Below, piece after piece: positions 1 to 64,000 of a stretch of 64,000 nucleotides of DNA; positions within the stretch are counted from its first letter, which is position 1; every line of letters starts with the position of its first letter. This stretch comes from Roseibaca calidilacus (lineage in GTDB: Bacteria > Pseudomonadota > Alphaproteobacteria > Rhodobacterales > Rhodobacteraceae). Below the pieces are notes generated by a model that was not told the origin of the DNA, did no database searches, and was given only the letters and a program-made list of their open reading frames with translations. The stretch lies in NCBI RefSeq assembly GCF_001517585.1, contig NZ_FBYC01000001.1, positions 62,001 to 126,000 on the forward strand, written 5' to 3'. A program made the position numbers and the translations under genes.

Positions 1-950
1 ACCGCGTTATCTTGGTGGCAGATCGCGGCCTGCTGAGCTTTGATAACATTCATCACCTGACGGAGATGGCCAATCAGGGTGGGCGCAAGCTGGAATTCAT
101 CCTGGCCGTGCCTGCCAGGCGGTATGGCGAATTGACCGGCACTTTCCGAGAGCTGAACTTCGATGAAGAGGGTTTGGCCGAGGCGCAGTTTGCCGATCAT
201 CGTCTGATCGTTGCTCATGATCCACTGCGCGCAGCTGAGCAAAGTGACAAGCGCCGTGCGCGCATCGCTGAGCTCGAAGCCATGGCCGAGAAAATGGTCA
301 CAAAACTTGATGCACAGGATGATGGGAAAACCGCTCAGGGGCGTCGTGCTTCAGACCGCGGCGCCTACAGCCGCTTCACCCGCGCTGTCGCCGAGGCCGA
401 AATGTTGCGCTTTGTGAAGCCCGACCTGACCGCAGACCGGTTCTCCTGGAGCATTGATGAAGATGCCATTGCCGATGCACAGCTATTCGATGGCAAGCTC
501 GCCCTGATCACCAATGCCCCAGACCTGACACCAACTGAGGCGGTCGAACGCTATCGTTCCCTCGCAGATATTGAACGCGGATTTCGAGGCCTCAAATCCG
601 ATATCGAAATCGCACCAGTGCATCACAGACTGCCAGATCGCATCCGCGCCCATGCATTGATCTGCTTCATGGCCTTAACCCTCTACCGTGTCATGCGCAT
701 ACGCCTGAAGGCCCAAAGACATACCGCCAGCCCGAGCACCGCTCTGAACCTTCTCGCACGCATCCAGAAGCACACTGCCCATATCGGCGATCGCACATTC
801 AACGGAACCAGCAAAACCACACAGGAGCAGCTCGATCTCTTCGAGGCCATGGGCCTCAAAAAGCCCGCCTGACCGGCAGTGTAGTCACACAAACACAATT
901 TCCGTGTGAACAATATCAATCACTTACGCGATTAACTGTCGAACCTGGGA
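1..950 (+). mobile_element. 3' part of an IS1634-like insertion sequence, cut by the window edge
   Basis: The window opens inside a transposase gene, so only the downstream part of the element is present. The non-coding stretch after the transposase stop (873-966) runs up to the 3' end of hemN and presumably contains the terminal inverted repeat. The partner end lies outside the window, so the exact boundary cannot be fixed; the end given is an estimate. Confidence 0.5.
3..872 (+). CDS. IS1634-family transposase, C-terminal part
   Basis: The reading frame is open from the first bases, so the protein is N-terminally truncated only by the window edge. The visible ~289 residues contain the C-terminal half of a DDE transposase. 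The segment YRSLADIERGFRGLKSDIE carries the Y-x2-R-x3-E-x6-K signature that surrounds the catalytic glutamate in IS4/IS1634-type enzymes. The following stretch (HALICFMALTLYRVM) is the usual hydrophobic helix after that motif. A coiled, charged segment in the middle (ERRARIAELEAMAEK-like) is typical of the insertion domain in these long transposases. The frame is undamaged to its TGA stop. Confidence 0.85.
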   Translation, partial: RVILVADRGLLSFDNIHHLTEMANQGGRKLEFILAVPARRYGELTGTFRELNFDEEGLAEAQFADHRLIVAHDPLRAAEQSDKRRARIAELEAMAEKMVTKLDAQDDGKTAQGRRASDRGAYSRFTRAVAEAEMLRFVKPDLTADRFSWSIDEDAIADAQLFDGKLALITNAPDLTPTEAVERYRSLADIERGFRGLKSDIEIAPVHHRLPDRIRAHALICFMALTLYRVMRIRLKAQRHTASPSTALNLLARIQKHTAHIGDRTFNGTSKTTQEQLDLFEAMGLKKPA

Positions 951-966
951 TTCCTGACGTGCTGGC

Positions 967-2316
967 TCAGACCGCAACAGAATGCCGGGCGGTGCTTTGC
1001 GCCAGATAGGTGTCGAACGCAGCCGCCGCAAGCCGCACCAAGGGGCGGCCTCGTTCTGTCATGGCCACCTGCCCGCCCGTGACAGAGACAAGGCCATCCG
1101 CCTGCATCTCGGCAAGCGCGTCGGCTGCATCGTGCCACCAACCGGCAGGGGCACCATATTTTGCGCCAATGATATCGGCATCGACATGCCCGTCGCACAT
1201 CAGCCGCTCAATGACTGCGCCGCGCAGCCGGTCCTCGTCGATAAAGGCCCGGCCCTTGGCAACGGGCAGATGACCCGCGTCGACCGCGCGCGCCCATGCA
1301 CCGGTTTCGGCAATGTTCTGCAAATAGCCGGCAGGTGTGCGCCCGATAGATGTGGCACCCATCCCGAGCAGCGTCTCTGCCTGATCGGTCGTGTAGCCCT
1401 GAAAGTTGCGGCGCAACCGCCCCTCACGCGCTGCGCGGGCCAAATCGTCCTCGGGCAGCGCGAAATGGTCCAGCCCGATGGCGACATAGCCTTCTGCGGC
1501 CAGTGCCTCTGCGGCTGCGCTGGCTTGGGCGGCGCGCTCCTCTGCGCCGGGCAGGGCGCTTTCTTCGATCATGCGCTGGTTCTTGGCCATCCATGGCACA
1601 TGGGCATAGCCGAACAGCGCCACCCGGTCGGGGCGCATGTCAGCACTTAGCTTCACGGTTTCGATCAGGCTTTCGACGGTCTGGTGGGGCAGGCCATAGA
1701 TCAGGTCGAAATTGATGCCTGCAACACCTCCGGCGCGCAAATCTTCGACCGACCTGCGCACCATTGCGGGCGGCTGAACCCGGTTGATGGCCTGTTGCAC
1801 CTTGAGGTCGAACTCCTGCACGCCAAAGCTTGCGCGGGTAAAACCCAGCGCGCCAATGCGCGCGGCCATCTCTGGCGTCAATGTGCGCGGATCGCTTTCA
1901 ATTGCAATCTCGGCATTTTCGGTGAAATCCCACCGCGTCCGGACCTTGGCCATCAGGGCTGCCAGATCATCGGGTGAGAGCGCAGTTGGTGTGCCCCCGC
2001 CCCAATGCAGATGCGAAACTTTCATCCGACCGGGCAGCGCATCGGCGGTGAGCGCGATTTCCTTGCCCAGACTGCGCGCATAGTCCGCAACAGGGTCATA
2101 TCGCGCGGCCAGCTTCATGTTGCAGCCGCAATACCAGCACATCTGCCGACAAAACGGCACATGCAAATAAAGCGAAATCGGCTCAGAAGGGTCCAGCGCC
2201 GCCAGCCAATCGCGGTAGCAGGCTTCATCGACATCTTTGCTGAAATGCGGTGCCGTCGGATAGCTGGTATAGCGCGGAGAGGCCCGCCGAGCGTAGCGGT
2301 CGATAACAGGGTCCAT
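967..2316 (-). CDS. hemN: oxygen-independent coproporphyrinogen III oxidase
   Basis: This radical-SAM enzyme oxidatively decarboxylates coproporphyrinogen III to protoporphyrinogen IX without oxygen, in the cytoplasm, as part of haem and bacteriochlorophyll synthesis. From the chosen start (MDPVIDRYARR) the protein is 449 residues, the normal HemN length. The 4Fe-4S/SAM motif CxxxCxxCxC is at C56, C60, C63 and C65 (FCRQMCWYCGC), followed by the glycine-rich GGGTPT motif. The start at 2316 is preferred over an in-frame ATG 33 bases upstream because it is preceded by GGAAAG. The divergently oriented upstream region carries an Fnr-type box (2420-2433), which fits anaerobic induction. Confidence 0.93.
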   Translation of the reverse strand: MDPVIDRYARRASPRYTSYPTAPHFSKDVDEACYRDWLAALDPSEPISLYLHVPFCRQMCWYCGCNMKLAARYDPVADYARSLGKEIALTADALPGRMKVSHLHWGGGTPTALSPDDLAALMAKVRTRWDFTENAEIAIESDPRTLTPEMAARIGALGFTRASFGVQEFDLKVQQAINRVQPPAMVRRSVEDLRAGGVAGINFDLIYGLPHQTVESLIETVKLSADMRPDRVALFGYAHVPWMAKNQRMIEESALPGAEERAAQASAAAEALAAEGYVAIGLDHFALPEDDLARAAREGRLRRNFQGYTTDQAETLLGMGATSIGRTPAGYLQNIAETGAWARAVDAGHLPVAKGRAFIDEDRLRGAVIERLMCDGHVDADIIGAKYGAPAGWWHDAADALAEMQADGLVSVTGGQVAMTERGRPLVRLAAAAFDTYLAQSTARHSVAV

Positions 2317-2419
2317 GGGATCAGCTTTCCGAACGGGTAATAAGAGCAACCGAGGCGGCCTAAGTAGTCAGGCAACACCAAAGTTGCCGCCAACCTAAAG
2401 CAGCGTCGGTCAGCCTTCA

Positions 2420-2433
2420 TTGACATGCATCAA
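2420..2433. promoter_or_regulatory. FNR/FnrL-type binding box upstream of hemN
   Basis: The sequence TTGACATGCATCAA matches the FNR-family consensus TTGAY-N4-RTCAA with perfect half-sites. Its centre lies about 110 bases upstream of the hemN start. FnrL control of hemN/hemZ is established in Rhodobacter; that this particular box is used is inferred. It also sits about 100 bases upstream of the divergent small gene at 2530. Confidence 0.75.
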
Positions 2434-2529
2434 ACCCGTCACGCGGAGCCAGTGCAGGCTTCACCGGTGCATTGCCAATTGACATGGCGGGCGGGTGCAA
2501 CATCTAGCTAGCGCAGCGGAAATAGCGCG

Positions 2530-2748
2530 ATGATGATGCGACAACACACTCTCGATCCTGCAACGATCAGCGAAATCGTCGAAATGGCCTTGAGTGATAA
2601 GGTCAGCTTTGACGAAATTCGCGCCCAGCATGGGCTTGCTCCGGATCAGGTTCAGGCCCTGATGCGTCGCAATCTGAAACCGGGCAGCTACCGTGCATGG
2701 CGCAGGCGCGTGCGGCAATTTTCGGACAGGCGCGAGAGGTATAAATGA
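2530..2748 (+). CDS. small DUF2805 / TIGR03643 family protein
   Basis: This 72-residue basic protein matches the small conserved family whose members combine an EIVEMAL-type helix with the ending LMRRNLKPGSYRAWRRRV. It has no known reaction. The first part (residues 8-48) looks like a helix-turn-helix or short helical bundle, and the tail is strongly basic, so nucleic-acid binding is possible but unproven. Three consecutive ATG codons open the gene. Its stop overlaps the start of the next gene (ATGA), so the two are translationally coupled. The pair is divergent from hemN and shares the control region containing the Fnr-type box. Confidence 0.75.
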   Translation: MMMRQHTLDPATISEIVEMALSDKVSFDEIRAQHGLAPDQVQALMRRNLKPGSYRAWRRRVRQFSDRRERYK

Positions 2749-3314
2749 CGCAAGATCCCTTTGTTTGGGCGCAGTCGCTGGACACGCTGTTCGAACAGGT
2801 CTGGAGCAGGCTTTCGCGTGGTGTCCGTGATCGTCACGCCCCGGCACGTCATCCGACGCTGGCCACGGTTTCGACCGACGGTCGCCCGCAACTGCGCACA
2901 GTGGTGTTGCGTGGGGCGGAAAAAGCGGACGGAACCTTGCGTGTCTACACCGATATGCATTCGCACAAGGTTGCAGAGTTGCAGGCAACGCCCTTTGCCG
3001 CGCTGCATATCTGGGACAGCAGCGCGCATTTGCAGATACGTCTTGCCACCTTGGTGACAATCCTGACAGGGGCAGAGGTGGCGGAACTCTGGCACCAGTT
3101 GCCGGATCATGCGCGCTTGGCCTATGGCAGCACGCCTGCACCCGGAACCGCTTTGCCAGCAGCACTTGACTACAGCAAAACCCCCGACCCGACCGCATTT
3201 GCGGTGCTGCACCTGACAATCGACAGTATGGACGTGGTTCATCTTGGGCCAAATCATCGTCGTGCCGCGTTCCGCCGCGAAGATGATTGGGCTGGTCAGT
3301 GGCTGGCCCCGTGA
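2745..3314 (+). CDS. pyridoxamine 5'-phosphate oxidase-like FMN-binding protein
   Basis: This 189-residue protein has the split-barrel flavin-binding fold of the Alr4036-type PNPOx-like family. The core pattern is HPTLATVSTDGRPQLRTVVLR followed by TDMHSHKVAELQATPFAALHIWD, in which conserved Arg/Thr and Ser/Lys residues usually contact FMN phosphate. The C-terminal WxxxRREDDWAGQWLAP-like end is also typical. Members are often annotated as general stress proteins or pyridoxamine phosphate oxidase homologues; true PNPOx activity is not implied. It overlaps the DUF2805 gene by four bases. Confidence 0.75.
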   Translation: MTQDPFVWAQSLDTLFEQVWSRLSRGVRDRHAPARHPTLATVSTDGRPQLRTVVLRGAEKADGTLRVYTDMHSHKVAELQATPFAALHIWDSSAHLQIRLATLVTILTGAEVAELWHQLPDHARLAYGSTPAPGTALPAALDYSKTPDPTAFAVLHLTIDSMDVVHLGPNHRRAAFRREDDWAGQWLAP

Positions 3315-3450
3315 CAGCTTGGGCAAGCCACAAAGGGCAGTCCAAAACGGTCGATCTTGGCCCTAGCAGAGGTCTGCAACTTGATGCGCGACAGACCAGT
3401 CGGGTTTTTGCGATCCCGGGGTGAATTCACTGCGCGCATCTTGGTATGCG

Positions 3451-3849
3451 TTAGGTCTGGTCTGGTTCTTGGTCGTCCAGTTCCAGACGATCCGCGATGT
3501 CCGGCGCGATCAGCCCGGCATGTAGCGCAAGCAAGATCAGCTTTGCGTCGAAACTGTTGCCCGCCTCAAGCGCGGCATCGACACGTTCGTCGGTGCGCGC
3601 CGTTATTTCCCCACCGTTGCTGTCCGTGAATTGGTCATGCCCTAGGATACAATAGGCCAGAAGGGCTGCGGATTTCCCAAAATCTGTGCCCTGAGGCGCT
3701 GTTCCGGCGTGTTTCCGCGTCAGTTCTATGACCGTCAGCTTCACCGGCTCTGGCACCAGCAGGGGGTGCAACCCTGCGGCCCGAAATGCATCATCCAGCC
3801 TGCGCATGGCAGTGGACCGCCCAAGGAACATGTCGAAAAACCGGATCAT
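3451..3849 (-). CDS. conserved protein of unknown function
   Basis: This 132-residue acidic, soluble protein begins MIRFFDMFLGRSTAMRRLDDAF; an in-frame ATG 36 bases upstream (3885) is possible. No Shine-Dalgarno sequence clearly decides between them. It contains a hydrophobic helix (SAALLAYCILG) and a repetitive helical tail (AALEAGNSFDAKLILLALHAGLI). No catalytic motif or membrane segment is visible. I do not recognise a named family. Neighbouring genes are unrelated, so context gives no function. Confidence 0.6.
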   Translation of the reverse strand: MIRFFDMFLGRSTAMRRLDDAFRAAGLHPLLVPEPVKLTVIELTRKHAGTAPQGTDFGKSAALLAYCILGHDQFTDSNGGEITARTDERVDAALEAGNSFDAKLILLALHAGLIAPDIADRLELDDQEPDQT

Positions 3850-3885
3850 GCCGGGTGCAGTATCAGGTCTTGCACGAACTGGCAT

Positions 3886-4184
3886 CTGAAATCCGAATCG
3901 CGGCTTGTTCAGCGCTGATCTGTCTACGACTCGCCAAAGATTACATCGAGGTTCCGAGGCGGGGCAGCCGGGGCGAAAGACGCATAAAATCTGAAGAAAG
4001 AGCCATTGTGTGGCCGCAATGTGGCCGCGCGATGGCGTGACCGATCATGCCAAATCCCGAGCGGTTGAGGGTGGGTCTCGACCGGGTTGGGGCCAGTAGG
4101 CCCGCTGTCAAACTCGGGATATCTGACATGCAAATTAAATTTCCCCCGCTGCGGCGGGTTTTGAACCTATTGCCATCGTGTTTC
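3886..4184. other. intergenic stretch with inverted repeats and a hairpin
   Basis: No convincing gene is present in these ~300 bases. An inverted repeat ATCCCGAG (4055-4062) / CTCGGGAT (about 4113-4120) flanks a GC-rich spacer. A short hairpin CCCGC-TGCG-GCGGG followed by TTTT lies at 4145-4162 and could terminate transcription from the left. It sits immediately before the gene at 4185, which argues against the longer start options of that gene. Confidence 0.4.
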
Positions 4185-4655
4185 ATGGAGCGCGCCAAGG
4201 GCTATCCGCTGCGTGCGGCGACGATCGGTTTGGCCATTCTTGCGCTTTTGCACGGTCCGGCACTGGTCTATGCGCAAGCGGCGCCCGTTAGCGTTATTCA
4301 CAACGATAATGGCGGCAGTCTTGAAGAGCGGCTAGAGATGATCGACCAAATGCGCCGCGCGGGGCAGCGTGTTGAAATCCGCGGCAGATGTGCTTCTGCC
4401 TGCACCATGTTTCTGGGCTTGCCAAACGCGTGTGTTGCCCGGACGGCGCGACTTGGTTTTCATGGTCCATCATCGCAATTCTACGGGATCTCTTTGGCCC
4501 CAAGGGAATTCGAATATTGGTCGCGGGTCATGGCAGACCATTATCCGTCTGCAATTCGCACTTGGTTCATGCGCACGGCGCGCTTTACCACGATGGATAC
4601 CATCACAATCACCGGCGCAGAGGCGATTCGCCTTGGCGCACGGGCTTGCGCCTAA
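4185..4655 (+). CDS. putative periplasmic ClpP-like (COG3904-type) protein
   Basis: The proposed start gives 156 residues opening with a clear signal peptide (MERAKGYPLRAATIGLAILA, hydrophobic to about residue 27, then AQA cleavage). The reading frame is open to 4047, so longer forms are possible. The mature part contains IDQMRRAGQRVEIRGRCASACTMFLG followed by a lone C and then ARLGFHGPS. This resembles the ClpP/crotonase-like proteins in which the serine of CASACT sits at the nucleophile position. Two extra cysteines (in NACVART and at the C-terminus) could form a disulfide in the periplasm. Proteolytic activity is not established for this group. Confidence 0.6.
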   Translation: MERAKGYPLRAATIGLAILALLHGPALVYAQAAPVSVIHNDNGGSLEERLEMIDQMRRAGQRVEIRGRCASACTMFLGLPNACVARTARLGFHGPSSQFYGISLAPREFEYWSRVMADHYPSAIRTWFMRTARFTTMDTITITGAEAIRLGARACA

Positions 4656-4801
4656 GGCTAAACCAAGCAGGCGCGCGGCTGGCCGCGCAGGGCGCGACCA
4701 GCCGTTGAATTGCGACGGTTCTGGTGGTGGCGCATGGGTGGCACGCAAAGTGGGGCGGTGCTGAGCGCGGCGTGATGCCGCCCACAGAACCTGCCACCAC
4801 G

Positions 4802-5506
4802 TCACAGCGGGCCAGTGTCACGCTCGCTCTGCTCATCCGCGCCCATTAGTCCGGCATCGCGCAATTGCCGCAACCGGATACGATGCGCCGCTTCGATATG
4901 GTCGCGCATCCGCGTTTCGGCCAAAGCGCCGTCGCGCAGTTCCAGCGCCTGTAGCAAGGCGGCGTGTTCTTGGGCGGCTGCGGCGCTGCGGGCCGGATCA
5001 TGCAAGGTAGAGGGGCCAAGAATAAGCAATGTGCGCGCCATGCTGCCGATGGCGCGTTTCAGGTAACGGTTCTTGGCTGCATTTATCAGGGCAGCGTGAA
5101 ACTGGCGGTTCAGTCGTGCCGTCTCTGCCGGGGCGTCGCTTTGTATCATCTCGGCGTTGATCTCTGCCAATTCGCGCAATTCCAGATCCGACGCCGCGCG
5201 CGCGGCCAGACGCGCGGCCGTGCCTTCCAGCACCGCACGCATGTCGTATAGCTCCATCACCTCTGCATAGGTCAGGCGGCGCAGACTGGCCCCTTGACGC
5301 GGCAGATGCTCCACCAGCCCATCAGCTTCCAAGCGGCGGATCGCCTCTCGGATCGGGGTGCGCGACAGGCCAAGCCGCGCGGCCAGTTCGACCTCTCGCA
5401 GGCGGGTGCCCGGCGTAATCTTGCCTTGCCGAATGTCGTTCAGCAACCGGTCATAGGCCGTGTGGCCCTGCGGAAGTTCAGCGATGGGGTCGGCGGGTTT
5501 AGACAT
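4802..5506 (-). CDS. GntR-family transcriptional regulator, FadR/FCD subfamily
   Basis: This 234-residue regulator has an N-terminal winged helix (residues ~20-85, with LAARLGLSRTPIREAIRRLEADGLVEHLPRQG) and an all-helical FCD ligand domain (~95-220). The FCD metal-site residues are visible as D/R in YDMRAVLE and the histidines in RQFHAAL and RDHIEAAH. FCD regulators usually respond to organic acids. It is divergent from the AbrB-type membrane protein at 5595, and direct repeats lie between them. It probably controls that gene and itself. The start chosen is the ATG of MSKPADP; an upstream in-frame ATG at 5560 would overlap the likely operator. Confidence 0.88.
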   Translation of the reverse strand: MSKPADPIAELPQGHTAYDRLLNDIRQGKITPGTRLREVELAARLGLSRTPIREAIRRLEADGLVEHLPRQGASLRRLTYAEVMELYDMRAVLEGTAARLAARAASDLELRELAEINAEMIQSDAPAETARLNRQFHAALINAAKNRYLKRAIGSMARTLLILGPSTLHDPARSAAAAQEHAALLQALELRDGALAETRMRDHIEAAHRIRLRQLRDAGLMGADEQSERDTGPL

Positions 5507-5540
5507 GGCGGCCCAAATGACTGGCGTGATGGCCCTGATA

Positions 5541-5578
5541 TTGCATACACATGGATACAAGAGTATTCAATACAAGAA
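5541..5578 (+). promoter_or_regulatory. putative promoter and GntR operator for the AbrB-type gene
   Basis: A possible -35 (TTGCAT, 5541-5546) and -10 (TATTCA, 5564-5569) are separated by 17 bases. Overlapping them are two direct repeats, GATACAAGA (5554-5562) and AATACAAGA (5570-5578), spaced 16 bases apart. Their place between the divergent GntR gene and its presumed target makes them good operator candidates. The assignment is by inspection only. Confidence 0.45.
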
Positions 5579-5594
5579 CTGTAAAGGAATCGTC

Positions 5595-6626
5595 ATGCTG
5601 ACCCGCGCCCGTTTGCAGACCTTCGTCATTGCCATGCTGGGTGTCTTGGCGTTTCACATGCTTGAATTGCCTTTGCCGTTCCTGTTCGGGCCAATGTTTG
5701 CCTGCCTTGGTGCCGCGCTTGCCGGCATTCGGATGCAGGGCGCAGGTCAGATCTCTGTCGCCGCGCGCACCGTGCTGGGCGTGGCTGTAGGCGCGTCCAT
5801 CACCCCGACCATTCTGGGGCAGGTGCCGCTTATGGCGTTTACGCTGGCGCTGGTGCCTATCTATGTGGTGCTGATCGGGCTGGTGGGCGTGCCGTTCTTT
5901 CAGCGCATTTGCGGGTTCGACCGCGTGACCAGCTATTACGCCGCCATGCCGGGCGGGTTTCAGGACATGGTCTTGTTCGGGCAAGAGGCAGGCGGCGACC
6001 CGCGCGCCCTGTCGTTAATTCATGCCACGCGTGTTTTGGTGATCGTCAGCCTTGCACCGCTGCTTCTGGCGGGGCCGTTCGGCGTGGGGCTGGACCACCC
6101 AATCGGCGCTCCGGCCCGTGACCTTCCCGTGGCCGAAATGGCCATTATGGTCGTCATTGCCCTGATCGGCTGGAAAGGCGGGCAGCGCCTTGGCTTGTTC
6201 GGGGCGGCCATCCTTGGGCCGATGATACTGGCTGCGGCCCTGTCGCTGACCGATATCTTGCACCACCGCCCCCCGGCAGAGGCGATCATGGCGGCCCAAT
6301 TCTTCATTGGCATGGGCATTGGTATGCAGTTTCGCGGCGTGACCTTGCACGAATTGCGCAAGGATGTGGCGGCTGGAGCGGCCTTCGCGGTTATTCTTGC
6401 GGTGCTGGCAACCGGGTTCACGCTGGCGGCCCATCGGTTGGGCGGCGCGCCGATCCTTGATGCGTTCCTGTCCTTCGCCCCCGGCGGGCAGGCAGAGATG
6501 ACGGTTCTGGCCATTGTCGTTGGGGCAGACCTTGGTTTCGTGGTCATTCATCACCTGATGCGGCTGGTCGTCGTGATAACCGGCGCGCCCATCGTGGCGC
6601 GGCTGATCTGGGGGAAATCGGCGTAG
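5595..6626 (+). CDS. AbrB-family (COG3180) integral membrane protein
   Basis: This 343-residue protein is almost entirely hydrophobic, with about ten membrane segments arranged as an internal duplication. The repeated element is LPFLFGPM...G near residue 30 and its counterpart in the second half. The motif YYAAMPGGFQDMVLFGQEAGGD, with its second-half counterpart FLSFAPGGQAEMTVLAIVVGAD, marks the AbrB duplication family, often labelled putative ammonia monooxygenase. Despite that label the family is better regarded as a membrane transporter or regulator of unknown substrate. AAGGAAT precedes the start. It is divergent from the GntR regulator, which suggests substrate-controlled expression. Confidence 0.8.
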   Translation: MLTRARLQTFVIAMLGVLAFHMLELPLPFLFGPMFACLGAALAGIRMQGAGQISVAARTVLGVAVGASITPTILGQVPLMAFTLALVPIYVVLIGLVGVPFFQRICGFDRVTSYYAAMPGGFQDMVLFGQEAGGDPRALSLIHATRVLVIVSLAPLLLAGPFGVGLDHPIGAPARDLPVAEMAIMVVIALIGWKGGQRLGLFGAAILGPMILAAALSLTDILHHRPPAEAIMAAQFFIGMGIGMQFRGVTLHELRKDVAAGAAFAVILAVLATGFTLAAHRLGGAPILDAFLSFAPGGQAEMTVLAIVVGADLGFVVIHHLMRLVVVITGAPIVARLIWGKSA

Positions 6627-6659
6627 CCATCGCCATTCTGGATGGTCGCGCCGCGGGGG

Positions 6660-7367
6660 TCAGACCGGCGGTGCAATACCCGCGAGCTTGGCCATATGCC
6701 AGGCAAGGCATTGGTTCGAACTAAGCACCGGCAACCCAATTTCCCGCGACAGCGGGTCGAGTATGCTAAGCGTTCGCAGGTTGGTGCACGACAGGAACAC
6801 CCCATCCAGCGGGGCTTGCTGCATCAGCGCGCGGACTGCACTTGCAATAGATTGTGGCGCAATCCGTGCGACCCGGCTTTCGACCTCTTCACCGAAGGAC
6901 ACGGTCGCGGGCACCGCGATCCCGCCTGCTTCAAACGCCGCGCGGATTGGTTCCGCCACCGGCGCGATATAGGGCGAGACAATCCCGATCCGCCGCAACC
7001 CAAGCGCATGGCACTGCGCCAGCGCAGCCGTCAGCGGGTCGGTGACGGCGTGGGTGGCAATCGTGCCGGATACAAGCTGTCGGACGCGTTCTACACCGAT
7101 CAGCGTGGCCCCCGATGTGCAGGCATAAGCAACCACATCCATCGGCGCGGGCAAAAGGGCCGCGGCGGCAGGTAGCGCGCGTTCCATCTGGGCAATAGTT
7201 TCGGGCGTCAGTTCCGCCCCGGATGGCACCCGGCTGACAAACAGCCGTGCCATATCGGGCGCGAACAGGCGGCGGAAATCCTGCTCTATGGTTTCATCCA
7301 CCTGAAGCACGATAACACCAAGCCGGGGCAGGGTATCTGCCTGCAAGTCATAGGGAAACCGGGTCAT
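6660..7367 (-). CDS. Asp/Glu racemase / maleate isomerase-like enzyme
   Basis: This 235-residue protein belongs to the two-cysteine Asp/Glu racemase superfamily (maleate cis-trans isomerase, arylmalonate decarboxylase and EutA-like branch). The catalytic cysteines are visible as C83 in VAYACTSGATLIG and C194 in GVFLSCTNLRTL. The length fits the maleate-isomerase branch. Its ATG overlaps the stop of the upstream M24 peptidase gene (ATGA), so it is the last gene of a three-gene operon with that peptidase and a PLP lyase. The likely role is isomerising or decarboxylating an intermediate of the same pathway; the substrate cannot be read from the sequence. Confidence 0.8.
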   Translation of the reverse strand: MTRFPYDLQADTLPRLGVIVLQVDETIEQDFRRLFAPDMARLFVSRVPSGAELTPETIAQMERALPAAAALLPAPMDVVAYACTSGATLIGVERVRQLVSGTIATHAVTDPLTAALAQCHALGLRRIGIVSPYIAPVAEPIRAAFEAGGIAVPATVSFGEEVESRVARIAPQSIASAVRALMQQAPLDGVFLSCTNLRTLSILDPLSREIGLPVLSSNQCLAWHMAKLAGIAPPV

Positions 7368-8515
7368 GCCAACACCTCTGGCAGTTCTGCGGGCACGCGG
7401 GGGGATAACAGCTCCGCCCCATGCTCGTGCAGCACGATGTTTTCTTCCTGCACCATCATGCGGCCCGGCCCAAGCATGCAGCCGGGTTCCAGTGTCAGCA
7501 CCATTCCGGCGCGCAAGGGGGTTTGGTCCAGCGGGGTGAAAGATGGCCATTCGGTCAGTGTCACGCCCAAGCCGTGGCCCAGCCGTCCGCTTGCAGGGGT
7601 TGCGCCCTGTTTTTCCAACCCTTGCCACAGCAGCGCATGTACATCACAGGCCCGCAAACCGGGGCGCAAGGCGGCGAGCGTATCTTCTGTTGCCTGCCAC
7701 AGCGCAGCATGGGCGCGCCGCGCGCTGTCCGAGGCTGGGCCAATGGCGAAATTGCGGTCGAAATCGCAGAAATACCCGTCTTTTACCGCGCCTGTGTCCA
7801 GCATCAGCACATCGCCCGGCTGCAATGGTTGCGCACCAGCGGGCGAAATCACATCGCCATAGCCATCTGGCCCCGCGCCGCCGGCAACATAGCTGACCCA
7901 ATCCGCACCTTCGTTCAAAAGCGCGATCTGAAAATCGCGGAACACATCTGCCAAGGGCCGCCCGACAGCCGCAAACCCCGGCACGCGCGCGAAAGCGCGG
8001 CCTGCGATGGCGCAAATGGCGCGAATGCGGTCAATCTCTGGGCCGGATTTCACCTCGCGCACACGCTGCACGATATCGGTTGCATCCACGATGCGGCGCG
8101 GTGCAAGCCGGGCGCGCAGCCTTTCGAAATCGGCCATGGGCATGCGCAAATGCGTTTCCAACCCCATGGGCACGCCGATGGCCCCGCGTGCGGGCAGGGT
8201 TTGCGCTAGCGTGTCGGCCAGCAGGCCGACCCCGTCATCCACCGGGTTTGGGGCGTGCCATGTGCGAATGTCGTCCAGCCATGTGCGGCCCATCAGCTCT
8301 GCCCCGATAGATGGGATCACGGCAATCGGCGCGCCGGAACCCGGCACGACCACGAACCATGGCCGCGCGGGGCTTTCCCAGAACCGTGTCAGAAATCCGG
8401 TTGTGTAGAACAGATCGGCGGGATTTGTCAGCAGCAACGCATCCACCCCGCGCGCGCCCATGGCTGTTTGTAGCCGCGCCACCCGGTCGCGATATTCCTG
8501 CGCCGGAAAGATCAT
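7364..8515 (-). CDS. M24-family metallopeptidase (Xaa-Pro dipeptidase-like)
   Basis: This 383-residue protein has an N-terminal creatinase-type domain (residues ~1-150) and a C-terminal pita-bread metallopeptidase domain. All five metal ligands are visible: two Asp in MLDTGAVKDGYFCDFDRNF, His in GRLGHGLGV, Glu in LTLEPGC and Glu in VQEENIVL. M24 proteins in such operons often cleave small cyclic or amide substrates (as in ectoine hydrolase) rather than peptides. It lies seven bases after the PLP-lyase gene and overlaps the racemase gene, so the three enzymes are probably made together. Confidence 0.85.
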   Translation of the reverse strand: MIFPAQEYRDRVARLQTAMGARGVDALLLTNPADLFYTTGFLTRFWESPARPWFVVVPGSGAPIAVIPSIGAELMGRTWLDDIRTWHAPNPVDDGVGLLADTLAQTLPARGAIGVPMGLETHLRMPMADFERLRARLAPRRIVDATDIVQRVREVKSGPEIDRIRAICAIAGRAFARVPGFAAVGRPLADVFRDFQIALLNEGADWVSYVAGGAGPDGYGDVISPAGAQPLQPGDVLMLDTGAVKDGYFCDFDRNFAIGPASDSARRAHAALWQATEDTLAALRPGLRACDVHALLWQGLEKQGATPASGRLGHGLGVTLTEWPSFTPLDQTPLRAGMVLTLEPGCMLGPGRMMVQEENIVLHEHGAELLSPRVPAELPEVLA

Positions 8516-8522
8516 GGAGCGG

Positions 8523-9566
8523 TCAGCCACCCTCTGGCCCTTCGCTGAGGATGACCATGACACGCGCCTGTGCCGATAAGCGCAGCCCAGCCAGCAGCGC
8601 GCCAACCCCCGCCGCGCCAGAGGGTGTGGTGGGCAGATCATGCGCAGCCAACAGGGCAACCGCATCTTCCGCCTGCGCGTCCAAGATCGTGACAAAGGCA
8701 TCGGCATCGCGCGCCAACCCGGCCAGCGCGATCATGGACGCGGTTTTGCAATCCAGCCGCCCCATGCAAGAGACCGGGCCATCCGCATCCACAAGCATAC
8801 CCGCGCGAATGGCGCTTATCAGGGCTGGGGCGGCATCCGGTTCGACCACAATAATCTGCGGGCCGTCCCCCCAGACCTGCCGCGCATGGGCAGCAACCGC
8901 GGCGGCCAACCCGCCGACACCGGCCTGCAACAGAATATGGGTCGGGGGCTGGTCAATTTGTTCCGCCGCCTCTGCGGCCAGTTGCAGATAGCCTTCCATC
9001 ACCCGCAAGGGCAGATCGGTATAGCCGGGCCATGAACTGTCCGACAGCAGCGTCCAGCCCTTGTCGCGTGCGGCCTGTTCCGCCGCTTTCATGCTGGCGT
9101 CGTAGTCTTGCCCTGCGCGCATGACCTCTGCGCCCTTGGCGCGCAGACGGGTGGCAAAGGCCTCTGGCACGGTGTCTGCCAGAACGATGACCGCACGCGC
9201 ACCAAACAGCCGCGCCCCGGCGGCAACCGACATGCCGTGATTGCCAGCACTGGCGGTGACATAAACATGCCCGCGCAGCGCCTGCGACAGGTCATCGGCC
9301 TGCGTGGCCGCTGCCGCGCGTGCAATGGCATAGGCGGCGCCCAGTGCCTTGAAACTGCCCAGTCCCATCCGGGCGCGTTCATCCTTCAGCCAAAGCTGTG
9401 CGATCCCGAAATGCGCGGCCAGATCGGGCAGGTTACGCAGTGGCGTCGGCGCATGCGCGGGGCAGCGTTGCAGCAAATGCGCCACCTCTTGCGGGTTGCT
9501 AAGCGGCAGCAGGTCAAACCCGTTCAGCCCGCGTCCGCGCCATGGGTTTTCAAGATATTGCTCCAT
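8523..9566 (-). CDS. PLP-dependent ammonia-lyase, diaminopropionate ammonia-lyase-like
   Basis: This 347-residue fold-type II PLP enzyme carries the PLP lysine in LGSFKALGAAYAIA and the phosphate-binding-type loop ASAGNHGMSVA. The stretch SSWPGYTDLPLRVMEGYLQLAAE closely resembles the segment characteristic of diaminopropionate ammonia-lyase, which converts 2,3-diaminopropionate to pyruvate and two ammonia. It is shorter than the ~400-residue enterobacterial enzyme, so a related amino acid could be the substrate. First gene of the operon with the M24 peptidase and the racemase. No dedicated regulator is adjacent; the sigma/anti-sigma pair upstream has its own terminator. Confidence 0.75.
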   Translation of the reverse strand: MEQYLENPWRGRGLNGFDLLPLSNPQEVAHLLQRCPAHAPTPLRNLPDLAAHFGIAQLWLKDERARMGLGSFKALGAAYAIARAAAATQADDLSQALRGHVYVTASAGNHGMSVAAGARLFGARAVIVLADTVPEAFATRLRAKGAEVMRAGQDYDASMKAAEQAARDKGWTLLSDSSWPGYTDLPLRVMEGYLQLAAEAAEQIDQPPTHILLQAGVGGLAAAVAAHARQVWGDGPQIIVVEPDAAPALISAIRAGMLVDADGPVSCMGRLDCKTASMIALAGLARDADAFVTILDAQAEDAVALLAAHDLPTTPSGAAGVGALLAGLRLSAQARVMVILSEGPEGG

Positions 9567-9618
9567 TCGGCCCCCGACATTTCTGACAGCCTAACGCGGG
9601 CGTGGTGCGAAATACGAC

Positions 9619-9642
9619 CAAAAAGGCCGGGTCGCGGCCATT
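9619..9642 (-). terminator. rho-independent terminator of the sigma/NrsF operon
   Basis: Read on the minus strand, a stem GGCCG-CGACC-CGGCC is followed by TTTTT. It lies about 30 bases after the nrsF stop codon and before the lyase operon, so it separates the two transcription units. Confidence 0.65.
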
Positions 9643-9668
9643 TTCCGGCGTCGCCGCCCAAGCGGGCG

Positions 9669-10301
9669 CTACCATTTCAGTAGGCGTTGCCCCAAGGCGG
9701 CCCCGGCCAGCATGACAATCGCCACCGCAGTTGAATAGGCGGGCAGAACGAACAGCACCATGTCCTTGTCGCAAAACAACGAATAGACCGAGGCCGCGAT
9801 CCCCCCCGCCACAAGCCCGGCCATTGCGCCGGTCAGGCTTGGCCGTAGCGTGGCCCCAGAGGACAGCGCCCAAAGCGCCGCAGCCAGAAGCGGCAGGGCA
9901 AGCGCGGGAATCGACAACAGGCACACCCACAGATCGGGCAGGGCGAGCGTTTGCGCCAACCCGGCCTGACCGTCACGCGCAAGAAACAGCACAAACACCC
10001 CCAAGCCCCCGGCAAGCGCGGCCCCCAACAGCACAGCCGGTGTCTTTTGCGACGCGGCCGGGTGCACCGATGCCACCGCCACCGCCAAAGCCAATGCGAC
10101 CAGCCCCAAGGGCACCAGTGTTTTCAGCACCGCAAAAGACGCCATGGCCGCGGCAAGATCTGCCCTTGGCCCCCAGAGCAGGGCAAATGCGCCCAGCGAC
10201 AGCCCTAGCGCCAATGGCAGCGCGCGCAGAAGCCGGGTCGAAACCTTGGGCTGTGGCAAGGTATCGGCGGCCAGGGCAGAGATCAGGTCCTCGGTTTTCA
10301 A
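9669..10301 (-). CDS. nrsF: NrsF-type membrane anti-sigma factor (DUF1109)
   Basis: This 210-residue protein has six predicted membrane helices after a short cytoplasmic N-terminus (MKTEDLISALAAD). That is the architecture of NrsF/DUF1109 proteins, which hold their cognate ECF sigma factor at the inner membrane. A conserved cysteine pair region is visible (DLWVCLLSIP and SVYSLFCDKDMVLF), as in the Caulobacter SigF system where such cysteines sense metal or oxidative stress. Its ATG overlaps the sigma-factor stop (ATGA), so the two are translationally coupled. A terminator follows the gene. Confidence 0.85.
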   Translation of the reverse strand: MKTEDLISALAADTLPQPKVSTRLLRALPLALGLSLGAFALLWGPRADLAAAMASFAVLKTLVPLGLVALALAVAVASVHPAASQKTPAVLLGAALAGGLGVFVLFLARDGQAGLAQTLALPDLWVCLLSIPALALPLLAAALWALSSGATLRPSLTGAMAGLVAGGIAASVYSLFCDKDMVLFVLPAYSTAVAIVMLAGAALGQRLLKW

Positions 10302-10840
10302 TCGATCATCCTTTCGCGCAGCCGGGCGACGGATTTCAGCGCACGATGCAGTGCCACACGCACTGCCCCTTCGGACATGTTCAGCCGCGCTGCGGTTTCG
10401 GCGGTGCTTTCCCCGTTCACGCCAAAGGCGCGGACCAGATCGGCCTCGCGTGGTTCAAGCGCGTTCAGCACCTTTTCCATATCGCGCCCCATGGTCGGGT
10501 CCGGTGGGTCGGCGGCGGGCAACCCTTCGGCGAAATCGTCGATGGACAGGACCACGCGCGACCCGCGCGTCCGAAACGCATCGACCACCTTGTGACGCGC
10601 AATCGCATACAACCAAGGGCGCAAGGGTTGGTCTTCGCGCCATGTGTGGCGTTTGCGGTGAATGGCCAGCAGTACATCTTGCAAGACATCTTCGCAGCCT
10701 TCTGGCCCAAGGCCCGCCCCGCGCGCCCGCACCACCTTGCGCAGGATGGGCGTGATCGCTGTCAAAGCGCGATGATAGGCGAGCGTGTCGCCGCGATTGG
10801 CCGCGCGCATCAAATCCTCCAGGCGGTCCGGCTCTGTCAT
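10298..10840 (-). CDS. sigF: ECF sigma factor of the NrsF-linked (SigF-like) type
   Basis: This 180-residue protein has the two ECF domains. Region 2 includes EDVLQDVLLAIHRKRHTW and PWLYAIARHKVVDAFR; region 4 is a helix-turn-helix with STAETAARLNMSEGAVRVALHRAL. Sigma factors coupled to DUF1109 proteins respond to oxidative or heavy-metal stress in alphaproteobacteria. The gene is autogenously paired with nrsF by a four-base overlap. I could not identify a confident matching promoter upstream. The symbol follows the Caulobacter system by analogy. Confidence 0.85.
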   Translation of the reverse strand: MTEPDRLEDLMRAANRGDTLAYHRALTAITPILRKVVRARGAGLGPEGCEDVLQDVLLAIHRKRHTWREDQPLRPWLYAIARHKVVDAFRTRGSRVVLSIDDFAEGLPAADPPDPTMGRDMEKVLNALEPREADLVRAFGVNGESTAETAARLNMSEGAVRVALHRALKSVARLRERMID

Positions 10841-10931
10841 TCCAGTCTCAACCCTCTGTTCGGTGCGCGTGCGTCAGACGTTACGTCCCATATTCGTTGG
10901 CAACACAGAATAGGTATAGGCTTGTGGCGTA

Positions 10932-11126
10932 TCAAAACGGCGTGTCCTGTGATTGCAGGTCAGGGGCAGAGCAAGCAATCCGCAACGCCCTGCCATCCCT
11001 GCGCAGATCATCCGGGTTGCACGACCATTGCGGGCCGGTGGGGGCATATAGCCCGTCGAACTGCCCGGCTTGGGCCGTAACCGCGCCACCAAGGCATAGG
11101 GCGCTGAAACCTGTTCTGAACCGCAT
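10932..11126 (-). pseudogene. short remnant of a small secreted protein
   Basis: A 64-residue frame starts with a signal-peptide-like segment (MRFRTGFSALCLGGAVTAQA). It continues with GQFDGLYAPTGPQWSCNPDD and then DGRALRI, which resembles the opening of small periplasmic proteins I recall from Rhodobacterales. The remainder expected for that family is absent and the frame ends abruptly. It fills part of the ~360-base gap between the sigma factor and the hydrolase gene. It may be a decayed gene or a chance frame. Confidence 0.3.
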
Positions 11127-11204
11127 TTTGCTTAGTCAATCCGTCGATAGATCGGGACTGTAGTTTAACGCCGGGGATGCGCATGAACAGTGGGTTTGTG
11201 CGCA

Positions 11205-11960
11205 TCAATGATCGTGCAGAAAATCTTGCACCAGCGAATTGAACAAGGCCGGCTTTTCCATATGCGCGGCATGGCTAGCGCCGGGGATGACCGCCAGTTC
11301 TGCGCCGCGTATCCCGGACCACAGGGCATTGACCTGTGGCCAGCGATATGACCTGTCCAGATCGCCCCAGATAATCCGGCAAGGCAGGGCGAAACCCTGA
11401 AGTTGCGCGCGCCCGTCCCAATCGCGCATCGCGGTCAGGGCGTTGCGCGCAGCGTCTGGCCGGGCCATGCGCGCAATGTCGCGCGTTGCGGTATACCCCT
11501 GCCCGGTGGGGCCAGTGCGGAACCATGTGGCGCTTATCCGGTCTGCGGTGGCGTGCACCCCGTCCGCGTCCAGCCGTGCGAGGGAGGTTTCGATCGGCTC
11601 GAACCGGTCGGGCATCAGGCCCAGTGGGCCGGTGCCGTAAAGCACAAGTGCCTTTATGCGCTGTGGGTGGCGTGCTGCGATGTCTTGCACGATCATCCCG
11701 CCCATGCTGTGGCCCAGAAGCGTGAACCTGTCCAAGCCCAGCCGGTCAAGGCAGCCCATCACGGCGGCGCTAAAATCGGCTATGCTGCGTGGTCCCGGCA
11801 GCGATGCAGCCCGGCCAAAACCCGGCAGGTCTGGTGCAATCACGTCATGGCTGGCCGAAAACGCCGCGATCTGCGCGGCCCATTGCGCACTGCCGCCCAG
11901 ATAGCCATGCACCAGCACCAATGGCTTGCCCGCCCCCGCACGCAGATATGGCAGGTCCAT
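11205..11960 (-). CDS. alpha/beta-hydrolase
   Basis: This 251-residue protein has the canonical fold. The oxyanion motif is HGYLGGSAQW, the nucleophile elbow is GHSMGG, the acid is likely in WGDLDRSY and the catalytic His is in GASHAAHMEKP. It resembles 3-oxoadipate enol-lactonase or carboxylesterase-type enzymes, but the substrate cannot be read. The start at 11960 overlaps the dctM stop (TGATG), which makes it the last gene of the TRAP operon. It may cleave an ester or lactone form of the imported compound. Confidence 0.8.
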   Translation of the reverse strand: MDLPYLRAGAGKPLVLVHGYLGGSAQWAAQIAAFSASHDVIAPDLPGFGRAASLPGPRSIADFSAAVMGCLDRLGLDRFTLLGHSMGGMIVQDIAARHPQRIKALVLYGTGPLGLMPDRFEPIETSLARLDADGVHATADRISATWFRTGPTGQGYTATRDIARMARPDAARNALTAMRDWDGRAQLQGFALPCRIIWGDLDRSYRWPQVNALWSGIRGAELAVIPGASHAAHMEKPALFNSLVQDFLHDH

Positions 11961-13261
11961 CAACGCACCTGTTCGGGCAGCCAAAGCGCGGCTTGCGGGA
12001 ATGCGATCATAACGCCCACCAGCACCACCAGCGCGGCGATGAAGGGCAGGCTGCCGACGATCACATCAGGCACCGACACTTTGCCCCGGCTGATGCCCGA
12101 GATGACATACAGGTTCAGCCCAACCGGTGGCGTTAACACCGCAATTTCCATGGTGATGGTATAGACAATCCCGAACCAGATCAGGTCGAACCCGGCTGCC
12201 AGAATAAGCGGGATGATGACGGGCAGGGTGATGAAGGTCATCGACACGGGTTCAAGGAACATGCCCAGTGCGATGTAGAACGCGATCACAAGTGCCAGCA
12301 CCATGTAGGGCGACAGCTCGAATGCCAGGAAAAGCGCTGTCACCTGTTGCGGCACGCGGTAATAATTCAGCACGAAGCCGAACAGCACACCCGCCGACAG
12401 CAGCAGCCCCAGATAGCCCATGGTGCGCATGGTGGCCATCAGCGCTTCGACAAAGCCCTTCCAACGCAACCCGCCGACACCCACGGCCAGCGCAACCGTG
12501 ACCAGCGCGGCAATGGCGGCGGCTTCGGTCGGCGTGGCAATGCCGCCATAGATGGACACGGTAATCACCCCGCCGATGATGATGATCGGCCCCAGCGACA
12601 CGGCAATCTGGATCAGCGCCAGCTTTGGGCCGGTGTCGCGGTCGGGCACATGGGATGGGTAAAGCTGCGCCCAGATCAGCACCACAACCACGAAGAATCC
12701 GGCCAGCAGCAGGCCCGGGACCACCCCGGCCATGAACAATTGCCCGATGGATTGGTCGGTGACGATACCGTAGAACAGCAGGATCAAGCTGGGGGGCAAC
12801 AGCACGCTAAGCGTGCCACCCGCCGCCAGCACCCCGCTGGCCAGCCGCCGGTCATAGCCCAGTCGCAGCATTTCTGGCAGCGCCACGCCGCCGATGGTCA
12901 GCGATCCGACCATGGACGACCCCGACACCGCGCCAAACCCCGCGCAGGCCCCGATGGACCCATAGGCCGCAGACCCCCGGATCGGCACGCCGCGATGCAG
13001 GAACATGTATAGGTTGGCCCCGATATTCGACCGGCTTATCAACTCGCCCAGGAACACGAATAACGGCACCGCCAGCAGGATGTAGTTGATCCACACGCCC
13101 CAGAGCTTCAGTTGTGCGGACACCAGCGAGGTGTTGAAACTCTGGATTTGCCACAGGAAGGGCAAGGACGCCGCCGCCAGTGCAAAGGGTATAGGCAGGC
13201 CCAGCCCAATCATCACGATCAGCAGGCCCAAAAGGCCAAGCGCGACTTCATACCATTCCAT
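11960..13261 (-). CDS. dctM: TRAP transporter large permease subunit
   Basis: This 433-residue protein has about twelve hydrophobic helices and the motifs of the DctM/SiaM family (GLGLPIPFALAA near the start, GAVSGSSMVGSLTIGGVALPEML, and PPVGLNLYVISGIS near the end). It is the sodium-coupled transport subunit in the inner membrane. It overlaps the end of dctQ by 14 bases and its stop overlaps the hydrolase start, so the three are one operon with dctP. The substrate is not evident from this subunit. Confidence 0.92.
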   Translation of the reverse strand: MEWYEVALGLLGLLIVMIGLGLPIPFALAAASLPFLWQIQSFNTSLVSAQLKLWGVWINYILLAVPLFVFLGELISRSNIGANLYMFLHRGVPIRGSAAYGSIGACAGFGAVSGSSMVGSLTIGGVALPEMLRLGYDRRLASGVLAAGGTLSVLLPPSLILLFYGIVTDQSIGQLFMAGVVPGLLLAGFFVVVVLIWAQLYPSHVPDRDTGPKLALIQIAVSLGPIIIIGGVITVSIYGGIATPTEAAAIAALVTVALAVGVGGLRWKGFVEALMATMRTMGYLGLLLSAGVLFGFVLNYYRVPQQVTALFLAFELSPYMVLALVIAFYIALGMFLEPVSMTFITLPVIIPLILAAGFDLIWFGIVYTITMEIAVLTPPVGLNLYVISGISRGKVSVPDVIVGSLPFIAALVVLVGVMIAFPQAALWLPEQVR

Positions 13262-13772
13262 CAGGCGCGTCCTTAGCAGGGGCGGGGCGCAGCGCGATCT
13301 GCACCAGCCGCAGCATGGCGTAAAGTGTGAACACCGTCAGTGCGAACGCCGCGACACCCCAGAACAGGTAGCGCGGCCAACTCAGGATTTCCGAGGACGA
13401 CCCGGAATTGAACGCCCGGATCGTGGCGTTGACCGTGGTGATGGAAAAGAACACCCCAATCAGGACCATGATTGCGCCGTTCATCAATGCGACCAGCTTT
13501 TGCAGGGGTGGGCTGAAGGCATCGGTCAGCAATGTTACGCGAGGGTAGGAATCTTCGCGCATGGCATAGGCCAGCCCGACCAATGCGACGGGGAACAACA
13601 GCAGCGCCGTGGCCTCTGTCACCATCCGGTCGGGCTGGCCCATGACATAGCGCATGAACACGCCGTAGCTGATCCAGACCATCTGGATCACGATAATCGC
13701 AGAGCCGAGTGCGGCCAAAGCAACCACCACCCATTCAACGGCTTTCGTGGCCCTGTCGACAAGATTGAGCAT
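13248..13772 (-). CDS. dctQ: TRAP transporter small permease subunit
   Basis: This 174-residue protein has four membrane segments and the DctQ signature (VDRATKAVEWVVVALAALGS with later FMRYVMGQPDRMVTEATALL). It bridges DctM and the substrate-loaded binding protein. The start at 13772 is chosen because AAGAGGG lies five bases upstream; the frame extends further but without a ribosome-binding site. It lies between dctP and dctM in the usual P-Q-M order. Confidence 0.9.
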   Translation of the reverse strand: MLNLVDRATKAVEWVVVALAALGSAIIVIQMVWISYGVFMRYVMGQPDRMVTEATALLLFPVALVGLAYAMREDSYPRVTLLTDAFSPPLQKLVALMNGAIMVLIGVFFSITTVNATIRAFNSGSSSEILSWPRYLFWGVAAFALTVFTLYAMLRLVQIALRPAPAKDAPDGMV

Positions 13773-13845
13773 AGAACCCTCTTGGTCTGGACTGACGTGG
13801 CGTGCAGGGGGATGACGCCGCAAGGCAGCGTCACCCCCTAGCACA

Positions 13846-14829
13846 TTATTTCTGATGCGCGGCGAACAGGTCGCGGATTTGGCCTGCCATATCCGGCCCG
13901 CAGGCGCTGTCGACCTCTTCCGTCCATTTCGCCGCGATATCTGTGATCATCGCGTTGCGCTCGTCGTCCGAAATCGACACGGCTGCGCCGCCGCCCTTCA
14001 TCACGGCATTGCCGACTTGCCCGTCAATCCAGTCCTCGTAGCGCGGCTGCAACCAGAGTTCCGATTCCGCCCCCGCTTCCAGCAAGGCGGTCTGGTCAGC
14101 TTCGGACAGGCTGTTGAAGCGGTCAAGGTTCATCATGTATTGGATGTTGCCATAGAACAGGCTGGCATTGACCATGTAGGGCATGACATTCCACAATTGC
14201 CACGAACTGTAGGTCGCAACGCCCATATTGATGCCGTTGACCACGCCGCGCTCGGCGGATTGGAACACCTCGCCCGGTGCAATGAAAACCGGCTCGCCGC
14301 CCCAGCTTTCGATCATCATGCTCACCAGCGGCCCAATAGAGCGCACAAGCTTGCCGTCCAGATTGCTCAGGCTGTCGATCGGCCCTTGGAACCACCATTC
14401 CTGGTCGTAGGAATAGTTTGAATTGATGACCGGTATCAGCCCGACATTCGCGGCTTCGGGCGCGATCAATTCGGCATAGGCGGCGTCCAGCCCGATCTGG
14501 TCGGTCAGGTCGATTGCCGCGGGGTAAAGCGATGTCACGCGGTAGCAAGGCAGACGGGTATCTGCGGAAATCCAAGCGATGTCAGCTACACCGCCCTGAA
14601 TGGCATCGACCCCGTCCGACCACCCATGCAAGGTCGAGGACGGAAATATCTCGACCGTCAGGCGGCCTTCGGTCTTTTCGGCAACCAGTTCGGCGAATTT
14701 CACGAACCCTTGGTAGCGGATGTCGGTTTCATTGACATAGGTGGACAGGCGGATCGTTTCGGCCTGCGCTATGCCAGCGACAAGGGCACCGCCAAGCGAC
14801 AGGGCCAGCAATTTGGAAAGCTGTGTCAT
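13846..14829 (-). CDS. dctP: TRAP transporter periplasmic binding protein
   Basis: This 327-residue DctP-type protein begins with a signal peptide (MTQLSKLLALSLGGALVAG, cleaved after AQA). It shows the family features FAELVAEKTEGRLTVEIFPSS, a GVADIAW strand and a VNGINMGVATYSSWQLW segment late in the protein. It binds a small acid in the periplasm and hands it to DctQM. It lies 39 bases downstream of cuyA on the same strand. Together with the cuyA-linked LysR this suggests cysteate or a related sulfonate as the ligand. That is an inference from position. Confidence 0.88.
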   Translation of the reverse strand: MTQLSKLLALSLGGALVAGIAQAETIRLSTYVNETDIRYQGFVKFAELVAEKTEGRLTVEIFPSSTLHGWSDGVDAIQGGVADIAWISADTRLPCYRVTSLYPAAIDLTDQIGLDAAYAELIAPEAANVGLIPVINSNYSYDQEWWFQGPIDSLSNLDGKLVRSIGPLVSMMIESWGGEPVFIAPGEVFQSAERGVVNGINMGVATYSSWQLWNVMPYMVNASLFYGNIQYMMNLDRFNSLSEADQTALLEAGAESELWLQPRYEDWIDGQVGNAVMKGGGAAVSISDDERNAMITDIAAKWTEEVDSACGPDMAGQIRDLFAAHQK

Positions 14830-14868
14830 GGGTCATCTCCGTTGTTGAACATGGGGGTGGCGGGCCGC

Positions 14869-15754
14869 TCAGGCGGCCTTCTGGGTATTGAACAGGTGGC
14901 CATAGGCAAACAGCGCCGCAGACCCGCCCGTATGCAGAAAGACAACGCGGTCGGTTTTCCGGAATGCACCCGCGCGGACCATGGCGACCAGCCCGGCAAA
15001 GCCCTTGCCGGAATAGACCGGGTCCAGCAAAATCCCTTCCAGCCGGGCCAACAGTAGCATGGCGTCTACCATCGCATCGGTGGGTTGGCCGTAGCCGGGA
15101 CCGACCTGATCGTCATACGCCACAACCATATCGCGGGGCAGATCGCCACGCGCGCCTAACAGCTCGGCGGTGCGTTGCGCCAGCTTGTGCACATTGTCGA
15201 TCTGCTTTTCGCGCGGCGCGCGCACGGAATGGCCCGTGACGGGAATGGGGGCGTTCATTGCGAACAGCCCGGCCAGAAGCCCGGCTTGCGTGCCCGCGCT
15301 GCCAGTGGCATGAACAATGTGGTCAATGCGCAGATCGGCGGCATCGGCTTGGGCCACCAGTTCCTCGGCGCAGGCGGCATAGCCCAAGGCCCCCACAGGG
15401 TTCGACCCGCCACCGGGAATGACATAAGGCTTGCGGCCTTGGTCGCGCAGCGTGTCGGCCAAGGCTTCGGCCTCGGCATTCATGTCCAGACCTTCGGGGC
15501 GGAAATCGAAGCTACAGTCCATCATAACGTCCAGCAGCACATTGCCCGCGTCCTCATAGTCCGCGCCTTGGTTGGTGACACGCCGTTCCAGCAGCGCATG
15601 GCAGCCCAGCCCCGCGCGGCAGGCGGCGGCGGCGGTCTGGCGCACATGGTTGGATTGCGTGGCACCTTGCGTCACCAGCGTATCGGCCCCCTGCGCCAGC
15701 GCGTCGGCGACCAGAAATTCCAATTTGCGGGTCTTGTTCCCGCCAGAGGCCAGC
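14869..15754 (-). pseudogene. cuyA: cuyA, 3' part (L-cysteate sulfo-lyase / D-cysteine desulfhydrase-like), split by the Mu-like element
   Basis: This is about 295 codons of a fold-type II PLP enzyme, entering directly at LASGGNKTRKLEFLVADALA, the segment with the PLP-binding lysine. It continues to a normal C-terminus (HTGGSAALFAYG). The N-terminal ~44 residues are absent here but lie in the same orientation at 24294-24423, on the other side of the 8.5-kb element. CuyA releases sulfite, pyruvate and ammonia from L-cysteate; close relatives act on D-cysteine. An ATG at 15723 could start translation but would omit the PLP lysine. Removing the element with one copy of the 5-bp duplication restores one open frame. 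The downstream TRAP genes probably lose their upstream promoter. Confidence 0.88.
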
Positions 15755-15800
15755 TGTACGCTGTCACTTGTTTTGATCTACGTTGTCACTTGGTTTGATC
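15755..15800. repeat. left end of the Mu-like element with two transposase-site-like repeats
   Basis: The end begins TGTACGC. Two direct copies of GTCACTTGKTTTGATC lie at 15763-15778 and 15785-15800, 22 bases apart (about two helical turns). The first copy is placed exactly as the equivalent motif at the right end. Phage Mu ends also begin TG and contain several binding sites for the transposase. Confidence 0.8.
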
Positions 15801-15862
15801 CGCCGGGATTATCTTGGACGTGGTGGCATCTGGTGGGACTGGATGCCGTTTTCGAACGCCGG

Positions 15863-16234
15863 TTACAGACCGTTTAACTGCCGGTTGAGGGCGCGTTTCA
15901 GGCCGCCGATCCGGTGCGCATAGCGGTGCAGACTACTGCGGCTTGGAGCCTTGTCACCGAAGCGCGCGCGACATTCTTCGGCCAGCGCGCTGAAGGTCAT
16001 CGTGCCGATCCGGGCATTGACGAACGCCAGAACCTCCGCATTCCGCATGGCCATAGGCATTGCTCCACCCTTCCGGGGGAGGCTGACCAGCGTGGCGCGG
16101 ATGCGATCTTCGCGCCAGGCATCGGAACCGAAGCGCGCCGCGCATTCCTTGGCGATCTCAGCATGGCAAAGGCCAGCGGGCTGTACGATCAGCCAACTGG
16201 CAATCTCCATGTCCTTCGCGCCCAAGGTGGGCAT
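15863..16234 (-). CDS. last gene of the Mu-like element; duplicated helix-turn-helix-like protein
   Basis: This 123-residue protein starts two bases after the gpI stop; an in-frame extension upstream is less likely. It contains a visible tandem repeat: HAEIAKECAARFGSDAWRED in the first half (~residues 22-42) and FSALAEECRARFGDKAPSR in the second (~80-98), each followed by an R-x-L helix. Each half has the look of a helix-turn-helix. I do not recognise a named family. In a cluster of head genes a DNA-binding protein could act in packaging or late control, but this is speculation. The gene ends about 110 bases before the element's left end. Confidence 0.65.
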   Translation of the reverse strand: MPTLGAKDMEIASWLIVQPAGLCHAEIAKECAARFGSDAWREDRIRATLVSLPRKGGAMPMAMRNAEVLAFVNARIGTMTFSALAEECRARFGDKAPSRSSLHRYAHRIGGLKRALNRQLNGL

Positions 16235-16235
16235 G

Positions 16236-17219
16236 TCAGCCGCCTTCGCGCTGAAGCGTCTTGCGGAACGCCTCTTGCGACACGCCCAGGCGCGACAGGA
16301 TTTCCTGTTCATCACCCGTCCCGCCGCTGGTCATGAGGGCCAGCTCTTGCCGGTCACGGGGTAGACCGCGCCCCGCGATCTGACTGCCGGGGGTCAGAAC
16401 CGGCACCATCTGGCGGGCGAACTCGTCAAACCGTTCCGGGTTTTCACGGCAAAGGGCGAGGCCCCATTCCCGCAGGTAGGGCGGCAACTTGCCCGAGGTG
16501 ATTGCGCCATCCACGGCGGCAAGCGCCTTGCCTTCGGCTTCGCGCGCCCGTGCCCGGTTCAGTTCAAGCGCCAGCTCCATCGTGCCGCCATCCGTCTCCT
16601 GACGTTGCTGCGACGGCTCCGGCGCAGGCTCGCTTTCACGATTGACCAGGGCCGACACCGCTTGCAGCAACGCGTCATCCGCGATGTCCTCCGGCAAGGC
16701 CAGCATCTGGATGAGCTGCCCGCGCAGATCAGCCGCCGCCAGTTCGGGCGGATCAGCCGGTGGGTTTTCCTGACTGGCGAGCGCAGTGAGTTGAAGGTTG
16801 GGGTTGTTCGTCAACGCGGCGCGGTGAAGGCGCATGATTTCTCCTGTGGTCTTGTGGAACGTGAAGACAGGGCTGAGGAACCGGTACTCCTTGCTGGCAA
16901 GATGCTGGCGCGCCTTGTCGGTCCATTCGACACGTCCCCAGATGCCCTGGGCATCGGCCTTCAGTTCCTTGATCCAGCCCGCCGCCGGAGCGGGCTGGCC
17001 GTTTTTGGTGGCGTGGTCGATCTGGTGTTCATAATCGACCGGCAAATCCATGCCGAGCTTGCGGGTCGCAGCGATGATGTCGGCGGCATCGCGCACCATG
17101 TAAGGGCCGCGCCCATCGCGCCCGTTGAAGGTGCCGAGAGGCAGAAGGTGAACCCAGTCTTGCGCCTGGCCGGATGTGGCCAGCTCGACAGACCAGGCGG
17201 ACTGGTGAATGGAAGTCAT
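16236..17219 (-). CDS. Mu gpI-like prohead protease/scaffold
   Basis: This 327-residue protein matches Mu-like prophage I proteins (COG4388), the precursor of a self-cleaving protease with a scaffold tail. The N-terminal half contains VHLLPLGTFNGRDGRGPYMV, DLPVDYEHQIDHATKNGQPAPAAGWIKEL and KEYRFLSPVF, all typical of that family. The C-terminal half is a charged helical region (TMELALELNRARAREAEGKA) suited to a scaffold. It overlaps the gpG-like gene by four bases (ATGA). In Mu, gpI works with gpT in prohead assembly, and both are present here. Confidence 0.88.
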   Translation of the reverse strand: MTSIHQSAWSVELATSGQAQDWVHLLPLGTFNGRDGRGPYMVRDAADIIAATRKLGMDLPVDYEHQIDHATKNGQPAPAAGWIKELKADAQGIWGRVEWTDKARQHLASKEYRFLSPVFTFHKTTGEIMRLHRAALTNNPNLQLTALASQENPPADPPELAAADLRGQLIQMLALPEDIADDALLQAVSALVNRESEPAPEPSQQRQETDGGTMELALELNRARAREAEGKALAAVDGAITSGKLPPYLREWGLALCRENPERFDEFARQMVPVLTPGSQIAGRGLPRDRQELALMTSGGTGDEQEILSRLGVSQEAFRKTLQREGG

Positions 17220-17833
17220 CGGCGAAGCCCTTCTGTGATGTGGTCGTTGACGATGCGCCCGATTTCCTGCCGGTTTTCCTCGTTCAATCCGAGGAAGGGA
17301 CGCGCGGGAATTGTGACCTGACGGCCCCGGCCCGCTTGTCCGCCCATCTGGTGAATGCGCGCATAGGCGCGGTTCGTCCCGACCGCGACTTGCGAATGCG
17401 AGGCGCTGTAGCTCAGGGAGCCATAGAGGTGACCACGGTCGCGCAACTTCTTTGCCCCGGCACCGCGCCGCAAAAGGGTGGCGGTGGAATGGCCCGCCCA
17501 TCCGGTTCCATCCGGGGCGGTTTCGCTTTCGAAATTGCTTTCGACCTCAGACTGAAGATAGCTGCCGATTTCCTGGAACACCGACTGCATGTTGGAGCCG
17601 CGTTCCGCAAGGCGTTGCAGCGCAGCCATGAAGCCGTCTCTATCGACCACCTGGATAATCATCTGACGGCCGCCCTGGGCGATGCGCCCCAGTTCGACCA
17701 GGCCACCCGCAACATCGCCTCCTATGGCACCGGCTTCAACATTGCGGCCGCCCCGACCGGCTTGGCTTGCACCGCGCCGCGCCCCGCCGCCCGCCATCGC
17801 CCGCAGAACGACACCCAAGATCGGCCCTGCCAT
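17216..17833 (-). CDS. Mu gpG / phage virion morphogenesis family protein
   Basis: This 205-residue protein belongs to the family that includes Mu gpG and P2 gpS (tail completion/virion morphogenesis). Diagnostic parts are the helix FMAALQRLAERGSNMQSVFQEIGSYLQSEVESNF, the region TGWAGHSTATLLRRGAGAKKLRDRGHLYGSLSY, and IPARPFLGLNEENRQEI near the end. A glycine-rich N-terminal extension (residues 1-57) is unusual; a start at 17662 would give the standard length. The longer start is supported by AAGGGGG eight bases upstream. It is the only gene in the element pointing to head-tail joining. Confidence 0.82.
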   Translation of the reverse strand: MAGPILGVVLRAMAGGGARRGASQAGRGGRNVEAGAIGGDVAGGLVELGRIAQGGRQMIIQVVDRDGFMAALQRLAERGSNMQSVFQEIGSYLQSEVESNFESETAPDGTGWAGHSTATLLRRGAGAKKLRDRGHLYGSLSYSASHSQVAVGTNRAYARIHQMGGQAGRGRQVTIPARPFLGLNEENRQEIGRIVNDHITEGLRR

Positions 17834-17845
17834 GGCGTATCCCCC

Positions 17846-18763
17846 TTATGCTGCCAGATGCGACGTGACGATCAGCTTGGCGCTGTCTGCCCATTCGTTG
17901 GTCACGGCAACATGCTGCCCGCCCACCTCGACGATGGTGGAGCCGTTCTTCAGAAGCCGAAGCGCCGCACCTTCCAGTTCCGGCGGAACAACCAGGGCCG
18001 TGGGGCGCACGTTCAGAAGCTGGCCGTGATCCCCGCGCAGGGTCATCATCGCCGTGCGGGCCGCTTCGTAATTGTCCTTGGTCAGATCGGCTTTGCTGGC
18101 ATAGGCCAGTTGCCACAGGCCGAACCCGGCATTGACGCGCGCCCGTACCCCGTAGATGTATTCGTCGCGCATGAACACATGCTCATCGTTGTCGCGGTCC
18201 AGGGCGGTGAACTTGTAGGGCACACGCTCCTGCCAGATGATCGGACGCACTGCGCGGCTCAGATCGAGAAGATACCAGGCAGGACCACTGCCCGCCTGCA
18301 TGTTCGAAACACTGACCTCTTCGCCCTGGGCATTCGTGCCCAGGTGATCGGTATCGAAGAAATATTGACCATCATAGCAAGCCGTGCTGAAGCCGTTGGC
18401 CAGAAGGCGGAATACCAGCTCGTTGGGATGGTCGCGCGCTTCGCGGCCCATTTCCGAGATCATCGGCCCGAAGACACCATAGGTGTCATCTTCGAGAGCA
18501 TCACGCGGCACGGCGATGGTGCTTTCGAACTTGCGGTTCTTGATGCGCCAGTCATGCACCGACAGGTTGCGGATGACGCGATCACCAATCCACTCGCGCA
18601 GGCGCGGGAAGCTGCCCAGCCATCCGTAGATTTCTTCGGCGTTCGAACTGGGCACCCGCATGGTGATCTCTTCAAAGTGGCTTGGCGCATTGTCGAACGC
18701 CTCGTTGAAGACGGTCTGGAAGCCACGGAAGACGGTGGAAAGGTTTCCGGAATTGACGATCAT
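17846..18763 (-). CDS. Mu gpT-like major capsid protein
   Basis: This 305-residue protein is of the same size and pattern as the Mu major head subunit gpT. It has an N-terminal segment FRGFQTVFNEAFDNAPSHFEEITM, the region GWLGSFPRLREWIGDRVIRNL, FESTIAVPRDALEDDTYGVFGPMISEMGREA and a final YIYGVRARVNAGFGLWQLA plus LLNVRPTALVVPPEL. All are strongly conserved in gpT homologues. Its ATG overlaps the stop of the Mor-like regulator gene (ATGA), an unusual direct coupling. No minor capsid or portal gene is near. Confidence 0.92.
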   Translation of the reverse strand: MIVNSGNLSTVFRGFQTVFNEAFDNAPSHFEEITMRVPSSNAEEIYGWLGSFPRLREWIGDRVIRNLSVHDWRIKNRKFESTIAVPRDALEDDTYGVFGPMISEMGREARDHPNELVFRLLANGFSTACYDGQYFFDTDHLGTNAQGEEVSVSNMQAGSGPAWYLLDLSRAVRPIIWQERVPYKFTALDRDNDEHVFMRDEYIYGVRARVNAGFGLWQLAYASKADLTKDNYEAARTAMMTLRGDHGQLLNVRPTALVVPPELEGAALRLLKNGSTIVEVGGQHVAVTNEWADSAKLIVTSHLAA

Positions 18764-19245
18764 TGCTCGAACTTCTCTTTCGATTTGGGGTTCTGGGGGC
18801 GATGCGGCAGGGCAACGCCCGCTTCACGCATGGTGCAGATGGTACGGCGCGCGGTTCTGCGGCTGACGCGCGTCAGCTTTGCGATTTCGACCGTGCTGAG
18901 GGTGGTGTTGACGATCAGGCGACGGATACGGATAGCCTGCGCATTCTTGCTCGACATGGCCCCGTGCGGGACTTCGACTGCACCGCTTCCATATTTGGTG
19001 ATCAGCCATTCCAGCACATCCCGACCAACCAGCTTGCTCACGGGATGGTCATCGGTGGCCTTCAGCGGAACGAACAATTCTCCGCCGCCGAAGTTCTCAA
19101 GGAAGAGGCGGGCGGCATGCTCCCCGAACCGCTCAGCAAGCTCGACCTCCATGTACGTGACATAGAGACCGAGCTTTCGCCTTTCGGCGATGGAAGGGTA
19201 TTCGTTGGAAAGCACTGGTGCCGCCCGCCTCGCTTGCATGATCAT
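18760..19245 (-). CDS. Mor-like transcriptional activator
   Basis: This 161-residue protein resembles Mor/C middle- and late-operon activators. It contains a dimerisation part (YMEVELAERFGEHAARLFLENFGGGELFVPL, residues ~30-62), a second similar unit (VSKLVGRDVLEWLITKYGSGAVEVP) and a C-terminal helix-turn-helix (LSTVEIAKLTRVSRRTARRTICTM). In Mu, Mor turns on the middle promoter needed for late genes. Here the gene directly precedes and overlaps the capsid gene. ATG at 19245 is used; a TTG one codon earlier and an ATG two codons later are alternatives. Confidence 0.75.
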   Translation of the reverse strand: MIMQARRAAPVLSNEYPSIAERRKLGLYVTYMEVELAERFGEHAARLFLENFGGGELFVPLKATDDHPVSKLVGRDVLEWLITKYGSGAVEVPHGAMSSKNAQAIRIRRLIVNTTLSTVEIAKLTRVSRRTARRTICTMREAGVALPHRPQNPKSKEKFEQ

Positions 19246-19357
19246 CAATGCAGGCGACGCTATCCGGACGTATGTCCCTGATCACCCCGGACAGCGTTCC
19301 GGTTATCGTGCTGTGGGTGAATGAAGGTTGCCCCGGACTGGACTGGGCGGCGGCGGG

Positions 19358-19552
19358 TCAACTGCCGCCGCTTTCCTTTTCCCGGCGTTCCTGAAGTGCG
19401 ACCAGCGCCGCGCGCAAGCCTTCCAGGGCGGGCAACAGGAAGAACTTGCAAAACAGCCCCACCAAGACCCATGCAAGCATCAGCGCCGCGAACGCAATCC
19501 CGAGAAGCGCGCCGATGCCGAAGAACAGGAAAAAGGGTCCGAAGGCTTCCAT
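19358..19552 (-). CDS. small single- or double-span membrane protein of the element
   Basis: This 64-residue protein opens MEAFGPFFLFFGIGALLG and has one long hydrophobic stretch (residues ~4-38), perhaps two short helices, followed by a charged tail (LQERREKESGGS). The size and topology would allow a holin-like or anchoring role. No lysin gene is present in the element, so lysis cannot be inferred. I do not recognise a family. Confidence 0.55.
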   Translation of the reverse strand: MEAFGPFFLFFGIGALLGIAFAALMLAWVLVGLFCKFFLLPALEGLRAALVALQERREKESGGS

Positions 19553-19647
19553 CTGTGATCTTTCTGTCAGCGGTCAGGATAGGCGGAACACGGCGCGCAT
19601 TTCAATGCCCATCGAAGGCCGCGCCCAAAACGCCCCACAGCCCCTCC

Positions 19648-19672
19648 TTAAACGCGTTTAACAGGCGTTTAA
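19648..19672. promoter_or_regulatory. palindrome and repeat upstream of the Mor-capsid part
   Basis: A perfect 14-base palindrome TTAAACGCGTTTAA (19648-19661) is followed by another CGTTTAA half-site (19666-19672). It lies in the ~240-base gap between the gemA-like gene and the small membrane-protein gene, just upstream of the Mor/gpT part of the operon. It is therefore a good candidate operator or promoter site for a separate middle/late transcript. The binding protein is unknown. Confidence 0.4.
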
Positions 19673-19795
19673 GAAATTTTCGGCGGTGAGGGGTGCCGAG
19701 AGACAGGAAGCCGCTCAGTGGGCCGCTGAGAGGCTTGGAGCAAAAAGGGGCGATGCCGCGCACCGCCCCCTTCAACGTTTGTCGCGCCGCGCAGG

Positions 19796-20209
19796 TCATG
19801 CGGCCTTGTCGCGGGCCTTCATCTTCTTCAGGGCGGTGATCACCTTGCGCGCGTCGTGGGCCGTCACGAAGCGCAGGCTGGACATGCCGAAGTACCGTTC
19901 CAGCCAGACCGCCAGACCGTCTTCAACATCGGCACCTGACCACTCCTTCCAGATCGTCCTGATCAGTTCGAGCTGGGCGAAGCTGGCCATGCCCTCCCGC
20001 GCGCCATAGTCCGGCCCCTTGGCGGTCAACGGCTTGAAGCCCAGATATTCGAACAAGCCCATGAGCGCCGTGAACCCGTCCTGGTCGAGCTCCGTCACGG
20101 AGGTGACCCCGCAAAGATCGACCAGGCCAGACCGGAACTCTGCTTCGGTCAGCCCCAGCTTGCTCTTGGCCACATGGATAAGGGCGATCTGTTTGTTACT
20201 GATCGACAT
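19796..20209 (-). CDS. gemA: GemA (Mu gp16)-like regulatory protein
   Basis: This 137-residue protein opens MSISNKQIALIHVAKSKLGLTEAEFRSGL, the hallmark of the GemA/gp16 (DUF1018) family of Mu-like phages. It continues with LDQDGFTALMGLFEYLGFKP, also typical. GemA homologues modulate host gene expression and DNA supercoiling in Mu. A strong ribosome-binding site (AAAGGAGG) precedes the start, and the gene overlaps the preceding small gene by 14 bases. It marks the end of the early region. Confidence 0.85.
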   Translation of the reverse strand: MSISNKQIALIHVAKSKLGLTEAEFRSGLVDLCGVTSVTELDQDGFTALMGLFEYLGFKPLTAKGPDYGAREGMASFAQLELIRTIWKEWSGADVEDGLAVWLERYFGMSSLRFVTAHDARKVITALKKMKARDKAA

Positions 20210-20510
20210 TGCCCGCCTCCTTTCCGTTGCGCGTGGTGGCGTTGATCAGATCCACGATCTGCGTGTGCATGCCTTCAAGATCGGCCTGGACGCGCACGCC
20301 CATCTCCGCGCCCGCCTTCGCGGCGGCGCTGATCATGTCGATCTTGTGCGAGTGGCGCGAGGAAACCTCGAGTTCGGTCACCAGGTCATCCACCAGCTTC
20401 AGGAGCGCCGCCAGAGACCCCACGTCCGCGATTGCGTCATTGGATGCCATGTAAAGGCCGTCGCGGCACAGGGTCAGCGTTGCCTTGGGGTTTTCAGAAG
20501 AAGTGATCAT
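20196..20510 (-). CDS. early-region protein of unknown function
   Basis: This 104-residue acidic helical protein lies between muB and gemA. It has an amphipathic helix (GSLAALLKLVDDLVTELEVS) and a central alanine-rich helix (ISAAAKAGAEMGVRVQADLEG). No catalytic motif is visible. AAAGGAA precedes the ATG. Its position corresponds to the semi-essential early genes of Mu-like phages, which often encode small modifiers; I do not recognise a family. Confidence 0.6.
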   Translation of the reverse strand: MITSSENPKATLTLCRDGLYMASNDAIADVGSLAALLKLVDDLVTELEVSSRHSHKIDMISAAAKAGAEMGVRVQADLEGMHTQIVDLINATTRNGKEAGNVDQ

Positions 20511-20522
20511 TGGACAATTCCT

Positions 20523-21272
20523 TTATTTTACGCGCAGTTGAGCGAGGGCGGTGTTGATGTGGGCTTGGGTAATGTCTCCTTGCCGCGCAAGGATCGCTGC
20601 AAGCTGAAGAACCTTCACGACGCTTCGGATTTGACGCGTTGCCGTTCCCTCCGGATTTTCACCAGAGAGGGCGGCGAGCGCGGATGCACACCTGACCCCG
20701 TAGGAAGCGGCGATCTGTTGAAGGTCTTGCGCTGTTGCGGCACCGAGGATCAGCTTTGGATCCGCTCTGGTCCATAGCTTTGACAGTCGCTTGAGTTTTT
20801 GCGCAAGGCTCATGTCGCCGATCAGCGCAAGGTTTGCGCCAGCCTCTTCACAAGTGATGCGCAGCCATTCAAGACCGGTTTCGCTGAGATTGTTGGCCTC
20901 GTCGAAGATAATGGTTGCGCCCGAAAGCTGCCGCCCTTCCCGAAGCGATCGACGGATCGAGGTTTCGTTTTGGTATTCGTATGCAACATGGCAGTGTGAG
21001 GCGAGGAGCTCTGCGGGCTCACGATCTCGGGTTTTTCGATTGCCACTCCCTGCCGCGGTGAAGATCAGAACATTGCTGTTCATCATCTTGAAGTGCTTGG
21101 CAGCCTCGGTTTTGCCGATGCCTGGGACACCAGCGATCATCGCCATCTGCGGACCGGGCAGCACCGTGATCAACTCTAGGGCGTCAACAATTTTCTGAGC
21201 TGTCGGCGTGGTTACAAAACCTCCAGGCTCAGGTGGCGGATCGGTCTTGGCAAGAGGGATAGGTTCTGGCAT
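20523..21272 (-). CDS. MuB-like transposition ATPase
   Basis: This 249-residue AAA+ protein selects target DNA and activates the MuA-type transposase. Walker A is GVPGIGKT (residues 48-55) and Walker B is ATIIFDEAN (~119-127). A sensor-like LALIGDMSL strand follows. The C-terminal domain (~190-249) is helical, as in MuB. The start at 21272 is chosen because AGAGGAGG lies six bases upstream; an upstream ATG at 21341 overlaps the muA stop and would add 23 residues. Confidence 0.88.
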   Translation of the reverse strand: MPEPIPLAKTDPPPEPGGFVTTPTAQKIVDALELITVLPGPQMAMIAGVPGIGKTEAAKHFKMMNSNVLIFTAAGSGNRKTRDREPAELLASHCHVAYEYQNETSIRRSLREGRQLSGATIIFDEANNLSETGLEWLRITCEEAGANLALIGDMSLAQKLKRLSKLWTRADPKLILGAATAQDLQQIAASYGVRCASALAALSGENPEGTATRQIRSVVKVLQLAAILARQGDITQAHINTALAQLRVK

Positions 21273-21337
21273 GTTTGCCTCCTCTGAGTACGCGGGCTCG
21301 CCCGCATTAATGGCATGAGAGGCGGGTTCAGCGCTTC

Positions 21338-23275
21338 TCATGCCTCATTCCTTTTCTTCAAACCTTCGGTCTTGAATTGTTGCAGCACAGCCAAGATTTT
21401 TGGGTCAGAAGAGTGTTCTGAAGTCGGTTTTTTCGATCCGCGCAGCGGTGACGCAAAGTGCCCGGCGACAACTTTGCTGTTTTCGACTTCTGTCGAAGCG
21501 GTGTCGCATCCGCCTTCGTCCAGTTCTGCAAGAAGTTGCTGATATTCATTAACAGCCAATAGATTGGTCGCGGCGTCTGCTTCCTGGGCCGCTTTTCGGG
21601 CAGCCTTCTTGTTCTTGCTCGCCTGTTGGACGCCTTCGGAGCTGTCATAATCTCCGCGCTTTACGTGCGCGATGTCAGCACAGATAAGCCGCATACTCTC
21701 GTCATAAGCTACGCCTGGAGCGCTGAAGTTGGTCGGATCATATCCGAACAGAACCTTCTTTTTCTTTTCGTGGTGCGGCATCAGTGCGTTCACCGATGTA
21801 TGATCACCGTAAACCCAGTTGTTGATCTTGATGCGGCCATTGAGGTCAACGGCCCGCCATTCGTAAGTCAGGCTGGCATGATAGAGCTGTTGCTCCGTCG
21901 CTTTGCGCAATACTCGACCCGCCATAAGATCATTGAATTGCTGATCGTAAGAACGCCCATTCGCGCCTTGGTTGCGCCGTCCTGTCTCTGTATTGTGCCG
22001 TTCGACCTCGCGCGTGATCACAGAACGCGCGAACTCAAAAGTCACGGGAGTGATGCTGCTATCAGGCTTTTCGCCAACGCTGTGGCCAGCATGCGCGCCT
22101 TTGAACTCAGGTCGATCATCTATGCTGCGTGATAGGGTTCGAAAGGTTCGCTCCGCCTCCTTGGCGCGACCATTCCTTGGAAGTGCGAAGTGCATCTTGA
22201 TGCCCAATAGAGCACAAACACCGGGCGGCGTTGTGCCGACCTCCAGCTTGCGCTTCTTTCTGAAATGGGTTGGGTTGCCGCCAGCAATGAGGTTCCCGGC
22301 GAAGGCGCGGCCATTGTCAGTGTACAGCTTGTCAAACAGGCCATATTTACGCACGGTCTCGACGATAAGCGCCTTGGTTGTAGCGGCATCTTCGGCTGAG
22401 GCCAGCTTCCAGCCAAGAATCTTGGTGGATGCCACATCAACCAGAGCCAAGAAGGTAGGCCGAAGCGGGCTGCCATTCGTCCCCTCGATGAAGAAATCAA
22501 GCGTCCGGCCATCCAGCGAAACCCATTCCAGAGCGTGAATGCTTGTCTTGTCGCGCAACACAGGCTGCGAAAGCCGCTTCTGCGCCTCCTTCTGGCCCAC
22601 CCGTGCAGTCAGCCTTTCGGTGTATGGCAGCGCCTTCCAGCGGCGATTGACTGTTTCATATGCAGGCCAGCGCCAGCCCTGCTTCTGCGCCACATCGCGC
22701 GTATCACGCCACGCTTGAATGATCGGGAAATCCTGATGGGCGAGATGGATCGTCTTCAAGAAGAATTTCCAAGCGGCTTCGCTCATCTCCGCCTCCACCG
22801 TCCTTCCGGTATGTGCGGTGAGGAGTGCGGGGGCGTAGTTGATTTGGTCAACACCTTTCAGCGCGGCGAGAAGGCGTTTCAGCGACGCAACTGAGAGCAT
22901 ATCACCATTGAACTGCGCGCTCAGGCGCCCATGGCAGTCGGCCCACTTAACCCCGCTGTCGCGTAGCTGTTGGAGCGCGCATGCAATCTTTGCCTTGCGC
23001 TCAGCATCGGCGCGGCGTGTCGGTGCGGCCGCCAGGAAGGCTTCCCAAGCATCGCCGTCCCACTCACCTTGCGCCCGACCATCCTTTGGGCCAAGCGCCG
23101 CCGCAAATGCCTGAAGCTCCGGTTGCGGCAGCTCTGCGGGGTCGATCACCAGCCTTTCGCCGCCTGGACATGGTTGGCGGTGAACGGTGATCCCATTACG
23201 CTCAAGCCACTTTCGGGCAGATGTTTTGTCGCGCGGTATCGCCCCAACACCAAGGAGTTCTTTTACTGGTGTCAT
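21338..23275 (-). CDS. MuA-type DDE transposase
   Basis: This 645-residue protein is close in length to MuA (663). After N-terminal DNA-binding regions (residues ~1-240) the retroviral-integrase-like core shows D255 in LEWVSLDGRTL, D320 in LYTDNGRAF and the glutamate in RAKEAERTF (E375). A beta-barrel domain (~460-540, WRAVDLNGRIKINNWVYG) and a charged C-terminal tail that could contact MuB follow. The start overlaps the upstream HTH gene (ATGA). The gene is intact, so the element should be able to move unless repressed. The stretch around 21.3-22.5 kb is visibly less GC-rich than the host genes. Confidence 0.93.
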   Translation of the reverse strand: MTPVKELLGVGAIPRDKTSARKWLERNGITVHRQPCPGGERLVIDPAELPQPELQAFAAALGPKDGRAQGEWDGDAWEAFLAAAPTRRADAERKAKIACALQQLRDSGVKWADCHGRLSAQFNGDMLSVASLKRLLAALKGVDQINYAPALLTAHTGRTVEAEMSEAAWKFFLKTIHLAHQDFPIIQAWRDTRDVAQKQGWRWPAYETVNRRWKALPYTERLTARVGQKEAQKRLSQPVLRDKTSIHALEWVSLDGRTLDFFIEGTNGSPLRPTFLALVDVASTKILGWKLASAEDAATTKALIVETVRKYGLFDKLYTDNGRAFAGNLIAGGNPTHFRKKRKLEVGTTPPGVCALLGIKMHFALPRNGRAKEAERTFRTLSRSIDDRPEFKGAHAGHSVGEKPDSSITPVTFEFARSVITREVERHNTETGRRNQGANGRSYDQQFNDLMAGRVLRKATEQQLYHASLTYEWRAVDLNGRIKINNWVYGDHTSVNALMPHHEKKKKVLFGYDPTNFSAPGVAYDESMRLICADIAHVKRGDYDSSEGVQQASKNKKAARKAAQEADAATNLLAVNEYQQLLAELDEGGCDTASTEVENSKVVAGHFASPLRGSKKPTSEHSSDPKILAVLQQFKTEGLKKRNEA

Positions 23276-23490
23276 GGCGCGTCTCGCCTTTTGGCTTCGC
23301 AGTATACACGCTCCACCAACGCCGCTGCTTTCGGTCCTGCCCAGTCGCCGATCAGAGCTTTTCTCACATTCTGCTTTGCAAAGCCGTTTTTTCGTGCCCA
23401 GCCCGATAGGGTTTGACCCTGCATAACCAGCAAGCCCATGACCTCTTTCAAGAGTTCTGGAGATGGTGTAGGGTGTTGATAGGCAATCAT
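23272..23490 (-). CDS. small early DNA-binding protein (Ner-like position)
   Basis: This 72-residue protein is first in the leftward operon and overlaps the transposase start. It contains a helix-turn-helix-like part (LSGWARKNGFAKQNVRKALIGDW), reminiscent of Nlp/Ner or phage-associated HTH proteins. In Mu, ner sits immediately after the early promoter and turns down both early and repressor transcription. The same position here suggests a similar job. Sequence similarity to Ner itself cannot be judged by eye. Confidence 0.65.
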   Translation of the reverse strand: MIAYQHPTPSPELLKEVMGLLVMQGQTLSGWARKNGFAKQNVRKALIGDWAGPKAAALVERVYCEAKRRDAP

Positions 23491-23519
23491 GCATCGACCT
23501 CGTGGGTTTGCATGTAAAC

Positions 23520-23534
23520 TATGTCATCGACATA
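23520..23534. promoter_or_regulatory. palindromic operator between repressor and early operon
   Basis: The perfect inverted repeat TATGTC-ATC-GACATA lies in the 63-base gap between the divergent repressor (23554) and the first early gene (ends 23490). This is where the repressor of a transposable phage would act. A second, looser TGCATGTAAAC segment sits just upstream. Assignment is by position and symmetry. Confidence 0.55.
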
Positions 23535-23553
23535 TTCAAGTCAAGGGGGCTTC

Positions 23554-24084
23554 ATGGGGACTACCACCGACGATTTAATCGACCAGTTGAAGGAAAAGTT
23601 CGCGGTCGAAACCGATGCGGACCTCGCGCGGAAGCTCCGGGTGGATAAGAGCACTGTCTCATCTTGGCGGCGCAGGGATGGACTGCCCGCCCGGTTCCAA
23701 AAAATCCTAGAGGTTGGCCTTTCGGCGCAATCGGTGCAGGCACCGCCGCTTGAATGGGGCGAAGAAGAGAAAAAGGCATTCTCGCTCGCCCTATTTCGTT
23801 ATTGCCGCCTATACGCAGACATCGTGAAGCGTGGCGAGTTCCGAGACCTTGCCAACTTGTTCCCCGGTGGTATGGGGGCTTTCTGGGTGTTGATGTCTCA
23901 GGCACACAGAGACCTGATCAGTCGGCAAGGCTCAGGCCAGCACAGCCTCGATACGGCCCTGAGCTTGTGCATCTACGATGACCTCGAATACGGCTCTGGC
24001 GCAATCGAGAGAGATCTGTCTCTTGTGCCCAGCCATATGAGACCGGCTCAGGCCGCCGATGACCGCCCGTCAGACAAAAAATGA
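23554..24084 (+). CDS. CI-like repressor of the Mu-like element
   Basis: This 176-residue protein has an N-terminal helix-turn-helix of the phage CI type (residues ~5-45: TTTDDLIDQLKEKFAVETDA, then LARKLRVDKSTVSSWRRRDGLP). The C-terminal part is helical, not an obvious LexA-like protease domain, so SOS cleavage is not indicated. Its start is chosen at MGTTTDD because AAGGGGG precedes it; an ATG at 23521 would place the operator inside the gene. It is the only rightward gene of the element and presumably keeps the transposition operon silent. Confidence 0.78.
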   Translation: MGTTTDDLIDQLKEKFAVETDADLARKLRVDKSTVSSWRRRDGLPARFQKILEVGLSAQSVQAPPLEWGEEEKKAFSLALFRYCRLYADIVKRGEFRDLANLFPGGMGAFWVLMSQAHRDLISRQGSGQHSLDTALSLCIYDDLEYGSGAIERDLSLVPSHMRPAQAADDRPSDKK

Positions 24085-24091
24085 GGTGTGG

Positions 24092-24114
24092 GGTGTGGGC
24101 AACTTGCCCACACC
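24092..24114 (+). terminator. hairpin after the repressor gene
   Basis: A perfect 11-base stem GGTGTGGGCAA / TTGCCCACACC with a one-base gap lies eight bases after the repressor stop codon. No T-run follows, so it is a candidate terminator or RNA-stabilising hairpin rather than a classic intrinsic terminator. Confidence 0.5.
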
Positions 24115-24204
24115 CCCTCAGTTGGCCATCATTGATTTTTAAGCGTTTTTCGCGCCAGCTTCGAAGGCCCATACCCCCCCAAATCGCGCGCCAGCATGCT
24201 CCCG

Positions 24205-24293
24205 TATCAAATCAAGTGACAGCGTTCCCGCTAAGTCATTGATTTGTAACGGTCGAAAATTCGCGGCTGGATCAAATCAAGTGACCGCCCACA
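24205..24293. repeat. right end of the Mu-like element with repeated sites
   Basis: Read inward from the terminus the end begins TGTGGGC. The site GTCACTTGATTTGATC lies at 24270-24285 and a second copy (GTCACTTGATTTGATA) at 24205-24220, both in the same orientation relative to the end. Between them, at 24235-24250, is a degenerate copy in the opposite orientation (GTCATTGATTTGTAAC). The terminal copy lies at the same distance from the end as at the left terminus. Confidence 0.8.
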
Positions 24294-24423
24294 CCAGCCC
24301 GGTGCAATCATCGCGCTTGATCCAGATTTCCGGGCCACCCAGTTCGGCGCTCAACCGGTCCAGACGTTCCAGAGGGGTTGGAAAATGACCAAGCCGATAC
24401 CGCGGAAAGCGTGCAAGATGCAT
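24294..24423 (-). pseudogene. cuyA: cuyA, 5' part (residues 1-44), separated by the Mu-like element
   Basis: From ATG at 24423 the frame reads [20 protein letters not shown], then [12 protein letters not shown], then [11 protein letters not shown]. This is the standard N-terminus of CuyA / D-cysteine desulfhydrase. The frame then enters the element and stops within a few codons (…VWAVT, stop). The missing continuation, beginning ASGGNKTRK, is at 15754 and below. The promoter and start codon face the divergent LysR gene at 24531. The remaining fragment cannot form an active enzyme because the PLP lysine is elsewhere. Confidence 0.88.
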
Positions 24424-24530
24424 TGTGTTTATCCTGTCCTGTTCATATCAATATGTGAAACACGGAATTTACCCTTGTTCAAATGCCAATATGCGACATA
24501 AACATGCACAAATTGCATATAGGAGTGCAA

Positions 24531-25481
24531 ATGCGGTTGGAGTGGATAGAAGATATTCTGGCTGTGGCCGAGAATGGGTCGTTCCAGATGGCTTGTGAAA
24601 AGCGCAATGTCTCGCAGCCTGCTTTTTCGCGCCGGATACGGCAGATTGAACAGGCCTTGGGTGTTACGCTGTTTGACCGCAGCACCCGGCCCGCGCGGCT
24701 GGCCCCGCATATTCAGGACCAGCTTGACCGGATGCGCGACCTGTCCGCCGGGCTGCGCGATCTGGCGGCGGCCATGCAAGACAAGGACGGCACGCGGCGG
24801 CGGCGCATCGTCATCGCCTCGCAACATGCGATTGCGGCCACATCAACCCCCGAAATCATGGGCCGCTTTGCCGATCTGGATATCGACACACGTTTGCGTT
24901 CAGCAAACCGCGACGATTGTCTGGCGCAGGTGATGACGCGCCGCGCCGATATAGCCTTTATCCATGATGTGATGGGAGCCGAAGAAATCCCCGGTTCGGA
25001 TTTTCTGGACATTGCGACCATGGGGCGCGAAACCCTGATCCCGGTTTTCGCGGGTGACAAGTTGGCGCTTTTGAACGATGCCTACAGCCATGGCGAATTG
25101 CCGGTGATCGCCTACCCGTCGGATGTGTTCCTGGGGCAGGTGCAAAGACGGGTCATCTTTCCACGATTGATCCGTGTTGGTCGGGTGCGCCCCCGGCTGG
25201 AAACCGCGCTTACACTTGCCGCGCTGGAATTTGCGCGCACGGGCTTTGCGATCGCGTGGATACCAGAGCCGCTTGCGCGAGACGAAATCCGGGATGGGCG
25301 GCTGGTTGACCTAAGCGCGACGTTGCCTTCTGTCCCGATGACGCTGATCGCCGCCCGGTTAAGCGATACGGTAACGCCGATTGTCCGCGATGTCTGGCAA
25401 CGGATTGTCCAGCATCCGCCGGCGCCGCATGGCCAAGGCGCTGTGCGGCACAAGAACGGGGGTCGCAATCCGGACTCGTGA
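24531..25481 (+). CDS. LysR-family regulator, probably of cuyA
   Basis: This 316-residue protein has an N-terminal winged helix (residues 1-60, with FQMACEKRNVSQPAFSRRIRQIEQALGVTLFDRS) and a periplasmic-binding-like ligand domain (~85-295). The start is placed at MRLEWIEDIL because AGGAG lies six bases before it; upstream in-frame ATGs at 24483 and 24504 lack one. It is divergent from the 5' end of cuyA with ~107 bases between the starts. This is the usual arrangement for a LysR activator and its target, and a LysR gene (cuyR) is linked to cuyA in other Roseobacters. Confidence 0.85.
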   Translation: MRLEWIEDILAVAENGSFQMACEKRNVSQPAFSRRIRQIEQALGVTLFDRSTRPARLAPHIQDQLDRMRDLSAGLRDLAAAMQDKDGTRRRRIVIASQHAIAATSTPEIMGRFADLDIDTRLRSANRDDCLAQVMTRRADIAFIHDVMGAEEIPGSDFLDIATMGRETLIPVFAGDKLALLNDAYSHGELPVIAYPSDVFLGQVQRRVIFPRLIRVGRVRPRLETALTLAALEFARTGFAIAWIPEPLARDEIRDGRLVDLSATLPSVPMTLIAARLSDTVTPIVRDVWQRIVQHPPAPHGQGAVRHKNGGRNPDS

Positions 25482-25509
25482 TACGGCTTGCAACATGGGC
25501 ATCAATAAT

Positions 25510-25529
25510 ATATCGTAAAACGACGATAT
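25510..25529. promoter_or_regulatory. ArsR-type operator before the ars operon
   Basis: The inverted repeat ATATCG-N8-CGATAT lies 21 bases upstream of arsR and is embedded in an AT-rich stretch that stands out from the GC-rich surroundings. Size and position fit an ArsR repressor site overlapping the promoter. A further CGATA half-site follows at 25531-25535. Confidence 0.6.
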
Positions 25530-25550
25530 ACGATACTGCTTCCGGTCAAC

Positions 25551-25892
25551 ATGGTGCAACAGCTCGAAAACCCTGAAGATGCGCAACTTGCGGCGCTGGC
25601 GAAAGCCCTGGGGCATCCGGCCCGGCTGCGCATCTTGCGGCTGCTGGCGCAAACGCCGGGCTGCATTGGGGGCGATATCGTGGGCGCGGTTGGGCTTGCG
25701 CAATCCACAGTGTCGGAACATCTGCGCATTCTGAAAGACGCCGGCGTGATCGCAGGCCAGATCGACCCGCCGCGCGTGTGCTATTCGCTTAGCCCCGGTG
25801 CGCTTGTGCCGCTTGCCGCCCTGATCGGCGTGCTCGAGGCCGCGCCGACGGGCGATGCGTGCTGCACCCCACCCACCGCCACCGAAGGATAA
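25551..25892 (+). CDS. arsR: ArsR-family arsenite-responsive repressor
   Basis: This 113-residue winged-helix protein has the recognition region LAQSTVSEHLRILKDAGVI (residues ~49-67) and ends with a vicinal cysteine pair (C104-C105 in GDACCTPP), plus C38 and C77. The classic ELCVCDL site of plasmid R773 ArsR is missing. Alternative C-terminal cysteine sites are known in ArsR from Acidithiobacillus and Corynebacterium, so arsenite sensing here probably uses that geometry. The acr3 gene follows after only three bases. Confidence 0.87.
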   Translation: MVQQLENPEDAQLAALAKALGHPARLRILRLLAQTPGCIGGDIVGAVGLAQSTVSEHLRILKDAGVIAGQIDPPRVCYSLSPGALVPLAALIGVLEAAPTGDACCTPPTATEG

Positions 25893-25895
25893 GCC

Positions 25896-26915
25896 ATGTC
25901 CCTGTTCGACCGTTACCTGTCCGTCTGGGTTGCGCTGTGCATCATCACCGGCATCGTTCTGGCAATGCTCCTGCCGGGTCTGTTCGCGACACTCGCCGCG
26001 CTGGAATACGCGTCGGTCAACCTGGTCGTGGCGGTGCTGATCTGGGCGATGGTCTACCCGATGATGGTCGCGGTCGACCTTGGCGCGCTGAAGGGCGTAG
26101 GTCAGCGGCCAAGGGGCCTGATCATTACCGTGGTGGTGAATTGGCTGATAAAGCCCTTCACCATGGCGGCCCTTGGTGTGCTGTTTTTTGAGCATGTCTT
26201 CGCGGGTATGATCGACCCTGCCGATGCGGGCGAGTATATTGCCGGGCTTATCTTGCTGGGCGCGGCCCCTTGCACGGCGATGGTATTCGTCTGGTCGCAA
26301 CTGACCAAGGGCGACCCGAACTATACGCTGGTTCAGGTGTCGTTGAACGATGTCATCATGGTGTTCGCCTTCGCGCCCATCGTAGCGGTGTTGTTGGGTG
26401 TGACCGATATTGCCGTGCCATGGGAAACGCTGGTTTTGTCCGTGGTCCTTTACGTCGTTTTGCCGCTTGTGGCCGGTGTTGCCACCCGGTCGTGGCTGAT
26501 GCGCCGCGAAGGGGAAAGCGCCGTCGCCCGCTTTACCGCGCAGATCAAGCCAGCCTCTATTGTTGGGCTGCTGCTGACGGTGGTGCTGCTGTTCGGGTTT
26601 CAGGGCAATGTCATTCTGGATAATCCGGTGCTGATCTTGGTGTTGGCCACGCCCATCCTGATCCAGTCTTATGCGATGTTCGCGTTGGCCTATGGCTGGG
26701 CTTGGGTTTGGCGCGTGCCGCATAAGGTTGCCGCACCCTGCGCGCTGATCGGAACATCGAATTTCTTTGAACTGGCGGTGGCTGTCGCCATCGGGCTGTT
26801 CGGCCTGAATTCCGGCGCGGCACTGGTCACGGTTGTCGGCGTGCTGGTCGAAGTGCCGGTGATGCTGTCGCTCGTCTGGTTCGCCAACCGCACCCGCGAG
26901 CGCTTTCCCGCATGA
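25896..26915 (+). CDS. acr3: ACR3-family arsenite efflux permease
   Basis: This 339-residue protein has ten membrane helices and exports arsenite across the inner membrane. The essential cysteine of the family is C126 in [14 protein letters not shown] and the conserved glutamate is in [16 protein letters not shown] near the C-terminus. The length is normal for bacterial Acr3. It lies in the order arsR-acr3-arsH, with arsH overlapping its stop (ATGA). No arsC is found in the window, so arsenate reduction would need a gene elsewhere. Confidence 0.92.
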
Positions 26916-27625
26916 GTGACACACCCCAGCTAAACGCCGCCGCTTTTGCCGCAATCGACCGTGATCGCTTGTTGACCCCAGCCCTTGCAACCCATGCGCC
27001 GCGTATCCTGATCCTGTATGGATCGCTGCGCGCGCGGTCGTTCAGCCGCCTGACCGCCGAAGAAGGCGCGCGCATTCTGATGCGGCTGGGCGCAGAGGTG
27101 CGGTTCTTTCACCCGTCCGGTCTGCCCTTGGTGGATGACGGTGTCGATGCCCGCCATCCCAAGGTGCGCGAATTGCGCGATCTTGTGGCTTGGTCCGAAG
27201 GCATGGTGTGGTCCAGCCCCGAACGCCACGGCGCGATGACGGGCCTGATGAAAACGCAAATTGACTGGATACCCTTGTCAGAGGGGGCCGTGCGCCCGAC
27301 ACAAGGCAAGACGCTGGCGGTTATGCAGGTCTCTGGCGGGTCGCAAAGCTTCAACGCGGTGAACCAGATGCGGCTCTTGGGGCGTTGGATGCGGCTTTTG
27401 ACCATTCCCAACCAATCCTCTGTCGCCAAGGCCTTTCTTGAATTCGACGAAGAGGGGCGGATGAAACCATCAGCCTATTACGATCGCATCGTCGATGTCA
27501 TGGAAGAGCTGGTGAAATTCACGCTTCTGACGCGTGATCGGGCCGAGTATTTGGTAGATCGTTATTCCGAACGCCGCGAAAGCGCGGTAGAGCTGTCGGC
27601 GCGGGTCAACCAATCCACGCTCTAG
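26912..27625 (+). CDS. arsH: ArsH, NADPH-dependent FMN oxidoreductase
   Basis: This 237-residue flavodoxin-like protein has the ArsH phosphate loop [20 protein letters not shown] and the downstream stretch [25 protein letters not shown]. ArsH oxidises trivalent methyl- and aromatic arsenicals to less toxic pentavalent forms. It overlaps acr3 by four bases and is the last gene of the arsenic operon. Confidence 0.92.
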
Positions 27626-27714
27626 GCGCAGGCCGTGGCATTCCTGCATTTTAGGGTTGTTCCGGGCGCGGTGCATGGGCATGCTTGACCAAGCCCCAGT
27701 ATTCCGTGGTTTCC

Positions 27715-28950
27715 GTGCCAAAAATTCTGCACACCGCTGATATTCATCTTGATTCCCCGTTGCGGTCGCTTGCCCTGCGCGATGAGGCCCTGCACGACAG
27801 GGTGCAGGCGGCCACGCGGATGGCATTTACCCGGCTGGTCGATACCGCGCTGGCCGAACAGGTCTTGGCGCTGCTGATTGCGGGCGATCTGTTTGACGGG
27901 CGCGCCCGGAGCGCGCGCACCGCCGCGTTCCTGACCGCGCAGCTTGAGCGCCTGCGCGGCGCGGGTATCCGGGTGTTTTACATCAAGGGCAATCACGACG
28001 CGGAAAACCCGCTGAGCGGTGCGCTGGACCTGCCGGAAAATGTGCATGTGTTCGATGCGCGCGGCGGCTGCGTGCAACTGACAGACACCATCTGGATACA
28101 CGGTGTCAGCTTTGCAAAGGCCGAAGCACCCGACAGCCTGTTGCCACGCTTTCCCGCGCCGGTGCCGGGGGCGGTCAATATCGCGATGCTGCATACCTCT
28201 CTGGCGGGGGCGGCGGGCCACGACACCTACGCCCCGTGCCGCCTGTCCGATCTGACCGGCATGGGGTTCGATTACTGGGCCTTGGGCCACATCCACAAAC
28301 GACAGGTTCATGCAAGCGACCCGTGGGTGGTGATGCCCGGCATCCCGCAGGGCCGCGACATTGGCGAAGCCGGGCCGAAATCTGCAACCCTGCTGCGCAT
28401 TTCGGATGATGGAATCGCGCTGTCCGAGGTGCCGAGTTCGGTTGTCGAATTCACGCTGTCTTCGCTCGACATTTCGAATGTGGATAGTGATGACGCCCTG
28501 CGCACGGCGCTGCGCCGCCATATTCACGCGCTGGCAGAGGGGTTGACCGCGGGGTCCGGCGTGCTGCGCCTGACATTGAGCGGCACACCGCCGCGTCATT
28601 GGCATATCCTGCGCGACCGGGACTATTGGGTCGAAACCGTCGCCGCCTTGCTACAGGATAGCGGCAAGCTGTGGCTGGACAAACTGCTGCTAGAGCTTGA
28701 CGCCCCGGGCAACGCTACGCCAAGCGGCAGCGCAACGGCGGAATTGGGCCGGCTGATGCAGGGGATCGGCACAGAACCCGCCTTCGCCGCCGCCGCCCGC
28801 GCCGAGATTGAAGAGTTGACCGGGGATCTGCCCGCCTCTGTGCGGGCGGCGTTGCTGGACGGTCCCGATGCACCCGACAGGCTGGCCGAAACCCTGTCGC
28901 AAAGCGGAGCGCGCCGGGTTCTGGCGCGCTTGAAAGGGGCCGAGGGCTGA
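27715..28950 (+). CDS. yhaO: YhaO-like DNA repair metallophosphoesterase (SbcD/Mre11 family)
   Basis: This 411-residue protein carries the calcineurin-like phosphoesterase motifs: HTADIHLDSPL (residues ~6-16), GDLFDGR, KGNHDAENP, LHTS and ALGHIHKRQV. These bind two metals as in SbcD/Mre11. The C-terminal half is a capping/partner domain. A GTG at 27715 immediately before PKILHTADIH is preferred; an in-frame TTG lies 30 bases upstream. It overlaps the following large ATPase gene (TGATG), so the two form a nuclease-ATPase pair analogous to SbcCD. It is separated from arsH by ~90 bases. Confidence 0.88.
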   Translation: MPKILHTADIHLDSPLRSLALRDEALHDRVQAATRMAFTRLVDTALAEQVLALLIAGDLFDGRARSARTAAFLTAQLERLRGAGIRVFYIKGNHDAENPLSGALDLPENVHVFDARGGCVQLTDTIWIHGVSFAKAEAPDSLLPRFPAPVPGAVNIAMLHTSLAGAAGHDTYAPCRLSDLTGMGFDYWALGHIHKRQVHASDPWVVMPGIPQGRDIGEAGPKSATLLRISDDGIALSEVPSSVVEFTLSSLDISNVDSDDALRTALRRHIHALAEGLTAGSGVLRLTLSGTPPRHWHILRDRDYWVETVAALLQDSGKLWLDKLLLELDAPGNATPSGSATAELGRLMQGIGTEPAFAAAARAEIEELTGDLPASVRAALLDGPDAPDRLAETLSQSGARRVLARLKGAEG

Positions 28951-31900
28951 TGCGGTTGCGACGCCTCTCGCTGGATCGCTTCGGCCATTTCACCGGCCAT
29001 GCGCTGGATTTCGGCCCTGCAAGCGCGCGCCCCGATTTCCATATTGTCTATGGCCCGAACGAAGCCGGGAAAACCACCACGATGGAAGCGGCCTTGCGGC
29101 TGTTCTACGGGTTTCAGCATGTCGAACCCTATGCGTTCAAACACCAGCGCGCCAATTTGCAGGTCAGCGCCGAGATAGAGATTGACGGCACGCCCCGCAG
29201 CTTTACCCGCTTGCCAAAGCGCAGCGGCAACTTGGTCAATGGGCATGGCAATGCGCTGCCAGAGGCCGCGCTGGCCGCGCATCTGGGCGGTATGGCCGAA
29301 GAGGATTATCGCAACCTGCTGTGTCTGGATGATGCCACCATCGAACGCGGCGGCGAGGAAATCGTGCAGGCCCGCGGCGATACGGGGCGACTGCTGTTTT
29401 CCGCAGCCGCCGGGCTTGCGCATTTAAGCAGCGTTCTGGATGCCGTGCGCACCGAGGCCGATGAGATTTGGCGCAAGCGCGCCAGCAAGACCCGCATCGC
29501 CGTGCTGAAGCGTGACTTGGCCGATGTTGAAAAAGCCATTCGCGCGCAGGACGTGACCGCCAGCGCATGGCAGGCTTTGAAAAAGACAGCGGCGGAAGCG
29601 GTCCGCTCTGAAGCGGTGGCCCGCGAGGCGCGTCACGCCGTGCAGGCCGATGCCGCCGCATTGGAGGGCAAGCGCCGCGCCTTGCCGCTTTTGGTCGAAC
29701 TGGATGCGCTGCGCGACGATCTTGCCCCGTTTGCCGATTATCCCGATCATCTGGGCTTTGATCTGGAAGCGCTGGTCACGCTCAAGACTGACCAAAGCCG
29801 TGCCGAGGGTGATATCGTGCGGCTTGAACAGGAACTGACCGACCTTGGCGCGCAACGCGCGGCGCTGGTTCTATCGCCCGCGCTGGTGGCCTTGTCGCAG
29901 GAACTGGACCTGCTCGACCCGTTGCGCGCGCGCGATGTGTCCGCCGGGTTGGACCTGCCGCGCCGTCGCGACCAACTGGCCCAGACCGAAGCGGCCATGG
30001 CGCAAGCCGCCCGCGATCTTGGCGCGCCGACAGGCTGCGACCCGGCTTTGCTGGTGCCAACACAAGCGCAACTGGCCGGGCTGGAGGATGCGCGCGACCG
30101 GCTGCGCCAAGCGCGCGCCACGCTGCAAGCCGAAGCACAGGAATTGGCCGAGCTGACCGAAACCCGCGACCGCGCCAAAGCGGCGCTTGATCGGCTGGCG
30201 GTGCAAGGGGCGCAACCGGCGGATCTGGGCGCGATCTTGGCCCGGCATGACGCGGACAGGCTGATGCCGGAACATGCCTCTGCGGTGCAGGCCATTGCAA
30301 CTGCGGAACAGGCCGCGCGGCAGGCTTTGGACCGGCTTGGCCACCCCGGCGCGCGTTTCACGACGATCCCGGACTGCCCGATGACCCCGCTGCGCGCGCG
30401 CCAACTGGTCGAGTTGCATAGTGAAATCGCAGGCAAGATTGCACAAGAGCAAGCGCTGCGCGACACCCACCGCGCCGATGCTGCCGCGCGACAAGCGCAG
30501 GCCGAGGCGCTGTTGCGCGACAGCGATCTTTGCACCGACGACCGGATTGCGCAAATGCGGGCCGAGCGCGACAGGCTTTGGGCCGACCACAAGCTGGCGT
30601 TGTCCGCGCGCACGGCGCAAGCGTTCGAAACCGCTATGCAGGCGCTGGATGGCGCGCAGGAAACCCGCATCGCCCATGCCGCAGAGCTTGGGCAGCTACG
30701 CCAGATCGCGCAGGCCAGCGCAGAGGCAAAGGCCCGCGCCGATCAGGCCGATGCAAGGCTGGCCGCTTTGCACAGCGAGCGCGACGCCCTGCTGGCAGAG
30801 ATTGACGAAGCAGCGGCGCTGTCGGGGCTGCGGACCCCGATCCAGCCCGATGAATGGCTGGATTGGGTTGTGCGCCATGGTGCCGCGCAAGAGGCACAGT
30901 TGGCTGCTGCCGCCACGCGCGACGCATATGCAGACACGCTGGCCCGCGCGCAGGCGCTGCGCGATGCGTTGGCACCGCATCTGGATATGGTTGCGCCGGA
31001 TGTGGCTGGCGCCGTTGCCGCCGCGCGCCGCTTTGCCGAGGCGGACCGCAGCGCCCGCGAAACCCGCGCCGCCGCGCAAGAGGCTTTGCGCCGCGCCGAA
31101 GACGCGCTTGCAAAACGGGCTGAGCGCTTTGCAAATTGCCAGCATATCGCGGCAAAGGCCGAGACGGCGTGGCAAGCCGCGGTTGAAGACGCTTTGCGCG
31201 GGTCGGTCGCGCCCGAGGGCTTGCTGGCCTCGCTGGAGCCTGTGCGCAACCTTGTCGCCCAGAACGCCGCGCGCAAGGATGCCGCGCAGCGCGTCGGCAC
31301 CATGGAGCGCGATCAGGCCCTGTTCGCAGAGAAGGTGGCGGCCTTGGCCCAGACACAAGGCATGAGTTTGGGCGCGACACCCGCTGACAGCTTTGCCAAG
31401 CTGCGCGCGGCATCGGATACCGCCCGCCGCGCCCAGACCCGCGCGCAAGACTTGGATGGGCAATGTGCCAAGACGCGCGCTGCGCTGGACGAAGCGCGCG
31501 CAGCTTTGGCCGAAATCGCGCGCAGGGTCGAAACCTATGCTGCCGAATTCCCGACAAGTGCAGAGACCAGCACGCTTGATGCGCTGCGCGTGACCGCAAA
31601 TCAGGCCATGCAGGTGATCGAGAAGCGTGTGCAACTGGTGAAGCTGGAACGCGATATCCTGTCAGAACTTGGCGCAGCGACGCTTGCGTCTGCCCGCACA
31701 GCGCTAGAGGGGGAAACCCTTGTCACCCTTGGCACCAAGCTGGACCGCGCCCGCGCCGAGCTAGAGCGCGCCGAGCAGGCCTGGACCGCGGCGACAGAAG
31801 CGCGTGTGACCGCGCAACAGGCGCTGGCGCAGATCACGGGCGATGCCGGTATTGCCAGCCTGACCGAGCAGCGCAGCACATTGGAATTGCAGCTTCAGGA

Positions 31901-32384
31901 CGCGGTGCAAGAGTATCTGGAATTGTCTTTCGGCCACAGGCTGGCAGATGCGGCCATTCGGCGGTATCGCGACACGCATCGCAGCGGCATGATGGCCGCG
32001 ACCGAACGGTGTTTTGCGGCCCTGACGCAAGGTGCATATACCCGGCTGACCAGCCAGCCCGACGGGGCAGGGGAAACGCTGCTGGCGGTTGATGCATCGG
32101 GCACGGCCAAGCGCGTGGCAGAGATGTCGAAAGGCACCCGGTTCCAGCTTTACCTTGCCTTGCGGGCCGCCGCGCATGAGCAATTGATCGCGCAAGGCAC
32201 CTGTTTGCCCTTTTTCTGCGACGATATTTTCGAAACTTTCGACGAGGCGCGCACCAGCGCCGCCTGCCGCGTGATGGAGCAAATCGGCACGCGCGGGCAA
32301 GCAATCTACCTGACGCATCATCGCCATGTGGTCGAGATCGCGCAACAGGTCTGTGACACGCCGCCAATTTTGCACGAGATTTAG
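28950..32384 (+). CDS. yhaN: YhaN-like AAA ATPase (SbcC/Rad50-like)
   Basis: This 1,144-residue protein has Walker A near the N-terminus (GPNEAGKTTTMEA, residues ~35-47). Very long alanine- and glutamine-rich coiled coils occupy residues ~180-1020. The C-terminal half-site ends with FFCDDIFETFDEARTSA (Walker B) and a Q/H-rich ending. That is the SMC/Rad50 arrangement, in which the two ends fold back into one ATPase head. A CxxC zinc hook is not evident, as in the COG4717/YhaN group. With YhaO it probably processes DNA ends. Coiled-coil composition gives many false antisense frames. Confidence 0.88.
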   Translation: MRLRRLSLDRFGHFTGHALDFGPASARPDFHIVYGPNEAGKTTTMEAALRLFYGFQHVEPYAFKHQRANLQVSAEIEIDGTPRSFTRLPKRSGNLVNGHGNALPEAALAAHLGGMAEEDYRNLLCLDDATIERGGEEIVQARGDTGRLLFSAAAGLAHLSSVLDAVRTEADEIWRKRASKTRIAVLKRDLADVEKAIRAQDVTASAWQALKKTAAEAVRSEAVAREARHAVQADAAALEGKRRALPLLVELDALRDDLAPFADYPDHLGFDLEALVTLKTDQSRAEGDIVRLEQELTDLGAQRAALVLSPALVALSQELDLLDPLRARDVSAGLDLPRRRDQLAQTEAAMAQAARDLGAPTGCDPALLVPTQAQLAGLEDARDRLRQARATLQAEAQELAELTETRDRAKAALDRLAVQGAQPADLGAILARHDADRLMPEHASAVQAIATAEQAARQALDRLGHPGARFTTIPDCPMTPLRARQLVELHSEIAGKIAQEQALRDTHRADAAARQAQAEALLRDSDLCTDDRIAQMRAERDRLWADHKLALSARTAQAFETAMQALDGAQETRIAHAAELGQLRQIAQASAEAKARADQADARLAALHSERDALLAEIDEAAALSGLRTPIQPDEWLDWVVRHGAAQEAQLAAAATRDAYADTLARAQALRDALAPHLDMVAPDVAGAVAAARRFAEADRSARETRAAAQEALRRAEDALAKRAERFANCQHIAAKAETAWQAAVEDALRGSVAPEGLLASLEPVRNLVAQNAARKDAAQRVGTMERDQALFAEKVAALAQTQGMSLGATPADSFAKLRAASDTARRAQTRAQDLDGQCAKTRAALDEARAALAEIARRVETYAAEFPTSAETSTLDALRVTANQAMQVIEKRVQLVKLERDILSELGAATLASARTALEGETLVTLGTKLDRARAELERAEQAWTAATEARVTAQQALAQITGDAGIASLTEQRSTLELQLQDAVQEYLELSFGHRLADAAIRRYRDTHRSGMMAATERCFAALTQGAYTRLTSQPDGAGETLLAVDASGTAKRVAEMSKGTRFQLYLALRAAAHEQLIAQGTCLPFFCDDIFETFDEARTSAACRVMEQIGTRGQAIYLTHHRHVVEIAQQVCDTPPILHEI

Positions 32385-32440
32385 GTCTGGCTTGCCCCCC
32401 TTGACAGGCAGGCGCTGCAAGACGATGGTGCAATATGTGA

Positions 32441-32516
32441 CAGGGGCGTCCGCGCAGGCGGGCTGAGAAGCACCCTTCGAACCTGAACCAGATCATGCTG
32501 GCGTAGGGAGTCGCGG
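32441..32516 (+). ncRNA. TPP riboswitch (thi box)
   Basis: The leader contains the conserved thi-box blocks in order: GGGGCG, GCTGAGA, ACCCTTCGAACCTGA and GCGTAGGGA. Between them sits the variable stem ATCATGCT. It ends about 70 bases before thiM. A TTGACA at 32401-32406 is a possible -35 element. Thiamine pyrophosphate binding would lower expression of thiM-thiE-thiD-tenA. Confidence 0.93.
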
Positions 32517-32588
32517 AAACCGTCCAGCGCCAGAATGGGGCTATGGCGGTTTTGCGTTGCTCCCGCAGGCGTTTGGCGGGAGGATATG

Positions 32589-33377
32589 ATGACAGACCAC
32601 GGAACCCATTTGGACCAGATGCGCGCACAAGCGCCCTTGGTTCATAACATTACCAATTACGTCGCCATGAATATTATGGCCAATGTCCTTCTGGCGGTGG
32701 GCGCGTCGCCCGCGATGGTCCATGCCCGACAGGAAGTGGCCGAATTTGCCGGGCTGGCGCAGGCGCTGACTGTCAATATCGGCACCGCAGACCCCGATTG
32801 GGTAGAGGCAATGGCACTTGCCGCGCAGGTCATGACGCAGGCTGGCCGTCCTTGGGTGCTGGACCCGGTCGGCGTGGGTGCAACCCGGTTCCGGCAAGAC
32901 GCCTGCGCGCGGCTGGTCGATCTGGGGCCAAGCATCATTCGCGGCAACGCATCTGAAATACTGGCGCTGGCCGGGACCGCCGCCGCCGGACGCGGGGCAG
33001 ATGCCGCCGACAGTGTCGCCGCCGCACAAGAGGCCGCGCTGGCGCTGGCACGGCGCAGCGGGGCGGTGGTTGCCGTCTCTGGCCCCGAGGATTTCGTGAC
33101 CGATGGACAGCAAAGCTTCCATGTCGCCAACGGACACCCGATGATGCCGCGGATCACGGCGCTGGGCTGTTCGCTCAATGGGGTGATCGCGGCTTTCGCG
33201 GTAGCAGCCCCAGCGCTGCCCGCAACTGCTTCGGCGCTGGCCTATTACGGGCTGGCGGGCGAGCAGGCAGGCGCGCGCAGCGAGGGGCCGGGTGGGTTTC
33301 AACCCGCGTTTCTGGATGCGCTTTACGGCATGACAGCCAGCGCGCTTGATGCTGGCGCAAAGGTGCGCGCCGCATGA
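32589..33377 (+). CDS. thiM: hydroxyethylthiazole kinase
   Basis: This 262-residue enzyme phosphorylates 4-methyl-5-(2-hydroxyethyl)thiazole with ATP in thiamine salvage. Ribokinase-fold motifs are visible: PLVHNITNYVAMNIMANVLL near the start, WVLDPVGVGATRFR, IIRGNASEILAL and the catalytic region RITALGCSLNG. Most homologues have GTGC where this one has ALGCS, so the anion hole is slightly altered. Two ATGs occur in a row; the second (32589) is used because of GGAGGA spacing. First gene after the TPP riboswitch; it overlaps thiE. Confidence 0.92.
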   Translation: MTDHGTHLDQMRAQAPLVHNITNYVAMNIMANVLLAVGASPAMVHARQEVAEFAGLAQALTVNIGTADPDWVEAMALAAQVMTQAGRPWVLDPVGVGATRFRQDACARLVDLGPSIIRGNASEILALAGTAAAGRGADAADSVAAAQEAALALARRSGAVVAVSGPEDFVTDGQQSFHVANGHPMMPRITALGCSLNGVIAAFAVAAPALPATASALAYYGLAGEQAGARSEGPGGFQPAFLDALYGMTASALDAGAKVRAA

Positions 33378-33985
33378 TGGGGCCGGTCTATGTCATCACC
33401 GACCCCGACGCGCCCTGCCCGGTGGCCATGCAAGCCCGGCTTGCGGCGCAAGGGGGTGCGGGTGCGGTGCAAATCCGCGACAAAACCTTGCCCGATGACG
33501 AGTTCACTGCCCTTGTCGCCAGCCTGCTTCCAGAAATGACCGCGCGCGGTGTCATGCTGATCGTGAATGACCGCGTTGATGTGGCGCTGCGCAGTGGTGC
33601 CCATGGGCTGCATATCGGGCAGGGCGACGGCGATCCGGCGCAGATCCGCGCGCGTCTGCCACAGGGCATGATCCTTGGCCTGTCGGTCGAGACACTGGCG
33701 CAGGCCAAACAAGTGCCGGCGGGCGTGGATTATATCGGTGCAGGGCCGGTGCGGGCGACCGCGACCAAGCCTGATCATGCCGCGCCCATTGGCTTTGACG
33801 GGTTGGCGCAGATTGCCGCTGCGGCACGCCTGCCCTGCTACGCGATAGGCGGGATCAAGCCGGGCGATGCGGGGGCGGTCAAGCATGCCGGGTGTGTGGG
33901 TATGGCGGTCGTCTCTGCCGTGACCCGCGCGCCAGACCCGGCCCTTGCCACCCGCACCCTGCTGACCGAATGGAGCGATGCATGA
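33374..33985 (+). CDS. thiE: thiamine phosphate synthase
   Basis: This 203-residue TIM-barrel protein joins HMP-pyrophosphate and thiazole phosphate. Motifs seen: GAVQIRDKTLPDDEF (pyrophosphate/Mg binding), LMIVNDRVDVALRSGAHGLHIGQGD, VDYIGAGPVRATATKPDHA and a C-terminal PCYAIGGIKPGDAGAVKHAG. The usual STKK-type loop is reduced to TATK but the lysine is kept. It overlaps thiM and thiD by four bases at each end. Confidence 0.92.
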   Translation: MMGPVYVITDPDAPCPVAMQARLAAQGGAGAVQIRDKTLPDDEFTALVASLLPEMTARGVMLIVNDRVDVALRSGAHGLHIGQGDGDPAQIRARLPQGMILGLSVETLAQAKQVPAGVDYIGAGPVRATATKPDHAAPIGFDGLAQIAAAARLPCYAIGGIKPGDAGAVKHAGCVGMAVVSAVTRAPDPALATRTLLTEWSDA

Positions 33986-34776
33986 TCCCGAATATCCTGT
34001 CGATTGCCGGGTCGGACCCGTCCGGCGGTGCTGGTATCCAAGCCGACATAAAGGCGATTTCGGCCAATGGTGGCTATGCCATGGCCGCAATCACGGCCCT
34101 GACGGCGCAAAACACCCAAGGCGTGCAGGGCGTGCACATGGTTCCGCCCGAATTTGTTGCCGCGCAGATTGCCGCCTTGCGCGCGGATATCCGCATAGAT
34201 GCCGTCAAGATTGGGATGCTGGGCAGCGCTCAGATGATCGCGGCGGTGCGCGATGCCGTGGCGGGGCTTGGCGTGCCGGTGGTGTTGGACCCTGTCATGG
34301 TGGCCAAAGGCGGTGATCGGCTGTTGCAGACAGAGGCCGTGGCCGCCTTGCGTGCGGCGCTGCCCATGGCCAGCGTCCTGACCCCGAACCTGCCAGAGGC
34401 CGCCGATCTGCTGGACCGGCCCGAAGCCACGGACCGCGACCAGATCGAAGATCAGGCCAAGGCGCTTCTGGCGCTTGGGCCGGGCGCAGTGCTGCTGAAG
34501 GGGGGGCATCTGCCGGGCGCAGACTGCCCTGACCTGCTGGCCACGGCCGATGGGCTGACATGGCTGCCCGGTCCGCGCCATGACACCCGGCGCACGCATG
34601 GCACGGGCTGCACGCTGTCTGCGGCGCTGGCCACGCTATTGGGGCATGGTCAGGCGCTGCCGCAGGCGTGTGCCGGGGCCAAGGCCTATGTCGCAGGCGC
34701 TATTCGCCATGCCGATGCCTTGTCGGTCGGGCAGGGGCACGGCCCGACACATCATTTTCACGCAGTGAAAGGCTAG
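33982..34776 (+). CDS. thiD: hydroxymethylpyrimidine/phosphomethylpyrimidine kinase
   Basis: This 264-residue ribokinase-family enzyme phosphorylates HMP and HMP-P. Visible motifs are IAGSDPSGGAGIQADIK, ALTAQNTQGVQGVH, KIGMLGSAQMI, VVLDPVMVAKGGDRLL and the ATP/anion-hole motif THGTGCTLSAALAT. The start ATG overlaps the thiE stop; the frame is open further upstream but inside thiE. It forms the third gene of the riboswitch-controlled operon. Confidence 0.94.
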   Translation: MIPNILSIAGSDPSGGAGIQADIKAISANGGYAMAAITALTAQNTQGVQGVHMVPPEFVAAQIAALRADIRIDAVKIGMLGSAQMIAAVRDAVAGLGVPVVLDPVMVAKGGDRLLQTEAVAALRAALPMASVLTPNLPEAADLLDRPEATDRDQIEDQAKALLALGPGAVLLKGGHLPGADCPDLLATADGLTWLPGPRHDTRRTHGTGCTLSAALATLLGHGQALPQACAGAKAYVAGAIRHADALSVGQGHGPTHHFHAVKG

Positions 34777-34780
34777 TTCC

Positions 34781-35464
34781 ATGAGTTTTATGACACGCGC
34801 GCTGGCCGAAACTGCGCCGCTCTGCGCCGCGATGCGCGATATGCCCTTCAACCGTGGTCTGGCCGATGGGTCGTTGCCGCGTGCAGCGTTTCAACGCTAC
34901 ATCATTCAGGATGCGCATTACCTAAATGGGTTTGCCCGGGCCTTGGCGCTTGCCGCCGGGCGCGCGCCAGATGCGCAGGCCGTCAGCCAGCTTGCGGGTT
35001 TTGCCGCGGGCACCTTGCAGGCAGAGCACGAATTGCACGCCCATTACATGGGTCTGTTCGGGGTGACCAAAGACGACTTTGCCGCCACCCCGCCCAGCCC
35101 GGCTTGTGACCATTACACCAATTTCCTGATTGCCACTTCTGCCACGCGCAGCACGGCTGAAAGCGTGGCTGCCGTGCTGCCCTGTTTCTGGGTGTATCGC
35201 GATGTCGGGCGCGCGATCCATGCGTGCGCCGCGCCGGATACCCCCTATCGCGCTTGGATTGACACCTATGTCAGCGACCGCTTCGATGCCGCGGTAGAGG
35301 CGTGCTGCGCCGTTGCCGAACGCCTATACGAATCCGCGCAGGGCACCACCCGCGACAGCATGTGCACCATATTCGCGCGCAGCACCTTGCTTGAATGGAG
35401 CTTCTGGGACAGCGCTTGGCATGGCCATGCTTGGCCTGATCCGGTGGCAGTGGGGCAGGGGTGA
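34781..35464 (+). CDS. tenA: TenA thiaminase II / aminopyrimidine aminohydrolase
   Basis: This 227-residue all-helical protein has the TenA pattern: FQRYIIQDAHYLNGFARALALA, AEHELHAHYM, ACDHYTNFLIA and the C-terminal STLLEWSFWDSAW. The catalytic cysteine is likely in VLPCFWVYRDVG. TenA releases HMP from degraded thiamine for reuse. It starts four bases after thiD and is the last gene of the thi operon. Its presence points to salvage of thiamine breakdown products. Confidence 0.9.
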   Translation: MSFMTRALAETAPLCAAMRDMPFNRGLADGSLPRAAFQRYIIQDAHYLNGFARALALAAGRAPDAQAVSQLAGFAAGTLQAEHELHAHYMGLFGVTKDDFAATPPSPACDHYTNFLIATSATRSTAESVAAVLPCFWVYRDVGRAIHACAAPDTPYRAWIDTYVSDRFDAAVEACCAVAERLYESAQGTTRDSMCTIFARSTLLEWSFWDSAWHGHAWPDPVAVGQG

Positions 35465-35695
35465 ACGCAGCCAAGGCATGGACCCCGATTGCGACAATTG
35501 TTCCAAGCCGGGCGGGAAACCCGGCGCAGTGCAATCGTTTTGTCATGGAAGGCTGTTACGAACTGGTTAAGCGGGGTAATCCCCCAATGTCACCAAGCTG
35601 TGGACAGGCGCGATGCAGACCATATTCAGTGCTTTTGCCGAATCTCGGATGCAGGATCGTATGTGCCAAGCTCGCGCCGCTTTGTGGAGGCGGAA

Positions 35696-36793
35696 ATGAG
35701 CCTGATGGCTGCCCTTGGTGTTGCGGGTTTGACCGGGGTGCATCTGCTCTCGGCAGCGCTTGTGGCTGCGCGTCTGAGGCCTGCCACCGTGACCCGTGTT
35801 CACCGCCCGGTTTCCATAACGCTTCTGCGCCCCGTGCATGGGCTGGATGCGTTCGATCTGGAAACGCTGGAAAGCAGCTTTTATCTGGCTTGGCCGGACT
35901 ATGAGATCATCTTTTGCGCTGCCCATGCCGATGACCCGGTCTGCGAAGCCCTGCGCCAGATGATCGCGCGGCACCCCAACCGCCGCGCCCGGTTGATGAT
36001 CGGAGAGCACAGGACCACCGCGAACCCAAAGCTGAACAATCTTGAAAAAGGTTGGCGCGCGGCAAGTGGCGAAGTGATCGTCATGGCGGATGCCAACCTG
36101 CTTTTGCCGCCCGATTACCTGCAACGCCTGTTCGCCGTCTGGGACGAGGACTGCGCACTGGTCAGCAGCCCGCCCGCAGGCATTCGCCCCGGCAACCTTT
36201 GGGGCGCGGTTGAATGCGCCTTTCTGAACGGGTTTCAGGGCCGCTGGCAACTGGCGGCGGACAGTGTCGGTTTGGGCTATGCCCAAGGCAAGACCTTGAT
36301 GGTGCGCAAGGATTGGCTGGAACAGGCCGGCGGGTTGCAGGCGTTGGGCCGCAACCTTGCCGAAGACGTGGCCTTCACCAAACTGGTGCGCGAACGTGGC
36401 GGCAAGGTGCGGCTGACACGGCAAATGTTCGCGCAGCCTGTGGGCGAGCGTCGCGCGCGTGCCGTTTGGGACCGGCAGTTGCGCTGGTCACGGGTGCGGC
36501 GCGATGGGTTCGCGGGGCTGTTCGCCTTCGAGATCTTGCTGGGCGGCTTGCCGCCCGCGCTGATGTTGGCCAGCTTTGCCGGGCCTGGCTGGATTCTGCC
36601 TTTCCTTGCCTTGTGGTATGGCACGGAATGGGCCTTGTCGCGTGCGGCGGGTTGGCCGCATGGCCCGCGCGACGTGGCCGCCATGGTGCTGCGTGACCTT
36701 ATGCTGCCCGCGCTCTGGGTCGCCGCCTATGCGCGGCGTGGCTTCGAATGGCGCGGCACGCGGCTGGATGCCGCGCAGCATGATCCAGCTTGA
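35696..36793 (+). CDS. ceramide glucosyltransferase-like GT21 glycosyltransferase
   Basis: This 365-residue protein has an N-terminal membrane anchor (MSLMAALGVAGLTGVHLLSA), a GT-A domain and two or three C-terminal membrane helices. The GT21 features are ITLLRPVHGLD, the acidic MADANLLLPPDY, AQGKTLMVRKDWLEQAGGL and the C-terminal RQLRWSRVRRD, equivalent to the (Q/R)xxRW motif. Bacterial GT21 enzymes make glycosylceramide or glycosyl-diacylglycerol lipids. A GGAGG site supports the start. It is followed by overlapping DedA and GT2 genes, so the cluster probably makes or moves a glycolipid. Confidence 0.85.
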   Translation: MSLMAALGVAGLTGVHLLSAALVAARLRPATVTRVHRPVSITLLRPVHGLDAFDLETLESSFYLAWPDYEIIFCAAHADDPVCEALRQMIARHPNRRARLMIGEHRTTANPKLNNLEKGWRAASGEVIVMADANLLLPPDYLQRLFAVWDEDCALVSSPPAGIRPGNLWGAVECAFLNGFQGRWQLAADSVGLGYAQGKTLMVRKDWLEQAGGLQALGRNLAEDVAFTKLVRERGGKVRLTRQMFAQPVGERRARAVWDRQLRWSRVRRDGFAGLFAFEILLGGLPPALMLASFAGPGWILPFLALWYGTEWALSRAAGWPHGPRDVAAMVLRDLMLPALWVAAYARRGFEWRGTRLDAAQHDPA

Positions 36794-37358
36794 AACGCTC
36801 GCCCCTCTGGTCGCGGAGTTCGGCTTGTGGATCGTGGCGGCGGCGGCGATCATAGAAGGGCCGATCGTTACTGTCTTGTCCACGGCACTGGCGCGGCAAG
36901 GCTTGCTGCCTTTGGTGCCCTTGGCGGCCATCCTGCTGTTGGGCGATCTGGTGGGGGATTTGCTGCACTATGCCCTTGGCCGACGTGGGCTGGCCCAGAT
37001 GCCGCGTGCATGGCGGCGGTGGCTGGGGCTTGGCCCGGCGCGCGCGCTCCAACTGACCCGGCATTTCGGGCAGCATGGCGGCAAGACGTTGATGCTGGCC
37101 AAGCTGACCCATTCGGTCGGTGCGCCTGTTCTTGTGGCTGCCGGGATGGCCCGGATGCCGGTTGGGCAGTTCTTGGGGTGGAACGCGCTGGCATCGGTTC
37201 CCAAAACCGCCGCGCTTATGGCGCTGGGCTGGTATGCGGGCGATGCGTGGCGGCAGATCGAAACATGGCTGGGGCGCTGGACATGGGTTGTCCTGATCTT
37301 GCTGGTTGCCTCGCTGGCGCTTTGGTGGCTTTGGAGGAAACGATGGCCGCAAACGTAA
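36780..37358 (+). CDS. DedA-family membrane protein
   Basis: This 192-residue protein has about five membrane segments and DedA/VTT features: an EG motif in AAAIIEGPIVTVLS, GDLVGDLLHYALGRR and FGQHGGKTLMLAKLTHSVGAPVLVAAGMARMP. DedA-family members include lipid scramblases/flippases. It overlaps the end of the GT21-like gene by 14 bases and the start of the GT2 gene by 16 bases. That suggests tight coupling with two lipid- or polyprenol-directed glycosyltransferases. Confidence 0.82.
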   Translation: MIQLETLAPLVAEFGLWIVAAAAIIEGPIVTVLSTALARQGLLPLVPLAAILLLGDLVGDLLHYALGRRGLAQMPRAWRRWLGLGPARALQLTRHFGQHGGKTLMLAKLTHSVGAPVLVAAGMARMPVGQFLGWNALASVPKTAALMALGWYAGDAWRQIETWLGRWTWVVLILLVASLALWWLWRKRWPQT

Positions 37359-38068
37359 GCTGCATCATTCCCGCCTATAATGAAGGCCCGCGCATTGCGC
37401 AGGTTCTGGCGGTGGTCCGCGCGCAGCCACTGATTGACGAGGTGATCGTGGTGGACGATGCCTCTGACGATGACACGGCTGCGCAGGTTCTGGCTATGGC
37501 GGATGTTACCTTGATCCGGCAGCCCCGCAATGGCGGGAAATCGCGCGCCGTCGCCGCCGGGTTGCGCGCGGCGAAGGGGCGGATCATTCTGTTCTTGGAT
37601 GCAGATCTGACCGGGCTGGATGCACAGGCCCTGCGGGCCTTGATCCTGCCGGTTGTGACAGGCCGCGCCGATACCACGATCAGCCTGCGTGGCAATGCGC
37701 CTTGGCCGTGGCGGCTAATTGGCCTTGATTACATCTCTGGCGAGCGGGCCATGACGCGCGCATTCGCCCCGTGTCCCGATCTGTTGCAAACCCTGCCGCG
37801 GTTCGGGATGGAGGTGGCGATGAACCGCCTCTGGCTGGACCGCACCGCCCGGTTGCAAGTGGTCGCTTGGCCCAAGGTCGCCAGCCCCTTGAAGGGCGCG
37901 AAGCGCGGCTTTGTGGCCGGGCTTGTTGCGGATATTGCCATGCTGCGCGATATCGTCGCCACCGTCGGTGCCCGCGAGATTCTGGCGCAGATACGCGGCC
38001 TGCGGCGCAATCGTATCCAGACCGTGACCGGCAGAGCGCGGCCAGATGCTGTGCAGCACCAAGGCTGA
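37343..38068 (+). CDS. GT2-family glycosyltransferase
   Basis: This 241-residue protein begins VSCIIPAYNEGPRIAQVLAV, followed by DEVIVVDDASDDDTA and the DxD-type LFLDADLTGLD. These are the nucleotide-sugar and metal-binding motifs of dolichol-phosphate mannosyl/glucosyltransferase-like GT2 enzymes. No C-terminal membrane segment is present, so it would act at the cytoplasmic face. GGAGGAAA precedes the ATG, inside the end of the DedA gene. It converges on the ABC ATPase gene 22 bases downstream. Confidence 0.85.
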   Translation: MAANVSCIIPAYNEGPRIAQVLAVVRAQPLIDEVIVVDDASDDDTAAQVLAMADVTLIRQPRNGGKSRAVAAGLRAAKGRIILFLDADLTGLDAQALRALILPVVTGRADTTISLRGNAPWPWRLIGLDYISGERAMTRAFAPCPDLLQTLPRFGMEVAMNRLWLDRTARLQVVAWPKVASPLKGAKRGFVAGLVADIAMLRDIVATVGAREILAQIRGLRRNRIQTVTGRARPDAVQHQG

Positions 38069-38089
38069 ACGAAGAGTCTGCGCATTTAG

Positions 38090-39136
38090 TCAGACGCGCA
38101 GCCCGTCTGTGCCAAAGAAGCTAAGCCGCTCGGGTTCGAACGCCAGCCCGATGCGGTCGCCCGGCCTGACGGGGCTATCGCCTTGAATGCGCGACATGAC
38201 CTGTCCAAGCGCGCCGCAATCGGTCACGACAAAGCTGTCGGCGCCAAGATATTCGACCACTTCGACACTGCCGGAACACTGGCCCGCGCCCGGTTCGACC
38301 ATACGGATATGTTCAGGCCGCACCCCTAGATGAACTGCTGGGCCGGTGCCCGCGAAGGGCCCGGTTCCGCCACCGTCCAGATGATACGCGCCCGCATCGG
38401 TCCGGCAAGGCAAGATGTTCATCTTGGGGCTGCCGATGAACTGGGCCACGAACAGGTTGGCGGGGCGCTCATACAGCTCTTTCGGGGTGCCGACCTGCGC
38501 AATCTTGCCAAATTCCAGCACCACGATACGGTCCGCCAGCGTCATCGCCTCGACCTGATCATGGGTGACGTAAATCATCGTGGCTTGCAGCCGGTGATGC
38601 AGCTTGGCGATTTCCAGACGCATCTCGACCCGCAAGGCGGCATCTAGGTTCGACAGCGGTTCGTCGAACAAGAAGGCCGTCGGGTCGCGCACGATACAGC
38701 GCCCGATCGCCACGCGCTGCCGCTGCCCGCCTGACAGGTCTTTGGGGCGGCGGTCCAGATAGGGTTCCAGCTTCAGCACCTCTGCGGCCTTGTCGACCTT
38801 GGCGGCGATTTCGGCCTTGGATGCGCCAGCGGTTTTCAGCGAAAACCCCATATTGTCGCGCACCGACATATGCGGATATAGCGCATAGCTTTGGAACACC
38901 ATCGCAAGCCCACGTTTCGAGGGTGGCTCTGCCGTGACATCGCGGCTGTCAATCTCCAGCGTGCCGCGGCTGATGTCTTCCAACCCGCCGATCATGCGCA
39001 GCAGCGTGGATTTGCCGCATCCCGAAGGGCCAACGAACACCACGAATTCGCCGTCGTGTATGTCAAGGTCTATGCCTTTGATGACCTGCACCTCGCCGAA
39101 CCATTTTTCGACTGTGTTCAACCGTATCCTACCCAT
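38090..39136 (-). CDS. carbohydrate ABC transporter ATP-binding protein (MalK/UgpC-like)
   Basis: This 348-residue ATPase has Walker [11 protein letters not shown]-loop FQSYALYP, signature [13 protein letters not shown], Walker [13 protein letters not shown], and an H-loop VTHDQ. A C-terminal OB/TOBE regulatory domain carries [12 protein letters not shown]. It energises the two permeases encoded upstream. Its start overlaps the stop of the GH63-like hydrolase gene by one base (TGATG). It is the last gene of the LacI-controlled operon. No EIIA-contact residues can be judged. Confidence 0.93.
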
Positions 39137-40401
39137 CACGCACCCCCGTTCGAGGGCGAGGCCCATGCCAGCCAGACCGCCGCCGTCCAAGTAAAACTGC
39201 CGCCGCCCGCCGGGTCGCCCGTCAGCGGGTCGTAATATTCGGCAAAGCCGTGTTCGGCCATCAGCGCCGCGGTGCGGGCGCGCAGTTCCTCTGCCTCTGC
39301 CTTGTGGCCCATATCGGCCAGTCCCAGCCCGATCAGCATATTGACAATCCCCCATGTCGGACCGCGCCAGTAGCGTTTGGCGTTGAACCAGTCGCTGCCC
39401 ACCTTTTGGCTGGGCACCGGGTAGCGGCATTGGTCAAAGGCCTGATGCAATTCGTCCAGCATTTGCGCGCTGTCCAGATGCCCATACCAACACAGGAAAG
39501 ATGCGTTCGACACCGACCCGGTATGATGCCCCGCATTCAGGTTGAACCCGTCAAACACACCCGCGGTGTTGCGCAGTTTTTCGGCACCGGCCGTTAGCTC
39601 GGCGGTCCATTGGTCCAACTCGGCGCGGTCCTCGCCCAAGGCATCGGCCAGTGCGGCCAGATCACGATTGGCGCGCAGCAGCACAAAGGTCATCAGCGGG
39701 TCGGCCACCTTGAAAGGCTGGTCTTGCGCCACCGCCGCATCATCCCACCCCAAGCCGCGTGCACGCTGCACCAGCCAGATGTAGCGGTCGTAATCGTCCT
39801 TTGTGGGCCGCATGGACGCGTCAACATGGGCGGTGTCGCGGCGGGTGTAGTCGCCCACGCCGACCGGGTCAATGGCTTGCATGGCGCTGTCCCAATCGGG
39901 CGCATTGTCGCGGCCACCTTCCCACGGGTGCGTGATGAAGATCATGCCATCTGCGTTGCGCCAGCGCATGAACCAGCGATGCCACGCCACCAGCTTGGGG
40001 AACAGCGCGGCCATGGGGTTGCGCCCCGCATCCGGGTTTTTGTCGTAGATCATGCGCGCGAATGTGGCGGCAACGGGCGGCTGCGAAATGCCAGAGGACG
40101 GGATCGGCCCCTTGCCTTCGGTGCCCCAGACGTCAGGCCCCGGAAAATAACCCGGATCGGGCTTGTGAAACAGGATATGCGGTAACATCCCGTTTGGCCA
40201 TTGCCCGGAAAACAGCGTTGTCAGTTCCAGCCATGCGCGCTCAATGTCGAATTGGGCAAAGCCCCAAGCGGCAAAGGCGCTGTCCCAGTTCCATTGGTAG
40301 GGATACAGGCCAGAGGTCGGCAAAGTGTAGCCGCCACGGTCGTTCTTGCGCAGGATCGCGCGGGCTGCCTGGTCCAAGGCAAGGTGGTCCATTATCGTCA
40401 T
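39136..40401 (-). CDS. GH63-like glycoside hydrolase (glucosyl-/mannosylglycerate hydrolase-like)
   Basis: This 421-residue protein has the (alpha/alpha)6-barrel pattern of clan GH-G. The pattern [24 protein letters not shown], then [14 protein letters not shown], then [17 protein letters not shown] is typical of mannosylglycerate and glucosylglycerate hydrolases (GH63). Acid/base candidates are the Asp of WNWDSAF and the Glu of [16 protein letters not shown]. No signal peptide is present, so it acts after import. It overlaps the MalG-like permease by four bases. The solute delivered by the neighbouring transporter is probably a compatible-solute glycoside, but a disaccharide is possible. Confidence 0.78.
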
Positions 40402-41612
40402 CCTTTCACAGAGCCTGCGGTCAGGCCCTTGGTCATGAAACGTTCCAGCCCCAGAAACAGCGCCATGATGGGCACCGTGGCCACAACGGCCCCGGCCATC
40501 AGGTGTTGGCGCGGAATCTCGGAGGAGTTGAGCGAGGCGATGCCCCGTGTCAGCGTAAACTTGGACGGGTCGTCCAGCAGCATGAAGGCCAGCAGGAATT
40601 CGTTCCACGCGATCATGAACACGTAAAGCGACACGCTGGCCAGCGCGGGCAGCGCCAGCGGCAAGGTGATTTTCCAGATCACTTGCAGGCGGTTCAGCCC
40701 GTCCATCAGCCCGGCTTCTTCCACCTCTGCCGGAAGGCCCCGGAAATAGCCTTGCAGCATATACAGCGCGACCGGAATGGTCGTGACCGGGTAGATCAGC
40801 AAAATGCCGAACAAGGTGTTGCGCAACCCGGTCATGGAAAACCCGATATAGATGGGCAATGCCAGCACGATGACGGGCACCATGTAGATCAGCAGGATGG
40901 ACCGTGAAAACACCGCCTGCCCCTTGAAGCGCAGCCGCGCCACCGCATAGGCGCCCGGCACGCTGAACAGCAGCGTGATGACCACCGTCATCACAGAGAT
41001 GAACAGCGAATTGACCATGTAGGTGCCGAAATTGTAGCTGGTGAACAGCTCGTAATACGACCGGAACAAGCCCCAGCCCTGCGTCAGGTCCAGCGAGAAA
41101 TCGAGCGGATTGGCCACCAGTTGTTGCTGGTTCTTCAGGCTGGTCATGACCATGACGTAAAACGGAATAGCCACGATCGCCGTGAAGAAGATATAGCCGA
41201 ACCCTGTCAGGAAGTGGATAACCGCATCCTCGAATTCGTGGCGCGTCAGGGGGCCGGGGCGCAAGGGCGCGGTCATCTTCGACAGGCCAAGGCCAAAACC
41301 CACGCCAACCATCAGCGCGGTGACCAAGCGCAGGCCAAAACCGGCATCCGGCATCATGATCGGCGATGGGCCAGCATAGGTCAGAAGCAGAAGCGCGCCA
41401 GCCGATGCCGCCGCCAACAGCCAGCCCCGCAGGCCCGACACGGCGATAATCCCGGCAGGCGCCCCGAAAAACAGCGCAGCAAGGATGCCCGGCCGAACAG
41501 CAGCCCCGGTGGCGAAGGCAACGGCAACCGATACCGTTACAGCGACAACAACCATCCACAACGCACCAAGGAACAGGCCCGTCACATAGCCCCGGCGGAT
41601 CATGCCCATCAT
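40398..41612 (-). CDS. carbohydrate ABC permease (MalG-like) with extra N-terminal membrane domain
   Basis: This 404-residue permease has the MalG-type core (residues ~125-404) with the EAA loop EVEEAGLMDGLNRLQVIWKITLPLALPAL and a final [12 protein letters not shown]. Before it lie roughly four additional hydrophobic helices (residues ~8-105) not found in MalG of about 290 residues. The overlap with the MalF-like gene (ATGA) supports the start. Function: one half of the transmembrane channel for the sugar-like substrate. Confidence 0.9.
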   Translation of the reverse strand: MMGMIRRGYVTGLFLGALWMVVVAVTVSVAVAFATGAAVRPGILAALFFGAPAGIIAVSGLRGWLLAAASAGALLLLTYAGPSPIMMPDAGFGLRLVTALMVGVGFGLGLSKMTAPLRPGPLTRHEFEDAVIHFLTGFGYIFFTAIVAIPFYVMVMTSLKNQQQLVANPLDFSLDLTQGWGLFRSYYELFTSYNFGTYMVNSLFISVMTVVITLLFSVPGAYAVARLRFKGQAVFSRSILLIYMVPVIVLALPIYIGFSMTGLRNTLFGILLIYPVTTIPVALYMLQGYFRGLPAEVEEAGLMDGLNRLQVIWKITLPLALPALASVSLYVFMIAWNEFLLAFMLLDDPSKFTLTRGIASLNSSEIPRQHLMAGAVVATVPIMALFLGLERFMTKGLTAGSVKG

Positions 41613-42838
41613 AACCCTTCCTCCCGGCTCATGAATTTGAAGAAGAACACGGAGAAGGACAAAAGGCACAGGAAGATGACCACAGCCACCGCCGCACCCG
41701 CGCCGATATTCGACACGGCAAAAGCCTGTTCATACACATTCACCGTCAGGGTGCGCGTGCCGGCATTGCCGCCCGTCAACAGGAAAATGTCGTCGAACTT
41801 GTTGAAGGTCCAGATAAAGCGCAGCAGGAACAACACGCTTAGAATGCCCAGAAGCTGCGGCATCGACAGATACCAGAATTTCTGGAAGGGCGATGCACCG
41901 TCCATATCGGCGGCTTCATACATGTCGCTGTCGATGGCCTGCATCCGGGCAAGGATGAACAGGAAGGACAGCGGAAAGTAACGCCAGATTTCGAACACCG
42001 TGACCATGATAAGCGCCAGCGGGCGCTCGCCAAAAAAGTTGATCGCTTGGTCGGTCACGCCCATTTGCACCAACAGCGCATTGGCAGAACCGGAAAACGG
42101 GTCGAACAGGATAAGCCACGAAAACGCGACCGCGATGATGGGGGCGACATAGGGGAACAGGTAAAGCCCCCGCAATATGCCCTGCCCGCGAAACGACTTG
42201 TTCAGCAATAGCGCCGCGAACAGGCCCACACCCAAGGCCCCCACGGTGCCAAAGACCGTGTAGAACATGGTTACACCGAACACGCCCCAGAATTCTTCGC
42301 CGTCAAAGATGCGCGCGAAATTGTCCAGCGTGAAGGTCGTATTGGTCAGGATGCTGTCGGATTGACCGGTCACACGGGGTAGGCTGGCCTCGGCTAGGTC
42401 TTCGGTCAGGTCGGCATCCTCTGCGGCCAGCGGAATGATGATGCGTTCGTTATACCCGCCTTCGATCGTGCCGATATCGCAGGTCAGTTCCTGCCCGGTC
42501 AGTGCGCAGGGCGCGGGCAGATCACCGCGCAGGGTTACGCCCTCGGGAAATGTGTCGGACAGGGTAACGCCCGTGACCGGAGTTTCTTGGCTGGAATTGC
42601 GCAACCGGTATTCAACGCGCAGATCGTCGCCCGCGCCGCGCACGCTTTCGCGCAAGATGGGCGCAGGGGGGCGCAGATCGGCTAACCCGATGGGCTTGAA
42701 ACTGATCCAAAAGATCGCAAGCAGGGGCAGCAGCACGACCAGCGCGACACTTATCAGCGTCGGCGCAAGCAGGCCCCAGGCAAGCCGGGCCTCGCGCCGG
42801 GCAAGCGGCGTAGTACCGTTGGGGGGAACGGCTGACAT
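41609..42838 (-). CDS. carbohydrate ABC permease (MalF-like) with a periplasmic DUF11-like domain
   Basis: This 409-residue permease has a first membrane helix at ~20-48, then a periplasmic insertion, then the MalF core with EAA loop SDMYEAADMDGASPFQKFWYLSMPQLL. The insertion (residues ~62-142) contains RVEYRLRNSSQETPVTGVTL, SDTFPEGVTL and CALTGQELTCDIGTIEGGYN. That is the pattern of DUF11 beta-sandwich repeats with a cysteine pair (C111, C120). MalF of E. coli also has a periplasmic insertion (P2) that contacts the binding protein, but of different sequence. It follows the binding-protein gene. Confidence 0.88.
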   Translation of the reverse strand: MSAVPPNGTTPLARREARLAWGLLAPTLISVALVVLLPLLAIFWISFKPIGLADLRPPAPILRESVRGAGDDLRVEYRLRNSSQETPVTGVTLSDTFPEGVTLRGDLPAPCALTGQELTCDIGTIEGGYNERIIIPLAAEDADLTEDLAEASLPRVTGQSDSILTNTTFTLDNFARIFDGEEFWGVFGVTMFYTVFGTVGALGVGLFAALLLNKSFRGQGILRGLYLFPYVAPIIAVAFSWLILFDPFSGSANALLVQMGVTDQAINFFGERPLALIMVTVFEIWRYFPLSFLFILARMQAIDSDMYEAADMDGASPFQKFWYLSMPQLLGILSVLFLLRFIWTFNKFDDIFLLTGGNAGTRTLTVNVYEQAFAVSNIGAGAAVAVVIFLCLLSFSVFFFKFMSREEGL

Positions 42839-42892
42839 CGGACAACTCCTGTCAGGGATGGGGCCGCCGCTAGGATGGCGGCCCCGGCAAGG

Positions 42893-44239
42893 TTACTCGA
42901 TCGCGGAGAGTTCCGCGTTCATCGCCGCGACAGCGCCTGCCGCGTCAATGCGCCCGTCGATATACTGGCGCACAATGCGGTTGATGGCTTGGCTGTTGAT
43001 CATCTTCGACGCCAGCGCAAGCTGGCCTTCAGCTACGCCCCAACGCTGCGCAACTTCCAGCCCGCCGACAATCTCGTCAATCATGGCCGGATCATACAGT
43101 TCGCCCAAGGGCGCTTTGCGGTCAACGCCGACGGGCAGGGTCGCCCAAAGATCCTTGAACTTGCTGGGTTCTTCCGCCGTGCCCGCACGCACCGGGAACT
43201 TGCCCTCGGGGGCAATGGACAGCGTCTGGCCATAGCCCTCATCCATAGAGAACTTGATGAAATCCATCGCGGCATCGGTGTCGGCATCTGTCGTGATCCC
43301 GAAATACCGCACATCGCCCCAAGCGGCCCCATCGGGGTTGGATGGGCCAGAGAAATTGGTCACGATACCGGTCAGGCTGGCCAGTTCCGGCGATGTCGGG
43401 TCATCATTGATGGTGGGCGGCGCGCTGTCACGCAGGCCAGCCAGTTCGTCCAACACAAAGGGCGACCAGATAATCATCGCCGCATTGCCACTAAAATACA
43501 GCGTGCGCGATTGGTCCCAATACAGATCGCCGGGGGGCGAGGCTTCGGCAATCGCCTTGTAGAAGTCCAGCACTTCGATGGTTTTGGCCTCGTCCAGCGG
43601 CTGGAACCCATCTGGCCCCACGGGCGAAACGCCATTGGCCAAGAATACATGTTCCAGAACTTGGCTCATGAAGTTTTCATCTACCTTGGTGGCGGCGACG
43701 AAGCCATACATTTCCGGCGGGTTGTGCAGCGCGTCTATCGCGGCCAGCACATTGGCATAGCTGGTCGGCGCGTCCAGCCCGGCGGCATCGAACAGGTCTT
43801 TGCGATACAGGATCATCTGCGTCCAGCCATCGACCGGGACAGACGCAGTGTTGCCTTCATAGGCGGCCATGGCTATCGCACCGGGCGCGAAAGTGTCGGC
43901 GCCCAGATCTTCGACCACTTCGGTCGCGGCGTCGGTGTCCAGAATACCGGCTTCGGCCCATGGCAGCGCATATTGCAAGGTGTGATAGATCACATCGGGC
44001 AGATCACCGGCAGCGAAAGCGGCGGTTGCGCGTGTGCCCAAGTCGCTTTCGGTAACCGGGATCACCTCTACCGATACGCCGGTCATGTCCTTGAATTGCG
44101 CGGCCATCTCTTCTTGCTTGGCTAGGCGCTCTGGCTGTTCTTCGGTTGTCCAGAAGCGGATCGTGTCTGCCGATGCCGCCAGCGCAGACAGGCTCAGCGC
44201 CAGCGCCGTTCCTGTCATCAGCTTGGAAATACGTGTCAT
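42893..44239 (-). CDS. extracellular solute-binding protein, family 1 (MalE-like)
   Basis: This 448-residue periplasmic protein starts with a signal peptide (MTRISKLMTGTALALSLSAL, cleaved near ASA). It has family-1 features such as DTIRFWTTEEQPERLAKQEEM, DLPDVIYHTLQYALPWAEAG and VPVDGWTQMILYRKDLFDAAG. It captures the substrate for the MalFG-like permease. It lies 33 bases after the LacI gene and heads the transport genes. Acidic composition of the mature protein fits a saline periplasm. Confidence 0.92.
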   Translation of the reverse strand: MTRISKLMTGTALALSLSALAASADTIRFWTTEEQPERLAKQEEMAAQFKDMTGVSVEVIPVTESDLGTRATAAFAAGDLPDVIYHTLQYALPWAEAGILDTDAATEVVEDLGADTFAPGAIAMAAYEGNTASVPVDGWTQMILYRKDLFDAAGLDAPTSYANVLAAIDALHNPPEMYGFVAATKVDENFMSQVLEHVFLANGVSPVGPDGFQPLDEAKTIEVLDFYKAIAEASPPGDLYWDQSRTLYFSGNAAMIIWSPFVLDELAGLRDSAPPTINDDPTSPELASLTGIVTNFSGPSNPDGAAWGDVRYFGITTDADTDAAMDFIKFSMDEGYGQTLSIAPEGKFPVRAGTAEEPSKFKDLWATLPVGVDRKAPLGELYDPAMIDEIVGGLEVAQRWGVAEGQLALASKMINSQAINRIVRQYIDGRIDAAGAVAAMNAELSAIE

Positions 44240-44272
44240 TCTCTCTCTCCCTTGGTGCAGTTGGTTGATGGA

Positions 44273-45337
44273 CTACGCCGCACCCGGCGCAACCCCGTGT
44301 GACCCGCGCGACTGAAACGCCGCGCGGCCCAATTCTCGCAAATCCTCTGGCGCAGCCCCGCGGCAGCGCCGTATCAGCAGGTTGGCAAGCCGTGCCCCCG
44401 CGGCGCGCGTATCGACCCGGTAGGTCGACAGCGGCGGGTCCAGCAGCGTGGTTTCCGGAATGCCGTCATAGGAAATGACCGACAGGTCGGTGCCAATGCG
44501 AAGCCCCCTGTGGCGCGCAGCATCATAGACACCCAGCGCCGCCGCATCGACAGAACAGACAATCGCGCTGGGCGGATTGGGCAAGTCCAGCAGGCTCGCG
44601 GCAGAGGCCGCGCCCGCAATCCGCGCCATTGCAGGCCGGGCAATCAGTTGCGGGTCATGTTCCAACCCGTTTCGCGCCAATCCGGCCATGAAACCGTCAT
44701 GGCGCAGCTTGGCATAGGTATAGCCCTCTGCCCCCGGCACAAAGCCGATGCGCTGGTGCCCCAGCCCTGCCAGCAATGTTACCGCGTCCTCGATGGATTT
44801 TTCGCTTTCAATGTCGAACCATGCGCAACCTTGCGTGTCAGCGGTCCGGCCATACAGAACGAACGGCACATTGCGCGCGCGCAGAAACTCTATGCGCGGG
44901 TCGGTCAGCTTGGTGCGCGGCAGGATGAAACCATCGGCCTTTTTCTCTGCGGTCAGGCGGTCCAGCAATTCCAGCGTCTGGTTGTCGCTGCTGGCGGTCG
45001 CGACCGTCAGCGTCCAATCCTCGGCAGAGGCAGCTTCCGACAACCCTGCCAGAAACTCTGCCACGAAGGGACGGTGCGCATCATGTTCATTGACCTGCAA
45101 CACCAGCCCCAGCGACCGCACGCGCCCTGTGCGAATGGCCTGCGCATGGCTGAGCGGGCGGTAGCCCAGTTTCTCGGCGGCCTTGCGCACGCGCATCCGG
45201 GTGCGGTCGGAAATATCGGGATGGTCGTTCAACGCCCGGCTCACCGTGCCCTTGGTCAACCCAAGCTGTGCGGCTAGGTCGACAAGCCGCACCCGTTTGG
45301 GCTGCCCAGATCGCGGCGTATCTCCGCAAATTTGCAT
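44273..45337 (-). CDS. LacI-family transcriptional regulator
   Basis: This 354-residue regulator has an N-terminal LacI helix-turn-helix (RLVDLAAQLGLTKGTVSRALNDHPDISDRTR, residues ~17-47), a hinge helix and a periplasmic-binding-like sugar domain. It is the first gene of the operon that continues into the binding protein, so it is probably autoregulated. The start at 45337 follows GGGAGGA; an in-frame extension upstream overlaps the operator. Loss of binding upon sensing the imported glycoside or its product would induce the operon. Confidence 0.9.
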   Translation of the reverse strand: MQICGDTPRSGQPKRVRLVDLAAQLGLTKGTVSRALNDHPDISDRTRMRVRKAAEKLGYRPLSHAQAIRTGRVRSLGLVLQVNEHDAHRPFVAEFLAGLSEAASAEDWTLTVATASSDNQTLELLDRLTAEKKADGFILPRTKLTDPRIEFLRARNVPFVLYGRTADTQGCAWFDIESEKSIEDAVTLLAGLGHQRIGFVPGAEGYTYAKLRHDGFMAGLARNGLEHDPQLIARPAMARIAGAASAASLLDLPNPPSAIVCSVDAAALGVYDAARHRGLRIGTDLSVISYDGIPETTLLDPPLSTYRVDTRAAGARLANLLIRRCRGAAPEDLRELGRAAFQSRGSHGVAPGAA

Positions 45338-45370
45338 GTGATTCGTCCTCCCAATTCTGAAATTCGGCTC

Positions 45371-45400
45371 CGAAACCGGTTTCGGCAACCGCTTTCGCCG
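45371..45400. promoter_or_regulatory. LacI-type operator pair
   Basis: A perfect palindrome CGAAACCGGTTTCG (45371-45384) is centred 40 bases upstream of the lacI-like gene. It is followed directly by a weaker copy, read as GGCGAAAGCGGTTGCC on the minus strand (45384-45399). The central CG with flanking AAAC/GTTT is typical of LacI/GalR-family sites. The adjacent gene is a LacI-family regulator. Confidence 0.78.
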
Positions 45401-45797
45401 AATTTCTTCACTCGGGGCGGATGGCAGGGCTTATGACCGCAGTTGGACTTCGGGCATCTGCACTTATCGTTTGCATAGCTGTGGGGCGCAGAATGGACAG
45501 TCTAGCAATGCTTGGCGCGATTGCAGGCGGAGGGTGATTTTGAAAAGCACCCCCTGCAATCCCCGTAAACACGCGACGCGGTTTTTTTATTCTACGCCCC
45601 GCGTGCCAACACGGGCCATCCCTTTTGGTCCGGGGAAAAATTTACGCCGTGTGCGCGGATTGCCCACGCGCGATTGCCGCCATACGGAAGGCTTGCACGC
45701 AGGTCTTACAGCGCGTTTGGGCATGGGTGGGCCGGGGGCATTGCGGGCAGCCAACCGCCACTAAGCATGACATGTTGCAAAAGCGCGGGCGCGTTTG
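45401..45797. other. ~400-base gap without a recognised gene
   Basis: This lies between the lacI-like promoter and the 3' end of the citryl-CoA lyase gene. Open frames here have no ribosome-binding site and arginine-rich, low-complexity translations. A GCGG followed by seven T (about 45579-45589) might end a transcript, but the stem is weak. I see no RNA gene. Confidence 0.4.
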
Positions 45798-46577
45798 TCA
45801 GTCCGGATCATAGGTCCAGCGATAGGTTGGTGGGGTTGGTCCTTTGTTGCGCCCACCTTGTTCGATCTGCTCCCACGCATGGGCCAGAATCCCGACGCTG
45901 CGTGACAATCCGAAAAAGCCCCGCGCCAAAGGCGGCGGGCAGCCAAGTTCGGCATAGATTACCGCCGTCGCCCCGTCGATATTCATCGGCACGGGTTTGC
46001 CGCGCTCGGTGGCCAGATGCTCCTCTATTGCGCGGGCTATGCGGGCGACGGCGCCACTGACCACACCTTGGCTGGCCGCCTCATCCACCAGCGCCAGCAG
46101 GCGGGGCGCGCGTGGGTCAACAGGTTTGTGAAAGCGGTGGCCGAAGCCCGGCAGATAGCGGCCATGGGTGGCGCGCCATGTGTCGAGTGTTGCGGCCAGG
46201 CTATCTGGCCCTGCGTCCAGCGCGCGCTGATACAGCGCGACCGCCTGTTCACCCGCGCCGCCATGCACATCGCCCAGCATGTTCAACCCTGTGGCCATGG
46301 CCGATTGCAGCCCCACGCCGCAGGTCGCGGCCATGCGCGCGGCGGCGATGGAGGGGGCTTGCGGGCCATGGTCCACCGCGGCGACAAGCGCGGCCTCGAA
46401 CAGTTTTGCATGCGGTCCGTCAATCTGTTCGCCCATGACCATCAGCCAGATCATCTGCGCAAAACCCATAGTGCCGATCAGGTCTTGCACCGGCTGGCCG
46501 CGCAGATGAATGCGCCCCGGTTCCATGTCGATGATCTTCGTGCGCCACCAATCGGAAACGTCCTTGTTGTCTGTCAT
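45798..46577 (-). CDS. citryl-CoA lyase-type short citrate synthase homologue
   Basis: This 259-residue protein is a short member of the citrate synthase superfamily. The catalytic triad seems present: H105 in GDVHGGAGE, H147 in GFGHRFHKPVDPRAPRLL and D201 in PMNIDGATAVIYAELG. Full-length citrate synthase has ~430 residues. The short form corresponds to citryl-CoA lyase, which cleaves citryl-CoA to acetyl-CoA and oxaloacetate. It overlaps the CaiB-type CoA-transferase gene (ATGA), which would supply citryl-CoA. Both are in the Tct transporter operon. Another 3-hydroxy-acyl-CoA is possible as substrate. Confidence 0.78.
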   Translation of the reverse strand: MTDNKDVSDWWRTKIIDMEPGRIHLRGQPVQDLIGTMGFAQMIWLMVMGEQIDGPHAKLFEAALVAAVDHGPQAPSIAAARMAATCGVGLQSAMATGLNMLGDVHGGAGEQAVALYQRALDAGPDSLAATLDTWRATHGRYLPGFGHRFHKPVDPRAPRLLALVDEAASQGVVSGAVARIARAIEEHLATERGKPVPMNIDGATAVIYAELGCPPPLARGFFGLSRSVGILAHAWEQIEQGGRNKGPTPPTYRWTYDPD

Positions 46578-47770
46578 GTCACGCCCTCTGCCCGAAAGGT
46601 TGCGATGTCTTGCGCGCTATAGCCCAAGTCGCGCAAGATCGCGTCGCTATCTGCGCCGAGGGCAGGGGGCGGTGTTGCAACTGCCGGGCGCACGCCATTT
46701 ATCAAAGCGCCGATGCGCAACACGTCAATCGCGCGGCCTACGCCGGGCGTGTTGTCGAACCGCGCCAGCAGATCGCGCGTTGTAATCTGCGGATGGGACA
46801 GAATATCTGGCACGGACATAACTGCGCCCGCAGGCACGCCGATGGCGTTCAGCGCATCGGCCCAGTCGCTGGCCGGGCGGGTGGTCAGCACGGTTTCCAG
46901 TTCGGCGCGCAGGCGCAGGCGGTTGCGCTTGCGGTCTTCGCGCGTGGCAAAATCCGGGTGCTCCAGCAGGTCGGCCCGGCCCAAGTGTTGGGCCAGCGCC
47001 TGCCATTGTTCGTCCTTGTTGGCGGCTATGTTCAACAATCCATCGGCGCATTGAAAGGCACCCGACGGGGCAGATGTTGGGTTTTCATTGCCCTGCCGCT
47101 CTGGCGTGATCCCGCCGATCAGGTGGTTCGACACGACCCAGCCCATAGTGGCCAGCACCGCATCGACCATGGGAATGTCGATGAAAGCGCCGCGCGGGTT
47201 GGCGTTTAGCGCGGCGCAAATGGTCATGGCGGCGGTCAGCCCGCCCACGGTATCGGCAAGCGGATAACCCACGCGGGTTGGGGTGCCGTCCGCCGCGCCC
47301 GTCACCGACATGACGCCCGATGCGCCTTGTACGATCTGGTCATAGGCGGGGCGCGTCGCCCATGGCCCGGTTTGGCCAAAGCCCGAGATCGCGCAATAGA
47401 TCAGGTTCGGGTTCTCTGCCTTGAGCGCGTCAAACCCCAGCCCCAGCCGGTCCATCACGCCGGGGCGAAAATTCTCGACCAGCACATCGGCGCGGCGCAC
47501 CAACCGACGCAACGCTTCTTTGCCGCGAGGGTCTTTCAGGTTTAACGTCAGCGAGCGTTTGCCCGCATTCTGCGCCAGAAAGCTGATGCCCATTCCCTGC
47601 GCCGAAAGCGCAGGGTCCGCGCCAAGGTTGCGGGCCAGATCACCCCGGCCCACGGTTTCTACCTTGATGACATCGGCCCCCAGATGGGCCAGTTGGTGAC
47701 AGGCAAACGGTCCGGCCAGCACATTCGTCAGGTCCAGAACCGTGATGCCGGCCAGCGGGTCAGTCGCCAT
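46574..47770 (-). CDS. CaiB/BaiF-type (class III) CoA-transferase
   Basis: This 398-residue protein has family III motifs: ITVLDLTNVLAGPFACHQLAHLGADVIKVE near the start, QNAGKRSLTLNLKDPRGKEAL and the strand VLVENFRPGVMDRLGLGFDALK. The catalytic Asp is expected in RPAYDQIVQGASG. It transfers CoA to an organic acid. It overlaps tctA by 11 bases upstream and the citryl-CoA lyase by four bases downstream, so the acid imported by TctCBA is probably its acceptor. Confidence 0.87.
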   Translation of the reverse strand: MATDPLAGITVLDLTNVLAGPFACHQLAHLGADVIKVETVGRGDLARNLGADPALSAQGMGISFLAQNAGKRSLTLNLKDPRGKEALRRLVRRADVLVENFRPGVMDRLGLGFDALKAENPNLIYCAISGFGQTGPWATRPAYDQIVQGASGVMSVTGAADGTPTRVGYPLADTVGGLTAAMTICAALNANPRGAFIDIPMVDAVLATMGWVVSNHLIGGITPERQGNENPTSAPSGAFQCADGLLNIAANKDEQWQALAQHLGRADLLEHPDFATREDRKRNRLRLRAELETVLTTRPASDWADALNAIGVPAGAVMSVPDILSHPQITTRDLLARFDNTPGVGRAIDVLRIGALINGVRPAVATPPPALGADSDAILRDLGYSAQDIATFRAEGVT

Positions 47771-49274
47771 CGGCCACGCCCTCGGCGCGTTTGCGGGCTA
47801 TATAGCCCCGGTAGCTGGGCAACAACACCAGGAGCAGCGCCAGCACCAGCAGACCCAGCGTCAGCGGCCGCTCTAGGATGAACCCGAAACCCTTATACAG
47901 CTGCATAGCGCGGGCAAAGTTGTCTTCCAGCATGGTGCCAAGGATGAACCCGATCAGCAGCGGTGCCAGTGGGAAATCGGCAAAGCGCAGGATGGTGGCG
48001 ACCACGCCAAAGCCCACCAAGATCAGCAGTTCCGTGGAATTGTTCTGACCCAGATAGCTGCCCATCAGGGTGAAGAACAAGATGAACGGAATCAAGAAGG
48101 TGCGCGGAATGGTCAGGATCTTGGCGATATAGGGGATCAACGGCAGGTTCAGGATTAGCAGAACCAGATTGCCGATATACATTGAGATGATGACCGCCCA
48201 GAACACGTCAGGCGTATCGGTCATCAGCCGTGGCCCCGGTGTGACATTCAACGCCAGCAGCGCGCCCAGCAGAATGGCGGTGGTGCCAGAGCCGGGAATG
48301 CCCAGCGTCAGCAGCGGCACAAAAGACCCGGTGCACGCCGCGTTATTGGCGGTTTCCGGCGCCGCCAGCCCTTTCAGAGACCCTTTGCCAAATTCAGCCT
48401 GTTCTTCCTTGGTGGCCAAGTTGCGTTCGACCGCGTAGCCCAGAAAGCTGGCGATGGTCGCCCCCGCTCCGGGCAGAACGCCGATGAAAAAGCCCTGCAA
48501 GGATTGCCGCCCGATCACGGGGGCAATGATTTTGGCTTCGGCGCGGTTGATGCGCAGGTTGTCGATCTTGCCGCCGTCGCCGCTTGCGGCGCGGGCGGGG
48601 TTCATGACCAGAAACAAGGCTTCGGGCAGCGCGAACATGGCCATGGCCAAGGTGATGAAGGAAAAGCCCGATTGCAGGTCCATCATCCCAAAGGTGAAGC
48701 GCGGCATGTTCGACAGCGCGCCTTCGCCCACGGTCCCAAGGATCAGGCCCAGAATGGTCATCATCAGCGCCTTGGCGACCTGTCCGGTGCCCGCGAAGGC
48801 GGCGATGGCCGACAGGCCCACCACCATCAGCGCGAAATATTCTGCCGAGTGGAACAACAGCGCCACGGATGACAGCGCAGGCGCGAACACCATCAGCAGG
48901 ATCGCGCCAATGGTGCCGCCCGCGAAACTGGCGATGGCGGCAATGGTCAACGCTTTGCCCGCTTGGCCCTTGCGCGCCATCGGGTAGCCGTCAAAGCTGG
49001 TGGCGACTGTGCCTGCCACGCCGGGAGCGTTCAGCAAGATGGAACTGGTCGAGCCCCCGAAAATAGCGCCGTAATAGACGCCCGACAACAAGATCAGCGC
49101 CGCGGTTGGATCGCCGATGCCGATGGCCACGGGGATCATGATGGCGATGATGGACATGGGCCCCAGACCCGGCAACATGCCGATCAGGGTGCCGATCAGG
49201 CAGCCCAGAACCACCATCAACAGGTTGAACGGGGAAATCGCGGCGGTCAGGCCGATAAGCAAACCTTCAAGCAT
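47760..49274 (-). CDS. tctA: tripartite tricarboxylate transporter, large membrane subunit
   Basis: This 504-residue protein has about twelve membrane segments and typical TctA sequence: GLLIGLTAAISPFNLLMVVLG, the GMLPGLGPMSIIAIMIPV motif, YYGAIFGGSTSSILLNAPG and its later counterpart FFIGVLPGAGATIASFLGYA. It is the transport channel for citrate-like acids, working with TctB and the periplasmic TctC. It is followed immediately by the CoA-transferase gene. Confidence 0.93.
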   Translation of the reverse strand: MLEGLLIGLTAAISPFNLLMVVLGCLIGTLIGMLPGLGPMSIIAIMIPVAIGIGDPTAALILLSGVYYGAIFGGSTSSILLNAPGVAGTVATSFDGYPMARKGQAGKALTIAAIASFAGGTIGAILLMVFAPALSSVALLFHSAEYFALMVVGLSAIAAFAGTGQVAKALMMTILGLILGTVGEGALSNMPRFTFGMMDLQSGFSFITLAMAMFALPEALFLVMNPARAASGDGGKIDNLRINRAEAKIIAPVIGRQSLQGFFIGVLPGAGATIASFLGYAVERNLATKEEQAEFGKGSLKGLAAPETANNAACTGSFVPLLTLGIPGSGTTAILLGALLALNVTPGPRLMTDTPDVFWAVIISMYIGNLVLLILNLPLIPYIAKILTIPRTFLIPFILFFTLMGSYLGQNNSTELLILVGFGVVATILRFADFPLAPLLIGFILGTMLEDNFARAMQLYKGFGFILERPLTLGLLVLALLLVLLPSYRGYIARKRAEGVADGD

Positions 49275-49286
49275 CTTAGCGTCCCC

Positions 49287-49775
49287 TTACATGAACATGG
49301 CAGGCCAAGGGCGCAGGAATATCCCCAACACCTCTTGCACCAGATACCAGATGGACCCCACGGCAATGCCCGCGACCGGCAGCAGGATGTGAAAGCGCCG
49401 CTCGCCCAGCAGCAGCGACCCGATGACCAGAAAACCAACAGTCGCGCCCACAAAGCCCACGGGCCGCAGCATCAGGGCATAAGCAACCATTAGCGCCAGC
49501 AGAGCAATGGCCTGCCAGATGTGGTAATCGCCCAAACGTGTCAGGTCGATTGCGCCGTCTTTGGCAGGTTGCGGGCCACCGGGTTTCGGGCTGAACAGCA
49601 CGATCAGCCCCACGATCAGGCCCAAGACGGTCAAGATCTTTGGGAAGGTCGACGGCCAGATCGGATTGCGCCGCAAAATGGGCGGAAGCGTATCGTCCAT
49701 GGTGAAGAATGCCGCGTAGCCATACACGCATACAAGCGCGATAAAGGCCAGCGCGATCCAGCGATCGAGCGCCAT
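49287..49775 (-). CDS. tctB: tripartite tricarboxylate transporter, small membrane subunit
   Basis: This 162-residue protein has four membrane helices (MALDRWIALAFIALVCVYGY at the start and VGFVGATVGFLVIGSLLLGERR later), as expected for TctB. The start at 49775 has AAAGGGGG eight bases before it; a longer in-frame start lacks one. It lies between tctC and tctA in the standard C-B-A order. Confidence 0.88.
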   Translation of the reverse strand: MALDRWIALAFIALVCVYGYAAFFTMDDTLPPILRRNPIWPSTFPKILTVLGLIVGLIVLFSPKPGGPQPAKDGAIDLTRLGDYHIWQAIALLALMVAYALMLRPVGFVGATVGFLVIGSLLLGERRFHILLPVAGIAVGSIWYLVQEVLGIFLRPWPAMFM

Positions 49776-49859
49776 CGGGTTTCCCCCTTTGTCGATGTTC
49801 TGAATGGGATGCGGCTGGCCCAGCACAAGGGCAGGCCAGCCGCGTGGTGGGCTAACAGA

Positions 49860-50846
49860 TCAGAGGAAGCCCAGATCGCGCATCAGGTCGCCCAGTTGCT
49901 TTTCCTGCGTTTCAAGGAAGGCGGTGAAATCGTCGCCGGGCCGGTAGATATTGACCAGACCCATGCGCGCGCGCACGGCTTCCCATTCGGGGGTTTCCAT
50001 CATCGTGGCCAGCATGTCCTGGTAGGCGGTCAGTTGTTCCTCAGGCAGGCCGGGGGCGGCGAAGAAACCGCGCCAGTTCACGAATTCCGCTTCGATGCCT
50101 TGCTCGGCAAAGGTGGGGGCTGCGTCATAGGCGGGCACGCGCTCTGGCGCGGTCACGCCCAGAATGCGCACTTCGCCCTGCTCGGCCAGCGCAATCGCTT
50201 CCGAGAACCCGGTGGATAGCGCATCAATCTCGCCCGACAGAAGGCCCGCCATGGCCTCGCCGCCCGCGTCATAGCCGATATAGTTGAAGGCGGTCGGGTC
50301 TTCGCCCGCGCCCTGCATCACGATGGCGGCGACCAGATGGTCCATCCCGCCGGGAACCGACCCGCCGCCAATGGCGAAATCCATCGGTGCTTCGCGGTAG
50401 CTGGCCAGCGCGTCTTCCATGCTTTGCAGCGGGCTGTCCGCGGTCACGACAAGGGCCGCATAATCGCCCACGGTGCCGGCCACCATGGTCAGGTCGCGGA
50501 AGCTCTGCGAAATCTCGCCCGTCAGCGCGCGGATCACGATGGGGGTCGAATTGACCATCAGCGTGCCGTGGCTGGACTCGGCATTCTCGATCAGGTTGGC
50601 AATGGCCACACCACCGCCGCCGCCCGACAGGTTCTCAAAGGTTGCATTGTCGACCAGCCCGGAATTGACCAGCGCCTCGCCCGTGCCGCGCGCGGTGCCG
50701 TCCCAGCCGCCACCAGCGCCGCCGGGGATCAGGAAATGCACGGCATCCATCATCTGCTCGGCTTGTGCCTGAACAGCGCCGCCCAGTGCCACGGTTGCGG
50801 TTGCCGCTGCGATGACCGCGCGACGGGTCCACCCAAAGGTGTTCAT
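49860..50846 (-). CDS. tctC: tripartite tricarboxylate transporter periplasmic binding protein
   Basis: This 328-residue protein begins with a twin-arginine-like signal peptide (MNTFGWTRRAVIAAATATVA, cleavage after AQA). It shows TctC-type ligand-site regions: FLIPGGAGGGWDGTARGTGEAL, FENLSGGGGGVAIANL and NYIGYDAGGEAMAGLLSGEID. It binds an organic di- or tricarboxylate in the periplasm. GGGAGGAA precedes the start. It is divergent from the response-regulator gene at 50949, so the two-component system probably controls this operon. Confidence 0.9.
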   Translation of the reverse strand: MNTFGWTRRAVIAAATATVALGGAVQAQAEQMMDAVHFLIPGGAGGGWDGTARGTGEALVNSGLVDNATFENLSGGGGGVAIANLIENAESSHGTLMVNSTPIVIRALTGEISQSFRDLTMVAGTVGDYAALVVTADSPLQSMEDALASYREAPMDFAIGGGSVPGGMDHLVAAIVMQGAGEDPTAFNYIGYDAGGEAMAGLLSGEIDALSTGFSEAIALAEQGEVRILGVTAPERVPAYDAAPTFAEQGIEAEFVNWRGFFAAPGLPEEQLTAYQDMLATMMETPEWEAVRARMGLVNIYRPGDDFTAFLETQEKQLGDLMRDLGFL

Positions 50847-50948
50847 TGGTATTCCTCCCATTTGACAGGCGGTCCTCTGCCGCCCATGGTTATGTGAAGA
50901 ACATAGAAAGCTGACAGAAGCCTGACACGGGCGCAAAAGGGACAACGC

Positions 50949-51617
50949 GTGCGGTATTTGCTGGTCGAAGATAACGCCGAACTGGCCGAGGCCGTGGTCA
51001 AGCGGCTGGCGCTGGATGGTCACGCGATAGATCATGCCGCCACATTGGCACAGGCAGAGGACTGTCTTGCCGTTGCCAGCTACGATCTGATCTTGCTGGA
51101 TGTCATGCTGCCCGATGGCGATGGGCGCGAATTTCTGGTCCGCAGCCGCGCGCATTTGCAAACCCCGGTCATCGTGCTGACCGCACGGGCGCAGGTGTCA
51201 GACCGGGTGGGGGCGTTGGATCAGGGGGCGGATGACTACATTACAAAACCGTTCGACTTTTCAGAGTTGGAAGCGCGGTGCCGTGCCGTTCTGCGCCGTA
51301 GGGGCGGGTTGGCGCGCAACCAGATCGCGCTTGGCGCGGCATTGTTCGATCCGCTGGCCGGAACCTTGCAATACAACGGTATATCGCTTGCTCTGCGCAG
51401 CCGCGAGATTCGCCTGCTGGAAATTTTCGCCCGGCATCCGGGACAGATTCTGTCAAAAGCGCAGGTGATGGATCATTTGTTTTCCTACGATGCAGAGGTG
51501 ACGGAAAACGCCATAGAGGTCTATGTCGGTCGTCTGCGCCGCCGTATTGATGGCATGGGGCTGCGCATAGAAACGGTGCGCGGTCTTGGGTATCGCATGG
51601 ATGCGGACGCAGCATGA
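50949..51617 (+). CDS. tctD: OmpR/TctD-type response regulator
   Basis: This 222-residue protein has a receiver domain (phospho-acceptor Asp in LILLDVMLPDGDGRE, lysine in YITKPFDFSE) and a C-terminal winged helix (RSREIRLLEIFARHPGQILSKAQVMDHLFSY, RLRRRID). It starts with GTG. Divergent from tctC and overlapping the kinase gene by four bases, it fits TctD, the activator of the tricarboxylate transporter in Salmonella. Confidence 0.88.
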   Translation: MRYLLVEDNAELAEAVVKRLALDGHAIDHAATLAQAEDCLAVASYDLILLDVMLPDGDGREFLVRSRAHLQTPVIVLTARAQVSDRVGALDQGADDYITKPFDFSELEARCRAVLRRRGGLARNQIALGAALFDPLAGTLQYNGISLALRSREIRLLEIFARHPGQILSKAQVMDHLFSYDAEVTENAIEVYVGRLRRRIDGMGLRIETVRGLGYRMDADAA

Positions 51618-52981
51618 TCCGCACGGCCTCTATCGGGGAACGGCTGACACTTCTGCTGGCGGGTGTTGCCGCGGCCCTTTCGCTGCTCAGTTGGGGCATG
51701 GTCACAAGCCTTGCAACGCAAGCCGCAGCAAAAACGCAGGACAACGTTCTCGCGGCCTCGACCACCACGATTGCCGAAACCCTGCGCAGCGAGCAAGGCG
51801 AGGTCCGGCTGGAACTGCCCTATGCCGCTTTCGCCATGCTGGGTGCAATCAGCGAAGACAGGGTGTTCTATCGTGTCGAAGCAAGCGGTCGGATGCTGAC
51901 AGGCTATGAAGACCTGCCCAAGCCATCTGACGGTGCCCTTGGACAGGTCGTCTTTGATACAGGGGCCTATCGCGGTGCCCAGATCCGAATGGCATCTATC
52001 ACGCGGCTGGTGCTTGTGGGCATAGATCGGGTGGCGGTTACGGTGACAGTGGCGCAAACTCGCGATGGGGTCGATGCGGTCACGTCCGAAATATCTTGGT
52101 TGGCCGGTGTCTTGTCCGTGGCGTTTTTCTTGGTGGCCGTGGCATTGTCTGCCGTCGCCGTGCGCGTGTCGCTGCGCCCATTGAACACCATTGCCGCCGC
52201 TGTCTCGCGGCGCGGCCCATTCGATTTACGCCCGCTCATGCGCCCGGCCCCGGCAGATCTGGCGCCGCTTCTGGATGCACTCAACCGCCTGATGGAACGC
52301 TTGCGCCAGTCCATCAGGCGCTCTGAGGATTTCATCGCCGAAGCCGCGCACCGGGTGCGCACGCCGCTTGCAACGGTGCGCACCCAAGCAGAGATTGCTT
52401 TGCGCACCGTGTCTGACGATACCGAGAAAGAACGCCTGCGCCGTATTATTCGCGCGGTTGATGAAAGCGCACGATCTGCCGGGCAGTTGCTGGATCACGC
52501 AACGGTCGCCTATCGGGTCGAAGACCTTGCGCGCGACAAGTTGGACCTTGCCGAGATTGCGGCGCTAACTGCCGCCGGGATGGAGCCGACAGCCGATATG
52601 CGCGATATCCGTTTGGAGCTGGTGCTGACACTGACCCCCATCTTGGGCGATTCCGTGTTGTTGGAAAGCGCCATACGCAACGTGCTGGACAATGCCATAA
52701 AGTATTCCCCCGAAGAAACGACTGTTACCCTGCATGTCGAACCCGTCGGGCAAGAGGCGTGGCTGACCGTCCGTGATGAGGGGCCGGGTCTGGGCCACGG
52801 CCCGACATGCGAACTGACCGATCGCTTCCGGCGTGGCACGAATGTTGCGGGTATTGTCGGCTCGGGGTTGGGGCTGACCATCGCCGCAGAGGTGTTACGC
52901 GCCCATGGTGGGCGCGTTGAATTGACCAATGCCGAAACAGGGAGTGGCGCATGCGTTTCGCTTATCTTGCCCTTGGCCTGA
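51614..52981 (+). CDS. tctE: TctE-type sensor histidine kinase
   Basis: This 455-residue kinase has two membrane spans (~12-35 and ~155-180) enclosing a ~120-residue periplasmic sensor, a HAMP-like linker, the H-box RRSEDFIAEAAHRVRTPLATVRTQAEIAL, N-box SAIRNVLDNAIKYSPEETTV and G-boxes VRDEGPGLG and GSGLGLTIAAEVL. It would detect the carboxylate or its binding protein and phosphorylate TctD. Its last 31 bases overlap the next gene. Confidence 0.9.
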   Translation: MIRTASIGERLTLLLAGVAAALSLLSWGMVTSLATQAAAKTQDNVLAASTTTIAETLRSEQGEVRLELPYAAFAMLGAISEDRVFYRVEASGRMLTGYEDLPKPSDGALGQVVFDTGAYRGAQIRMASITRLVLVGIDRVAVTVTVAQTRDGVDAVTSEISWLAGVLSVAFFLVAVALSAVAVRVSLRPLNTIAAAVSRRGPFDLRPLMRPAPADLAPLLDALNRLMERLRQSIRRSEDFIAEAAHRVRTPLATVRTQAEIALRTVSDDTEKERLRRIIRAVDESARSAGQLLDHATVAYRVEDLARDKLDLAEIAALTAAGMEPTADMRDIRLELVLTLTPILGDSVLLESAIRNVLDNAIKYSPEETTVTLHVEPVGQEAWLTVRDEGPGLGHGPTCELTDRFRRGTNVAGIVGSGLGLTIAAEVLRAHGGRVELTNAETGSGACVSLILPLA

Positions 52982-53976
52982 TTCTGACATGGTGCGCGCC
53001 GCTAAAGGCGCAAACCATAGAGGACCAGCGCGTATTCCTTGGAACAAGCGACCGCCTGTTGCGGATTGTTTCGACCACTGATCTTGCCGTGTTCGTACCC
53101 TATATCCGCAGCTTTCAAGAAGAGCACCCGGAGATCGGGGTAGATTACACCGTGATGTCCTCCAGCGACCTGCATCAGGCCATTCGGCAGGGCGCGCAGG
53201 CCGATCTGGTCATATCATCCGCGATGGATTTGCAGTTCCAACTTGTGAATGACGGCTTCGCGCTGCCCTATCGGTCCGACCAGACCGATGCGCTGCCGGA
53301 ATGGGCGCGCTGGCGAGATTTGATCTATGCGTTTACCACCGAGCCTGCCGTAGTGGTCATAAACAGTGCAAGCCTTCAGGGGCTTGATTTGCCAACGACC
53401 CGGCAAGACCTGATCGCCATGCTGCGCGATAACCCGGAGCGGTTTGTTGGGCGTATTGGAACCTATGACGTTCGCAATAGCGGGCTGGGCTATCTGTTTG
53501 CCACCCAAGAGGACCGCTCGACCGATGCCTTCTGGCGTTTGAATGAAGTGATGGGGCGGCTTGATACCCGGCTGTATTGCTGTTCTTCGGACATGATAGA
53601 GGATGTGGCCGCAGGTCGGCTGGCCTTGGCGTATAACGTGCTGGGCAGCTATGCCGCCGAAGAACTGGCCCTTGGGTCTGGCGGGAATATGCAGGTGATC
53701 CGAATGCAGGATTTTTCCAATGTGATGCTGCGCACCATGTTCATTCCCGCCACGGTGCAGGATGCAGAGGGCGCAGGGGCGATGATCGACCTGCTGAGCA
53801 GGCTTGCTTTGCGCTCTGAACCCGGACCTTGGGGGCTGCCGTCCTTGAACGAAGCGGGGGAAAGGGCGTCGCTCGGGTTTGGGCCTATTCGCTTGGGTCC
53901 GGCACTTCTGACCTATCTGGACCCGTTAAACCGGCGTTCGTTTCTGCTCGAATGGAACAACGCAATGATCCAATGA
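52951..53976 (+). CDS. periplasmic ABC-type (Fe3+/thiamine-binding-like) solute-binding protein linked to TctDE
   Basis: This 341-residue protein has a signal peptide (MRFAYLALGLILTWCAPLKA) and the fold pattern of AfuA/FbpA-type binding proteins: IVSTTDLAVFVPYIRSFQEEHPEIGVDYTVMSS, GAQADLVISSAMDLQF and a late GLPSLNEAGERASLGFGP. No permease or ATPase is adjacent. Because it overlaps the sensor-kinase gene by 31 bases, it more likely serves as a periplasmic ligand sensor for TctE than as a transporter part. GGGAG precedes its ATG. Confidence 0.78.
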   Translation: MRFAYLALGLILTWCAPLKAQTIEDQRVFLGTSDRLLRIVSTTDLAVFVPYIRSFQEEHPEIGVDYTVMSSSDLHQAIRQGAQADLVISSAMDLQFQLVNDGFALPYRSDQTDALPEWARWRDLIYAFTTEPAVVVINSASLQGLDLPTTRQDLIAMLRDNPERFVGRIGTYDVRNSGLGYLFATQEDRSTDAFWRLNEVMGRLDTRLYCCSSDMIEDVAAGRLALAYNVLGSYAAEELALGSGGNMQVIRMQDFSNVMLRTMFIPATVQDAEGAGAMIDLLSRLALRSEPGPWGLPSLNEAGERASLGFGPIRLGPALLTYLDPLNRRSFLLEWNNAMIQ

Positions 53977-54222
53977 CGGCAGGCGCATTGACGGTCCGCC
54001 CCGGCCACCAAGACGCCGACACCCACCGTCGTTGGGCGGGAATGCTGAATGGGGCGAATGACGGATTTCAGAAGGGGGGTTGTGCAAATCTGGCACTAGA
54101 CGGCTCAGGCAATGGGCCTAAACACCCTGCCAGCGCCAAGTACGAAACCTGCGTTAGTATGAGGTGGAACGCAACCTGCCCGCGTGATTTGCCATTCTAT
54201 CCAAACACTTTCTTGGGATAAA

Positions 54223-54309
54223 TGGTGCCCAGGAGAGGACTCGAACCTCCACGCCCGTACGGGCACTAGCACCTGAAGCTAGCGCGTCTACCAGTTCCGC
54301 CACCTGGGC
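54223..54309 (-). tRNA. tRNA-Leu (anticodon CAG)
   Basis: On the minus strand the 87-nt sequence begins GCCCAGGTGGCGGAACTGG and ends CCTGGGCACCA, with encoded CCA. The anticodon stem CTAGC/GCTAG encloses the loop TTCAGGT, giving CAG. A long variable arm (TGCCCGTACGGGCG) and the T-arm GGTTCGAGTCC complete a class II leucine tRNA. No integrated element is seen at its 3' end. Confidence 0.95.
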
Positions 54310-54459
54310 AGGTTGCGTAGCGCAGCTTTTAGAATTGGCGTGCGGCACTGTCAACGGCTGAAATGCGGAAATTCGTGTGCCCTTTGAAAAAAGCGCAGCA
54401 CCCTTGCCGCGCCTGCTCTGCGGCTGTATTCACAGGGCGCAACACAGGCGGAGGTCGGC

Positions 54460-55446
54460 ATGTCGAAACTGGTCACGATCTATGGCGGCTCGGGGTTTGT
54501 CGGGCGCTATATTGCGCGGCGCATGGCCAAGGCCGGCTGGCGTGTGCGCGTCGCCGTTCGCCGCCCGAACGAAGCGCTGCATGTCAAACCTTACGGCGCG
54601 CCCGGACAGGTCGAACCCGTGTTCTGCAATATTCGCGACGATGCATCCGTTCGCGCGGTGCTGCAAGGGGCCGATGCGGTCGTCAATTGCGTGGGCATTC
54701 TGGGCGAAGTGGGCAAGAACCGTTTCGACGCCGTGCAGGCCGACGGCGCTGGGCGGATCGCGCGGATCGCGGCAGAGCAGGGGATTGCCACGATGGTGCA
54801 TATCTCTGCCATCGGTGCGGATGCCAAATCCGACAGCCTGTATCAGCGCAGCAAGGCAGAGGGCGAGGCGCTGGTGCAAGCTGCGATGCCGGGTGCGGTT
54901 ATCCTGCGTCCTTCGGTCGTGTTCGGAACCGAGGATCAGTTTTTCAACCGGTTCGCAGGGATGGCGCGGTTCAGCCCGTTCCTGCCCGTGGTGGGGGCCA
55001 AGACGCGCTTCCAGCCCGTCTATGTCGATGACGTGGCCGCCGCTGCCGAGTTGGCGCTGACACAGGGCGCTGCGCCGGGCATCTACGAATTGGGTGGCCC
55101 GGATGTGGCCAGCTTCCGCGATCTGATGGTGCAGATGCTGGCCGAGATCCGGCGCAAACGCGTTTTGGTCCATGTGCCGTTCTTTGCGGCAAAGATCATG
55201 GGCACCATCTTCGACATTCTGCAAAAGATCAGCTTTGGACTGTTCACCAACGGGGTGCTGACCCGCGATCAAGTGCGCAATCTGGCGCGGGACAATGTGG
55301 TCAGTAAGGACGCGCGTGGCTTTGTAGAACTGGGCCTGACACCGACGCCAATGTCGGCGATCCTGCCGGATTACCTGTATGTCTACCGGGTTGGTGGCCA
55401 ATACAAGGCGATCCACGAATCCGCAGAGCGTTTGCGCAAAGGTTAG
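54460..55446 (+). CDS. complex I NDUFA9-type NAD(P)-binding protein
   Basis: This 328-residue atypical short-chain dehydrogenase has the nucleotide motif TIYGGSGFVGRYIARRMAKAG near the N-terminus. It continues with ADAVVNCVGILGE, MVHISAIGADAKSDSLYQRSKAEGE (YxxxK) and ILRPSVVFGTEDQFFNRFA. Homologues are accessory subunits or assembly partners of respiratory complex I in alphaproteobacteria and mitochondria, and bind NADPH. It stands alone between the tRNA and the fasciclin gene. Confidence 0.87.
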   Translation: MSKLVTIYGGSGFVGRYIARRMAKAGWRVRVAVRRPNEALHVKPYGAPGQVEPVFCNIRDDASVRAVLQGADAVVNCVGILGEVGKNRFDAVQADGAGRIARIAAEQGIATMVHISAIGADAKSDSLYQRSKAEGEALVQAAMPGAVILRPSVVFGTEDQFFNRFAGMARFSPFLPVVGAKTRFQPVYVDDVAAAAELALTQGAAPGIYELGGPDVASFRDLMVQMLAEIRRKRVLVHVPFFAAKIMGTIFDILQKISFGLFTNGVLTRDQVRNLARDNVVSKDARGFVELGLTPTPMSAILPDYLYVYRVGGQYKAIHESAERLRKG

Positions 55447-55480
55447 GACGGCGCGCCCAAATAGGCGCGCCGCAAGTGGT

Positions 55481-56020
55481 TTAGCGCGGCACCAGCACGC
55501 TATCGACCACATGGATCACGCCGTTCGACTGGTTCACATCGCTGATGGTCACCCGGCCAGCGTTGCCTGATTCGTCGTAGATCCAAAGGGTGCTGCCGCG
55601 CATCTGGGCGCTAAGTGCATCACCCGACAGGGTTTCCATGTGGAAGAACCCGTCTGCGCTGTTGCGCGCGCGGCGCATCAGGTCTTCGCCGGACAGCTTG
55701 CCCGCGACGACATGCGCCGTCAGCACTTTTTGCAGCATCCCCTTGTTTTCCGGCATCAGCAGCGTGTCGACCGTGCCAGCGGGCAGGGCATCGAAAGCGG
55801 CATTGACCGGGGCAAAGACGGTCATCGGGCCGGGGCCTTGCAGCGCATCGACCAGATCGGCGGCCTGCACGGCAGCAACCAAAGTTGTGTGATCTTCAGA
55901 GTTGACCGCGTTTTCCACGATATTGCGGGTTTCCAGCATCGGCGCGCCGCCGACCATGGGGTTGGCGAAAGCGGCGCCGGCGGCCAGCGCGATGGTGGCG
56001 GTCAGTGTTGCAAGTTTCAT
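55481..56020 (-). CDS. secreted fasciclin-domain protein
   Basis: This 179-residue protein has a signal peptide (MKLATLTATIALAAGAAFAN) followed by one FAS1 domain. The conserved boxes are TLVAAVQAADLVDALQGPGPMTVFAPVNAAFDALP (H1) and the ending GVIHVVDSVLVP (H2). FAS1 proteins mediate adhesion. In mycobacteria, fasciclin proteins (MPT70/83) are targets of SigK controlled by RskA; here a SigK/RskA-like pair lies upstream on the same strand, separated now by an IS256-family copy. Confidence 0.9.
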   Translation of the reverse strand: MKLATLTATIALAAGAAFANPMVGGAPMLETRNIVENAVNSEDHTTLVAAVQAADLVDALQGPGPMTVFAPVNAAFDALPAGTVDTLLMPENKGMLQKVLTAHVVAGKLSGEDLMRRARNSADGFFHMETLSGDALSAQMRGSTLWIYDESGNAGRVTISDVNQSNGVIHVVDSVLVPR

Positions 56021-56075
56021 TGTCTCTCTCTCCTGTTATGGCAGATTGCCGGGCGCGTTTCGCGCCCATGCCACG

Positions 56076-56104
56076 GAAACGAAAGAGACTTCGGCCAAGT
56101 TTCA
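56076..56104 (-). promoter_or_regulatory. possible ECF-type promoter of the fasciclin gene
   Basis: On the minus strand TGAAAC (56104-56099) and CGTTTC (56081-56076) are separated by 17 bases, matching the general AAC...CGT form of ECF promoters. The IS256-family element begins 18 bases upstream of the -35-like hexamer, so this promoter would survive the insertion. By-eye assignment only. Confidence 0.4.
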
Positions 56105-56121
56105 GGATTGCGCAGAACGCA

Positions 56122-57514
56122 GGTCGTGTCTCGGAGTTGGTGGAAATTCGAGGGCGGCGTAATCTCCGGGTGAACTGACACCCACCCAACCGGCGGCTGC
56201 AACCGCCAGGGAGATCACGCCATGAACCAGATTACCGACACTGCGAGCTTTGCGCTACTGGCCCATGAGGCCGGGTTTGACCCGATCGAGGATCGGTTGC
56301 GGGCGAACGTCCGTGCGACCATCGAAGCCGTGTTCGAGGAGGAGCTTGCCAGCTTCCTCGGCCGTCTTCGCTATGACCTGGGCGATGGAGTCACGAAAGG
56401 GTATCGCCACGGGCACCGAGAACGGCAACTCACCGGCACCTTCGGGACTGAGACGGTCATCGTGCCTCGCGCCCGCGTTGCAGATGAGACAGGCAAGGTA
56501 ACGGAGTGGCGGTCGAAAGCGCTGCCCCGATACCAGCGGCTGACGAAGAAGGCCGAGGCCCTCATCGCAGCGGTCTATCTCGCAGGTACGAACACCCGGC
56601 GCGTCAAGCGAGCGCTGTTCGGGCTGTTCGAGGGTGCCGTCAGCAAGGACGTGGTCAGCCGTGCCTGGCGCAAGGTGAAGGTCGACTGGGACGCCTGGTC
56701 CGCGCGTAACTTGGCCGACGAGGATATCGTCCGGCTGATCCTCGATGGCACCGTGATCAAGACCCGGCTGGACCGGAAAGCCACGAACATCTCGGTGCTG
56801 GCCGCAATCGGGGTGCGCCGCGATGGTCAGAAGGTGCTGCTTTCCATCAGGAATATGGGCGGGGAGAGCAAGGCCGCATGGCGGCAGTTCCTCGATGACC
56901 TCGATGCACGGGGCTTGAAGCGGCCCGAATTCGTGATCGTCGACGGCGCCCCGGGACTGGAGGCCACCCTCGTGGCGCTGTGGGGCGAGGACCTGCCGAT
57001 CCAGCGCTGCACGGTTCACAAGCATCGCAACCTCCTGGCCCATGCCCCGAAGCACCTCCACGACGAGTTGACCGAGGACTACCGCGACATGATCTATGCC
57101 GACACCGCGGCCGAGATTGAGACGCGCCGAAAGGCCTTCCTGCGCAAATGGCGGCTAAAGTGCCGTGCGGTCGCTGACAGTCTGGAGGAAGCCGGAGATC
57201 GGCTCTTCACCTTCACCCGCCTCGACCCGTCACAATGGAAATCGGCCCGGACCACCAACGCCATCGAGCGCCTGAACGGGGAATTCCGCCGCCGCATCAA
57301 GACCCAGACCGTGCTGCCCTGCGCAGAGACCGTGCCCATGCTGCTCTGGGCGCTGCTCGCCTCCGGCCAGATCCAGATGCGCAAGGTCGATGGCTGGGAA
57401 ACCTTGTCTCAGCCCCTCGAACCCATGCCTCTTGACCTCGCCGCCTGAGAAACCGAAAGATCACATGCCCGGAGATGGCCGCCAGGAAATTTCCACAGCA
57501 TTCGCGACACGACC
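56122..57514 (+). mobile_element. complete IS256-family insertion sequence
   Basis: The 1,393-bp element starts GGTCGTGTC and ends GACACGACC. The inverted repeats continue imperfectly inward for about 45 bases (shared blocks GTGGAAATT, GGCGGC and ATCTCCGGG). It is flanked by AGAACGCA (56114-56121 and 57515-57522), an 8-bp target duplication as usual for IS256. The single transposase gene is intact, so the copy should be mobile. Confidence 0.92.
56222..57448 (+). CDS. IS256-family transposase
   Basis: This 408-residue DDE transposase carries the mutator-type signature: YRHGHRERQLTGTFGTETVIVPRARV near the N-terminus, first Asp in IVRLILDGTVIKTRLDRK, second Asp in FVIVDGAPGLEATLVALWG followed by IQRCTVHKHRNLL. 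The glutamate is in RTTNAIERLNGEFRRRIKTQTVLP. The length is standard and the frame is unbroken. It lies within the 1,393-bp element with normal ends. Confidence 0.95.
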   Translation: MNQITDTASFALLAHEAGFDPIEDRLRANVRATIEAVFEEELASFLGRLRYDLGDGVTKGYRHGHRERQLTGTFGTETVIVPRARVADETGKVTEWRSKALPRYQRLTKKAEALIAAVYLAGTNTRRVKRALFGLFEGAVSKDVVSRAWRKVKVDWDAWSARNLADEDIVRLILDGTVIKTRLDRKATNISVLAAIGVRRDGQKVLLSIRNMGGESKAAWRQFLDDLDARGLKRPEFVIVDGAPGLEATLVALWGEDLPIQRCTVHKHRNLLAHAPKHLHDELTEDYRDMIYADTAAEIETRRKAFLRKWRLKCRAVADSLEEAGDRLFTFTRLDPSQWKSARTTNAIERLNGEFRRRIKTQTVLPCAETVPMLLWALLASGQIQMRKVDGWETLSQPLEPMPLDLAA

Positions 57515-57535
57515 AGAACGCAGATCACAGACGCG

Positions 57536-58180
57536 TTACCCGCCTCGCAACTCTGCCGTTGCCAAGACCGGCCCTGTGGGCGCGCCGGTGGTTGACCCGC
57601 CTGCCGGTTCAAGACTGACGGCCAGAACCTGACCCGCTTGAAGCGCGGCCTCTCGGGTCAGAACGCCATCCTGCAACAGCCCCAAAGAGGACGGCACGCC
57701 ATCCGCTCCGATCACCCATAGCTCGTAATCCTGCCCCTCTCCGGCAGGCGGTCCTTCGGCGTTTAGGCTTAGCTGCGTGCCATCAAAACGTGCGGCCAGA
57801 ACCAAGGCGCGATCCTCTGCCACCAGTTCGGCGGTCAGCAGGGGCGCAGGCGGGGTGCGCAATACGGGCGACAGCACCACCAGCCCCAAAGCCAACGCGC
57901 CAACAAGCGACCCCGCCCCCAGCCAGCGCCACAGATTGCGGCGGCGCGTCGGGGCCGGAAACAGCCGTGCCTCTATCTGGGGCAACAGGTTGGGGGCGGA
58001 CAGTTCGGGGAATTCGGCGTTCAAGGGGGCCAGCCGCACTTCCCATGCGCGCACGCGCGCAGCGAATGCCCCGTCGGTGGCAGCACGCTGGTCGGCCGCG
58101 CGCCATTCTTCTCGGCCCAGCAAGCCCAGCACATATTCTGCGGCCAGCAGGTCGTCATCATCTTTGGGGGCTGTGGTCAT
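57536..58180 (-). CDS. rskA: RskA-like anti-sigma factor
   Basis: This 214-residue protein has a cytoplasmic N-terminal helix bundle that would hold the sigma factor (DDLLAAEYVLGLLGREEW, RAWEVRLAPLNAEF). One membrane helix follows (~85-107, WRWLGAGSLVGALALGLVVL), then a periplasmic RskA domain with GQDYELWVIGADGVPSSLGLL and VLAVSLEPAGGSTTGAPTGPVLA. That last region is the conserved core of the family. Its ATG overlaps the sigma-factor stop. The 3' end stops 14 bases short of the IS256 target duplication. Confidence 0.88.
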   Translation of the reverse strand: MTTAPKDDDDLLAAEYVLGLLGREEWRAADQRAATDGAFAARVRAWEVRLAPLNAEFPELSAPNLLPQIEARLFPAPTRRRNLWRWLGAGSLVGALALGLVVLSPVLRTPPAPLLTAELVAEDRALVLAARFDGTQLSLNAEGPPAGEGQDYELWVIGADGVPSSLGLLQDGVLTREAALQAGQVLAVSLEPAGGSTTGAPTGPVLATAELRGG

Positions 58181-58737
58181 CGGTCCAGACACTCCCGCAG
58201 ACTGATAAGCGCCCGACGCAGCCATGTGCGCATGGTATTTAGCGGCACGTCAAATTGCGTGGCCAGATCCTGATACGACAAGCCCATCAGATAGGCCCCC
58301 TTGACCGCGCGGGCGCGGTCCTCGGGCAATTCGCCGAAACAGGCCAGTACCGCCTGCATCCGGGCGCGCAGCATGGTTGTGTCCTCGACGCCCATTGCTG
58401 GGTCGGCGATTGTGTCAAGGATATCGCTATCCTCGCCGCCACTGACCATGCGACGGCCCCGCGCGGCGGGGCGCGCGCGCAGACGGTCCAATGCATGATT
58501 GCGGGCTATGGCGCAAATCCAACCCAAGCCAGTGCCTTTCTGCGGATCATAGCTGGCGGCGCGTTGCCATAGGCGAATCATCACCTCTTGCAGGGCATCT
58601 TCCGCTTCGGCCCTGTCCCCTAGCATACGCGTCAACAGCCCCATGAGTTTCGGGGCGACCAAAGGATAAAGCGACCGAAGTGCGGACCGGTCCTGCGTGG
58701 CAAGCCGTTGCAGCAAGATTGATATGTCATCTGTCAC
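58177..58737 (-). CDS. sigK: SigK-like ECF sigma factor
   Basis: This 186-residue protein has sigma region 2 (RMLGDRAEAEDALQEVMIRLWQRAASYDP, LGWICAIARNHALDRLRAR) and region 4 (AYLMGLSYQDLATQFDVPLNTMRTWLRRALISLRECL). It pairs with the RskA-like gene by a four-base overlap. By analogy with SigK-RskA it would drive the fasciclin gene downstream. No promoter motif matching the fasciclin one is obvious upstream, so autoregulation is uncertain. Confidence 0.88.
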   Translation of the reverse strand: MTDDISILLQRLATQDRSALRSLYPLVAPKLMGLLTRMLGDRAEAEDALQEVMIRLWQRAASYDPQKGTGLGWICAIARNHALDRLRARPAARGRRMVSGGEDSDILDTIADPAMGVEDTTMLRARMQAVLACFGELPEDRARAVKGAYLMGLSYQDLATQFDVPLNTMRTWLRRALISLRECLDR

Positions 58738-58791
58738 GTGTCGCCCCGCTTGTCTGACGCGAAGGGTAGCACGGCACTGTGGTGAGGCAAC

Positions 58792-59223
58792 TCATTCCCC
58801 TTCCAGCCGAAGCCGGATTTCACGCAGAACCGGAATGGTTTGGCGCACCCGCGCGTCGCCCAGCGACTGCGCGATATCGTCAATCAGGGGGCTGATGGCC
58901 GCCAAGGCCGCATCGCGCGCCGCCTTTCCCGAGGGGCTGATCGACACCAGCTTGCGGCGGGCATCGTCCCAATCGGGGCGGATATGGACATAGCCGGCCC
59001 ATTCCAGCTTGGTCAGCGTATTGGTCATGGCCCCGCGGGTGACATGGAATGCGCGCGCCAGTTCGGCGGGGGTGCGTTCGGTTTGCAGGCGCGCCAGCAG
59101 GTTCAGCACCCCGAAATGCGACAGTTCCATGCCCTTGGGCAGCACCTTGGATAGCCGGTTGCGCACCAGTTGATCGGCCATCAGCAATTCGCTGAACAAC
59201 GCATTTCCAACGTCAGAGGTCAC
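58792..59223 (-). CDS. MarR-family transcriptional regulator
   Basis: This 143-residue winged-helix protein has the MarR pattern: FGVLNLLARLQTERTPAELARAFHVTRGAMTNTLTKLEWAGYVHIRPDWDDARRKLVSISPSGKAARDAAL. The wing with D/R residues is intact. The gene overlaps the stop... and start junction with the amidase gene (ATGA), so MarR is downstream of nothing and leads a short operon with the carbon-nitrogen hydrolase and glutaredoxin. The inducer is unknown. Confidence 0.87.
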   Translation of the reverse strand: MTSDVGNALFSELLMADQLVRNRLSKVLPKGMELSHFGVLNLLARLQTERTPAELARAFHVTRGAMTNTLTKLEWAGYVHIRPDWDDARRKLVSISPSGKAARDAALAAISPLIDDIAQSLGDARVRQTIPVLREIRLRLEGE

Positions 59224-60065
59224 GACACCTCCGGTGGTAGAAAGTCGCGGTCATGCTCCAGCGAGGGAACGCGGGCGCGCGCATCCTGGACGCGCGCAAG
59301 GTCCAGATCAACCAACGCGACACCGGGGTCGCGCCCCATGTCCAGCAAAACCTCGCCCCATGGCGCGATGACCATGCCATGCCCATGGGTGCGCCGCTCG
59401 CGGCCATCGCGGGCCTTGTGCAGCCCGGTTTGCGCAGGGGCCAGAACGAATGCGCCGTTTTCAATGGCGCGGGCGCGCAGCAGGCTTAGCCAATGGGCGG
59501 CCCCGGTCACCGGGCTGAACGCGGCGGGAACGCAGATGACCTCTGCGCCGGCTTGTGCCAGGGACCGGTAAAGCATCGGAAAACGCAGGTCGTAGCAGAT
59601 GCTCAGCCCCAGCCGCGCGAAAGGTGTGTCTACCACCACCGCCCGGTCGCCGGGCCGAAACGCGGCGGATTCGTGGTAGGTTTCGGTTTCCGACACCTGC
59701 ACGTCGAACATATGAATCTTGTCATATCGCGCTGTGATCGCGCCATCTGGGCCAATCAGGAAGCACCGGTTGGCAAAACGCCCGTCCGCGTCGCCGGTTT
59801 TCAGCGCAAGCGACCCGATCAGCACCCACAGCCCCAGTTCTGCGGCCAATGTGCGGATGGCGGCAAGGGTCTGGTCATCCTCCTCTGTCTGCAACACCGC
59901 GTTTTGCCCCGCGCGCGATGTCGAGACGCAATTCGTCACCTCGGGCGTCAGCGCGATTTGTGCGCCGTCCGCTTGCGCTTGTCGCAACAGGGCGATGGTG
60001 TTGGGCAGGTTCGCAGCCGGATCATCGCTGGAACAAAGTTGCAATAGCGCCGCACGCAGGGTCAT
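59220..60065 (-). CDS. carbon-nitrogen hydrolase (nitrilase superfamily, Nit-like)
   Basis: This 281-residue enzyme has the Glu-Lys-Cys triad: Glu in ALTPEVTNC, Lys in ARYDKIHMFDVQV and Cys in GLSICYDLRFPMLYR. The length and DLRFP motif fit the Nit1/Nit2 branch (omega-amidase or deaminated-glutathione amidase). It is encoded between glutaredoxin upstream (6-base gap) and MarR downstream (4-base overlap), all on the minus strand. A role in glutathione metabolite repair would suit the glutaredoxin neighbour. Confidence 0.87.
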   Translation of the reverse strand: MTLRAALLQLCSSDDPAANLPNTIALLRQAQADGAQIALTPEVTNCVSTSRAGQNAVLQTEEDDQTLAAIRTLAAELGLWVLIGSLALKTGDADGRFANRCFLIGPDGAITARYDKIHMFDVQVSETETYHESAAFRPGDRAVVVDTPFARLGLSICYDLRFPMLYRSLAQAGAEVICVPAAFSPVTGAAHWLSLLRARAIENGAFVLAPAQTGLHKARDGRERRTHGHGMVIAPWGEVLLDMGRDPGVALVDLDLARVQDARARVPSLEHDRDFLPPEVS

Positions 60066-60071
60066 GACGGG

Positions 60072-60329
60072 TCAGCCTTTCAGCAGCGCATCTAGCTTGC
60101 CGGCGCGCTCCAGCGCGTAAAGTTCGTCGCAACCGCCAACATGGGTCGCGCCGATGAAAATCTGCGGCACAGTATGCTTGCCGCCTGCACGTTTCATCAT
60201 CTCGGGGCGGCGGTCGGGGTCGCGGGCAATGTCGATCTCAGAAAAGCTGGCACCCTTCTGGGTTAGCAACCGCTTGGCGGCGTGGCAAAAACCACAAAGA
60301 GGCGACGTATAGATTTCAATCGGTTGCAT
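60072..60329 (-). CDS. grxC: glutaredoxin 3
   Basis: This 85-residue thioredoxin-fold protein reduces disulfides with glutathione in the cytoplasm. Active site CGFC (residues 12-15 in YTSPLCGFCHAAKRLL) replaces the common CPYC. The cis-proline motif TVPQIFIG and the GGCDELYAL glutathione-binding region are present. It is the first gene of the grxC-amidase-MarR unit. Confidence 0.92.
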   Translation of the reverse strand: MQPIEIYTSPLCGFCHAAKRLLTQKGASFSEIDIARDPDRRPEMMKRAGGKHTVPQIFIGATHVGGCDELYALERAGKLDALLKG

Positions 60330-60372
60330 GGCGACCCTTTGTCAGCGCGTGTGTTCTGCGCACTATAGAGGA

Positions 60373-61134
60373 TCATTCCGCTCGTGCAACGCGTGCCAAT
60401 GCCACAACCCGCACCGATGCCGCACCATGGGCCAGACAACATTCGGCAGCGGCGGCAAAAGTGGCACCGGCGGTCATCACATCATCGACCAGCAGAATAT
60501 CGCGCCCGCCCAAACGCGGCCCTTGTCGGGGGTGCGGGGCGAAAGCGTCCTGCATGTTGCTGAAGCGCCCCAGCCGCCCGCGTCCGTCCTGCGTGCCGGT
60601 GGCGCGGGTGCGGCGCAACAGGTCGGGGCAATGCTCCAGCCCATGCATCCGCGCCAGTGCGCGGCTAAGTTCAGCCGCCTGATTGTAGCGCCGTTTCAAA
60701 AACCGTGTCCAATGCAGCGGAATCGGGGCGACCAACATGCCCGGGCGCAACAGCGGGCGCGCGGCGCGCGCCATCCAGCGCGCGGCGGCGGGCACATGGT
60801 CCAGCCGGTCGTAATATTTCAGCCCCAGCAGCAGTTTGCGCGCTTTGTCGCCATATAGCAGCGCGGCGCGCCCCTGTTCCCATGGGCGGGCGAGGGTCAG
60901 GCATTCGTCGCAATGCACCGGGGTTCCGGGGTCGGTGCCCGGCAGCGGCAGGCCGCAGGCATCGCAACACAGCCCGTCTATGAAGGGCATTTCGCGCCAG
61001 CAGGCTGGGCAAAGCATCCCTTCTTCTGCGACCAACATCTCGCAGGTCACGCATTGTGGCGGGTAAAGCACACGCAGCGCCGCACGTCCGGCTTGGTGCA
61101 GCGCCTGCCCGGTTGCGTTTTGCATTTTGCCCAT
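60373..61134 (-). CDS. comF: ComF-family phosphoribosyltransferase-like protein
   Basis: This 253-residue protein has an N-terminal double zinc-ribbon part with cysteine pairs (CVTCEML, CPACWRE, CCDACGLP, CDECL). Its C-terminal PRTase domain has the PRPP motif DILLVDDVMTAGATFAAAAE and the region IPLHWTRFLKRRYNQAAELSRALA. ComF proteins support DNA uptake in competent bacteria and some replication/repair functions. It is divergent from the methyltransferase gene 40 bases away. Confidence 0.9.
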   Translation of the reverse strand: MGKMQNATGQALHQAGRAALRVLYPPQCVTCEMLVAEEGMLCPACWREMPFIDGLCCDACGLPLPGTDPGTPVHCDECLTLARPWEQGRAALLYGDKARKLLLGLKYYDRLDHVPAAARWMARAARPLLRPGMLVAPIPLHWTRFLKRRYNQAAELSRALARMHGLEHCPDLLRRTRATGTQDGRGRLGRFSNMQDAFAPHPRQGPRLGGRDILLVDDVMTAGATFAAAAECCLAHGAASVRVVALARVARAE

Positions 61135-61174
61135 TCCCGACCTACATCCCCTGCACCATTAGGATAACGCCGCC

Positions 61175-62011
61175 ATGACCACCCCCCGCCTGACCGACCG
61201 CGCGGCATTGCTGCGCAACCGTGCCCGTGCCAAGGGCCCGATGTTTCTGCACGATCTGGCCCGCGAGGAGCTTCAGGATAGGCTGTCGGTGGTTAACAGA
61301 ACCTTTACCGCGCCAGCCATCGTGACCGGGTTTCCGGGCCATTGGGGGGATCTGTTACCGGGCGCGCGCGTTGTGCCCGATACGCCCGTGCTGGACTTGG
61401 TCGAGGGGGCGCATGATCTGGTCATCCACGCCATGGCCTTGCATTGGGCCGACGACCCGATCGGGCAGTTGGTGCAGGCGCGCCGCGCCTTGCAGCCCGA
61501 TGGGCTGTTTCTGGGGGTTCTGTTCGGTGGGCAGACATTGGCAGAGTTGCGCGCCGTTCTGGCGCAGGCGGAATCGGAATTGCGCGGCGGGCTTAGCGCG
61601 CGCATTCTACCCATGGCCGAAATCCGCGATTTGGGCGCGGCTTTGCAGCGGGCGGGCTTTGCCCTGCCCGTCGCAGATTCGTTGCGCCAAAACGTCGCAT
61701 ACCGCGACCTGAATACGCTATTTTCCGATTTGCGCGCGATGGGAGAGCGCAATGCGCTGGCCGCGCGGCCCCGCCAATTGACCCCGCGCGCGCTGTTTTC
61801 CAAAGCGCGCAGGCTGTATGCAGGCAGCTTCGCAACCCCCGATGGGGCATGTATGGCAGGGTTCGAGCTGATCTTTCTGTCAGGCTGGGCACCCTCTGCC
61901 GACCAGCCCAAACCGTTGCGTCCCGGTTCCGCGACATCACGACTTGCCGATGCGTTGGGAGCCACGGAAGTGCCCTTGCCGGATGCCGTGAAAATTCCGC
62001 CGAAAGATTGA
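61175..62011 (+). CDS. SAM-dependent methyltransferase, NDUFAF5/BioC-like
   Basis: This 278-residue protein resembles the alphaproteobacterial relatives of NDUFAF5, a complex I assembly factor. Visible parts are RNRARAKGPMFLHDLAREELQDRLSVVNRTF near the start, HDLVIHAMALHWADDPIGQLVQARRALQPDGLFLGVLFGG (motif post I) and an NTLFSDLRAMGERNAL segment. The classic glycine-rich motif I is degenerate, as commonly seen in this group. With the NDUFA9 homologue at 54.5 kb it makes a second complex I-related gene in the window. Confidence 0.82.
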   Translation: MTTPRLTDRAALLRNRARAKGPMFLHDLAREELQDRLSVVNRTFTAPAIVTGFPGHWGDLLPGARVVPDTPVLDLVEGAHDLVIHAMALHWADDPIGQLVQARRALQPDGLFLGVLFGGQTLAELRAVLAQAESELRGGLSARILPMAEIRDLGAALQRAGFALPVADSLRQNVAYRDLNTLFSDLRAMGERNALAARPRQLTPRALFSKARRLYAGSFATPDGACMAGFELIFLSGWAPSADQPKPLRPGSATSRLADALGATEVPLPDAVKIPPKD

Positions 62012-62061
62012 ATCCGTGCGAAAATCCGCTATGTCCGACACAGTGTTCAGGAGACGGTGAG

Positions 62062-63177
62062 ATGAAAGACGAAGCCATGCTAGATGCAAAGCCCGTTCCG
62101 ACCATGGCGAAATGCCCGGTCCATATGGACCAGCCCGGCACCGGGCGGCTTGCCCATGCAGAGGCCGACCATCCCGCTGTGCCGCAAGCCAAGATCGGGG
62201 TATTGGTTGCCAATCTGGGCACGCCCGACAATTATGACTACTGGTCGATGCGGCGCTACCTGAACGAATTCCTGTCCGACAAGCGTGTGGTCGATTACCC
62301 CGCATGGCTGTGGCAACCCCTGTTGCAACTGGTAATCCTGACCAAGCGGCCGTTCACCTCTGGGGCGAATTACAAATCCATCTGGAACATGGACAAGAAT
62401 GAAAGCCCGCTTCTGACCATCACCAAGGACCAGACCGCCAAGATCGCCGAAGCCGTTGCCGAAAAATATGGCGACAATGTTATGGTTGATTTTTGTATGC
62501 GCTATGGCAACCCGTCCACGCCTTCTAAAGTGGATGAAATGGTCAAAGCCGGGTGTGAGAAGATCCTGTTCTTCCCGCTATATCCACATTATGCCGGGGC
62601 AACCTCTGCCACGGCCTGCGACCAGTTTTTCCGCGCGCTGATGACGCAGAAATGGCAACCCGCCGTGCGCACCGTTGCGCCCTATTTCGAACACCCGTCC
62701 TACATCAAGGCGCTCGCGGCATCGGTGCAGCGGGCTTATGACGCGATGGAGGAAAAGCCCGAAGTGCTGGTGGCATCCTATCACGGAATGCCGAAACGCT
62801 ACCTGATGGAAGGTGACCCCTACCATTGTCAGTGCCAGAAAACCACGCGCCTGCTGCGCGAGGAACTGGGCTGGCCCGAAGGGTCCATCCAGACCACGTT
62901 CCAGTCGGTGTTCGGTCCCGAAGGCTGGCTGCGTCCCTACACGGTCGACCATGTGGCCGATCTGGCCAAGCAAGGGGTGAAGCGGTTGGCGGTGATCGCA
63001 CCGGCGTTTTCGGCGGATTGCATCGAGACTTTGGAAGAGATCAACGAGGAGATCTGCGAAAGCTTCGAGGAAGCGGGCGGCGAGCACTTCACCTATATTC
63101 CGTGCCTGAACGATGATGCGATGCATATTGCCGCGCTGGCAGAGGTGATTGACGAAAACCTGTCGGGCTGGTCGTAA
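62062..63177 (+). CDS. hemH: ferrochelatase
   Basis: This 371-residue enzyme inserts Fe2+ into protoporphyrin IX. The catalytic histidine is in VLVASYHGMPKRYLMEGDPYHCQCQKTTR and the acidic metal path is in FSADCIETLEEINEEICESFEEAGG. Other family parts are IGVLVANLGTPDNYDYWSMRRYLNEFLSD and FPLYPHYAGATSAT. An N-terminal extension of about 45 residues precedes the core. GGAG precedes the start, 51 bases after the methyltransferase stop. A strong terminator follows. Confidence 0.93.
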   Translation: MKDEAMLDAKPVPTMAKCPVHMDQPGTGRLAHAEADHPAVPQAKIGVLVANLGTPDNYDYWSMRRYLNEFLSDKRVVDYPAWLWQPLLQLVILTKRPFTSGANYKSIWNMDKNESPLLTITKDQTAKIAEAVAEKYGDNVMVDFCMRYGNPSTPSKVDEMVKAGCEKILFFPLYPHYAGATSATACDQFFRALMTQKWQPAVRTVAPYFEHPSYIKALAASVQRAYDAMEEKPEVLVASYHGMPKRYLMEGDPYHCQCQKTTRLLREELGWPEGSIQTTFQSVFGPEGWLRPYTVDHVADLAKQGVKRLAVIAPAFSADCIETLEEINEEICESFEEAGGEHFTYIPCLNDDAMHIAALAEVIDENLSGWS

Positions 63178-63220
63178 ACGTCGCGGCCAGTTGCCGCGCC
63201 CGATGTCATAGGTGGAAATA

Positions 63221-63250
63221 AAAAATGGCGGGCCAAGGCCCGCCATTTTT
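63221..63250. terminator. bidirectional rho-independent terminator
   Basis: The hairpin AAATGGCGGGCC-AA-GGCCCGCCATTT is followed by T on the plus strand and preceded by A (T on the minus strand). It therefore can end both hemH (plus) and the small secreted-protein gene (minus), which converge here. Confidence 0.85.
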
Positions 63251-63270
63251 CACATGTTGTTTCGCAGTGC

Positions 63271-63468
63271 TTAGCGCGAAGCAGCGGCAGCAGCGACAAC
63301 CAGCAGCAGCATCAGCGGAACGATGATGCCGGAAGCCGAGGACGACTTCACGTCTTCGACGACAACAGCAGGTTCGATAACCGGCTCTTTGTACTTGCCG
63401 CCCATGCCGCCAGCGAAAGCGGTCGTTGCGGCCATCGACAGAGCAGCTGCGAGTGCGATCTTCTTCAT
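63271..63468 (-). CDS. small secreted or membrane-anchored protein of unknown function
   Basis: This 65-residue protein has a signal peptide (MKKIALAAALSMAATTAFAG), a short acidic linker (EPVIEPAVVVEDVKSSSAS) and a C-terminal hydrophobic segment (GIIVPLMLLLVVAAAAASR). A perfect GGAGG lies six bases before the ATG. The linker-plus-hydrophobic-tail layout resembles small Rhodobacterales proteins that I remember only as hypothetical. It converges on hemH and shares its terminator. Confidence 0.72.
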   Translation of the reverse strand: MKKIALAAALSMAATTAFAGGMGGKYKEPVIEPAVVVEDVKSSSASGIIVPLMLLLVVAAAAASR

Positions 63469-63737
63469 AGTAACCTCCAGAATGCGCCGACACATACCAT
63501 TTGTGCCGACTCCCAAGACGAAATGTCGTATCTTGGGAAAAACCATTTTCTGCTGTCGAACGCAACGTGCCGCTTGTGCCCCTTACCTTAGATTTCGGCT
63601 GCGTCGTCAATTTCGCAACACTTTCCGACCATAAGCCTAACCCAAAGCCCGCCCAACGCCATGTTCACGCCGAGTTGTGTTTGAATCGGCGCGTTTAAAC
63701 CGCTAAGGGTCGGTCGGTCGCCACCCGGAAAGTTCTT

Positions 63738-64000
63738 ATGATGCGTTTTCTTGCTCCGTTGTTGCTAGTTGTTCTTGGTCTGAGCGCCTGCACCACCACG
63801 AACACCCCGATGCGGATGGGTCCGGATGGCAAGCCGATTCCCGTGGTCTACCGGATTGGACCAAATGACGCGCCGCGCGTGCGCCAGCGTATGCAGGACG
63901 GCATCAACACCATGCGCGCGCAAAACGGACTGCCCACGCTGACCAGCAGTCTGGAATTAGCCAGTGCCGGGGCGACCCACGCGCAGGACATGTCGTTCCA
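63738..64000 (+). CDS. CAP/SCP-domain lipoprotein, N-terminal part
   Basis: The gene runs off the window after 87 codons. It begins MMRFLAPLLLVVLGLSACTT, a lipoprotein signal with lipobox LSAC. The following region VRQRMQDGINTMRAQNGLPTLTSSLELASAGATHAQDMS matches the start of bacterial CAP (SCP/PR-1) domains, including the first conserved histidine. Function of bacterial CAP lipoproteins is unclear; some are implicated in cell-wall or lipid binding. Either of two adjacent ATGs could start it. Confidence 0.8.
   Translation, partial: MMRFLAPLLLVVLGLSACTTTNTPMRMGPDGKPIPVVYRIGPNDAPRVRQRMQDGINTMRAQNGLPTLTSSLELASAGATHAQDMSF

Follow-up and report, generated by a model that had tools for sequence, protein, structure and literature searches.

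In the available text of PMC11389934 and PMC10690885, capsid-forming PICIs (cf-PICIs) are described as satellites that encode a capsid protein and a head protease of their own and use the tails of a helper phage. According to the same available parts of PMC10690885, cf-PICIs encode the portal, connectors and both terminase subunits, and satellites typically integrate via a tyrosine integrase. Satellites with their own capsid genes also exist outside the PICI families, namely MulchRoom and MiniFlayer of Streptomyces, as far as that source describes them.

The element presented here, E1, lies within the window, i.e., the whole 64,000-nucleotide stretch of Roseibaca calidilacus DNA that was analysed. 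E1 shares with cf-PICIs, as described in the available text, an own capsid protein and head protease, but it has neither portal nor large terminase (TerL) and thus not the cf-PICI set of own portal, connectors, TerL and TerS; its head is of the Mu gpT/gpI type and it carries MuA/MuB instead of an integrase. Unlike E1, MulchRoom and MiniFlayer also carry packaging genes and parasitize virulent phages, and the term transposase is absent from the available part of the paper on them (PMC10690885).

Complete Mu-type phages share with E1 homologues of MuA, MuB, the Ner-like protein, repressor, GemA, Mor-like activator, gpG, gpI and gpT. Their loci have TerL, portal and gpF, whereas E1 spans only 8.5 kb, places its gpT on a separate branch and lacks the portal, large terminase and, apart from the gpG-like tail-completion protein, tail genes of a complete phage among its scanned proteins. 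Of the isolates listed as having a gpT relative, most measure 36-40 kb, with gpT identity of at most ~52% among the 20 rows listed. P4-like, integrase-type satellites find a parallel in one relative of E1 (L019, ~8.0 kb with a tyrosine integrase); E1 itself transposes rather than integrating site-specifically and encodes a major capsid protein of its own. As in a satellite, genes for a complete virion are lacking, and we consider it likely that E1 is a transposable phage satellite coding for its own head.

Limits and gene content of E1

E1 constitutes a discrete insertion that carries a transposition module of the Mu type and a repressor and has defined ends. It occupies positions 15755-24293 (8539 bp) with base-exact coordinates and TG..CA ends. 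The motif GTCACTTGnTTTGATC is found at 15763 and 15785 on the plus strand and at 24205 and 24270 on the minus strand, two repeat units at each end, and a 5-bp target duplication, CCAGC, flanks the element at 15750-15754 and 24294-24298. A MuA-family DDE transposase and a MuB ATPase complete the hallmarks of a Mu-type transposable element. Features are as follows:

15750..15754, no strand, target-site duplication CCAGC, left copy (empty-site comparison)
15755..15800, plus, late-gene-side terminus with TG start, repeat units 15763-15778 and 15785-15800
15863..16234, minus, terminal HTH protein, E1x family, conserved, last gene (phrog_426 E 0.0042; PF11985 E 0.021, below cut-off)
16236..17219, minus, gpI, head maturation protease/scaffold (PF10123 E 9e-67, phrog_328)
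17216..17833, minus, gpG-like tail completion/neck protein (PF05069 E 5e-34, phrog_26)
17846..18763, minus, gpT, major capsid protein (PF10124 E 2e-123)
18760..19248, minus, Mor-like late transcription activator (phrog_836 E 7e-14; Pfam Mor only E 0.047)
19358..19552, minus, small hydrophobic protein, also in E2 (ORF lists; no Pfam family; PHROGs only E 0.019)
19796..20209, minus, GemA (PF06252 E 7e-21)
20196..20510, minus, small protein without Pfam/PHROGs family, close to the boundary of the core that E1 and E2 have in common (ORF list)
20523..21341, minus, MuB transposition ATPase (phrog_296 E 3e-26, the scan having used 20523-21281, with an internal start)
21338..23275, minus, MuA transposase (PF02914 E 6e-20, phrog_310 E 5e-84)
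23272..23490, minus, Ner-like DNA-binding protein (phrog_15281 E 1e-10, phrog_925; no Pfam family)
23521..24084, plus, divergent CI-type repressor (PF07022 E 1e-4)
24205..24293, minus, repressor-side terminus with CA end, repeat units 24205-24220 and 24270-24285
24294..24298, no strand, target-site duplication CCAGC, right copy (empty-site comparison)

With one copy of the duplication removed, the joined flanks span the junction in all five same-genus loci compared, the best five of 19 other genomes matching the flanks. The alignment is gapless in three of them, across 602 bases in L347, and with these empty sites found a chance duplication at the element ends was ruled out.

Twelve E1 proteins were scanned against Pfam and PHROGs, which name MuA, MuB, GemA, the Mor-like activator, gpT, gpI and a gpG/Phage_tail_S protein; the repressor and the presumed Ner-like protein, so called from the position of its gene, matched as DNA-binding families only. 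The 12 include no large terminase, portal or lysis protein, and no tail protein besides the gpG-like tail-completion protein. A rebuilt large-terminase model (see below) found no TerL match in the whole window. The predicted structure of gpT was poor (mean pLDDT 57.2). The preliminary description had read this locus as MuA/MuB homologues, repressor, ends and target duplication in unbroken frames, with gpT, gpI and a gpG-like protein as the only virion genes and with terminase, portal, tail and lysis genes missing. That reading is borne out by the Pfam/PHROGs matches among the scanned proteins, by the coordinates and empty sites, and by the named frames, all of which are open.

Short elements in the host's family

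By sequence comparison, E1 belongs to a recurring family of elements, mostly 8-9 kb in size, with its own gpT branch and without portal or large terminase. The same genome harbors a second short element, E2, with its own empty site; its 4.7-kb head-gene core is 99.2% identical to that of E1. The shared core ends at 20523, and E2 has a diverged MuA/MuB and different ends. Maritimibacter sp. HL-12 carries an E2-type copy, L016, inserted at a different site (94.9% identity over 7.8 kb). Since E2 shares the core within the same genome and differs in MuA/MuB and ends, E1 is not a lone deletion product. The alternative raised at the outset, a complete prophage shortened by a unique deletion, was rejected on this ground and on those of the Maritimibacter copy, the family survey and the separate gpT branch.

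Among 394 genomes of the family, 54 gpT loci were fetched outside the R. calidilacus genome, with gpT matches down to E 6e-82. Taking portal and/or gpF as the mark of a phage locus, these comprise 30 phage loci, 20 short elements and four unresolved cases. Short elements of the E1 type occur in 19 of the 394 genomes, E1's own included. With E2, the Maritimibacter copy and this recurrence, the refuting conditions named in the preliminary description turned out in favour of its reading. A first large-terminase model missed all 30 family phage loci; rebuilt from L362 (Pfam Terminase_6N) and applied again, it matched 29 of them against 0 of the 24 other fetched gpT loci, and gave no match in the 14 own and named short loci. 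L362 is a phage locus of the same-genus genome G396; its contig of 13.6 kb holds TerL, portal and gpF. Tail models likewise matched 0/30 phage loci, and the apparent lack of tail genes in the surveyed short elements is read from short lengths and gene maps instead (element limits being guessed in the maps of L017, L018, L021, L229, L233, L234, L248 and L257).

A class-level sample of 385 genomes returned 12 loci outside the R. calidilacus genome, a count that leaves out one partial match (E 2e-25) and weaker ones. Nine have portal and/or gpF, three are undecided and none is a clear short element, so the short elements would seem to centre on the family of the host.

Proposed helper phage and packaging

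Two relatives from the short-element group of the gpT tree (see below), L019 and L032, carry a tyrosine integrase in place of MuA and are flanked by repeats of 17 and 55 bp, respectively, at distances of 8.0 and 9.3 kb. The L019 integrase has an Arm-DNA-bind_3 domain, and this locus also holds a gene that we take to be AlpA-like. In both, a Gp27 match lies beside T. The DNA-binding part of the terminal HTH protein of E1 resembles the small terminase Gp27, the apparent link being the HTH domain: hhalign, comparing 23 satellite with 108 phage sequences, aligned it with phage TerS at 93.3% over 58 HTH columns only. A Foldseek search of the HTH protein against PDB gave 20 matches, none at E <=0.001. 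Three chains of one small terminase (G20c) are among them, at a non-significant E of 6.7-8.2.

A helper is not evident in the R. calidilacus genome: its only two gpT copies each belong to a short element, and a Mu portal search that matched all six other genomes given found nothing there. On this Mu portal search, a split prophage with its missing genes elsewhere in the genome was ruled out. Across the family, short elements and Mu portals co-occur weakly: a Mu portal is present in 6 of the 19 genomes with short elements vs. 50 of 394 family genomes (p 0.02), or in 5 of 19 vs. 46 once four genomes with weak or partial portals are set aside (p 0.06). This slight excess over expectation would suit a transposon whose T and I products interfere with Mu-type head assembly, by poisoning or outcompeting it, while the element itself stays unpackaged, and head genes without portal or terminase could serve as dominant-negative parts. 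Poisoning, however, needs neither a neck protein nor an HTH protein with Gp27-like DNA binding, and the integrase-type relatives keep a Gp27 match beside T, so we judge such an anti-phage role to be very unlikely.

The best reading of the family is that of capsid-coding satellites, most of them moved by Mu-type transposition, for which a Mu-type helper would provide the portal, the large terminase and the tail. The sequence comparisons support mobility, common descent and selection of the short elements; packaging of satellite DNA and dependence on a helper we infer. In a lysogen, the E1 repressor would silence the element. Upon induction or helper infection, MuA/MuB would replicate E1 by transposition and the Mor-like activator would switch on T, G and I, whose products may build a capsid, probably smaller than that of the helper. 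The terminal HTH protein would mark satellite DNA for packaging, and a co-infecting Mu-type helper would supply large terminase, portal, tail and lysis functions. On balance we lean towards a previously undescribed satellite family with its own Mu-type capsid lineage, in which one head core has been joined with at least two MuA/MuB modules and, in relatives, with tyrosine integrases, replicating by transposition and packaging ~8-9 kb into a dedicated small capsid with the portal and tail of the helper.

If this holds, such a satellite inserts at many sites, multiplies by transposition and encodes only shell, protease, neck and DNA-marking protein. A head would be swappable without its portal, which predicts testable rules on whether a capsid is compatible with a portal of foreign origin. 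The elements might also offer a route for carrying flanking host DNA between bacteria, and among the short "incomplete Mu prophages" of bacteria there may be some that are active.

Lineage, selection and decay

In the gpT tree, 26 short rows of the E1 type and six of the seven other short rows form one group (97/98) containing none of the 85 phage rows; L024, one of the seven non-MuA short loci, is placed with the phage rows. This tree leaves out L257, L258, L219, L244, L255 and short-contig matches without portal, and L099 is its only viral-contig locus. The gpI tree largely agrees, with 25 of 27 short rows together, one pair of short rows placed elsewhere and one row labelled full inside the short group. 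Because gpT groups apart from the 85 phage loci, the short elements did not arise by recent deletion from complete phages that exist today; as expected of satellites, they form a conserved lineage distinct from them. Recurrence and the separate gpT branch thus lend support to the candidate transposable satellite proposed in the preliminary description.

Several of the 20 short elements are decayed or cut, as would be found if complete Mu-type phages had repeatedly lost terminase, portal and tail genes and left decaying relics. In L208, MuA is split in two and separated by other long frames, a stop interrupts gpT in L221 and L223, gpI is fragmented in L217, L234, L236 and L257, L209 and L248 are partial, and the same-genus genome G395 contains the relic L364. 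Yet the gene set recurs at similar sizes, with T before I in 20/20 family short elements and in E1 against I before T in 30/30 phage loci. Matching ends with a perfect 5-bp duplication are intact in 11 of the 27 loci examined, and gpT stands apart from every phage row. Moreover, dN/dS is below 1 for T and I (0.07-0.35 for gpT, from the eight of nine pairs that gave a value), with a weaker constraint on gpG (0.57-0.59). Repeated loss from complete phages is thus a highly improbable origin. Scarcely credible is a domesticated compartment, a transposon-borne T and I shell with a cellular role, which the lack of an encoded portal and large terminase would allow, but which is at odds with elements at different sites across many genera, with gene maps in which no conserved cargo enzyme is seen and with the retained phage-type regulation (repressor, Mor-like gene).

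A scan of viral contigs with the E1 transposase returned 12 distant loci at 25-30% identity. IMG/VR contributed 75 newly fetched loci, including 11 metagenome contigs of <10 kb with MuA or MuB plus T and without portal. One of these, L280, stops exactly at an element end.

Limits, gene content and head-gene core of E1

The Mu-like element E1 (8539 bp) starts with TG, ends with CA and has CCAGC on either side, exactly at the limits proposed in the preliminary description. Its head-gene core occurs again in a second short element, E2, of the same host genome (G000):

Window 15755-24293, E1, inserted in a gene for a pyridoxal-phosphate enzyme (PF00291)
Window 15802-20523, 4.72-kb core of E1, found again on another G000 contig with 99.2% identity
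G000:C4 379355-388155 (fetched locus L004, 9356-18156), E2, about 8.8 kb, with the second copy of the core and 4-bp flanking repeats

Two copies of GTCACTTGnTTTGATC lie close to each E1 terminus, and these four are the only sites in the genome with at most one mismatch; at two mismatches there are three further sites, against two for the reversed pattern used as control. When the flanks were joined minus one CCAGC, the junction was aligned through in all five same-genus loci compared (the best 5 among 19 further genomes that gave a match); three of these alignments are gapless, including L347 over 602 bases. The inserted unit is therefore genuine, with the limits as given.

From the repressor end, E1 encodes a repressor, a Ner-like protein, MuA, MuB, a small unknown protein and GemA, followed by a small hydrophobic protein, a Mor-like activator, gpT, a gpG-like protein, gpI and a terminal HTH protein. 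Protein family scans identify gpT as the capsid protein, gpI as protease/scaffold and the gpG-like protein as a tail-completion or neck protein. The frames are open, as previously described, and among the 12 scanned proteins none was named as large terminase, portal, gpF, lysis protein or, the gpG-like protein apart, tail protein. The D, D and E residues of what we take to be the transposase motif are plausibly placed by eye.

E2 differs from E1 in MuA, MuB and ends. Its MuA and MuB belong to the same families as those of E1, with silent sites nearly saturated (dS 4.0 and 2.8; values above 1 are rough, and frames for dN/dS ran stop to stop), and its end repeats are unlike E1's. By eye, E2 and its relative L016 in Maritimibacter sp. 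HL-12 have TG..CA ends and 4-bp, not 5-bp, flanking repeats. The E2 empty site aligned across the junction in three of five relatives, L367 showing no junction gap. G+C is 56.4% and 58.1% in the early modules of E1 and E2, against 62.3% in the shared core and 62.5% in the remainder of the window. Most simply, a single head-gene core was joined to two different transposition modules.

Recurrence, descent and selection of the short elements

The gpT family (PF10124) matched 113 of 394 genomes of the host's family, many weakly or partially. All 54 loci outside G000 at E 6e-82 or better were fetched (two partial) and classified with models from our own reference proteins. Thirty are phage loci with portal (29) and/or gpF (30), and 20 are short elements, of which 18 carry MuA, the other two being L217 (third copy in its genome, G386) and L218 (at a contig end). 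Four (L219, L244, L255, L258) were assigned to neither class. Gene order separates the two kinds in this set, gpT preceding gpI in 20/20 short elements and gpI preceding gpT in 30/30 phage loci. The terminal HTH protein is present in 18 of the short elements, GemA in 16 and MuB in 15. Initial large-terminase and tail models were uninformative, matching none of the 30 phage loci; a terminase model remade from L362 matched 29, the exception (L247) being cut by a contig end, and none of the 24 remaining loci or the 14 own and named short loci. L208 aside, the longest unlabelled frame in the short-element gene maps has 281 aa (L223) and is DUF4062-like, under that family's cut-off. The named genome collection adds further short loci:

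L017, Phyllobacterium sp. 628, short locus with gpI before gpT
L029, Rhodobacteraceae bin, short locus
L018, Rhodospirillales bin, short locus truncated at a contig end, carrying a tape-measure-like gene
L021, Sulfitobacter sp. F26204, short locus with a MuA fragment only

Eleven of the 27 loci examined combine matching ends and a perfect 5-bp duplication (E1, L029, L208, L213, L215, L220, L221, L222, L223, L232 and L236). Their ends agree at 18-21 of 30 bases, against 17 for the top candidate listed in other loci. They measure 7.95-8.9 kb, L223 (6.9 kb) and L208 (10.8 kb) being the exceptions. This combination was not seen in the other 16: 4-bp repeats flank the two E2-type elements, the end repeats of L226, L227 and L235 match but their flanks show no matching duplication, and no ends were identified for the remainder.

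In a gpT tree of 118 sequences, one group (ultrafast bootstrap 97, SH-aLRT 98) holds the 26 transposing-type rows (L217 and L218, where no MuA was seen, included) and six of the seven other short rows. None of the 85 phage rows falls within it, and the seventh short row, L024, lies among the phage rows. In the gpI tree (86 sequences), 25 of 27 short rows cluster with a single row labelled full (in this tree the label also covered L024); a pair of short rows is placed elsewhere, and uniting all 27 is not rejected (p-AU 0.265). Among short-element pairs, dN/dS is 0.07-0.35 for gpT in 8/9 (those with a value), 0.20-0.40 for gpI in 8/9 (the ninth almost unchanged), 0.57-0.59 for gpG and up to 0.79 for the Mor-like gene. 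These sequence comparisons fit maintenance of the head genes, though single copies have clearly decayed.

G386 carries three related short-element loci (L208, L209, L217) and also a Mu portal; in L208 a further Mu-type transposase frame (Mu-transpos_C_2) separates two MuA pieces. The metagenomic viral contig L280 stops exactly at an element terminus (9157), which could be expected where flanks vary in the population, or be chance. In L227 (4320-4390, 13400-13500) the same GGGGGCGCTGCCCCCGTC sequence occurs on both flanks in opposite orientation, as if the spot were hairpin-rich and intergenic. L016 (about 13020-13100) and L029 (about 3926-4001) are insertions with different ends adjoining a GGACTCGACTCC-like palindrome. 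Both sit just upstream of what we take to be an imuB-like gene, a possible insertion hot spot.

Proposed helper and cycle

The reading of E1 as a transposable, capsid-coding phage satellite is supported: insertion, recurrence, shared descent, selection and absence of portal and large terminase are all observed. In the lysogen E1 would be kept repressed; it would replicate by transposition and build a capsid from its own gpT with its own gpI, and a helper would supply portal, large terminase, tail and lysis functions.

G000 contains no gpT besides those of E1 and E2, and no Mu portal. Within the genus, a 13.6-kb contig of G396 holds a phage locus (L362; large terminase, portal, gpF, gpI, gpT), and a short element in decay (L364) is present in G395. 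Of the 394 family genomes 50 have a Mu portal, among them 6 of the 19 with short elements (one-sided Fisher p 0.02); with four weak or partial portal genomes removed it is 5 of 19 against 46 (p 0.06), and with the 30 gpT-defined phage genomes in place of portal, 4 of 19 (p 0.047). This co-occurrence is compatible with a putative Mu-type helper.

In an AlphaFold2 model of the L226 terminal HTH protein (mean pLDDT 89.5, pTM 0.49), the first helix is long and the HTH domain lies at the C-terminus. The E1 protein has weak direct family matches, and no Foldseek match was significant; when an alignment of 23 satellite proteins was compared by hhalign with 108 phage small terminases, the probability was 93.3% over 58 columns of the HTH part. 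It is probably a DNA-marking protein of terminase type, and at most a candidate small terminase.

Capsid-coding phage satellites are known; we rate as new in E1 its transposition and the lack of its own portal and large terminase. Satellite families are treated in PMC11389934 and the cf-PICI gene set is given in PMC10690885; the word "satellite" appears in neither PMC8224337 nor PMC5488378, which deal with prophages of Rhodobacteraceae and with Mu-like head phages. Among the matches listed from open-licence PMC papers, none describes elements of E1 type. gpT has 215 matching records in the phage collection, every one below 60% identity.

Integrase-bearing and other short relatives

In L019 (Methylococcaceae bin), 17-bp repeats 8.0 kb apart enclose genes for a tyrosine integrase, Gp27, an AAA_25 ATPase, gpI and gpT. 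L032 (Methylococcus bin) encodes a tyrosine integrase along with Gp27 and gpT, and no gpI was found there; its bounding repeats are 55 bp long, lie 9.3 kb apart and resemble a tRNA end by eye, where ARAGORN places no tRNA. Both Gp27 matches are limited to the first 60-70 of 173 model positions. Transposing and integrating relatives alike measure about 8-9 kb, which may point to a limit on capacity; a smaller shell could account for such a limit.

No integrase was identified in L024, L025, L030, L033 or L099; a tRNA-Met gene lies about 0.3 kb from the end of L030 and of L033. In L030 (Agrobacterium vitis) an OLD-like nuclease gene (2987-5053; AAA_21 and OLD-like TOPRIM) lies upstream of the Mor-gpI-gpT genes. 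Tape-measure-like proteins adjoin gpT or gpI-gpT in L018 (11407-13371; recognised by eye and used as model seed), L025 (12231-14132) and L099 (6729-8954; PF06791 in both), as if such short loci also influenced tail length.
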